Below are positions 1-36,463 of a DNA stretch of 36,463 bases, piece after piece. The DNA is from a virus: IMG/VR virus record IMGVR_UViG_3300047493_000005, positions 1 through 36,463 of that record; one strand, given 5' to 3'. How positions within the stretch are numbered: the first letter of the stretch is position 1; the number at the start of each line of letters is the position of its first letter. The position numbers and the translations under genes were made by a program. Below the pieces are notes generated by a model. The model did not search any database. It was not told the origin of the DNA and saw only the letters and a program-made list of their open reading frames with translations.

Positions 1-200
1 GGTATTTTTCCAATTAAGTTAATACTATTTTCTTCGTGATAACCTATTAAATTAGGCTTTAATTCATTGGGTAAATATTTAATGCCGTCAGTAGAAAATA
101 ACTCTACTTGATGATTTAATTTAAAACTTTTAGCCAATCCCCAACCTACCGAACACCAGCTATGTTGCTTGCCTAAAAACTGTCTCATTAAGATTTTCAT
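1..200 (-). CDS. Glycosyltransferase (GT4-like), N-terminal part only
   Basis: This partial gene runs off the left edge, leaving 66 N-terminal residues. The start ATG is at 200-198, and the frame is open to base 1. The protein begins MKILMRQFLGKQHSW and continues with VGWGLAKSF and HQVELFSTDGI. That is the first beta-strand, a loop, a helix and the second strand (HxVxLFS) expected for the acceptor-binding Rossmann half of a GT-B glycosyltransferase of family 4/1 type. Such enzymes transfer a sugar from an activated donor; the substrate cannot be read from this fragment. An AGGG lies just upstream of the ATG, and a second in-frame ATG at 188 is possible. It follows the tail operon on the same strand across an 84-base gap that holds a promoter-like sequence. 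The catalytic half is outside the window, so the assignment rests on the N-terminal pattern. Confidence 0.62.
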   Translation of the reverse strand, partial: MKILMRQFLGKQHSWCSVGWGLAKSFKLNHQVELFSTDGIKYLPNELKPNLIGYHEENSINLIGKI

Positions 201-243
201 ACCCTGTATATATCAGAGCACGCGCAACTTTTCCGACCCTTTT

Positions 244-271
244 AACATAAGTCCGAAAAATTACGAGTCAA
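244..271 (-). promoter_or_regulatory. Candidate sigma70-type promoter for the glycosyltransferase gene
   Basis: On the minus strand, TTGACT (271-266, five of six matches to the -35 consensus) is followed after 16 bases by TATGTT (249-244, four of six matches to the -10 consensus). The start codon at 200 lies about 37 bases after the expected transcription start. It sits in the only gap between the tail operon and the next gene. In DNA this AT-rich such matches also occur by chance, and no transcript data are available. Confidence 0.33.
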
Positions 272-284
272 GGGCGTTTCTAAT

Positions 285-3200
285 TTATAAAATTGGACCA
301 ATCTTTGCAGCAATTCTATCCAATGCTTCTTGGATAGTTGCAGGAGGAGAGTTATTCCAATTACTACTGGAAGCTGGTTCATAAGGAATATTTTGAGCAT
401 CTTGCCCACCTTCATTAGCTCCGCTAAAGACGCTAATTAAACTTAACATATTTCCAACTTGAGTTGAATCTACAAACAATGGTAAATTATTAAAACCACC
501 TTGTTTTAAAAATACATTAACTTGAACTTTAGTGCTTAAAGTCTGTAAAGTAGGATCTTGATATAAATTGGTAAAGTTTAAGGTTAGTAATCCGGTAGTA
601 TAATCTATATTTACTCCCATTTTACCATCAACAATCACACCATAATAACCATCAGGACTTAAGCCATTAGTATTGGGGCTAAAAGATTGGACGGCAACTG
701 ACAATCTAATTTGATTATTAGTTAATCCATCAGCACTAACGAAAGAGGAATCCGCAAATCTCATAGCTGGAAAACCTAAATTAGTTACGCCAGTATTAAT
801 ACCATTAACTACAGTAGTGGCAATAAAATCTCCCATTATATCAATGGTTCTTTCAGATCCAAATATACCATCAGGTATTTCTAATACTATTGTTCCTACT
901 TCAAAATCTACTTTATAGAAATCTCCGTTTAAAGTTTGTAATTCATTACCAATAATAAGATTGTTAGGAACAAAAAAATTAACTAACCCAGGATCGAATG
1001 GTGGTAATACTGGATATTCAGTAATTTGCACACCTTTTAAAATTGGATTTTCTATAAAACCTGTCTCAGAAGTAAATACCGCTGGAACTAATCTTGAACG
1101 AGAACTACTAACAACTAAAGAAGCGTCCCAAATTAATTCAGGATTAATACTAATTGTTAAAGGATGTCCGGTAGTATTATAAAAAATATAACCAGACAAA
1201 GAATCGTCATTAGCAAAAATATCCGGCACCGGATGAATATTACTATTTCTAATATTAGGATTAATAGAATAATCATCCATACGATCAACAAATGGCTCTA
1301 CTGTTAGTCTAATAATTTGAAAAGTTTTACCAATATTAGTATAAGCATTGGTAGCTGGGGCTGGATAAGTAGGAGTTGGAATAACTACATTTTGTACTCT
1401 ATTAATATAATTATTTAATAGATACCCATCTGTATAATCAATAATAAAATCACTATTGATATCTGCTCTTAACATTTGAGCATAAACATCACCATTTAAA
1501 TATACCTTTTGAATATTTAAAACATTTTCCGTAGCTTCTAAGCCAACGATACTCCAACCACCTAAATTAGCTGAATTATTTAAATTACTTAAAATAACCA
1601 AGTTGTAAGAACTTAATCCTATAATATTAAAAGATACACTAGCGTCTGTGAAATTAGCTAAACTAAAGTTTTCAGGATTTGGTTGAATAATTCCATTATA
1701 ACCATCTGCAATAATTAAATTAGTATTAGGATCAATTAGTTGCCACACTAAATTAGTAGCATAAGCAAATGGTTGAATTAAAGTTTCATATCCATTAGTG
1801 AAAGTTGTTGAACTATAACCATCCAAAGAAGATATAGGTGAGCCATTTAATGTAGGATAACCATCTGCAAAAGTTAAATTATAACTATCAATAGCAATTT
1901 GAGTATTTAAAGGTAAAGACTGATTAAGATTAAAACCAATGAAAGAATTTAAGATATTTAAATCATTAATATCAATTATACCATTGCCATCCACATCTCC
2001 TACAATCATAGTGTCTAATTGAGCACTAGCAATTCTATAATTAAAAGATGGAATTGCTAAATTAGGAATAATTTTAGCATCTATTAAATTACCATTTAAT
2101 AAATTATTAACTAAGTTTTGATATAAAGAACTGTATCTGGGATCGGTAATATCATCAATAATTTTAATTAAAATTTCATTATTAACAATAGTTGCGCTAT
2201 ACAAAGGCGTATTAATAGCAGTGTTAGCTGTATTAAACTGCACATTCATATCAGCAATAGTTCCTAAAATTAGAGGACTTGAAGTTTTCTCTAAATTAGT
2301 TATGTCAATCTCGCCAAGTAATGTAATTTGAGGTTCAAATTGTTGTCTGGAATTAACAGGATTTCCAGTTCTCTGATCTGGAACTGCATCCGAAGCAACT
2401 GTGATAGCTGCTAAAACAGCTGAAAAAACTTGACCATTAGTAAATTGTAAATCTCCAACTATATTATCAATAGTAGCTTGGGTTGTTGGATCGACAATAG
2501 TTTTAGGAATCATTATCCCATTACCAGCATCATATGCTTGACCATCTGAAACCTTAGCTGCATCTGTCCAAACTTTAAACCATAGATTTTCAGATGGAAT
2601 ATCTACCCACAAATTACCGCTGAAAGTCGTAACCCTGGAATTATTGACTAAATTAGCTCCAGCAGAAATTAAAATATCACATTGATTTGCTGCTCCAGAA
2701 CGTTTGATGGTAACGGCACAAAATTGACCTGCTGACATAATATTACCGCTAGCAATAGAAGTGTTGCTAAAAATAAAATCAACGGGTTGTGGAACTGAGT
2801 TTAATACAATACCAGAGTTTTGTAAGGTAGTATAATTATAGCTAATTTGAGCATAAGGAATATTAGATGGAGAATATTCTATAGCTAAATTAGGAACTAA
2901 ATCTGTTGGACAGTCCAAACTTACTTGTAATGGATAAATACTAACTATTAAATCTCCAGTCCAAGTTAAAGATGGTGCAGTTGCTCCTAAGTTTTGAACT
3001 GACAATAATAAAGTTATCTTTTGAATATTATCAGTAGTAGTTTGAAACTTCTCTCCAATTTGAGTGGTGACATCTCCTGAGACTAAAGATAAATTAACTA
3101 GAGGTTGAGTTTGAATATTAAGATTTGCAATATTATATAATGGTAAAGCTGCTTGAATCATTGCTTGAACGGTAGATTGAATAACCGAAGGGTCTAAAAA

Positions 3201-3770
3201 GAAATCCCTCCAAAATAAACTTGGTTGCTGATCTTGGGCCAACATAATAACATCTCGTGATAAAGTCATTGGAGATGCTTCGGCAATAATTAACGTTCCA
3301 CCTAAATTAAATGAAATACTGGGATTGCCAATCAAATCATTAAATAGTAATAATAATACTTGTGCAAAATGTTGTCGGGTAGTTTGAGATTCATTAGTAT
3401 TAAAATATAGTATTTCATAAATTAAATTACTTTGAAAATCTAATCCAATAATACATAATTTAACTTGTCTATTTCCAGCGGCTAAAGAATTAGTTAAAGT
3501 AATTGTTAATTGATTACCTAAATTATTATCAGTAGGTTGATTTTGAGGTAAAATAGGTAATCCATCTAATAAACCATTAAATAAAGAAGAATTAAAAATA
3601 ATATTATTATTTAAAGTATTTGGAAGAATACCATTACCAAAATGATTATTGATTATTGAAGCTTCTATAGTTTCATTAGCAAGTTGTTCGGTAGTTAAAT
3701 CAGTTTGGTCGATTTGTTCTGCATCATAAAATATAGGTCGTTGCACAGAAACTGGAGTTCTCGTAGTCAT
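285..3770 (-). CDS. Distal baseplate/tail fibre protein with split dockerin-like calcium loops (1161 aa)
   Basis: A large, Asn/Thr/Ser-rich, mostly beta-type protein at the end of the tail operon, 26 bases after the LamG protein gene, with an AAGGAA ribosome binding site upstream. Two loops match the type I dockerin calcium motif. The first is at residues 592-607 (GDVDGNGIIDINDLNIL, with D592, D594, N596, D600 and D603). The second is at 770-784 (DINSDFIIDYTDGYLL, with D770, N772, D774, D778 and D781). Each is followed by a short helix-like segment. About 160 residues of beta-type sequence separate them, whereas dockerin loops normally follow each other closely. The C-terminus (ATIQEALDRIAAKI, about 1144-1157) resembles amphipathic helical ends of phage fibre or baseplate proteins. 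Position after J and the LamG protein suggests an outer baseplate or receptor-binding role; this is inference. Five Asp-Gly-Tyr triplets occur. Confidence 0.6.
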   Translation of the reverse strand: MTTRTPVSVQRPIFYDAEQIDQTDLTTEQLANETIEASIINNHFGNGILPNTLNNNIIFNSSLFNGLLDGLPILPQNQPTDNNLGNQLTITLTNSLAAGNRQVKLCIIGLDFQSNLIYEILYFNTNESQTTRQHFAQVLLLLFNDLIGNPSISFNLGGTLIIAEASPMTLSRDVIMLAQDQQPSLFWRDFFLDPSVIQSTVQAMIQAALPLYNIANLNIQTQPLVNLSLVSGDVTTQIGEKFQTTTDNIQKITLLLSVQNLGATAPSLTWTGDLIVSIYPLQVSLDCPTDLVPNLAIEYSPSNIPYAQISYNYTTLQNSGIVLNSVPQPVDFIFSNTSIASGNIMSAGQFCAVTIKRSGAANQCDILISAGANLVNNSRVTTFSGNLWVDIPSENLWFKVWTDAAKVSDGQAYDAGNGIMIPKTIVDPTTQATIDNIVGDLQFTNGQVFSAVLAAITVASDAVPDQRTGNPVNSRQQFEPQITLLGEIDITNLEKTSSPLILGTIADMNVQFNTANTAINTPLYSATIVNNEILIKIIDDITDPRYSSLYQNLVNNLLNGNLIDAKIIPNLAIPSFNYRIASAQLDTMIVGDVDGNGIIDINDLNILNSFIGFNLNQSLPLNTQIAIDSYNLTFADGYPTLNGSPISSLDGYSSTTFTNGYETLIQPFAYATNLVWQLIDPNTNLIIADGYNGIIQPNPENFSLANFTDASVSFNIIGLSSYNLVILSNLNNSANLGGWSIVGLEATENVLNIQKVYLNGDVYAQMLRADINSDFIIDYTDGYLLNNYINRVQNVVIPTPTYPAPATNAYTNIGKTFQIIRLTVEPFVDRMDDYSINPNIRNSNIHPVPDIFANDDSLSGYIFYNTTGHPLTISINPELIWDASLVVSSSRSRLVPAVFTSETGFIENPILKGVQITEYPVLPPFDPGLVNFFVPNNLIIGNELQTLNGDFYKVDFEVGTIVLEIPDGIFGSERTIDIMGDFIATTVVNGINTGVTNLGFPAMRFADSSFVSADGLTNNQIRLSVAVQSFSPNTNGLSPDGYYGVIVDGKMGVNIDYTTGLLTLNFTNLYQDPTLQTLSTKVQVNVFLKQGGFNNLPLFVDSTQVGNMLSLISVFSGANEGGQDAQNIPYEPASSSNWNNSPPATIQEALDRIAAKIGPIL

Positions 3771-3796
3771 TTATTCCTTACCTAAATATAGTAAAA

Positions 3797-6700
3797 TTAG
3801 TTTATATATTTGATATATGGAGTAGAAGTTCCTGGACTTAAGATGTTAATTAAACTTTCTAAAATTTGTTTAATTTGTGGATTACTCGCCACAATTCCAA
3901 AATCATCAAAAACATTTACTGTAAAATCAAAACCTCCAGAACTTCTATCTATCAAAGTAGCAAAATTAGTAATCAAAGCTACTTCAGTATTAAAATCTAA
4001 TAAATAAGTAGTATATAAATCTTGTGTCACCGGAAATACTACACTTAAATTGTTACTATAATTAACATCTATCGGCTCTCCATAAGGAGCATAAATAGGT
4101 CTGGCAATATTACTTATTCTTAAATTATCTAACAAAGTAAAGATTGGATTGGTATTATTATAATCTGATCCAATCCAAAAATTATTAATAGAATCTTTAA
4201 ATACTATACTACTAATTAGATTATATCCGTCTCCAATATTAGAACCAATAACTACAGGAAATTGTCCAGGGGTCTGATCTGGTCCAACATAAACATCAGT
4301 ATATTCATAACCATCAATAAATAATCTCATATTATCAGTACCTACACCGCTATTAACTTGATAACTGGCCTTAATTCTATGCCAAGTATTTTTAGCTAAT
4401 CTTGTCTCAGCTCTAATAACATAATCTATGTTAGAAGCAGTAATACCAAAATTAATATATCCATAAATATCTTTAAATACAGAGATTCTATCTCCCTGTA
4501 ATCCTGCGGGAATATATTTAACTGAAACTAAACAATTTTGTGCTGGTAATTCTTTATTTAATCTAATAACTTGACTATTTAAAGTAGTATTGTTATTATT
4601 AGTAGTTTGATAAATAACTATTACTTCTAAATTAGTCGAAGGCAGAGCTGTGCCCAAATAAATGGTTTTCTTATTACTAGAAATACTACCATTATTAAAA
4701 TAATCAGTTCCAGTGAAATCTCCTACAATTTTAACTGTAATTACTTGTAAAATTGGATTAGATACAGTAATTGTATTAATATTTTGTGGAATAATATCTT
4801 CTTGAATAGCATTTTGTGTATCTATTTCTAATTTACCACCAGCAAAATAATCTACTTTAGGATCGCCATTTGCTAAACTAACACTTAAGATTTTACTTGC
4901 TGGATTATTTAATTTAACAACTACATTACTAACGCTACTTATTTGCTCGACTATAGCCCCATAAGCATCAAAATAAAATCTATCATTAGGATCATTAGCT
5001 GTGTCAAATAACGGACTCATCCAAAACTCAATAGTAGCTTGACTAGTGGTATTCAATATTCCAAGATTGGGAACTAAAATTGGTTTATCTAAAATTACTA
5101 TACTTTGATCAAAATTATCATTTACTGCAAAATCAGATTGAAAATGAATATGATCATTATTAGTAGCAGCATAAAAACTTGCACTATTAGTAAATGGAAA
5201 ATTATCAAAAGTAATTAAAACTAAAGTATTCATATTGGCGGTTGGTACAGTTAAAGAATTAAAATCTTTAGTAACAGATCCAATATTATTAACTACCACT
5301 TCTCCAATTCTGGTATCAGTTAGCATAATAGAATTTAAAGTAAATTGATCCATAATACCATTAACTATATTATTACCATTAAAATCTGTGCCAATATAAA
5401 AATCATTATTTAATGGTTGAAATTTTACACTTAAATAAGTAGCATAATTTAATTGATATGTTCCATTATTTAGATACCATGGCTGACCTGGAGTTGTTTC
5501 AAATGTAAAGAAACCATTTTGTAATCCACTTCTATAATCTGTTGTATTTAATACTTGAAAACTTGTATTACTAAAACTTGGTAAAGTAGTATTAACTATA
5601 ACTGAATGTCGATCACTTAATAATCCAGTAATTAAATAACCAACCGAAGAAACTATCAAATAATTATTAACATCAGCATAACTAAATAAATAATCAGGAT
5701 CAGTGGCCATATTTCCAAAACTAGTTAAATTAGTTCCTGAACCCATAGAATAGCTATATCTAATAACTGGAACTATTTCATTTGATTGGGCTTGCGTAAT
5801 TGGATCAGTTTCTTGAATCTTTATAGCTAAAGCATTTTTAGCAGGATTAATAGTGTTAGTATTTACTTGAACATAATTAATTTCTGTCCATAGTGTTACA
5901 AAGTTTAAAGTTTCATAATTATTAAAAGTAATAGTTTCACTAATAACTGTCATTCCAGACATGCCATTTATTGTAATAGCAGTCGGTGTTGTAAAATTTA
6001 TATTAGTTCCACTAATGGTAGCAGAAATAGTTCTACCAACTGTTGTATTAGATGGTTGAGACATAGTTATATGATTAGAAATAAATTGATTTCCAACAAT
6101 AGTAGAATTAGTTAATCCTACAACAGTATTAGGAAGTAATATTTTAGTAATATTTACTTGATCTAAAGAAATTGGGGCTGGCAATTGTGTCATTAAAACA
6201 TTTTCAACACCATTGCTCCAAATATAACAACTTTGATTTACATTTCTATAATTTAATCCTAAAGTATTTATTAAAATTAAATCATTCTCTAATACACCAT
6301 TGGTAATTGTTAAAATATTATTAAAATACCCATCTTGAGAAATAATATAATCTGGATCCAAAGCTCTAACTCCAGGTAATTCAGTCTCAGTATTAGAATA
6401 AATCTGAAATATTAAACCAGACAAAGAAATAGGCATCTTTGCATTTAAGGTCAAAATATTATTATTTACTGCAATTATTTCATAAGTTAAATTAAAATTA
6501 ACATTGTCTATTCTTAATAAAAACCCAGGTAATACATTGCTGGTAGTAAAATTAGTAGTAGAATTAATTTGATTATTATTAACAATAGTATTTAAAGTTC
6601 CACTAATAAAAGTATGAATAGTAGAAACTGAAATATTAGGAACTACGTTAATATTTGAAGAAACATCAAAAGATGTCTGATTAATAGAAAACTTACCATT

Positions 6701-9700
6701 AGTAATGGAAGAGGGTAGGTTTTGATTAAGAGTTAAAGTTTGCCCATCAATACCTTGTATAATATAACTACCAAATCCTGATTCATTAATATCAATAGAA
6801 TCGCCAACATCTACATTATATTGACTAAAATTAATACTACTACTAACAAAGGGTGTATTAATAGTAGTTGTTAAATCATCTGATCCTACAATATCTCTAT
6901 TACTTAAACCTACTATTTCTTCTGGATTAATTGTTCTAAATTTTTCATTTGGAGAAGATTTTTGTCCATAAGAAATAATATTAGGTACTTCTAAACCATC
7001 AATAAAAAGATGCATTTCATCTCTACTATTAACGGTATTAAGTTTCCAAGAAGCGGCTACCATATGAGCAACTCCAGGAATCCAAGATGAAACATTGGCA
7101 CTTACAGTAGAAGATATTTGATTTTTATCAAATACTCTGAAGTTAATATAACCACTAACATCTTTATAAATAGATAATCTATTAGCATTAATATTTAAAC
7201 CAAAATCTAATAAATAATGTTCTACATCTGCTACAAACGTTAATCCTTCATTAATACCAATATTACCAGCTAATGGAGTTATAGTTAAATTAATTTTATT
7301 AGTTCCACTAAACACACTTAAGTTAGAAGATTTATTAAAAGGTTTATTATCATAAAACTTACCATTGGTAATAATTTCTATTTTATAAATATGATTGGCT
7401 GGATTGATATAACCATCAACTACTTGTACATACCATCTTTGATAAGTTTGAAAAGTATCATAATAAATAAAAATACCATCCTTATTAAGATTGGGTGTGC
7501 CTAAGCCATCGCTCTTATTTAAGGTAAAAATATTATTATTTGGATGATATTCAGAACCACTAATGAATATTTTAGAGGGTTGAATTGGATTGCCATCTTG
7601 TAAAATATTAAAAGTTATTTCTGCATCATTATCTAAACCATTCCATTGTGGAATAATCCAAGTCTCAAAAGTTCCTTCTTCCAAGCGTAAGTTTGAATTA
7701 ACAGGTAAAGTAATGGTTTGACTTGGCGTATTAATTAAAACTCCATTATTAAAATGAGCTGGTAATAATTGAAACTCTCCAGTAGTTTGAATTCCAACAG
7801 GAGTTAGCAAATTACTACCTAATGACCAAACCTGAAATGCTGATTCAATAACTTGTGGTTCAATATGAGTAATAGTTTGAACTATATTTTTAATAGCTGC
7901 AACAGTAGGTCCTTGAATAAAAGAAGACAATGCTGCATATAAAGCATCTCGATATCTTTCTCTATTTAAAGTTAGATCGAAATTAGCTAAATCTGGAACA
8001 TTAACTAAAGTTCCAAAGTTAGCAAGTAAAGCACTTCTTAAAGCGCCAACTTGATAAGAAACATAATATTGGCTACCAGCCGGTAAATTAGTATTTTGTC
8101 TAAAATCTAATTGATTATCTCCATACTCATAGCTTACTAAAATTTCATCAGCTAAATAGTTATAATCAATAAAAAAATCTCCCTTATTATAATCAACAAC
8201 TACTCTGGATAAATTATTGATAGTAAAAGTATAATTAACATTTACCACCTCTCCAGCTGCTGGAGAATTAATTCCAGGTAAAATTAATTTAATAGGACTT
8301 CCAACAACTATAGTTCCTGAATTATTCCAAAGTTGCTGAGAATCAGAAGTTCTAACCATACTAAAATTGTAAGTAATATCCGGTGAAAGATAAGAAAGAT
8401 TTAAGTTAAGTAAAATATAATAATTAGTTCCATCAAATTGAATTGTTTCAAAAGATTGATTGGTAATAGAATTAACATTAATATTAAAGTTATTACTATT
8501 GCTAACATTAACAAAATTTAATGGATATTTGTTATTAAATAAATCATTGTATTCATATACACTTCTTACAAACTTAACAGCATTGCTAACTCCTGGAACA
8601 AATGTTTCATCAACAAACGCTCCTACAGAAGTATTTAACAATTGATAAGGGGATAAAGCAACTCCATTTAATAAAGACTCATCTGAAAAATCTAAATTAG
8701 CTGGAATAATAGAGTTGTTTTCAAAAGAAATATAACTGAACTTTTTATTAACAGGATTTAAGACACTAATTCTATAATAAATATCATTGACACTAATTAA
8801 ATGTGGAAAATTAGGGGTAATATCATTCATTTTATAATTAGCAGTTCCTAAATCTTGAGCCGCTCCTGCTACATAAATAATACCATTAATATAATCTACT
8901 GTATATTCTCCAACACTTAATCTGTTAATATTATTACTAACATTAACATTTTGATTATACCAAATCTCAGAAACAAATACATTACCATTGGTAAAAGTTA
9001 AGCTGCTATTAATTGAACTACCAATACAATCTTGGGTAGAAGAAATAATATTGTTATTTGCTAAATATATGGTTAAAATTGTAATACCATTAATTATACT
9101 TGTAGTATTAACGGTTAATAATTCATTAGTTATTTCTGCAAAAGAAACATTTTCTCCAGTTTCAGATAAAATCCTGGGAGGATTGTTATATCTAAAATAA
9201 ACAGTATTATTATTCCAACGATCTAACAAATATATTTCACCAGAAGTTTGATTATAAATCTGAAATACATCTGTAATTGGTGAGTTTTGAGTAGTTAAAG
9301 CATTTAAAGCTATTAAATTATTATTAATTGGTTCATTAAGAGATTCAATATGTGTGTCAGCATTATAATCAATACCTGGAATTAAAACTTGCTGATAATT
9401 AAAATCAATTATACCAACATTATTAAGTAAATTACCTAAAGGCAAAGCTACGATGCTGGAGGTAGTTAAATCATATACATAATCAATTTCTGAAGTATAA
9501 GTAAATTGATAATAATAACTTGCTAACGGAGGTGAGGGTCCCGTGCCATCATTAGTAAAATCCGCTCCATACACATAAACAGTGCCAGTTAAATAATCTA
9601 CTGCGAATACTCCAGGAGAAGATGGTAAAGCACTTAAACTGAATGGTATTTCTAATAGAAAAGCTGGGTGTGGCATTCCATTAGAATTGGGATTAATTAA

Positions 9701-10837
9701 AGTTAATCCATTGACAGTAATATTGTTATTAGAAGAATCTGTAATTGGAGCATGCTTTAAGTTAAAAATATTCGTAATAGGTGGTAAAACTTCTCTTACA
9801 GATTGTAAAGTAGTAAATACATCTATCGAAGTAGGATCAACAATTATTCCCAAGCCTTGATATTCGTAAGTAATATTAATACTAAAAATTTGATCTAAAG
9901 AAAATAGAGGGTCTTGTAAAATGGCTTCATTTATTTTAATTTGATTATTTTCCAATAATAAATAACTGGAAGCATTAGCTTGATCATATTCTGAATTTAA
10001 GATTTGATATCCTAAAGTAGATAAATTGTAAGTATAAACTGGATGAGTGGTAGTCAAAGTAAAAACTATACTATCTACTCTTGACACTGGTCTGTTGCTT
10101 AAATTAAAGGTTAAAGTATTAATATTAAAAGTTCCAACATCATTGTTAGATGAAACTTTAATATTTTCTGTAATAAATTGTCTTTGTAAAGTAATTGGAT
10201 AATTAGGAAAATCAGAAAATACAAAAGAATTACTTACTGGAGCATTAGTAGGTCCAAAACCTACACGGGTAACATTATAAACTGATTCTTCATTTAAACG
10301 ATCAAACGGACCAGTTCCTCGTAAATGAGCTTCATCTACTACATCAAAAGAAAGATAATTTTCATTTTTAAGCTGTTTAATATCATAAAGTGCCTGAGCA
10401 AAATTAACTGCTACAGATTGAATATATGAAGAAACTACAGTAGTAGGATCTGTAATATTATAAATATTATTTCTATAAAATGATTGTAGATAATCTAATA
10501 CAGGGTTGTCAGATTGAATTGGTCCGCTAATTAAGAAAACGTTAGAAACGCCATCTGGAGAGATTTGCGCATCACCATTGACAGAAATAAAGGGACTATT
10601 AACAATTGATTGAAATTGTAGTAAATAAGAAGAGTATGGAGTTAATGGTTGGCAAGTTATTGATAATATATTATTACTTACACTAACGGCTAACACTTTA
10701 GAATCTGGCACATTAGCTGATTGTGAAATAATAGAGGCATTACCTACTACTAAATTAGGAGTTAAACTTTCATTAAAAGTAATATCAATATTAGAACTAT
10801 TTATGATATTAACATTTCTTATTCTAAGTATTTTCAT
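3797..10837 (-). CDS. Giant baseplate/tail fibre protein with LamG-like lectin domains (2346 aa)
   Basis: The largest gene here, overlapping the J-like gene by ATGA (start 10837, J stop 10834-10836), so the two are probably translationally coupled. Residues 1-80 look like a bacterial Ig-like domain (VNIINSSNIDITFNESLTP, then PLTPYSSYLLQF). Two concanavalin A/LamG-type units are visible. Unit 1 has EGTFETWIIPQWNG near 1055, a conserved FIDGLEV with D1280, and a closing FYIGTDF at 1813. Unit 2 has IEFWMSP (W1939), FIDGYEY (D2175) and FWIGSDY near 2220, followed by LLDNLRISN. These folds usually bind carbohydrate or make protein contacts, so cell-surface recognition or outer-baseplate architecture is likely. 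The first unit is interrupted by about 530 residues. By position it may also stand in for the gpI/gp7-type protein that follows J/gp6 in other phages, but I see no direct similarity. Confidence 0.65.
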   Translation of the reverse strand: MKILRIRNVNIINSSNIDITFNESLTPNLVVGNASIISQSANVPDSKVLAVSVSNNILSITCQPLTPYSSYLLQFQSIVNSPFISVNGDAQISPDGVSNVFLISGPIQSDNPVLDYLQSFYRNNIYNITDPTTVVSSYIQSVAVNFAQALYDIKQLKNENYLSFDVVDEAHLRGTGPFDRLNEESVYNVTRVGFGPTNAPVSNSFVFSDFPNYPITLQRQFITENIKVSSNNDVGTFNINTLTFNLSNRPVSRVDSIVFTLTTTHPVYTYNLSTLGYQILNSEYDQANASSYLLLENNQIKINEAILQDPLFSLDQIFSINITYEYQGLGIIVDPTSIDVFTTLQSVREVLPPITNIFNLKHAPITDSSNNNITVNGLTLINPNSNGMPHPAFLLEIPFSLSALPSSPGVFAVDYLTGTVYVYGADFTNDGTGPSPPLASYYYQFTYTSEIDYVYDLTTSSIVALPLGNLLNNVGIIDFNYQQVLIPGIDYNADTHIESLNEPINNNLIALNALTTQNSPITDVFQIYNQTSGEIYLLDRWNNNTVYFRYNNPPRILSETGENVSFAEITNELLTVNTTSIINGITILTIYLANNNIISSTQDCIGSSINSSLTFTNGNVFVSEIWYNQNVNVSNNINRLSVGEYTVDYINGIIYVAGAAQDLGTANYKMNDITPNFPHLISVNDIYYRISVLNPVNKKFSYISFENNSIIPANLDFSDESLLNGVALSPYQLLNTSVGAFVDETFVPGVSNAVKFVRSVYEYNDLFNNKYPLNFVNVSNSNNFNINVNSITNQSFETIQFDGTNYYILLNLNLSYLSPDITYNFSMVRTSDSQQLWNNSGTIVVGSPIKLILPGINSPAAGEVVNVNYTFTINNLSRVVVDYNKGDFFIDYNYLADEILVSYEYGDNQLDFRQNTNLPAGSQYYVSYQVGALRSALLANFGTLVNVPDLANFDLTLNRERYRDALYAALSSFIQGPTVAAIKNIVQTITHIEPQVIESAFQVWSLGSNLLTPVGIQTTGEFQLLPAHFNNGVLINTPSQTITLPVNSNLRLEEGTFETWIIPQWNGLDNDAEITFNILQDGNPIQPSKIFISGSEYHPNNNIFTLNKSDGLGTPNLNKDGIFIYYDTFQTYQRWYVQVVDGYINPANHIYKIEIITNGKFYDNKPFNKSSNLSVFSGTNKINLTITPLAGNIGINEGLTFVADVEHYLLDFGLNINANRLSIYKDVSGYINFRVFDKNQISSTVSANVSSWIPGVAHMVAASWKLNTVNSRDEMHLFIDGLEVPNIISYGQKSSPNEKFRTINPEEIVGLSNRDIVGSDDLTTTINTPFVSSSINFSQYNVDVGDSIDINESGFGSYIIQGIDGQTLTLNQNLPSSITNGKFSINQTSFDVSSNINVVPNISVSTIHTFISGTLNTIVNNNQINSTTNFTTSNVLPGFLLRIDNVNFNLTYEIIAVNNNILTLNAKMPISLSGLIFQIYSNTETELPGVRALDPDYIISQDGYFNNILTITNGVLENDLILINTLGLNYRNVNQSCYIWSNGVENVLMTQLPAPISLDQVNITKILLPNTVVGLTNSTIVGNQFISNHITMSQPSNTTVGRTISATISGTNINFTTPTAITINGMSGMTVISETITFNNYETLNFVTLWTEINYVQVNTNTINPAKNALAIKIQETDPITQAQSNEIVPVIRYSYSMGSGTNLTSFGNMATDPDYLFSYADVNNYLIVSSVGYLITGLLSDRHSVIVNTTLPSFSNTSFQVLNTTDYRSGLQNGFFTFETTPGQPWYLNNGTYQLNYATYLSVKFQPLNNDFYIGTDFNGNNIVNGIMDQFTLNSIMLTDTRIGEVVVNNIGSVTKDFNSLTVPTANMNTLVLITFDNFPFTNSASFYAATNNDHIHFQSDFAVNDNFDQSIVILDKPILVPNLGILNTTSQATIEFWMSPLFDTANDPNDRFYFDAYGAIVEQISSVSNVVVKLNNPASKILSVSLANGDPKVDYFAGGKLEIDTQNAIQEDIIPQNINTITVSNPILQVITVKIVGDFTGTDYFNNGSISSNKKTIYLGTALPSTNLEVIVIYQTTNNNNTTLNSQVIRLNKELPAQNCLVSVKYIPAGLQGDRISVFKDIYGYINFGITASNIDYVIRAETRLAKNTWHRIKASYQVNSGVGTDNMRLFIDGYEYTDVYVGPDQTPGQFPVVIGSNIGDGYNLISSIVFKDSINNFWIGSDYNNTNPIFTLLDNLRISNIARPIYAPYGEPIDVNYSNNLSVVFPVTQDLYTTYLLDFNTEVALITNFATLIDRSSGGFDFTVNVFDDFGIVASNPQIKQILESLINILSPGTSTPYIKYIN

Positions 10838-13800
10838 ATGGATTCAGTATTAATTATTATATTATTGGGTTGGAAATATTGATCTTGATTGGCTTGAATG
10901 CTTAAAACTTGTCCTGATTGTCCATCAACATTAAATTTTAATATTCTGGCTCTGTCAATACCTTGTATTCCTTGTGCTATATTTATTAAAGTAATTTGAT
11001 TTATCTCTGGTCCTAAAGTAGTGCTGGTTAAAGCTGCTATTAATTGATTTCTTAAGTTTTGTAAAACAGTTGTTTGAGTATTAATATAATTAGCATTAAT
11101 TACTACATTCATTGTTAAATCAATTAATACTATCTTTCCAGCTCTAACTAAAACATCTGCATTAATAGGTCTATTATTTTCAATTACAAAAGTAGTTGTT
11201 CCAATTAATTGATTATAATTATAATTAATTAATATTCTTTCATTTTCTTTTGGAGCTAAATAATTATAACTCGTGGTATATCTGGCTCCTACTGCTGGTT
11301 TAGTAAAACTGGTAGCCGTAAACTTGGTAGATTGTGATGATTTAAATCCGCTGCTAACAAATAGTTGATTAATTAGCGCAAACTTCTTGTTAGTATATAA
11401 CGAACCAATCTTAGTATATTGCAAATTTTCTACATCATTATCAATAGTATAATAAAAAGTAGTTGATAACTGATCTCCTATGGTAGGAAGATTAGTAGTG
11501 TTATTTACAGTATTAGGTAAAATACAAGTCAAATTATTAAGATTAGTATTTGCTACCATAGTATCTATATAATATAAATTATTAGCTATTTGAGTATTAA
11601 TTACATCATATGTTGCTAAAGTTTCTAAAATAATATTACTTCCAGTAGTGAAAGTTTCTACTTTAGACATATTAATAATTTTAATTAATTTTACATTATT
11701 AGGAATTGCTGTATTAGAATTTAATCCTAAAGCACTCTGAATTGCCGCTTGTAGATTTTGTTGCAATCCAGTAGTAGTTGCAGTAAATACTGTATTATAT
11801 TCCCATAATGTAGTTCCAGCAACTGAAATCACTCCCGTATTTAAAGTCTGATCTAAAGTAGTTCCAATGATTCTGGTCGGGGCTTTTTTTAAATTATTGA
11901 AATTAAATAAGTTAATATAAACCAAATCATTAACTATAGCATTAGTGCTTTTGGGTATTAATAATCTATTATTAACTAAATCAATTGTTCCATTATAACC
12001 AAATAATTCTTGTCCATCTAATAATCTAATAATAGATACTTGATCTTTAACAATTTTATTTAATGATAATCCAATAGTAATATTATTATTAGCATTATTA
12101 TAATTTAATATTTGATAATAACCATCATTATTGGGGGCAGTGGCTCCAGTAATTTTAACTTTTTTATTAGTTAAATCTATTAAAGTAGAGAAATTAACAG
12201 AGGGGCTACTAATTATAGCTGTACTAATATTGGGTGTTAAATATCCATCAGTAATATTAAACAATACAGCATTACTATTTTGTTCTACTATTTCAAAATG
12301 CAATCCACTACTTTGCGCAGTAAATTGAACTAAAGGTGCCACAAAACTATTAACAGATCCATCAAATCCTAATCTACTTATATTTGTTTTAATAGTATTA
12401 TTACTAAAACTAAATGGTTGAAATCTTCTAATATCAGTAGTATAATAAATAACCAAAACATTATTAGCCGATACGGGAGTATTGAATCCAGTTAAGATTA
12501 ATTGATAATTACCATCTAATCCTGTAGTTATTTGACCAACATTATCACTATTCCAAAGCTCTAAACCGTCAGATATTCTAATTATTGATAATACATTTAA
12601 AATATAATCAGTAGCTAAACAATTTATTTCTACATATAATTGATTGCTTAAATTAGTTTGCACTATCTGAGCTTCTCTTCTTGAAATATTAGTAATACTA
12701 AAATTAGTAAAACCATTATTATTGCTTAATATATATCCATTTCCTATTCTACTAGCAGGTAGCAAACTATTAACAGATGAATATAAATCACTAACACTGG
12801 CAATATAATTAACCCTTAAATTAATAACATTTGCACCATTTAATAATGATGTTGGAATGGTTAACTGTGTTCCATTACTACTTCCTTGAGCGGTATTTGA
12901 TTGAAATACATTATTATAATTTAAATACACTGTAGCATAATCTCCTACTACAGCTAGAGTATCAACAGGTAAAATAATAGTAGTGGTATATACAATACTT
13001 ACATCTACCACTTCTGTCATAGAAGAAAAATATCCATTATTTTGAGCGGTATTATATAATTCTACATTAGAATTTTTCCAAGTAATTGAATTAATTGAAT
13101 TAGTAGCAATAGCTAAGTTATTAATAACTATTGACAATCTATTAACAAATGTTCCAGAAGTAATTAATTGAACATAACCATCCACTTGCAAAAATGTATT
13201 TGCTGAAATGATAGTATCTACTGGATGAGAAGCATTCCCAAGATAGAAATTATTACCGGGACTTAAAGTAAAAGAAACTAATTCATTACTAATGGCTGAA
13301 GGATAGCCCCAATCAATACTATTACTAACGGGTCTGGGATTATCAGTATCAACTAATCCATCAAAATCTGAATAACGATCATAATCTACTACCCAAGTAT
13401 AATCCACCTGCAATACATCACTGGGAGAAGGTAAAGTATTTCCTGAGATTTGAATAATGCCGGTTTTATTAAAAGGAGAAGTGTTATTAACGTTTTGATT
13501 AATAATTAAATATCTTTCTCCAGTATTAACGTTAAATACCCTGGTGACATTAGTGATTGGAGTGTGTAATAATTGAATTAAAGAACGATCACTCATTACT
13601 ATACTATTTTCATTAGTCACACTTAACTGTTGCTGACAATCCGTAATCTGCAATACACCAGTAAAAGTAGTTGGGTCTTGTCCATTAGTTTGCCCTTTAA
13701 TTAAATCTTCTTGATAATCAATTTGATTGCTTTTCCATGCAAAAGTATCAAATCCAAAAGGACTCCCACCATAAACTCCAGTATCTTTTATTAATTCATA

Positions 13801-14895
13801 ATTACCAGAACCTCTACCATAACCATCTACTGTATAAGGAGTAAAATTAGAACCGCTAACTGATCCCGTCACCTGTACAATACCATCTACTGGTTGAGCC
13901 GGTAATTGACCATTTTGAATATCTATTACTCTTTTTTGACTAATACTTAAATTAGCATTAGAAGCAATTTGTCCTAAAACAAAATTATTTTTAGCATTGG
14001 TAGGATCATTATCATTGCTTTTATCTTGATAAATAAAAGTATCTGTATTAGAAGTATCGCTTGTTCCCAGTACTACTATATCTACCTTGCCTCCAGACCC
14101 TTCTGAAATGATAGTTAGTATTCCATTAACTAATTGTGAAATGGTTCCATCTCTGGTCATTAAGGGATTGCCCGGACCAATCACTACTGCATCTTGAACT
14201 CCCGTGACACTTAATGCGGCATTCAAATATCCTAAAGTAGTTCCAACACTGCCACCACTAAAAGTAGCTAAAACTCTAGTTCTAAAAGCAGCGTCTGTTT
14301 CTTGATCTGTTCCACCACTAAAAGCAACTATGTTGGTGACGTTATTTATCCCACCTATACTTACATTAGACAAACTATATTGTCCAATATTTCCAGATGA
14401 ACCAGGAGCTGAAGCAGATACAGTGGTTTCGATAGCGTACTGATCAGTAATTCCAACAAATGCTAATTGAGCAGCAAATTGAGTGGCGGTAGAACGATAG
14501 GCATTAATATTAGAGACAACTAAAGATGTTCCAGTTAAAACAGTAAATCCTAAACCGCCAGAAGTATAAATAGGAGAACCTGCATTAATATTAATGGTAG
14601 AGTTTAAAGAAGAAAAAGTTAATAGCGCCACACCAGAAGAAGAGGTGGATTGTTTTCTAACTAATCCAAAGTTTTTAGCTAATTTATCTAAATCAGAACC
14701 TACTGACAGTCTTAAAGATTGCTTGCTGGAAACGCCTTGAAGTTCGTCATATAATAATGATAATTGAGAAGCCGGACCCTCTATGAATAAATCACGAGCT
14801 ACTGTTCCAGGTTTTGTATCAAGAGTAGGTTGTGCCAACTGAAAAAAATCAAGCAAGCCAGCAATAATTGTATTTAAACCTCTAATATTAACCAT
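10834..14895 (-). CDS. Baseplate wedge protein, J/gp6-like (1353 aa, large internal insertion)
   Basis: The N-terminal 270 residues have the hallmarks of the phage baseplate J family (Mu gp47, P2 gpJ, T4 gp6 core). A helical start contains KPGTVARDLFIEGPASQ, followed by LDKLAKNFGLVRK. Next come a beta domain with INAGSPIYTSGGLGFTV and the signature FSGGTDQETDAAFRTRV, followed by VTGVQDAVVIGPGNP. The family's C-terminal domain reappears at about 1240-1353 (DVLVRAGKIVLIDLTMNV, then LRNQLIAALTSTTLGPEI, then GIQGIDRARI). J proteins are typically a few hundred residues long, so about 900 residues of repetitive beta-type, Asn/Thr-rich sequence are inserted between the halves. The protein forms the wedge ring that joins hub and periphery. 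The start at 14895 overlaps the end of HNH endonuclease 3 by 8 bases, and the 3' end overlaps the next gene by ATGA. Confidence 0.86.
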   Translation of the reverse strand: MVNIRGLNTIIAGLLDFFQLAQPTLDTKPGTVARDLFIEGPASQLSLLYDELQGVSSKQSLRLSVGSDLDKLAKNFGLVRKQSTSSSGVALLTFSSLNSTININAGSPIYTSGGLGFTVLTGTSLVVSNINAYRSTATQFAAQLAFVGITDQYAIETTVSASAPGSSGNIGQYSLSNVSIGGINNVTNIVAFSGGTDQETDAAFRTRVLATFSGGSVGTTLGYLNAALSVTGVQDAVVIGPGNPLMTRDGTISQLVNGILTIISEGSGGKVDIVVLGTSDTSNTDTFIYQDKSNDNDPTNAKNNFVLGQIASNANLSISQKRVIDIQNGQLPAQPVDGIVQVTGSVSGSNFTPYTVDGYGRGSGNYELIKDTGVYGGSPFGFDTFAWKSNQIDYQEDLIKGQTNGQDPTTFTGVLQITDCQQQLSVTNENSIVMSDRSLIQLLHTPITNVTRVFNVNTGERYLIINQNVNNTSPFNKTGIIQISGNTLPSPSDVLQVDYTWVVDYDRYSDFDGLVDTDNPRPVSNSIDWGYPSAISNELVSFTLSPGNNFYLGNASHPVDTIISANTFLQVDGYVQLITSGTFVNRLSIVINNLAIATNSINSITWKNSNVELYNTAQNNGYFSSMTEVVDVSIVYTTTIILPVDTLAVVGDYATVYLNYNNVFQSNTAQGSSNGTQLTIPTSLLNGANVINLRVNYIASVSDLYSSVNSLLPASRIGNGYILSNNNGFTNFSITNISRREAQIVQTNLSNQLYVEINCLATDYILNVLSIIRISDGLELWNSDNVGQITTGLDGNYQLILTGFNTPVSANNVLVIYYTTDIRRFQPFSFSNNTIKTNISRLGFDGSVNSFVAPLVQFTAQSSGLHFEIVEQNSNAVLFNITDGYLTPNISTAIISSPSVNFSTLIDLTNKKVKITGATAPNNDGYYQILNYNNANNNITIGLSLNKIVKDQVSIIRLLDGQELFGYNGTIDLVNNRLLIPKSTNAIVNDLVYINLFNFNNLKKAPTRIIGTTLDQTLNTGVISVAGTTLWEYNTVFTATTTGLQQNLQAAIQSALGLNSNTAIPNNVKLIKIINMSKVETFTTGSNIILETLATYDVINTQIANNLYYIDTMVANTNLNNLTCILPNTVNNTTNLPTIGDQLSTTFYYTIDNDVENLQYTKIGSLYTNKKFALINQLFVSSGFKSSQSTKFTATSFTKPAVGARYTTSYNYLAPKENERILINYNYNQLIGTTTFVIENNRPINADVLVRAGKIVLIDLTMNVVINANYINTQTTVLQNLRNQLIAALTSTTLGPEINQITLINIAQGIQGIDRARILKFNVDGQSGQVLSIQANQDQYFQPNNIIINTESI

Positions 14896-15706
14896 TTATA
14901 ATTCCATGTCTAATTCCACTTAAACCATCTACAATATTTTGTTTAGCTGAATATGGTCTTAAATTATTTAAATTCCAACAATCTTTAAAACTTTGATCTT
15001 CCATACTTGTATATTGAAACAATGAATGAGGTATAATATGATCTATTTGCCAAGTCCAAGTTGTTTGATCATTATCTCTCCATATATTTGCCCAATATAC
15101 GCCATGATTTTCCCAAGTCATCCAAGGTTCAAATAAACTTTCTAAATGATTTTTTAAGTCTTGTATTGTATATGACAAATACATTAAACAAGATTTTTTT
15201 TGTTTTGTTGAATTATTTTTTTTTAATGAATCATTAATAGAACCGGAAATTAATTTTCTTATTTTAGAATTAATATTATTAATTTCTTTTTTTTTCATAT
15301 ATGCAACTATAAATCCAGTAAAAAAATTAATAAAATTTTTACTATTTTTAAAATTTTGTTCTTGTTGTCTTTTAATTCTTTTACGATAATTTTTATTTAT
15401 TTCATTATGATTTTTTAAATGTTTTTGTTGATATTTTTTTTGTTTTTCCAAAATATTTATCTTGTTTTTTTCATATCTTTTTTTATTTTGTTTTAAAATA
15501 TTATGTTTATTTTGATTATAATATTTTAATGACTTATTATTATATTGTTCTTTATTATTTAGATAATGTATTTTTCTATATTTAGAATAACTAAATGATA
15601 CACATTTTTTACAAGTATGAGCGTAATAAATCTTATTTTTTTTAGATTTACTTCTAAACTCTAATATGTCTTTTTCTATATTACATTTATTACATATTTG
15701 TTTCAT
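14888..15706 (-). CDS. Free-standing HNH homing-type endonuclease 3 (272 aa)
   Basis: An N-terminal four-cysteine zinc-finger-like motif (C5-x2-C8 and C32-x2-C35) is followed by a long Lys/Asn-rich, probably helical or coiled linker (about 45-160). The HNH nuclease core follows: YTIQDLKNHLESLFEPWMTW, then WQIDHIIPHS near 218-226, and CWNLNNLRPYSAKQN. Asp-His and the downstream Asn match the beta-beta-alpha-metal active site of this group. Such enzymes cut DNA to promote their own spread between phage genomes and have no tail function. The gene lies between gp25 and J: its start overlaps the gp25 stop by ATGA and its stop overlaps the J start by 8 bases. Its linker region is even richer in A/T homopolymers than its neighbours, which suggests separate ancestry. 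Part of it is identical to the right-edge copy. Confidence 0.88.
   Translation of the reverse strand: MKQICNKCNIEKDILEFRSKSKKNKIYYAHTCKKCVSFSYSKYRKIHYLNNKEQYNNKSLKYYNQNKHNILKQNKKRYEKNKINILEKQKKYQQKHLKNHNEINKNYRKRIKRQQEQNFKNSKNFINFFTGFIVAYMKKKEINNINSKIRKLISGSINDSLKKNNSTKQKKSCLMYLSYTIQDLKNHLESLFEPWMTWENHGVYWANIWRDNDQTTWTWQIDHIIPHSLFQYTSMEDQSFKDCWNLNNLRPYSAKQNIVDGLSGIRHGIING
14975..15019 (-). repeat. 45-bp perfect direct repeat, copy A (in HNH 3)
   Basis: Bases 14975-15019 are identical to 36254-36298. The repeat encodes the stretch around FQYTSMEDQSFKDCW of the HNH core in both genes. Identity then continues with scattered mismatches towards the DHIIPHS codons. The copies lie about 21 kb apart and have the same orientation. 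Confidence 0.85.
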
Positions 15707-16134
15707 ATTGTAGTCACCGAAAATTGTGTTGATACCGGTTGATATCCCTTAGTTAAAACTTTAATAAATATATTATATAATCTTGGGTCAGTTTTAGATT
15801 GAACTACTGATACTCCTAAAATAGCTCCTAATTGTTCATCTGCGCTAACTTTCTGAAAATTTTTAAGTTGTAATTGTTGCAAAGATTGCAAATTAACTAA
15901 GCAAGTATTAATTTGAGATTTAGCTATTTGAACTATAATTCCAGGTTTGGCAGGATTTCCAATTACCGTTTTAGATAGAAACGAACCATAAGAAGGGTGA
16001 ATTGGATTAGCTCCAACATCCGTTAAACAAATCTTAAGAATATCTTGAATAAGCTTGGCGCTGTTAGTTACGGTCTGTAAAGCACCGTTTGCAATTACCA
16101 AATCACCAGAGACAATTGAAAGATCAAATGACAT
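15703..16134 (-). CDS. Baseplate wedge protein, gp25/W (GPW) family (143 aa)
   Basis: A short protein matching the gp25/GPW lysozyme-like wedge family in length and pattern. It has an N-terminal strand pair with DLVIANGALQTVTN (11-24), the helix LIQDILKICLTDVGANP (28-44), and the conserved YGSFL (49-53) that follows it. A C-terminal domain with repeated strands (LYNIFIKVLTKG) completes it. In T4 and P2 this protein joins the J/gp6-type wedge and helps nucleate sheath assembly. An AAGGAT ribosome binding site precedes the ATG, after a 49-base gap from the upstream gene. In other myophages gp25/W lies directly before gp6/J; here HNH endonuclease 3 separates them. The assignment is firm. Confidence 0.9.
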   Translation of the reverse strand: MSFDLSIVSGDLVIANGALQTVTNSAKLIQDILKICLTDVGANPIHPSYGSFLSKTVIGNPAKPGIIVQIAKSQINTCLVNLQSLQQLQLKNFQKVSADEQLGAILGVSVVQSKTDPRLYNIFIKVLTKGYQPVSTQFSVTTI

Positions 16135-16183
16135 TTATCCTTAATATTAAGTTTCTTATTTAATACTTGAATATTAGATTATA

Positions 16184-17995
16184 TTATTGATTCAAATTAT
16201 TTCCACTGATATCTTGAAAGGACTTATCCATTATTTGATACAATCCATAAACAGTATTAGCATAGTTTTGCATCGCTGTTTTAATATCATTTTGCGCCGG
16301 TAATTCTCCTAAAGAATCTGTAGCTCGACTATAAGCATCTGTATCTAAAAAGCCCAACAAATCTTCTATATTAATAATATATAAAGCTTGAGTAATAACT
16401 AAAATATCTCCTAATCCTAATCCGCTAAACTCTCCCATAATCATTTCAATTACTTGCAAAGCGTCTGATGCCTTACTTAAATCATTATTTCTTTGTTTAG
16501 CTAATTTATCCATAGTATTAGCACTTAAATTACCAGAAGCATTAGAAGTGCTATTATTAAAAGTTTTAATTGGACTACTAAAAGCAAACCCACCTTTGTT
16601 AGGCATAGAAGTTGGGGCGGCAACTAAAGAATTAAGATTAGAGAAAAAAACTTGCAATTGATTTAAGATAATATTAGTATCATCAGGAGTTAGCAATCCA
16701 AAAGATTGCGTAGTAAATGGAACATCTCTAATATCACATCCAGCTTCAGGACCAGAAGTGTTAGGTTGTGGTAGCCAATAATATTTAGCTTGTGCCGCTT
16801 GAACTTTATGAATTGATTCTACTAATTTGTAAATTAAAGCTTGGGTATTATAAATAAATTCAATTAAAGATTCTTGTTGATCACTAGAATAAGCAGAATT
16901 ACTAAAAATACTACTTAAAGAAGTTCCTCCAATTTGAATTGTTTGAAAAGATTTAATATTTTGCACATATTGAACATAATTAGTTCCAAGCAAGCCAGAG
17001 CTGGTAGTATTATTAGATTGATTAATTCTATCTGTTATCACCTTCTCAATAAAAGGTCTTAAAGCCGTAGACGTACTCCCTGCCTTTAAAAAGGTTGCAT
17101 CAGGAACAAATGGTACTGCTACCCTCCTACATGTACCTACAGCGGTAGCAGAGTCATTTGACCAAGTGCTAAAATCAATTCTAGGATCAACCATAAATGG
17201 AAGTATAATATGCTGATGTTGTTGAAAAATAGGATTGTTAGTTCCATTAGTAGTTAAGGTATTACCAGAATTATCTTGATAAGATAAAAAAGGAATAAAT
17301 TGATTTCCCACTAAACTAAATTGATTAGTGGAATATGATTGGTCTGTAATAGCAAAATCAAAAGGATCGCTATCTATGTTCTTAGTGAATGGAGCAGAAA
17401 AAGTTCTAATATTAGTAATGTTTGGACCAGAATATGTGCCAGAAGATAAAGCTAAAACTCCAGCTTCTACTGAGGTAGGTATGGCAAATATTTTACCAGT
17501 GGAAGATACCCAAGTCTCCCGAGCTTGAGATATAGATTCAAATTGAGGACTAACTTTAGAAGCTATATCTATTTTTATACTTAAAGTAATTTTTCTACTA
17601 ATTGGATTGCCAGAAGAATCTGTTTCTTTAATAGAATCTAATCCTGGATTATAATAAGAATAATCAGAAGCTATAACTGGAAATCCAATCATTCTAAAGA
17701 AAGCATGACATCTACTTTCTTGAGCCCTAACAACCGGGGTAGTAGTATTTGGTGTAGGAGGTGGGGTAATATTTTGAGAAGTTGGACTAATATTTAAAGA
17801 AGTTAATAAATTAGTTGTTTTAGTTCCTAATATTCCTACATTTATTACTGCTCTAATATCATCTATTCCCACACTGGAAGAATCATTATCATTAGGTGTA
17901 TTTGCCCCCGTAATATAATCCTTGTAAGTATCTACAATATTAATATCACTATTTTGGGGGCTTTGATAATTAGATTGAGGAATGTTAGTTGCCAT
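16184..17995 (-). CDS. Unknown virion structural protein of the baseplate module (603 aa)
   Basis: I do not recognise a family. The ATG at 17995 (MATNIPQSNYQSP) is preferred over the upstream GTG at 18034, because it has an AGG about 10 bases upstream and overlaps the previous stop by only 11 bases. The N-terminal 90 residues are Pro/Thr/Asn-rich and probably flexible. A conserved-looking core starts near residue 94 with SRCHAFFRMIGFPVI. The middle is mixed beta (about 100-330). The C-terminal third is helical (SLIEFIYNTQALIYKLVESIH, then DALQVIEMIMGEFSGLG). No transmembrane span or catalytic motif is visible. Its place between the hydrophobic 722-aa protein and gp25/W makes a baseplate component likely. 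Confidence 0.5.
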   Translation of the reverse strand: MATNIPQSNYQSPQNSDINIVDTYKDYITGANTPNDNDSSSVGIDDIRAVINVGILGTKTTNLLTSLNISPTSQNITPPPTPNTTTPVVRAQESRCHAFFRMIGFPVIASDYSYYNPGLDSIKETDSSGNPISRKITLSIKIDIASKVSPQFESISQARETWVSSTGKIFAIPTSVEAGVLALSSGTYSGPNITNIRTFSAPFTKNIDSDPFDFAITDQSYSTNQFSLVGNQFIPFLSYQDNSGNTLTTNGTNNPIFQQHQHIILPFMVDPRIDFSTWSNDSATAVGTCRRVAVPFVPDATFLKAGSTSTALRPFIEKVITDRINQSNNTTSSGLLGTNYVQYVQNIKSFQTIQIGGTSLSSIFSNSAYSSDQQESLIEFIYNTQALIYKLVESIHKVQAAQAKYYWLPQPNTSGPEAGCDIRDVPFTTQSFGLLTPDDTNIILNQLQVFFSNLNSLVAAPTSMPNKGGFAFSSPIKTFNNSTSNASGNLSANTMDKLAKQRNNDLSKASDALQVIEMIMGEFSGLGLGDILVITQALYIINIEDLLGFLDTDAYSRATDSLGELPAQNDIKTAMQNYANTVYGLYQIMDKSFQDISGNNLNQ

Positions 17996-20153
17996 TATTA
18001 TTCCTGTCTGGCTTGCCAACCGTATCACCTTCACCAGTTGATGGAATATTATTATTGAATGGAATATTATTGAATGGAGTGTAAACGAATTCGTAATCTA
18101 AACTCTGTAAAGTATGTGAAGGCGTTCCACCTACAGGCATACTATTATTACATAAAATTTGATTCTGAAATGCTATCATAATACTTCCATTACCGGCTGT
18201 TTCGCTGGTTAATAATGCATTAAAAGCCTTATATCCATCATAAGAAAATGAAGATATTTCTCCAAATGTTGGATAAGCCGTAATCTGAGAAGCTAACTCA
18301 TTTCCAATAATAGCCGGAACTACATTAGCGATGGGCAAACCATTATTTTCATTTAGATTAACCGTCACCGTAATAGGCTGAGTAGTGAATTGTGTGCTTG
18401 GAGTTAAAGTAAAATTACTATTACAAGGAGAAAAACCAATTCCCATAACTGCTACTAATGCGTTTTGAGTATTATTCTGTAGTGTTGCTAAACAAGCATT
18501 TGCTGAAGCTTGAAATTCCGTTACCCCGGCTGTAGTCATATTATTTCTTAATATCGACATAGCATTTAATAAACAAGTTTGAGTTGCCGCCGGATCAGGA
18601 AAATCAGGAGAATTAACTAAGTTTTTTAAATTAGAAGTCTGTGTATTAATGTTAGAAAAAATAACATTATTCACAAATGCTTTATTTAATGCAAAGGTTG
18701 GCTGACATCCTAAAGTAATTAAATTAGCCTGCATCAATACTGCTTGATTAGGAGTAAAAGTATATTCTACATTTGGTAATATCACAACTCCTTCATTTGA
18801 CAATGGAGGAGGAGCTGCTGAAAATGTAGGAGCTAAATGTATAAAATTACCCAATGTAGCCTGTACAAATGGCATCAATGGAGCTGCTGTATTAGTAAAA
18901 GTATAACCATCAATTGGAGTAATTCCATCTGCTAAATAACCTAAACCTCCTGCAATTAAAACAACTCCATTGGGAACTGAAAGAGCGGTATTAGTAGTGT
19001 TGTCATAACCAGCTAATGCTTGTGTTGGAGCTGCTAAAATAATACAATTCTTAAAGATAATTTTTTGAGCGTTTCCAGTTCTTCCCCAAGTAGATGGATT
19101 ATATGGTACTGTAATATCTAAAGTATACGCAGCTTGAGCCGGAGGAGTGGAATCTGTAAAAGTAGAAGTAGTTGGAAAATATACTGGAGGAGTATAACCA
19201 TCAGCAATTACATCGTAAGCACTTGAAATATTCCAAAATTGTTGAGCTAAAACCTGATCTGGATCATAGAATTGCCAAGATTCCGTTCGAGAGTCTATGT
19301 TAAGGAAACCAGATGGAGAAACTGTAGTTGGTACTGGAATAGTTGTTTGTGTTCCTACTTCTGAAGTATATTGTAAAACACCAGTATTATTAGTAAATGG
19401 AGCTTGCACAATTCCAGGACAAGTTAAAACACCACAACAAGTGCTATTATCTCCACTATCACAAGGCGGAATAGCAAAACTTAAACTTAAAATATCTTTA
19501 ATAGCTTGAATGATAATAGCAAAGAAAGCTAATAATACAAACAAGTTTTGAAATATACATAACAAAGCCCCAAGTTTGTTAGCAATAGCTAAAACTCCAA
19601 CAGTATTAGATTCTTCAAAAGCTATAACTAATGCAACAATGTTTCTAATTAAAGCTAAAACAAACTCTATAATTTTTAAAATAATATATTCAATTAATCT
19701 TAATAATAATAGTAATAGGGCTATAATCATTAATATTAATGCAAATATTGGAAATAAATTAAGAAACGCTGGAATGCATTGGGTGAATAATTTATCTAAA
19801 GCCGAAATTAATGCAAAAGGATTAACTAAGGCACATAAAACTTCTATAATGCAAATAATAAGATTTAAAATGGGTAAGAAAAACTTATATAGCAATAAAA
19901 ATGGCATAAACTGATCTAACAACTTCATAATACCATCAAAAATATCTTTGCCAAAATTAGGATTCAACGCAGGTTGTAATAATCCCGGAGGAATTAACAT
20001 TTGCAAATTGTCAAAAATATCTAACAAGTCTTCTGGAAAGCCAGCTGGAAAAGTAATGGAAGGAACTGGAAATGAGAATGGAATGCCAAATCCTGGTATC
20101 GCGGGACCAGAAGGAGATGTTGGACTAGGAAAACTTATTGGATCACAAGGCAT
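17985..20153 (-). CDS. Polytopic hydrophobic protein in the baseplate module (722 aa)
   Basis: No family recognised. Residues 1-45 are Pro/Phe-rich (PGFGIPFSFPVPSITFP). Residues about 82-228 hold four or five strongly hydrophobic segments (roughly 82-112, 128-152, 157-180, 186-216, and 218-228 as a tail), including LILMIIALLLLLL. A cysteine cluster follows at 231-245 (CDSGDNSTCCGVLTC). The remaining 470 residues are beta-type, Asn/Thr-rich and resemble the neighbouring structural proteins. The hydrophobic block is predicted to enter a membrane or form a buried helical bundle. The gene starts one base after HNH endonuclease 2 stops and overlaps the next gene by 11 bases, so it belongs to the tail operon. 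The location suggests a tail-tip or ejected protein acting at the host membrane; a holin is less likely because of size and context. Confidence 0.6.
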   Translation of the reverse strand: MPCDPISFPSPTSPSGPAIPGFGIPFSFPVPSITFPAGFPEDLLDIFDNLQMLIPPGLLQPALNPNFGKDIFDGIMKLLDQFMPFLLLYKFFLPILNLIICIIEVLCALVNPFALISALDKLFTQCIPAFLNLFPIFALILMIIALLLLLLRLIEYIILKIIEFVLALIRNIVALVIAFEESNTVGVLAIANKLGALLCIFQNLFVLLAFFAIIIQAIKDILSLSFAIPPCDSGDNSTCCGVLTCPGIVQAPFTNNTGVLQYTSEVGTQTTIPVPTTVSPSGFLNIDSRTESWQFYDPDQVLAQQFWNISSAYDVIADGYTPPVYFPTTSTFTDSTPPAQAAYTLDITVPYNPSTWGRTGNAQKIIFKNCIILAAPTQALAGYDNTTNTALSVPNGVVLIAGGLGYLADGITPIDGYTFTNTAAPLMPFVQATLGNFIHLAPTFSAAPPPLSNEGVVILPNVEYTFTPNQAVLMQANLITLGCQPTFALNKAFVNNVIFSNINTQTSNLKNLVNSPDFPDPAATQTCLLNAMSILRNNMTTAGVTEFQASANACLATLQNNTQNALVAVMGIGFSPCNSNFTLTPSTQFTTQPITVTVNLNENNGLPIANVVPAIIGNELASQITAYPTFGEISSFSYDGYKAFNALLTSETAGNGSIMIAFQNQILCNNSMPVGGTPSHTLQSLDYEFVYTPFNNIPFNNNIPSTGEGDTVGKPDRNNNGN

Positions 20154-20154
20154 T

Positions 20155-20811
20155 TTACTTTTCTTTCTTATGTCTAACTCTTAAAGAACCTTCTATAATA
20201 TTTAATTTAGCCGAATATGGTCTTAAATTAGATAGTTCCCAACATTTTTTAAAATTATCTTCTTTCATATCTTTGTATAAAAATTCAGATTGTGGAATAA
20301 TATGATCTAATTGCCAAGTCCAAGTACAATTATCTTGATCATTCCAAGTTTGCTTGTCATATCTACCATAATTATTCCAAGTCATCCAAGACTCAAATAA
20401 TGATTCTAAATGACTCTTTAGCTCTTGCATAGTATAAGGTAAATATTTGCTACAAGATTCTTTATTCTTATTAATGTTTCGTCCAATTTGAGTTGAAATT
20501 ACAATCTTCATTTTATATAATATATCATTATGATATTTATTTTTTCTATAATTATTTACATTTTGTTTTAATTGTTCTTTGGTTTTTAAAATTCTAACTT
20601 TTTTAACTTTGGGTTGTTTAATTTTTAATACCCTATGTTTATAATAATATTCAGAAGATTTATTTATTTTATATTCTTTATTATTTATATATCTTTCTTT
20701 TTCTTTAATATTGAAACAAGATTTACATTCATTTCTATGTTTATTATTATTTCTAATATAAAAATTATCTAATTCTTTTTCCATTAAACAAATCTTACAA
20801 ACTTTAGCCAT
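20155..20811 (-). CDS. Free-standing HNH homing-type endonuclease 2 (218 aa)
   Basis: The ATG at 20811 (MAKVCKICLMEKELDNF) is chosen over the GTG at 20847, because the protein then begins directly with the usual four-cysteine finger (C5-x2-C8, C29-x2-C32). It is followed by a Lys/Asn-rich linker, then YTMQELKSHLESLFESWMTW, WQLDHIIPQS (near 165-172) and CWELSNLRPYSAKLN. These carry the Asp-His and Asn residues of the HNH active site. Homing-type nucleases of this kind spread themselves and are not part of the virion. The start overlaps the preceding stop by 8 bases, and the stop lies one base before the next start, so the insertion leaves the operon intact. It is a diverged relative of the other two HNH genes. 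Confidence 0.86.
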   Translation of the reverse strand: MAKVCKICLMEKELDNFYIRNNNKHRNECKSCFNIKEKERYINNKEYKINKSSEYYYKHRVLKIKQPKVKKVRILKTKEQLKQNVNNYRKNKYHNDILYKMKIVISTQIGRNINKNKESCSKYLPYTMQELKSHLESLFESWMTWNNYGRYDKQTWNDQDNCTWTWQLDHIIPQSEFLYKDMKEDNFKKCWELSNLRPYSAKLNIIEGSLRVRHKKEK

Positions 20812-21175
20812 CTTGTCCTGGCACATCATCTTCATGAGGTCCGACACTTGAAGAACTCAGATTTAGAGAATGTTCAACTTCTTCTATAACTTTTTCAGCT
20901 AAACTTTCTAAAGTTTGATTAATTTTAATTACATCAGCACTATTAAGATCGTGATATTTAATAACGCAATTAGCTAATTTCCATAAACCATTATAAATAT
21001 CATCTTGTAATTGATCATAATTATAATTATGATTTTCATCTTCAGGAACTGAGCCAATTGAATTTAAAACTCCAAAAGCTAATTTGGTTAAACCCTGTTC
21101 TTCGGCTTCTTTTGCTTGCAACATTAATTTATTATAAATGACATTATTTAATTTTTTCATAATTTCCTTAGACAT
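20804..21175 (-). CDS. Small unknown helical protein after the spike (123 aa)
   Basis: Not recognised. The protein is predominantly helical, with Leu/Ala heptads at 9-40 and a second helical region at about 55-105 (YDQLQDDIYNGLWKLAN, then LESLAEKVIEEVEHSL). It ends in an acidic, Gly/Pro-rich tail (GPHEDDVPGQDG). There is no signal peptide or membrane span. The start at 21175 shares its first base-pair region with the spike stop (TGATG). An in-frame ATG at 21160 has the better ribosome binding site (AAGGAA) and could be the real start, giving 118 aa. Coupling to the spike gene suggests a baseplate assembly or chaperone role, but nothing in the sequence proves it. Confidence 0.55.
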   Translation of the reverse strand: MSKEIMKKLNNVIYNKLMLQAKEAEEQGLTKLAFGVLNSIGSVPEDENHNYNYDQLQDDIYNGLWKLANCVIKYHDLNSADVIKINQTLESLAEKVIEEVEHSLNLSSSSVGPHEDDVPGQDG

Positions 21176-23310
21176 CAGATAGACCCACCAAACACTTTAT
21201 TGACACCACGTTGCTGAATTGTTAAAGTTTCGCATTCAATCTCGATATCGCTATCTGATGTCAGCGTCATTCCCTGGCCTGCATGCACAGCAATTCTTCC
21301 CGGACTCATCAGAACCATACCTTTTTGATCAACTCTAATAATATTAACGAAACCTGAATTAAAGATTCTAATATCTAAAACTCCATTATGTAATCCATCT
21401 TGACCTAATGCCGTAAATCTGGCATCTCCAGCAACACCATAACCACCAATTTGAACGTAAGCATCTCCATCCATGCCCATCACTAAACTCCTTTGATTAA
21501 CATCTCTTCCAAGATTAACTACAGCCCCACCAGCAGTATCAACCCATAATGATTGACGATCTACTGTATTAGCTCCAAAATTAAATTCCATTGAACCATC
21601 GAAATTAATAGAACCACTTCTTCCTCCAGCATTACCATTAGGATTTGTTGGAGTTCCATTAGTTCCAACACTCCCTATAGTAATAGTATCACTGACAACA
21701 TTAGTTAAATTGGTGATATAACTTAAATCTGGTGAATCTACAGCTCCAGTAGGATAAGATAAAGTCATATTATTTTGATGCACGCTACAAGTTTGTAAAA
21801 TATCGTGATAAGCTGTTCCGTGTTTAATATTATAAGTCGTTACACCGGTAGAAATATTTCCATTGGGAAATTGACTAATTCTATCTGTGGGCCCCAAATT
21901 AGCAGAAGTAGTATTATCTTGTAAAGTAATACTGCCGTGAGCAAAAGTAGTATCAAATCCAGCAGCACTACTACTTGGAGTTTTCATTGGAGCAGCAAAT
22001 GAATCCACAAATATATCTTGACTAACATTTTGCGCAGATTGAACGAACCACAATTGATTAGGATTGTTATTATCTGTAGTAGCAAACGTGGAATAATTTT
22101 CAGCCCGAGTCAGCAAAGGAATATTTCCCGATTCAGAAGAAGCTGGAATATTAACTTTAATTTGTCCTTCTTTATCTACATCAAAAGAAAATCTACTTCT
22201 TTGTAATTTAGCATTATAATTGTCATCATTAATAGTTAATGCAGAACCTTGATTAAATGGATTAGGATCTTTTCTAGCATTTAATTCAAAATGATAAGCA
22301 ATTCCTTTTCTTTCTAAAGCTCTAATATTTTGATAAGCTTGTGATGGATTAGTATTAGCAGTAGTTCCATTGTTTCTTAAAGTGGTAGTAGCTGACATAC
22401 CTACTGGAATAGGTATTCTATTGATATCTAAAATATTACCAAAGATATCTACTACCGTTCCCTTAACTTCTTCTATTAAGAAATTAGGAGCTACTAAACT
22501 TAAACTCATAGTATCTGATCTGGAACTTCTTCTATTAGGAGTGCCATAAGTTGTAGCGCTAGTAGTAGAGGCTAAATATTTTCCAGCTTCCAAAGTATCT
22601 GCATCAATATGAGATTTAGGTTGAAACTCATAAAACATTTGTCTATGTTCCACCAGTGGAGGATTTTTATTTGATCCAACTAATAGATCATTAGAAGTAG
22701 AAGTTGGATCTAATCCAATTAAAATTAATTGATTATCATAATCATCATCTTCTAATTTAGTATTTCCCGTAAAAGAAGAAGCTTGAGGATTTGGAACAAT
22801 ATCTCTTTTAATTGTTCCACCCACTTCTCGATAAGATTGATTAAAATGATTTTCATTTTCAAAATTAATAGTAATATAATTGCTTTTAGGAAATTGTTGG
22901 CTTCCAGCAAAAATACTAACATTATTAACATCTGAACCAATCTTAATATGACTATCTTGATTCAAGGTCATCTTAGAAGTATCAGAACTAAAAATTAATA
23001 ATTCTCCTAAATTAAGATCAGGAATAATACTAGGATTTTCAGGAGCATAACTAACAAAATAGTATTTACCACCTGAAGCCTGTGCTACTGCTACTGGAGT
23101 ATTCTTAGCTGGTAAAGAACCAACAAATAATCCATTGCTATCAATGTAAGGAAAACTCCCAGGAACTGACACTGGTTGAGCTTTACCCTGAATTGCTGAA
23201 GTGCCAGTCAAAGCAACTTGCAAAGTATTAGTATTAACATCGTAACCAACAATAGAGCCAGAACGTATTAGCCCAACAGGCGGATCAAAAGAATTAGCTC
23301 CTTGTTTCAT
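21175..23310 (-). CDS. Central tail spike/puncturing protein, gp5/gpV-like (711 aa)
   Basis: The N-terminal 130 residues look like the OB-fold found in central spikes of contractile tails (RSGSIVGYDVNTNTLQVAL, then PVAVAQASGGKYYFVSY). The C-terminal part, about 560-711, has short Gly/Asp-punctuated strands (SGSINFDGSMEFNFG, DGDAYVQIGGYG, MTLTSDSDIEIECETLTI) consistent with a trimeric beta-helix or beta-prism needle. The protein should sit under the hub and pierce the outer cell layer when the sheath contracts. Between these parts is a long beta-type insertion. No lysozyme catalytic domain is visible, unlike T4 gp5. The start overlaps the hub stop by ATGA, which supports hub/spike co-translation. 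No PAAR-like tip protein gene was identified in the window. Confidence 0.72.
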   Translation of the reverse strand: MKQGANSFDPPVGLIRSGSIVGYDVNTNTLQVALTGTSAIQGKAQPVSVPGSFPYIDSNGLFVGSLPAKNTPVAVAQASGGKYYFVSYAPENPSIIPDLNLGELLIFSSDTSKMTLNQDSHIKIGSDVNNVSIFAGSQQFPKSNYITINFENENHFNQSYREVGGTIKRDIVPNPQASSFTGNTKLEDDDYDNQLILIGLDPTSTSNDLLVGSNKNPPLVEHRQMFYEFQPKSHIDADTLEAGKYLASTTSATTYGTPNRRSSRSDTMSLSLVAPNFLIEEVKGTVVDIFGNILDINRIPIPVGMSATTTLRNNGTTANTNPSQAYQNIRALERKGIAYHFELNARKDPNPFNQGSALTINDDNYNAKLQRSRFSFDVDKEGQIKVNIPASSESGNIPLLTRAENYSTFATTDNNNPNQLWFVQSAQNVSQDIFVDSFAAPMKTPSSSAAGFDTTFAHGSITLQDNTTSANLGPTDRISQFPNGNISTGVTTYNIKHGTAYHDILQTCSVHQNNMTLSYPTGAVDSPDLSYITNLTNVVSDTITIGSVGTNGTPTNPNGNAGGRSGSINFDGSMEFNFGANTVDRQSLWVDTAGGAVVNLGRDVNQRSLVMGMDGDAYVQIGGYGVAGDARFTALGQDGLHNGVLDIRIFNSGFVNIIRVDQKGMVLMSPGRIAVHAGQGMTLTSDSDIEIECETLTIQQRGVNKVFGGSI

Positions 23311-26300
23311 GAATTATCCATAGTAGTGGTGGAAGTCATAGAACCTGAAGTAGTAGAAGTCATAGTTGAAGTACTGGAAGTCATAGTAGCGTCTGGAGTT
23401 GCGGAAAAAACGATCCAACAATCTATTATATAACTGAATAAAGTAATTCTTAACACATTATTTTGAGGAGAATTATTTAATACACTATTTCCATTATTAG
23501 TAGAAACATTATTAGCTTGATTTCGAGCAGCATCCATTGCCTTTTGAGAGGGTGAGCGAGCATCCATATCATTATCTAAATTAATTAATACAATATTAAC
23601 TGCACTTTCTGGTAAAGATGGATTGGTAGTTGGAGTATTAGTATAACTTAACCCTAATGGTCCTTGAGAACCACCAGTTAAAGCCGAAGAAACATTATTA
23701 GCAGCTTGAAATAAATCTGAATTAACAGATCCTTGAGTGTTATCATAATATAATCTCAACTGAATAGAAGCAATAGCATTATTACCGGGAGTATTATTAG
23801 AATTAATCATATTAGCCGTAGAATATAAGATATTATTAAGCACAGTTTGATTAACACTGGCATAATTATTATTAGGCTGAGTATCTTCTGTTCCCGTAGC
23901 TAAACTAACAGTAGTTCCGTTTAATTGAATTACTCCCAAACTCTGTTGTTGCGAAGAAGAATCTTGTCTTTGAATAATAACATGTTGCGAATTACCAGAA
24001 AAATCTCCATTCTTAACTATTACTTTACCAATAGAATCTAAGAATGTTGGAATATAATCTCCAATAGCATGTCCATAAGTTAATTCTAATTGAGTATTAA
24101 AACTATTACCTTCAGAAAAAGAATGTCTAACTGATCTTATATAAAATAGCAGATTTCTGGTTTCTAAATATATAACTTCACCTGGTTGATAGTATTCATT
24201 TCCTACTACTGTACAAGAGCCTCTTAGAATATTAGAGCGATTTCGAGTGAGAACCATGGCTGCATAAGGGCCACATTGAGTATCCGGATCGGTAAAGAAT
24301 GGAACCTGAATTGGAGAGGTTCCTTTAAAACCATAATTTCTCCAACTATCATAATCAATAGCAGTAGCAGAAACTATACCATTAGCACTTCCTCCGGTAA
24401 TGTTAAATCCAGCTGGTCCCCCTCCGCCATTCTTTTCATCAAATAATGGAGATAATGTTCCTTGAACTTCTACCGTGGTATAATCTGGCGCATTTTCAGC
24501 AATACTTAGAGAAATAATCTGACTATTTTTAATCACATATCTTGAGCCTGATCCTGGTCCATAATCATCATATTCTTCATCTTCTATCATATGAGCATAC
24601 ACTTCAGGAATATTAGAATTATTAAATATTCCAGGAGTTTGCACAGAGTTGTTAGTAGAACCATCATCATATAATGATTTAATCTCTGCAGCATTCTTAA
24701 TAGTAAGATAGAAAGTTTTAACGGCTTGTTGCCATTGACTAATATAATTACTTAAATCTTGACTAACTTTAAACAGATCTATAGTTTGCCCAGTATTGAC
24801 TTCAATTGGTTGATTAGGATTAGCTTGTGTTAAATAATCCATACTAGAGATAGCAGAACCAGATTTAGTATTAATTCTCGTTATTAAACTTTGCACTATA
24901 CTACTTTGAAAAATACTACTGGAATTACTTCCAACATTTGTTCCATTATTAATAGCAGCTAATTGAGCTTGTAACGCTTGAAATAAAATAAAATATTGAG
25001 CAGTATTACTAAAAGCTTGTTTAGTTGATGTTCCTCCAGCAACTATAGCTGCATAATTATTTAAACCTTGATTTATAGAACTTGATAATGCGTCTTGATT
25101 GGCTTGTTGAATTAAAGTATTATTGTCAGAAATAGTATCAGTAGAATCAGAAACGAAATTAAAAACCCCAGCTTGACCTGCAGAAATACTGGAATTATTA
25201 ATAAAAGAAGCTGCAGTAGAGTCTCCAGTAGCATCTAAACTCGGATACTGATTAAGCAAAGCACAACTTAATCTAATTTCATCTTCTACTACTTCTATCT
25301 GTTTTCTTAAACTAGTAATCTGATCAGTAAATAATTGATTTAAAAATGCTGGAAATAATTGAATTCCAATAGTTTGTTTTAAATACAACATTTTATAGAA
25401 AATAGAACTTGGCATTTTGTTATACTGAGGAGGTCTTGCTCTGACATGTCCCTGAGAATCACAAAATATTTCTAAATTAAGTAAATCAGCTACGTTTTTT
25501 AATTGATCTCTAACGTTATTATAATCATTAGCATATAACTTAACTCCATCCGCTCCACTTAAGACTTGATTAAAAGCTGCAATATCATAATCATTATCAT
25601 AATAATCATCAACAATGAATAAGTTTTTGTCGGTATTAGCCCTAACATCATATGACATTCTACGAGTCATATAATTAATTTGTTTCCTAATAATATCCGC
25701 AGCTTCATTATTAATAGGATCAGTTTGACCGTTGATTAAAGTATTGTTTTTATTAGAATTATTAGTAATTTGAGTAAATAATGTTTTAGTAGAAGTAGTA
25801 ATATTACTAATAGAACTATTAATGCTGGTAGTTAAGCTTGATACTTGCCCTTGTAATTTAACAAATTGACTATTAATAGCAGGATCGCTACTATTAGCTA
25901 AACTATTAACTAAAGCATTAGCAGCTCCTAATCCAGTCAAAGCAGATTGTAAAGTAGCAAATTTTTGCAGCTTAGAATCTAAATCACTATTAGCTACATT
26001 AACTGTAAATTGTGCTTGCATTGCTTGACTAATTGCCGCTTGATTTAATACTAAACTTTTAAATGGAATAAAATTGCCCCACAAAGCATTGCTTTTAGAA
26101 AGATCATTTCTTAATGAATCTAAATAAGATAATGATGACGAACCGCCTGATTGAGGATCTCCTTGAAATCCATTAATATTTCCTGTAGCTTGAAAGAAAG
26201 TAGCGTAATTGTAAGGAACTCCCGTCACCAATAAACTTACTACATTCATAACATCTAACCCAGCAAATGGATACTTATAAATATTAAAATTACCAACTAA

Positions 26301-28334
26301 AGCTGGATTATTAATATTAGTAGATAAAGCTGTTTGAGTAAAAACACCAATGCCTTGTTTCCATTTGTATGCCAAACCATCTGGTAAGTAAATAGTTTTA
26401 GTTAGTTTGCCAGTATTAGGATTAATCTCATGATCCTGAATATAATTACCTTGAGTTGCTTTTTCTCCAGCTAAAGAACCTAATTTATATTTAACTAAAG
26501 AAGCACTTCCTGTTTCTCCGATAATATATTTGTTTTCATCTAAAAACTCTAAAGTATTTGGAGCATTATTATTTACAACACTATCAAAATTAGATTTAAA
26601 TGGAGTTAATGAATCATAAATTAAACCATTAAAGTTTTCAGCTCCTGGAGAAAAGTTAATTTTACCTTGATCAAAATATTTAGTATTATCTTTACCATCT
26701 ACTTCAACAACAAACTTACCATCATTAGACCAATTACTATTGGCAGTATCAACTAATCCTGCAAAAACGTGAGTTCCTTCAATTTCATCAACGAATTGAG
26801 AACGCATTAATGCCCACAAATAATTAGGAAAATCTGGTCCAACAAACAAAGATTTTTCTGCTTGAATAGCAATATTACTGGCAGGATTAAATAAAATATC
26901 AGTAGCATTAGCAATAGAGTCATCAGTAGTATTTAAGTTTTGTAATATTCCAACTCCACTAAACATTTGATTTAAACCAGACATTACTTTATTATCATAT
27001 TGTGTTTTAGAATTAACATAAATATGAACTACATCCATGGGTTGAATAATTAATTTACCACTAAAGTTATTTCTTAATTTTCTTCTGGGATAATTAAGAG
27101 CTTGATTGGTGGTGCTAAAATCAGTCGCAGAATTATTTAATAAATCTAACTGAGTATAAATGGCTTGCACAATTGCTTGAAAAGTAAATAATTCATCTGT
27201 GCCAACTAAACTATAATCAGTAGTATTAATAACTATGTCAGCATCAATGCCAGCTTCTCCAGCAATTCCACCACCTCTTAAATAATCAGGGGGAACAATA
27301 ACCGCTCCGCCAGAATAGATAAAAGGTATTTCCAAAGCTATACTTTGAATAATTACCGTTAAAGGAGTATTGAAAATAGAACTAGGCTCTACATTGAACA
27401 CAATCGGTGAGGCTCCACGAGCACTCCTAATTTGATTAAGAATACCTTGTTGAGTGGCAATGGTATCGTTAGCAGAATCAAGTCCTTGTTGAATATTTTT
27501 ATTATTATAAAAAGTATTGCTGGCATCACTTAAAGCTACTTCAATATCATAATCTGTAATCAACATCGCTTCATATGGATCATAAATAGAAATATGAAAA
27601 CTTCCAGGACTCATTAAATCTACACAGGTAGTAGTATTTAAACTGGTAAAGTTGGTTATTTCTATTACACCACTTCCCGGTCCTAAAGTAGATTGAAATA
27701 AATCAGTAGGATCAGTTAGCCAAGTTGTATATTGAGCGGTTTGATTATACGCCATCAAAGTTCTTAATCTATCAACTGAACTAAAAAAGCTTGTTGCACT
27801 TTGAGTAGTAAAAGGATTGGTAGAACCAAATAAATTAAAAACACTTCCACCCGTAGCATTGCCATTATTAGCAATATCTGCTAAAGTAATAATCACCGGA
27901 ACTAATTGATTACTAATACTACCAGCAGCAGATGTGACCTGCTGTATTTTAGCTAATTGCTCTAATGCCGCTATTTGATTGCATTTATTTTGAAATAACA
28001 AACACATAGCTTTATAATAAAGCTTTTCTTCATCATCCATAAAGTCAGGTCTAAAATTGTCTGAAATAGAAGAAAACATCTTCTTTTTAACTAAGACTGT
28101 GGCATTAGGTTCTTGCCAAATGATTTCAGAGAGTTTAGGATTAGTAGTATATGGATCTAATCTTAAAAACCCATCTTCCACATATCTTCGTTCTACTGAA
28201 GAATCAAATTCAAAATCTCCTAAAACACTGGCTTGGTCTTGAGAATCAGCAGTTAATCCTACAGTGCTGGTAGTATTACTGGATAGAAACTGAGAATTGA
28301 TTGCCGTTGCAAGATCGCCTAAAAAGTCTGACAT
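23307..28334 (-). CDS. Baseplate hub protein, gp27/Mu gp44-type, enlarged (1675 aa)
   Basis: Hub signatures are scattered through a very long protein. Beta-barrel segments occur at about 430 (MDVVHIYVNSKTQYD) and 520 (HVFAGLVDTANSNW). A domain near 961 contains LEIFCDSQGHVRARPP. Residues about 1345-1430 show the typical hub C-terminal pattern YYQPGEVIYLETRN, then FYIRSVRHSFSEGN and LELTYGHAIGDYIPTF. Helical sections lie at 95-150 and 1020-1270. T4 gp27 has about 390 residues, so large insertions are present. The last 28 residues are an almost pure Ser/Thr/Met tract. Hubs form the ring that joins tube, spike and wedges. The gene lies between the adaptor gene and the spike gene, overlapping the latter by ATGA. 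The start has only a weak GAAAG ribosome binding site. Confidence 0.78.
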   Translation of the reverse strand: MSDFLGDLATAINSQFLSSNTTSTVGLTADSQDQASVLGDFEFDSSVERRYVEDGFLRLDPYTTNPKLSEIIWQEPNATVLVKKKMFSSISDNFRPDFMDDEEKLYYKAMCLLFQNKCNQIAALEQLAKIQQVTSAAGSISNQLVPVIITLADIANNGNATGGSVFNLFGSTNPFTTQSATSFFSSVDRLRTLMAYNQTAQYTTWLTDPTDLFQSTLGPGSGVIEITNFTSLNTTTCVDLMSPGSFHISIYDPYEAMLITDYDIEVALSDASNTFYNNKNIQQGLDSANDTIATQQGILNQIRSARGASPIVFNVEPSSIFNTPLTVIIQSIALEIPFIYSGGAVIVPPDYLRGGGIAGEAGIDADIVINTTDYSLVGTDELFTFQAIVQAIYTQLDLLNNSATDFSTTNQALNYPRRKLRNNFSGKLIIQPMDVVHIYVNSKTQYDNKVMSGLNQMFSGVGILQNLNTTDDSIANATDILFNPASNIAIQAEKSLFVGPDFPNYLWALMRSQFVDEIEGTHVFAGLVDTANSNWSNDGKFVVEVDGKDNTKYFDQGKINFSPGAENFNGLIYDSLTPFKSNFDSVVNNNAPNTLEFLDENKYIIGETGSASLVKYKLGSLAGEKATQGNYIQDHEINPNTGKLTKTIYLPDGLAYKWKQGIGVFTQTALSTNINNPALVGNFNIYKYPFAGLDVMNVVSLLVTGVPYNYATFFQATGNINGFQGDPQSGGSSSLSYLDSLRNDLSKSNALWGNFIPFKSLVLNQAAISQAMQAQFTVNVANSDLDSKLQKFATLQSALTGLGAANALVNSLANSSDPAINSQFVKLQGQVSSLTTSINSSISNITTSTKTLFTQITNNSNKNNTLINGQTDPINNEAADIIRKQINYMTRRMSYDVRANTDKNLFIVDDYYDNDYDIAAFNQVLSGADGVKLYANDYNNVRDQLKNVADLLNLEIFCDSQGHVRARPPQYNKMPSSIFYKMLYLKQTIGIQLFPAFLNQLFTDQITSLRKQIEVVEDEIRLSCALLNQYPSLDATGDSTAASFINNSSISAGQAGVFNFVSDSTDTISDNNTLIQQANQDALSSSINQGLNNYAAIVAGGTSTKQAFSNTAQYFILFQALQAQLAAINNGTNVGSNSSSIFQSSIVQSLITRINTKSGSAISSMDYLTQANPNQPIEVNTGQTIDLFKVSQDLSNYISQWQQAVKTFYLTIKNAAEIKSLYDDGSTNNSVQTPGIFNNSNIPEVYAHMIEDEEYDDYGPGSGSRYVIKNSQIISLSIAENAPDYTTVEVQGTLSPLFDEKNGGGGPAGFNITGGSANGIVSATAIDYDSWRNYGFKGTSPIQVPFFTDPDTQCGPYAAMVLTRNRSNILRGSCTVVGNEYYQPGEVIYLETRNLLFYIRSVRHSFSEGNSFNTQLELTYGHAIGDYIPTFLDSIGKVIVKNGDFSGNSQHVIIQRQDSSSQQQSLGVIQLNGTTVSLATGTEDTQPNNNYASVNQTVLNNILYSTANMINSNNTPGNNAIASIQLRLYYDNTQGSVNSDLFQAANNVSSALTGGSQGPLGLSYTNTPTTNPSLPESAVNIVLINLDNDMDARSPSQKAMDAARNQANNVSTNNGNSVLNNSPQNNVLRITLFSYIIDCWIVFSATPDATMTSSTSTMTSTTSGSMTSTTTMDNS
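23332..23386 (-). repeat. Short degenerate tandem repeat at the 3' end of the hub gene
   Basis: Three copies of GAAGTCATAG (plus-strand reading) at 23332, 23356 and 23377 are spaced 24 and 21 bases apart, multiples of three. They encode the repeating Met-Thr-Ser/Thr pattern of the hub C-terminus. The spacing suggests in-frame slippage or expansion. Confidence 0.6.
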
Positions 28335-28343
28335 TAATATCTT

Positions 28344-29171
28344 TCATAATAAACTAACTAATAAATCACTTAAACTGCCAGAAGGTGGTTGAGCTACAGT
28401 AGCATCTCCACTAAATGATCCTGGAGTATCGTAAGAAGATGCTCCTGAAACTGGAGAATTATGCCAGGGAAAGTAATTAGTTCTATAACCACTTCTTTGC
28501 GTCACCACAAACTCCATACTATAATCTAATAGAAAATTATCTGCTTTTTCCGTTATCGACATACCATTAAAATATCCTTGATATGACCAACCATTATAAT
28601 ACATCTGAACTGAAAATGCCAAAGAAGCTAATGTTGGTATATTTCTAACTGACAACATATTATTTGGAGAATCTAATCCTAAAATACCACCTAATAATCC
28701 ACCAGCTGAAGGAGGGCTTCCAACTACTTGAGATAATGCTCCACCAATACCTTGACTTAATCCATTAGATAAATCAGCAGAAGCATTATTAGCTGCCAAA
28801 GTAATTCCTACTGTATCAAATGCATATTGTTCTGCTCTATAGATTTCATAGAGCATATTAATGCCTTCAATACCTGAACTTCCAGTAGTTCCATCAATAT
28901 TAAGAGTGCTTAAGTTCTCTCCCCAATATTGTAAAGTAAATCCACCTTTAGTTCTTTCTTTATTAATTTGTTTAGAATGATTATATTTAATATTTTGTGG
29001 ATTAATAAACATTTCCACAGTTCCATATTGAGGAACAAACCAAGTAATGATATTGCGAGTAATAACAGAATCTACTCCAGGGGTTATTTGAGTAAATGGC
29101 AACCCATTAGGAGGTGGAGCAGTTGCTCCCAACAAATCACCTACTGTATTAATTACATCGTCTAAAGACAT
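28344..29171 (-). CDS. Tail tube/hub adaptor (LysM-less gp53-like position), 275 aa
   Basis: The ATG at 29171 (MSLDDVINTVGDLLG) is chosen over an upstream TTG at 29297, because the longer version would overlap the tape measure end by over 100 bases and an AGG lies just before this ATG. The protein has a strand-rich segment with FINPQNIKYNHSKQINKER (56-73), GGFTLQYWGENLSTLNIDG (77-94) and a helix GINMLYEIYRAEQ (103-115). A second beta part has FSVQMYYNGWSYQGYFNGM. A pattern of 'NPQ...K.RTKGG...YWG...L...G.TG' recurs in tape-measure-adjacent baseplate proteins that cap the tube and contact the hub. The Gly/Ser-rich C-terminus has no domain. Role is inferred from position and pattern. Confidence 0.55.
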   Translation of the reverse strand: MSLDDVINTVGDLLGATAPPPNGLPFTQITPGVDSVITRNIITWFVPQYGTVEMFINPQNIKYNHSKQINKERTKGGFTLQYWGENLSTLNIDGTTGSSGIEGINMLYEIYRAEQYAFDTVGITLAANNASADLSNGLSQGIGGALSQVVGSPPSAGGLLGGILGLDSPNNMLSVRNIPTLASLAFSVQMYYNGWSYQGYFNGMSITEKADNFLLDYSMEFVVTQRSGYRTNYFPWHNSPVSGASSYDTPGSFSGDATVAQPPSGSLSDLLVSLL

Positions 29172-29184
29172 TTTTACCTGTGAA

Positions 29185-31425
29185 TCAAGATTGTTTAGTA
29201 GATGCCGGATTATTAATTGAGGCGTGCTCATTGGTATGAATATTAGTTCCACAATGAGGACATTTTCCTGTAAAATTAACAGTAATAGAACTTCCAACTA
29301 AAGTCACGGGCACTGGACTATTGTCTTTCACCGTTCCGCTAACTGGATTGGTAGCAGCTGTTTTAACTTTCTTTTCTTCTTTAGGATTAGCAGCTTGTTC
29401 TGCTGTTTTAGCTAATTGAGTTCCAGCTGATGTGCCGTGTTTAAAGAAATTTGCACCAAAATCTGGTACATGTTTAGTTTGTGGAGTTGGTAATGAACTT
29501 ATAGCATTTTCTTTTATTGGAATCTCTAAGCTTTTCATTTTATTCATAATATGATCTGCTGCTTTTATTTCTTTAGAATCAGTAGATGTATCTTTTACTT
29601 TATTAAGTTCTGTATAAAAATCATTTTTCTTTTGTTCAATATCTTTTTTATTTCCCCCTTTAAATGATTCTTTAAAAGCATTAAAACTATCTATTCCACT
29701 TGTGGGTAAATTAAGAGCGGTGGTTTTAATATCTCCAAACAAATCGCTATGCCCTGGTGAAGTTCCAGTTTGTTTGTTAGCATATTGTTTAAGTTTATCT
29801 TGATTTTCTGTAGCAACTCCAGCTCCAGTCCCATCGATTCCACCAGTCTTTCCAGTTCTGGCAGCAACTGCTCCTTGTAAAGTAGAAAGATTAGCATTGC
29901 CTCCCTGAAGCATTACTGATTCTGCTTCAATATTCATTTGACTTACTTGAGTGGTAGATGCTTGTTCTACTGCTTGACCTGCTTTTGCTTTTTTATCAAT
30001 TTCTGCAGTATCTGATCTAAGTATAGATGAATCAAGCTTTCCTGAAGCCATTGCATCAGACATACGCTGTGCTTGCTGTCTATCTTGCACACCAGTTAAA
30101 CTTTGTATTAACATAGTTTGTTTAGTAAATTGAGAAAATGCAGCCTCACTTCCTTCGGCTTGTTTTTCTGTGACCATTTTTCCACCAGATAATTTACGAA
30201 TAGTATCATCTAATTTTTTCATCGCTTCTTCGGGGTGTTCTTTCATCAAACGTTCATATTGAAGAGCGCCTCTTCCCCCACCTGGCCCACCTGTTTGTTG
30301 AGAAATTAATGATTCCTGACCAATACTCATTTTAGACATATTAGCTTGTAAAGCTTTAGTCATCTCAATAGCATTAGCAATTGGCACTCCTATTTTCTTT
30401 AGCCTATCTTCATACATAGTCATACCATCAGCTAATCCCTTAGTCATATCATTAACATCAACTCCACCATCAACGAAAAACTTAAATGCATCTGCTGAAC
30501 TATTAACTGCATTTCTAACATCTTCCATTTTAGCATGCAAAATATCTGCCGCTTCACTCATTCTACTGGTGTATTTTACAGCATTAGGAAAAGTCATACC
30601 ATATTCATTCATTGCCCGTGACATATCATCTTGTATTTTAACCATATCTCTACCAGAGCCGTGCATATATTGAATAGCTGCAGTTAGTGCGGTTGTTTCT
30701 TGACCAGCTACATTCATACTTTCACCAAAATTATCAAAACCTCCAGGTAATTCCTTTAGAACGTCTTGATAAGATTGCATTTCTTTAGCAGTAGAATTAG
30801 TAGCTCCCATTGAAGCATTCATAATTTCTATTGCTCTTTGAGATACATCATTAAAATGCTCAAAACCTTGTCCAGTTTTATCTAACAAATCTGCCATATT
30901 ACCTTGAGCAGCAGCATTCTGTAATAATGCATTTTGAAAATATAAAGAATTATCCGCTCCTGTAACAAATGATTGTGCAGTGCCAAATACTCCTTTTTTT
31001 AATTCACCAACTGCAGTTGCTATTCTAACAGAAGAAGCACCTGCTTTTTCCATACTGGAACTAAAAAGATCAATAGCAACTTTAGCTGCAGTAGAACCGG
31101 CTGGAGAACTTTTAATAGTATTTAATAATGTTTTATATTGATCAGTAAAAGAATTAACTCTGGTATTGTCAATATTATTAAAACCCCTAAATGCCTCTGT
31201 TGATTTAATTAATGCAGCACTCATTAATCCAAATTGAGCTGTTCCTACGCTTGCGCTATTTCCAAGATCGGCTAATTTATCACCAAAACCACTTATAGCT
31301 GCATGAGCCAAATCAAAAGTAGTTCCAACTTTAGCTACAGTATCACTATAGCTTTCTACTTTTGCTTGAGATTCTTCTATATTGCTTACATCAAGAATAT
31401 TGCCGTTGTCAGTTGGATCAGCCAT
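29185..31425 (-). CDS. Tail tape measure protein (746 aa)
   Basis: It lies directly after the frameshifted chaperone gene, as tape measure genes do, overlapping its end by 8 bases. An AAGGT ribosome binding site precedes the ATG. The sequence is Ala/Ser/Met-rich and almost entirely helical to about residue 500 (AHAAISGFGDKLADLG, VRIATAVGELKKGVFGT, MVKIQDDMSRAMNEYG), then Lys-rich and less ordered. By the usual rule of about 0.15 nm per residue the tail would be near 110 nm. No stretch is hydrophobic enough for a membrane span. The last 25 residues carry C722-x2-C725-x4-H730-x3-H734 (CPHCGTNIHTNEH), which looks like a metal-binding knuckle. No lysozyme or peptidase domain is visible. Confidence 0.85.
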   Translation of the reverse strand: MADPTDNGNILDVSNIEESQAKVESYSDTVAKVGTTFDLAHAAISGFGDKLADLGNSASVGTAQFGLMSAALIKSTEAFRGFNNIDNTRVNSFTDQYKTLLNTIKSSPAGSTAAKVAIDLFSSSMEKAGASSVRIATAVGELKKGVFGTAQSFVTGADNSLYFQNALLQNAAAQGNMADLLDKTGQGFEHFNDVSQRAIEIMNASMGATNSTAKEMQSYQDVLKELPGGFDNFGESMNVAGQETTALTAAIQYMHGSGRDMVKIQDDMSRAMNEYGMTFPNAVKYTSRMSEAADILHAKMEDVRNAVNSSADAFKFFVDGGVDVNDMTKGLADGMTMYEDRLKKIGVPIANAIEMTKALQANMSKMSIGQESLISQQTGGPGGGRGALQYERLMKEHPEEAMKKLDDTIRKLSGGKMVTEKQAEGSEAAFSQFTKQTMLIQSLTGVQDRQQAQRMSDAMASGKLDSSILRSDTAEIDKKAKAGQAVEQASTTQVSQMNIEAESVMLQGGNANLSTLQGAVAARTGKTGGIDGTGAGVATENQDKLKQYANKQTGTSPGHSDLFGDIKTTALNLPTSGIDSFNAFKESFKGGNKKDIEQKKNDFYTELNKVKDTSTDSKEIKAADHIMNKMKSLEIPIKENAISSLPTPQTKHVPDFGANFFKHGTSAGTQLAKTAEQAANPKEEKKVKTAATNPVSGTVKDNSPVPVTLVGSSITVNFTGKCPHCGTNIHTNEHASINNPASTKQS

Positions 31426-31771
31426 TATTTACCTTATTTTCAATAATCTTTCTCTTTCTTTTCTTAACTTGCTGTAAAGCTTGAGTGCTAAAATCTTTAA
31501 CCAATTTAGAAGTTGCTTCAAAATCTTCGTCAGAAGATTCGTGAACATTATCTCCCATCATCTTTTTGACAGCCTCGGGATTGCTAAATGATCCCAAAAG
31601 ATATGCGTGGTTTCTAGCAATATCAGCATTATCTCGCTGATCACCTAACCATTGATGATACATCCATATTTTTTGAACCGAGTCCATCTCTGTAATAAAA
31701 GGATCATCTGGTAATTTATTATATGTTTTACATAAAAACCAAGTAAACCGATGCTCTGGTTCATTTATTAT
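31418..31771 (-). CDS. Tail assembly chaperone, -1 frame extension (T-like part)
   Basis: This reading frame is entered by a -1 shift at the end of the 213-aa chaperone gene. From the slippery site it is open for 117 codons (IINEPEHRFTWFLCKTYN, KLPDDPFITEMDSVQKIW and so on) to the TGA at 31418. Together with the 213 upstream residues this gives a protein of about 330 aa. An internal ATG at 31687 would start an 89-aa product, but it has no credible ribosome binding site, and about 80 bases would then be unused. The region is helical and ends in a basic tail (KKRKRKIIENK). In lambda and many other phages the T-like part binds the tube protein while the G-like part binds the tape measure. Confidence 0.75.
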   Translation of the reverse strand: MINEPEHRFTWFLCKTYNKLPDDPFITEMDSVQKIWMYHQWLGDQRDNADIARNHAYLLGSFSNPEAVKKMMGDNVHESSDEDFEATSKLVKDFSTQALQQVKKRKRKIIENKVNNG

Positions 31772-32409
31772 TTTTTTAAATCTTCCAGAACCTCCTTAGC
31801 TTCTTCCTCTGTCTTTAGAGTATATTTTTCATTTACTTCATTAACTAATAGTGTATATTCATTATATATTCTTAATAATAAAGAATGATCTAATTCTTCA
31901 ATGAAATCTAATTTAGTTTTAATATCATTAGAACTAAGAAAATCATTAATATCTGTTCCAGCCACCACTATTAAAGATCGAGCTAATAACTGTTTTCTGG
32001 TTTCAAATACCAATTGCACCGTTCCATCAAACTCCGCCGCTCCTACAATAGCTTCTCTTAACTCTTTAGAAGTTAAAGATTGTAATTTATATTTATACCC
32101 ACCAATATCAAACTCACGAGAGATACGAGACATTCCAACTAAAATTTCTACTCGACGTCTGGCTCCCTCAGATAATCTATCTCGTCCTTCTCGTTTTAAT
32201 TTCTTTTGTTCCTGTATTTCTCTTTCTAATTCACCGGATTGATATGGAGCTGGAGCAGGACTCATTCTATTATTAAAATCTTGCATATCTCTTTGATCAA
32301 ATACAGGTGCTTCTAAGTTTCTTTGAGAACCAGTTTCATCAGGAATCTTATATTCTCGATTGTTATTTTGAATATTTCTTTTACCAATTGGACTATTAAA
32401 CTCTGCCAT
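31768..32409 (-). CDS. Tail assembly chaperone, zero-frame product (G-like, 213 aa)
   Basis: It lies between tube and tape measure, where tail assembly chaperones are found. The N-terminal 70 residues are Asn/Gln-rich and likely disordered. A charged helix follows (LEREIQEQKKLKREGRDR, about 60-77), then the core: RRRVEILVGMSRISREFDI, then YKLQSLTSKELREAIVGAA, ending in helices with LDFIEELDHSLLLRIYNEY. The protein ends at LKK followed by two TAA stops, immediately after a poly-A slippery site. Such chaperones coat the tape measure during tail assembly and are absent from the virion. A strong AAGGAG lies 7 bases upstream of the ATG, behind the terminator that follows the tube gene. The family assignment rests on context, size and the frameshift arrangement rather than on recognised sequence similarity. 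Confidence 0.75.
   Translation of the reverse strand: MAEFNSPIGKRNIQNNNREYKIPDETGSQRNLEAPVFDQRDMQDFNNRMSPAPAPYQSGELEREIQEQKKLKREGRDRLSEGARRRVEILVGMSRISREFDIGGYKYKLQSLTSKELREAIVGAAEFDGTVQLVFETRKQLLARSLIVVAGTDINDFLSSNDIKTKLDFIEELDHSLLLRIYNEYTLLVNEVNEKYTLKTEEEAKEVLEDLKK
31771..31797 (-). promoter_or_regulatory. Programmed -1 ribosomal frameshift site with upstream Shine-Dalgarno stimulator
   Basis: In the zero frame the codons are GAT TTA AAA AAA TAA TAA. They contain T_TTA_AAA (31780-31774) and A_AAA_AAA (31777-31771), both fitting the X_XXY_YYZ slippery heptamer. AAGGAGG (31797-31791), a perfect anti-16S match, lies 10 to 13 bases upstream. That is the arrangement known to stimulate -1 shifting in E. 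coli dnaX. Downstream only a weak stem (AACC/GGTT) is visible. Confidence 0.78.
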
Positions 32410-32439
32410 TTGCTTTCTCCTTCATTTATTATATATCAA

Positions 32440-32475
32440 CTAAAAAAGACGTTTGATCATAAATCAAACGTCTTC
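32440..32475 (-). terminator. Intrinsic terminator after the tail tube gene
   Basis: A perfect 12-bp inverted repeat (AAGACGTTTGAT, 32446-32457, with ATCAAACGTCTT, 32463-32474) surrounds a 5-base loop. On the minus strand it is followed by a run of six T. It starts 27 bases after the tube stop codon and 31 bases before the chaperone ATG. It would limit read-through from the abundant sheath/tube transcript into the later tail genes. Confidence 0.88.
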
Positions 32476-32500
32476 TTAATTTTATTCTAAGGTTAAAATA

Positions 32501-33181
32501 TTAGAAAATTCCAGTTGTATTTGGAGGACCATATAAAGGAGTTCCTAAATCAATCAAACCCGCACTATCAAGAGAGCCCCTACGACCATTGGCACCAGAA
32601 TCCGTTTGACGTTCAATCCAATTATTATTACCAATTCCAAAAGGCTTAAGATTAAGCTGCCCACCTACCGCTGCCGGACCATTATTAACAAGTGAGTAAA
32701 TTGTTTCCGCTTCCCAATTCATAGTATCAGTAATAACCCAATTATCAGCATTATAAGTATAACTAATTTCTTTAATCCATACATTTTTAATAATGGTAGA
32801 TACTTGATTACTAGTACTAAATTTTTGAAAATCAGAAATAATTAAATCAAATGGATAAATTTGCGCAGAAACATGCATAAAACTACGATTAAAAGCTTCT
32901 GCAATTCTCAAATTATCAAATCTAACTCTTTGACACGAGCCACTAATATCAGTTGATTTCAGAGGAACCGAATCAATATGACCATCAGTTCCAACTTCAT
33001 CAATCATTTTTATATTTCTTGTTTCTGTAATTTGCATTGATTGAATAGCACCAACTGGAGTAGAATGTCCGGTTGAAGGATTTCTAACTGCAATTAAAAT
33101 ATTAGTAGAGATTGCCGTACTGGTACTATTAACGCCAGAAGGTAGTGAAATTGTAGAATTGGTTTGGGGATATGTCGCCAT
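32501..33181 (-). CDS. Tail tube protein (226 aa)
   Basis: A 226-residue beta-type protein directly after the sheath gene and before a terminator and the chaperone, the standard place of the major tail tube gene. Features fit a gp19-like tube fold: strands around AVRNPSTGHSTPVGAIQSMQ, the loop TRNIKMIDEVGTDGHIDSVP, a helix LRIAEAFNRSFMHV, and strands IYPFDLIISDF and WVITDTMNWEAETIYSLV. It forms stacked hexameric rings inside the sheath through which DNA passes. An AAGGAA ribosome binding site lies 10 bases before the ATG, and an 88-base gap with no clear promoter separates it from the sheath gene. The terminator just downstream suits a highly expressed structural gene. Confidence 0.78.
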   Translation of the reverse strand: MATYPQTNSTISLPSGVNSTSTAISTNILIAVRNPSTGHSTPVGAIQSMQITETRNIKMIDEVGTDGHIDSVPLKSTDISGSCQRVRFDNLRIAEAFNRSFMHVSAQIYPFDLIISDFQKFSTSNQVSTIIKNVWIKEISYTYNADNWVITDTMNWEAETIYSLVNNGPAAVGGQLNLKPFGIGNNNWIERQTDSGANGRRGSLDSAGLIDLGTPLYGPPNTTGIF

Positions 33182-33269
33182 GTTATATTGTTCCTTATAT
33201 GTTATATGTTAATATGGCGAGTTAATATAACTCTATCCAAAACATTTTCTTGATTAAAAAGTATTAGAT

Positions 33270-36122
33270 TCAAGCTCCTAAGTTTCCAACTGACACTGTA
33301 ATATAAACCCAATTAATTGGATAAGTTGGTGAAATTGCTACAGCAATATTGTATTGACGAGGATCCAAAGCATCAACTGATACTGACAATCCAGTATAAG
33401 CCGTAATTAAACCATCTCCTACTAAAGCATTCAAAATAATACTTGCTTCAGTCTGTAAATCATTTTGAGTATTAGTCGTTGCAGCCTGACCAATAAATCC
33501 TGAGAATCCAGCTCTTAAAATCTTAGCTACTCTATCTCTAATGAATACAATTGAGATTTCTTGTTCTACTGGATTTCCACTTTGCGTAGTGGTAATTCCA
33601 TAAACTACTCTGCCACCACCACTGACTGGAGATAAAGTCGTTACTCCAGCAGCTACTAATTGCTTCAATACTAAGTTAGAGAAAGTTCGACTATTAGCAA
33701 TAGTAAATCCAGTAAATACTTTATTAGTAAATGGATCTTCTAAAGCTAAATCTGAATTAGCAAATCCTGCCGCTGCTGCCGCAATATAGAAACCATCTAC
33801 ATTAACGAAATCCGTTCCTGCTTGAACCGTAATTTGATCAGGATAGAAATAAACACAGCGATATGTCTCTCCATAAGCATTGGGAACTGAATAGTTAGCA
33901 ATATCTTGTAAGTTTCCAGCTAAAGTAGAAGTAATATCATTATTTGGAATGCCTTCTAAAATGCCCAAATCTTCTACCGCTGCTAACTTAGTTCCATTTA
34001 AGTTGGCTGGAGTTAAACCATTAATAGCTCCAATAAACAAAACTCTTTCTTTTCTATTATCTGTATTACTTTGAGTAATGCAATGATTAAGAGAGTTTTG
34101 GAAAATAACTGAAATGGTTTGATTAGGTAGAGGAACTACGATATCACATTCTACCGTCTCTAACGAAGCCAAAGCATTAATCCAGCCAGCATCATAAAAT
34201 GCCGCATCTCTGGAATCAACGATGGTCACTCTCAATTGATTGCTGTTAGGAACGATATTTTGATTTAACACCAAATAAGTAGTAGTTCCTGAAACGCTTG
34301 GATCTAAGATTTCATATCTTAAATTACTTTCACTAACAAATGCCATAGCAATAGTTAAAGTATTGGTCATAGAATCAAAACCAGTAATATCATATAAACC
34401 ATTATTACCGACTGTTGAACCATTAATTTGAACTCTGTAATCTTGAGTTAATGACGCAAAACTACTAAACGTGACTTCCGAACTGGTTAAACTTGCTGTA
34501 GCTGTATTTAAGAAGGCTACCAAAGTTCCATCAGTTCCTGAACCACCAGCGACCGGTAATCCAGTTGGAATATAAATCAATTCAAAAGCTTCTGAAGATT
34601 CTGACACAAAATCAGGAAATCCAGATAAACTTTCGTAAGGAATTGGATCACCAGGTTCGCCAGTTAAAATAGTAGAAATAGAAAGTTGTCCATTACTAAC
34701 TGCAGTGATATTGAAAATACCAACATTGGCTTTGTTAGCGGAATCAACAACACTTAATAGTTGCCCGACATAAGTATCATCAAATTCATTTGATGCAGAA
34801 GAGAATACTGATTTATTTTGAAATGCAGGAAGTCTTCCAATATAACCATCAGTTTGAGTAGCCGTGACCTCATAACCATTAATTAAGCTATAACCATAAG
34901 AATATCCAGCTGGTGGTTGTAATGAGCTAAAAATAAACTCTGACTCAGAAGGAGCTCCTTCAATTACATTTTGTGGAGTGCTAATAGTGGTATAAAACGG
35001 ATACTTATTAGGAAGTAATTGAGTTTCTACACCAGTAGCTAAATTAGTCACGAAAACATGAATATCTGAATTTAAATCTGGAACCACTCCAAGAGGAAAT
35101 GGAAAGATATAATCATTAACATTAGTTGATAATGAATCTACTTTTGGATCTAAGACATAAGAAGTTCTACGTGGTAATGGAGGGGCTGCTTGCACTGCAA
35201 TCATCGAAGAAGCGCCGTTAGCATAACAAAGTTGAGCGCCTAAAGATAAATTGTCCGTCAAACTTGGAGAACCACAGAAATTATAAATATCCGTTAATCC
35301 TTGAGTTTGAGTGGGATTATTAATATTAGCAACTGGGATTTCAGTAGTTGTTAATGAATCACCACGAACTAAAACACCACTTTTAACCATAATGGTAAAG
35401 CCATCACCTGGTCTAAATGGAGAAACTACCACTGAAGAAACTACAGTTTCAGTAATAGAGAAACTTAAAATACCATTGCTAACCACTTGACCATTAGCTA
35501 CCCAAATAATAGGATTACCATTTGCATCTAAAGGAGAGCCTGACACAGTTCCAAAAGCTTCAAATTGTGCAGTTCCACCGATTGGTTGATTCATAGCATT
35601 ACGTTGAACAGACACACAACGAATAGTCCAGGTTTCTGGTGGATCATCAACATCCACTAAAGCTAAAGCATTGATTGAACCTAAACCAACATTAGTATTT
35701 AGTGGAACATAATTTGCACCACCTTGATTAACTATGTAGGCTTGTTGTAGTAAAATACGTCCAGTCAGTGGATCTAATTGAGCATCATAAAGATTGCTAA
35801 ATGTAGTAGTTGAAGTAATTGGTCCTAATTCCAAAACTTTTAAAGGAACTCCATTATGAAAAATAGAAGTTCTATTAGCAATTAATGGAAAATTGGTTGT
35901 AGCAAAATGTCGACCATCTGCTCCTGAACTGGAAGTATAGGTGCTATTTAACCCATCAACTCCGCCACCTTGGGCCTGACCAACCAATGTTTCATTAGTT
36001 GTTCCTTGACCAATCATGGCTACAATTCTTGAACCACCTGGCAGCGCAGTCCCGCTTGTTTGACTTTGAACGTTAGTATATGCGCCTGGAAGAGCGTTAT
36101 TATCACCTGCTATGTCCGCCAT
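33270..36122 (-). CDS. Contractile tail sheath protein (950 aa)
   Basis: The start (MADIAGDNNALPGAY) has the PGAYT-type opening typical of sheath proteins, followed by RIVAMIGQG. The C-terminal 310 residues carry the conserved sheath core: DAAFYDAGWINALASLETV (near 640), VLFIGAINGLTPANL, RCVYFYPDQITV, FYIAAAAAGFANSD, SGGGRVVYGITTTQ, RDRVAKILRAGFSGFIGQ, and the final strand domain RQYNIAVAISPTYPINWVY. Sheath subunits polymerise around the tube and contract to drive it into the host. With 950 residues against 659 in T4, the extra sequence lies mainly in the beta-type region between about 90 and 630, which should face outwards. An AAGGAA ribosome binding site lies 5 bases before the ATG. Confidence 0.93.
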   Translation of the reverse strand: MADIAGDNNALPGAYTNVQSQTSGTALPGGSRIVAMIGQGTTNETLVGQAQGGGVDGLNSTYTSSSGADGRHFATTNFPLIANRTSIFHNGVPLKVLELGPITSTTTFSNLYDAQLDPLTGRILLQQAYIVNQGGANYVPLNTNVGLGSINALALVDVDDPPETWTIRCVSVQRNAMNQPIGGTAQFEAFGTVSGSPLDANGNPIIWVANGQVVSNGILSFSITETVVSSVVVSPFRPGDGFTIMVKSGVLVRGDSLTTTEIPVANINNPTQTQGLTDIYNFCGSPSLTDNLSLGAQLCYANGASSMIAVQAAPPLPRRTSYVLDPKVDSLSTNVNDYIFPFPLGVVPDLNSDIHVFVTNLATGVETQLLPNKYPFYTTISTPQNVIEGAPSESEFIFSSLQPPAGYSYGYSLINGYEVTATQTDGYIGRLPAFQNKSVFSSASNEFDDTYVGQLLSVVDSANKANVGIFNITAVSNGQLSISTILTGEPGDPIPYESLSGFPDFVSESSEAFELIYIPTGLPVAGGSGTDGTLVAFLNTATASLTSSEVTFSSFASLTQDYRVQINGSTVGNNGLYDITGFDSMTNTLTIAMAFVSESNLRYEILDPSVSGTTTYLVLNQNIVPNSNQLRVTIVDSRDAAFYDAGWINALASLETVECDIVVPLPNQTISVIFQNSLNHCITQSNTDNRKERVLFIGAINGLTPANLNGTKLAAVEDLGILEGIPNNDITSTLAGNLQDIANYSVPNAYGETYRCVYFYPDQITVQAGTDFVNVDGFYIAAAAAGFANSDLALEDPFTNKVFTGFTIANSRTFSNLVLKQLVAAGVTTLSPVSGGGRVVYGITTTQSGNPVEQEISIVFIRDRVAKILRAGFSGFIGQAATTNTQNDLQTEASIILNALVGDGLITAYTGLSVSVDALDPRQYNIAVAISPTYPINWVYITVSVGNLGA

Positions 36123-36175
36123 ATTAATTCCTTTTAATTAAGTTGCTATTATTATATTTAATTATACACAGAAAC

Positions 36176-36463
36176 TTACTTTTTATGTCTAATTCTTGAG
36201 CCACCATCCGAAAGATTTTGTTTTGCTTCCAAAGGTCTGAGATTATTCAAAGCCCAACAATCTTTAAAACTTTGATCTTCCATACTTGTATATTGAAAAA
36301 GTGAGTGTGGTATGATATGATCAATATGCCAATATTTACCATAATTATTCCAAGACATATATTTATCAAATTGTTTTTCTAAATGTTTTTTCAAATCTGT
36401 AATAGAAAATAACAAATATTTAGTAATAGATTTACCATTTTTATTATATAATATTCGTTTTAA
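36176..36463 (-). CDS. HNH homing-type endonuclease 1, C-terminal part
   Basis: The frame is open to the right edge of the window, so only the last 95 residues are present. They comprise ITDLKKHLEKQFDKYMSW, the HNH core WHIDHIIPHS, and CWALNNLRPLEAKQN, ending RIRHKK. The Asp-His and Asn of the active site are intact. It is closest to HNH endonuclease 3, sharing 45 identical bases, but lacks the roughly ten-residue segment with TWTWQ that the other two carry before the core. It lies 53 bases upstream of the sheath gene on the same strand. A zinc-finger N-terminus probably lies beyond the window. Confidence 0.85.
   Translation of the reverse strand, partial: LKRILYNKNGKSITKYLLFSITDLKKHLEKQFDKYMSWNNYGKYWHIDHIIPHSLFQYTSMEDQSFKDCWALNNLRPLEAKQNLSDGGSRIRHKK
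36254..36298 (-). repeat. 45-bp perfect direct repeat, copy B (in HNH 1)
   Basis: Identical to bases 14975-15019 and encoding the same part of the HNH core. The length of perfect identity between two otherwise diverged genes points to recent duplication or gene conversion. Confidence 0.85.

Follow-up and report, generated by a model that had tools for sequence, protein, structure and literature searches.

The window analysed here, 36,463 bases in length with a GC content of 31%, corresponds to positions 1-36,463 of the IMG/VR virus record IMGVR_UViG_3300047493_000005. It harbors a contractile-tail module in which the large genes are all located on the minus strand, as are all further features for which coordinates are given below. 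The genes are ordered as sheath, tube, two small genes, a 746 amino acid (aa) protein at the tape-measure position, a 317-aa protein, a 1675-aa hub-like protein, a 711-aa spike-like protein, a 123-aa protein, an HNH-endonuclease-like open reading frame (ORF), a 722-aa protein (hereafter TM722), a 616-aa protein, gp25, a second HNH-like ORF, baseplate J and proteins of 2346 and 1161 aa. The sheath (33270-36122), the gp25-like baseplate wedge/sheath initiator (15703-16134; PHROG 2669, E = 6e-14; Pfam Sheath_initiator, E = 0.003, below the Pfam cut-off) and the gp6-like baseplate J wedge protein (10834-14895; Pfam Baseplate_J, 3e-20) were identified by family matches. The tube, tape measure, hub and spike are putative assignments derived from position and a reading of the sequence. 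These include the 746-aa protein (29185-31425), which is encoded between the tube/assembly genes and the hub, and the predicted spike (21175-23310), a fixed neighbour upstream of TM722 in the loci examined.

The TM722 gene (17985-20153) is an ORF with an ATG start, and its end is overlapped by 50 bases by the start of the downstream gene encoding the conserved 616-aa neighbour (16184-18034). Between the spike and TM722 lies a gene for an acidic helical protein of 123 aa (20804-21175), which is found in approximately half of the loci. Where it is lacking the absence is clean and the spike gene abuts TM722, and as such a role as an obligate dedicated chaperone of TM722 was rejected. The two HNH-endonuclease-like ORFs (14888-15706 and 20155-20847) have related ORFs scattered across the tail module in relatives, the variable sites being those expected for mobile homing endonucleases. 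The hydrophobic start of the 317-aa ORF (28344-29297) is probably an artefact, with a TTG start that overlaps the tape-measure gene; translation more likely begins at a later ATG, a start that would remove this hydrophobic stretch.

Successive queries of IMG/VR recovered 32, 69, 78 and 80 TM722 loci, many of them on contigs of 200-480 kb, and stretches encoding relatives occur in at least 127 places in this database. The protein is conserved along its full length in 81 distinct homologs. As an independent bait, the baseplate J protein was used to fetch 80 loci, of which 78 reach far enough upstream to be usable. A conserved place in the baseplate operon, as expected of a contractile-tail baseplate component, was observed in all 78, with TM722 located between the spike and gp25. 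Nearly all of the baited loci encode the protein at full length, and no second domain architecture was seen. TM722 is hence a core gene of a huge-phage lineage. Scans of the protein against Pfam, PHROGs and NCBIfam identified no relatives, tblastn with TM722 family members against a phage collection of 50,697 records (phi29 included) returned no match, and no description was found in the literature, the coverage of which was incomplete. TM722 represents a new family.

Several of these loci show individual features. In a Chitinophagales metagenome-assembled genome (L104; JAIXLO010000160.1), TM722 is encoded on a 383-kb contig, while a sheath match in the assembly is spaced as would be expected if both lay on one contig; this contig is probably a huge phage binned with its host, providing a hint of a Bacteroidota host. 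The 616-aa neighbour is split into two ORFs (380 and 191 aa) in locus L071, and the TM722 ORF of L095 is, at 851 aa, above the usual length. In a divergent group (L353-L361) the sheath, of approximately 820-860 aa, matches the window sheath in two pieces, without approximately residues 390-528, suggesting that the insertion domain differs.

The original prediction described a Pro/Phe-rich leader, four or five long hydrophobic segments and a cysteine cluster in the N-terminal part of TM722. The leader (residues 1-66; 19956-20153) is present and conserved, is predicted to be disordered (pLDDT <50) and carries Cys3, which occurs in 80/81 homologs. It is followed by a helical block, residues 67-226, with 19-residue Kyte-Doolittle (KD) means of 2.68 (92-110), 3.25 (133-151), 2.42 (161-179) and 2.71 (197-215). 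Among 20,000 composition-preserving shuffles of TM722, the maximum was matched in 13, four segments of at least 2.4 appeared in one, and the mean over 147 residues was reached in none. Hydrophobic helix 1 (residues 82-110; 19824-19910) contains the conserved residues K90, E104, Cys101 and Cys107, while the predicted helix 2 (helix 112-132, within residues 111-132; 19758-19823) is amphipathic, with a mean net charge of +2.2, and carries Cys126. The most hydrophobic segment (residues 133-157; 19683-19757) forms the start of a 46-residue helix 3, the amphipathic continuation of which (residues 158-180; 19614-19682) is charged in relatives and has a hydrophobic moment of 1.55 (p<0.001; 152-180). 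The hydrophobic part of helix 4 (residues 197-217; 19503-19565) contains Cys199 and the pair Q202-N203. Furthermore, K90, E104, N171, K193, Q202 and N203 are conserved polar or charged positions inside the long helices, conservation in the block is not limited to one helix face, and the charge distribution indicates no clear membrane topology.

Across the family, the block can be reduced to three strongly hydrophobic segments. Segment 133-151 contains a single charged residue among the 1,539 cells of the 81 distinct homologs, indicating that in none of these does the helix turn a side towards water. The family means at the three segments are 2.41, 3.05 and 2.42, all above the common hydropathy threshold of 1.6, and TM722 thereby shows the property expected of an integral membrane protein, namely several segments above this threshold across the family. 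Four segments, in line with the four or five of the original prediction, do exist in the window protein, but 161-179, the end of the 46-residue helix, is usually amphipathic in the family, with 17% charged cells. Conservation within the protein is highest in hydrophobic segments 1 and 3, with identities of 0.76 and 0.75, compared to 0.39-0.44 for the C-terminal part. For six neighbouring families (gp25, 317-aa, spike, 616-aa, baseplate J and hub) the best family-mean window does not exceed 1.69, and TM722 is the only multi-segment hydrophobic protein in the tail modules of the loci examined. The observation of a polytopic-looking protein embedded in the baseplate cluster was borne out, and the interpretation first placed on it in part.

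TM722 contains 15 cysteines. Those at positions 3, 101, 107, 126, 199, 231, 239, 240, 245 and 483 each occur in at least 79/81 homologs, and Cys527 and Cys554 in 75/81, so that the cysteine feature comprises 12 conserved positions and extends beyond the single cluster first noticed. The hydrophobic block contains four of these, and another four lie in the linker that follows it (residues 229-246; 19416-19469), which has the pattern PPC-x7-CC-x4-C (C231, C239 and C245 in 81/81 homologs, C240 in 79/81). The six neighbouring families have no conserved cysteines, or one in the case of the hub. The TM722 cysteines probably hold a metal or disulfide-locked core, with a metal site, an Fe-S site or a disulfide lock as possible forms. 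Precedents are found in the hub protein of RcGTA, which carries an Fe-S cluster with four cysteines (PMC7296036), and in the disulfide network of phage Milano (PMC10811340).

AlphaFold2 modelling with 30 homologs (mean pLDDT 74.9; pTM 0.52) predicted helices at residues 67-108, 112-132, 135-180 and 184-223, followed by a region of beta structure, a hairpin of helices and, at the C-terminus, a beta domain. The same helices were obtained when the block was modelled alone with 58 homologs, at a low-confidence pTM of 0.38. The C-terminus had been read as beta-type, which holds for a beta-rich domain of AlphaFold strands without a confident fold match (residues 251-470; 18744-19403) and for a predicted Ig-like domain (residues 576-695; 18069-18428), but not for the hairpin between them (residues 481-575; 18429-18713; helices 485-513, 521-537 and 541-573), which bears Cys483, Cys527 and Cys554. 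Foldseek comparison of the full model against the PDB identified intimin/invasin-type, IPT/TIG and filamin domains (E 4e-4 to 1e-2). To judge from the modelled strands, these Ig-like matches most likely belong to residues 576-695; a weak PDB profile match covers residues 638-696. The top PDB match, an MBP chimera (E 6.5e-5), aligns at an rmsd of 28.5 A and was set aside. The PDB sequence search yielded nothing significant, the full model had no match in BFVD at E<=0.001, and the N-terminal block had no PDB match with E <1, its weak list, a mixture of channels and soluble helical proteins, being likewise set aside. Assignment of the hydrophobic block to a buried bundle of a known baseplate component would have counted against the original prediction; the modelling returned long helices with no match to such a component, and likewise no membrane fold.

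Compared between the window and 22 relatives, the protein at the tape-measure position has a length of 690-797 aa and a maximum KD window of at most 1.55 (0.89 in the window protein). It is devoid of hydrophobic segments in 23/23 phages, which agrees with the original reading that the tape measure of this phage has none. At its C-terminus, a CPHCG-type cysteine pair (CxxC) is found in many, but not all, relatives. By the same KD measure, three segments exceed 1.6 in P2 gpT and one each in T4 gp29 and SPO1 gp11.2, while Mu gp42 (maximum 1.29) and lambda gpH (1.59) have no segment above 1.6 and the phage G tape measure gp183 none above 1.8. The premise that membrane spans are usually supplied by the tape measure is therefore weakened, and the lack of spans in the present tape measure is not unusual, as Mu, lambda and phage G also lack them; the notion that span-free tape measures are exceptional was rejected.

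Among the other tail and baseplate proteins checked in P2, T4, Mu, SPO1, phage G and lambda, the highest window, 2.07, is that of T4 gp7, a baseplate wedge subunit whose record nevertheless states 'predicted integral membrane domain'. Only phage G gp193 lies above this value; encoded outside the baseplate genes, this unannotated protein of 242 aa has one 2.32 segment at its very N-terminus. The TM722 maximum of 3.25 also exceeds the 2.35 of the phi29 holin gp14. The membrane-active phi29 gp9, however, reaches a maximum KD19 of only 1.29, indicating that hydropathy does not track a membrane role.

Membrane activity at the tail tip is already known or proposed for phi29 gp9 and the RcGTA megatron, and TM722 can as such not be considered a wholly distinct delivery design, as was first suggested. 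The hydrophobic L-loops of gp9, packed in the tail tip as a bundle of helices, exit to build a helix barrel whose outer surface is hydrophobic (PMC6542822); comparable storage is only proposed for TM722. Phi29 is, however, a short-tailed phage in which gp9 is the knob tube itself and the loop is moderately hydrophobic (1.29), and the tblastn comparison with the phage collection provided no match between TM722 and gp9. Pore formation has been proposed for the N-terminus of the RcGTA megatron, which thus resembles TM722 in having a proposed N-terminal membrane-entry element on a baseplate protein, while a four-cysteine cluster is present in the hub protein (PMC7296036). In the non-contractile RcGTA the iris helix is short (residues 7-16 of 1,304) and the cysteine cluster resides on a separate protein, and sequence and fold searches with TM722 identified no gp27-like hub domains.

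The prePAAR effectors of the T6SS similarly combine contractile delivery with a spike-linked N-terminal transmembrane block before a larger C-terminal part (PMC7773334). A relationship to these effectors was rejected: the AARxxDxxxH motif occurs in 0/58 TM722 homologs, 30 members gave no Pfam match to a PAAR domain at E<=5, and the adjacent 123-aa gene, which is not an obligate neighbour, has no match to the Eag-type (DUF1795) chaperones. Tape-measure spans have been proposed to act in DNA entry for P2 gpT and the TP901-1 TMP, where mutants left the role unproven (PMC5099701). Here, in contrast, a separate baseplate protein has the segments and the tape measure none; TM722 is itself not the tape measure, as that place is held by the protein at 29185-31425 and TM722 follows the spike.

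We propose, with a probability of roughly 55%, that TM722 is a virion baseplate component whose hydrophobic block inserts into the host membrane as the DNA is delivered. The beta/Ig-like C-terminal part would hold the protein in the baseplate near the spike, with the hydrophobic block kept shielded in the virion. Upon firing of the tail the block would become exposed and enter the host membrane with three spans (92-110, 133-157 and 197-217), from which helices 3 and 4 would project with their charged ends; this proposed geometry, with its charged helix 3-helix 4 tip, is deduced from the helix limits and hydropathy. The inserted protein may then anchor the tail tip or help to line the DNA entry channel, a role assigned in some phages to the tape measure. 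We infer the presence of TM722 in the virion, its membrane insertion and the timing thereof, its role as pore or anchor and the role of its cysteines from the combined features described above. A more far-reaching proposal is doubtful: here a lineage of huge contractile-tailed phages would have handed the task of spanning the membrane in DNA delivery over to a dedicated baseplate protein, polytopic and cysteine-locked, in place of the tape measure, and this protein would open as an oligomeric entry pore in the host membrane.

The predicted helices, of 40-46 residues, are longer than the thickness of a membrane and include conserved polar residues, which argues against membrane insertion. Such long continuous helices with polar residues inside, as well as the conservation on more than one helix face and the single hydrophobic stretch in the wedge subunit T4 gp7, would suit a block that stays out of the membrane altogether and forms the buried oligomeric hydrophobic core of the baseplate hub or wedge, for instance as a bundle surrounding the tail axis. 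We consider this unlikely, given the three segments with few charged cells in 81 homologs, one of them with practically none, the absence of a comparable baseplate protein in P2, T4, Mu, SPO1, phage G, lambda or the TM722 cluster, and the lack of a fold match to a known baseplate component.

Less probable again is a function of TM722 in the infected cell, where it would serve as a membrane anchor, either as an assembly platform tethering nascent baseplates or exposed on the envelope, and would not, or not mainly, form part of the virion. The succession of an N-terminal membrane block, a Cys-rich linker and an Ig-like domain does resemble a surface protein, and the best fold matches are bacterial adhesin domains; Ig-like domains are, however, common in virion proteins too. 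A membrane protein, CisA, is reported to be needed by Streptomyces CIS (PMC12237407). The strict place of TM722 between the spike and gp25, and its co-conservation with structural genes, argue against such an anchor. That TM722 is an artefact, be it from a mis-called frame, from hydrophobicity arising by chance or from a chimeric contig that carries a bacterial gene, found no support and is refuted by the counts of full-length homologs (81) and of IMG/VR places (at least 127), leaving this explanation with a negligible probability.

The passage of contractile-phage DNA across the inner membrane after arrival of the tube is unsettled, and the tape measure is often credited with the entry channel. 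Membrane insertion at the tail tip is itself already known or proposed, and TM722 would, if the mechanism holds, be a fresh version of this theme. No cultured member of the lineage was found in the 50,697-record phage collection; the combination of the hydrophobic block, invariant cysteines and a span-free tape measure leads to clear predictions, and TM722 provides a separate, highly conserved baseplate candidate that can be cloned and tested alone.
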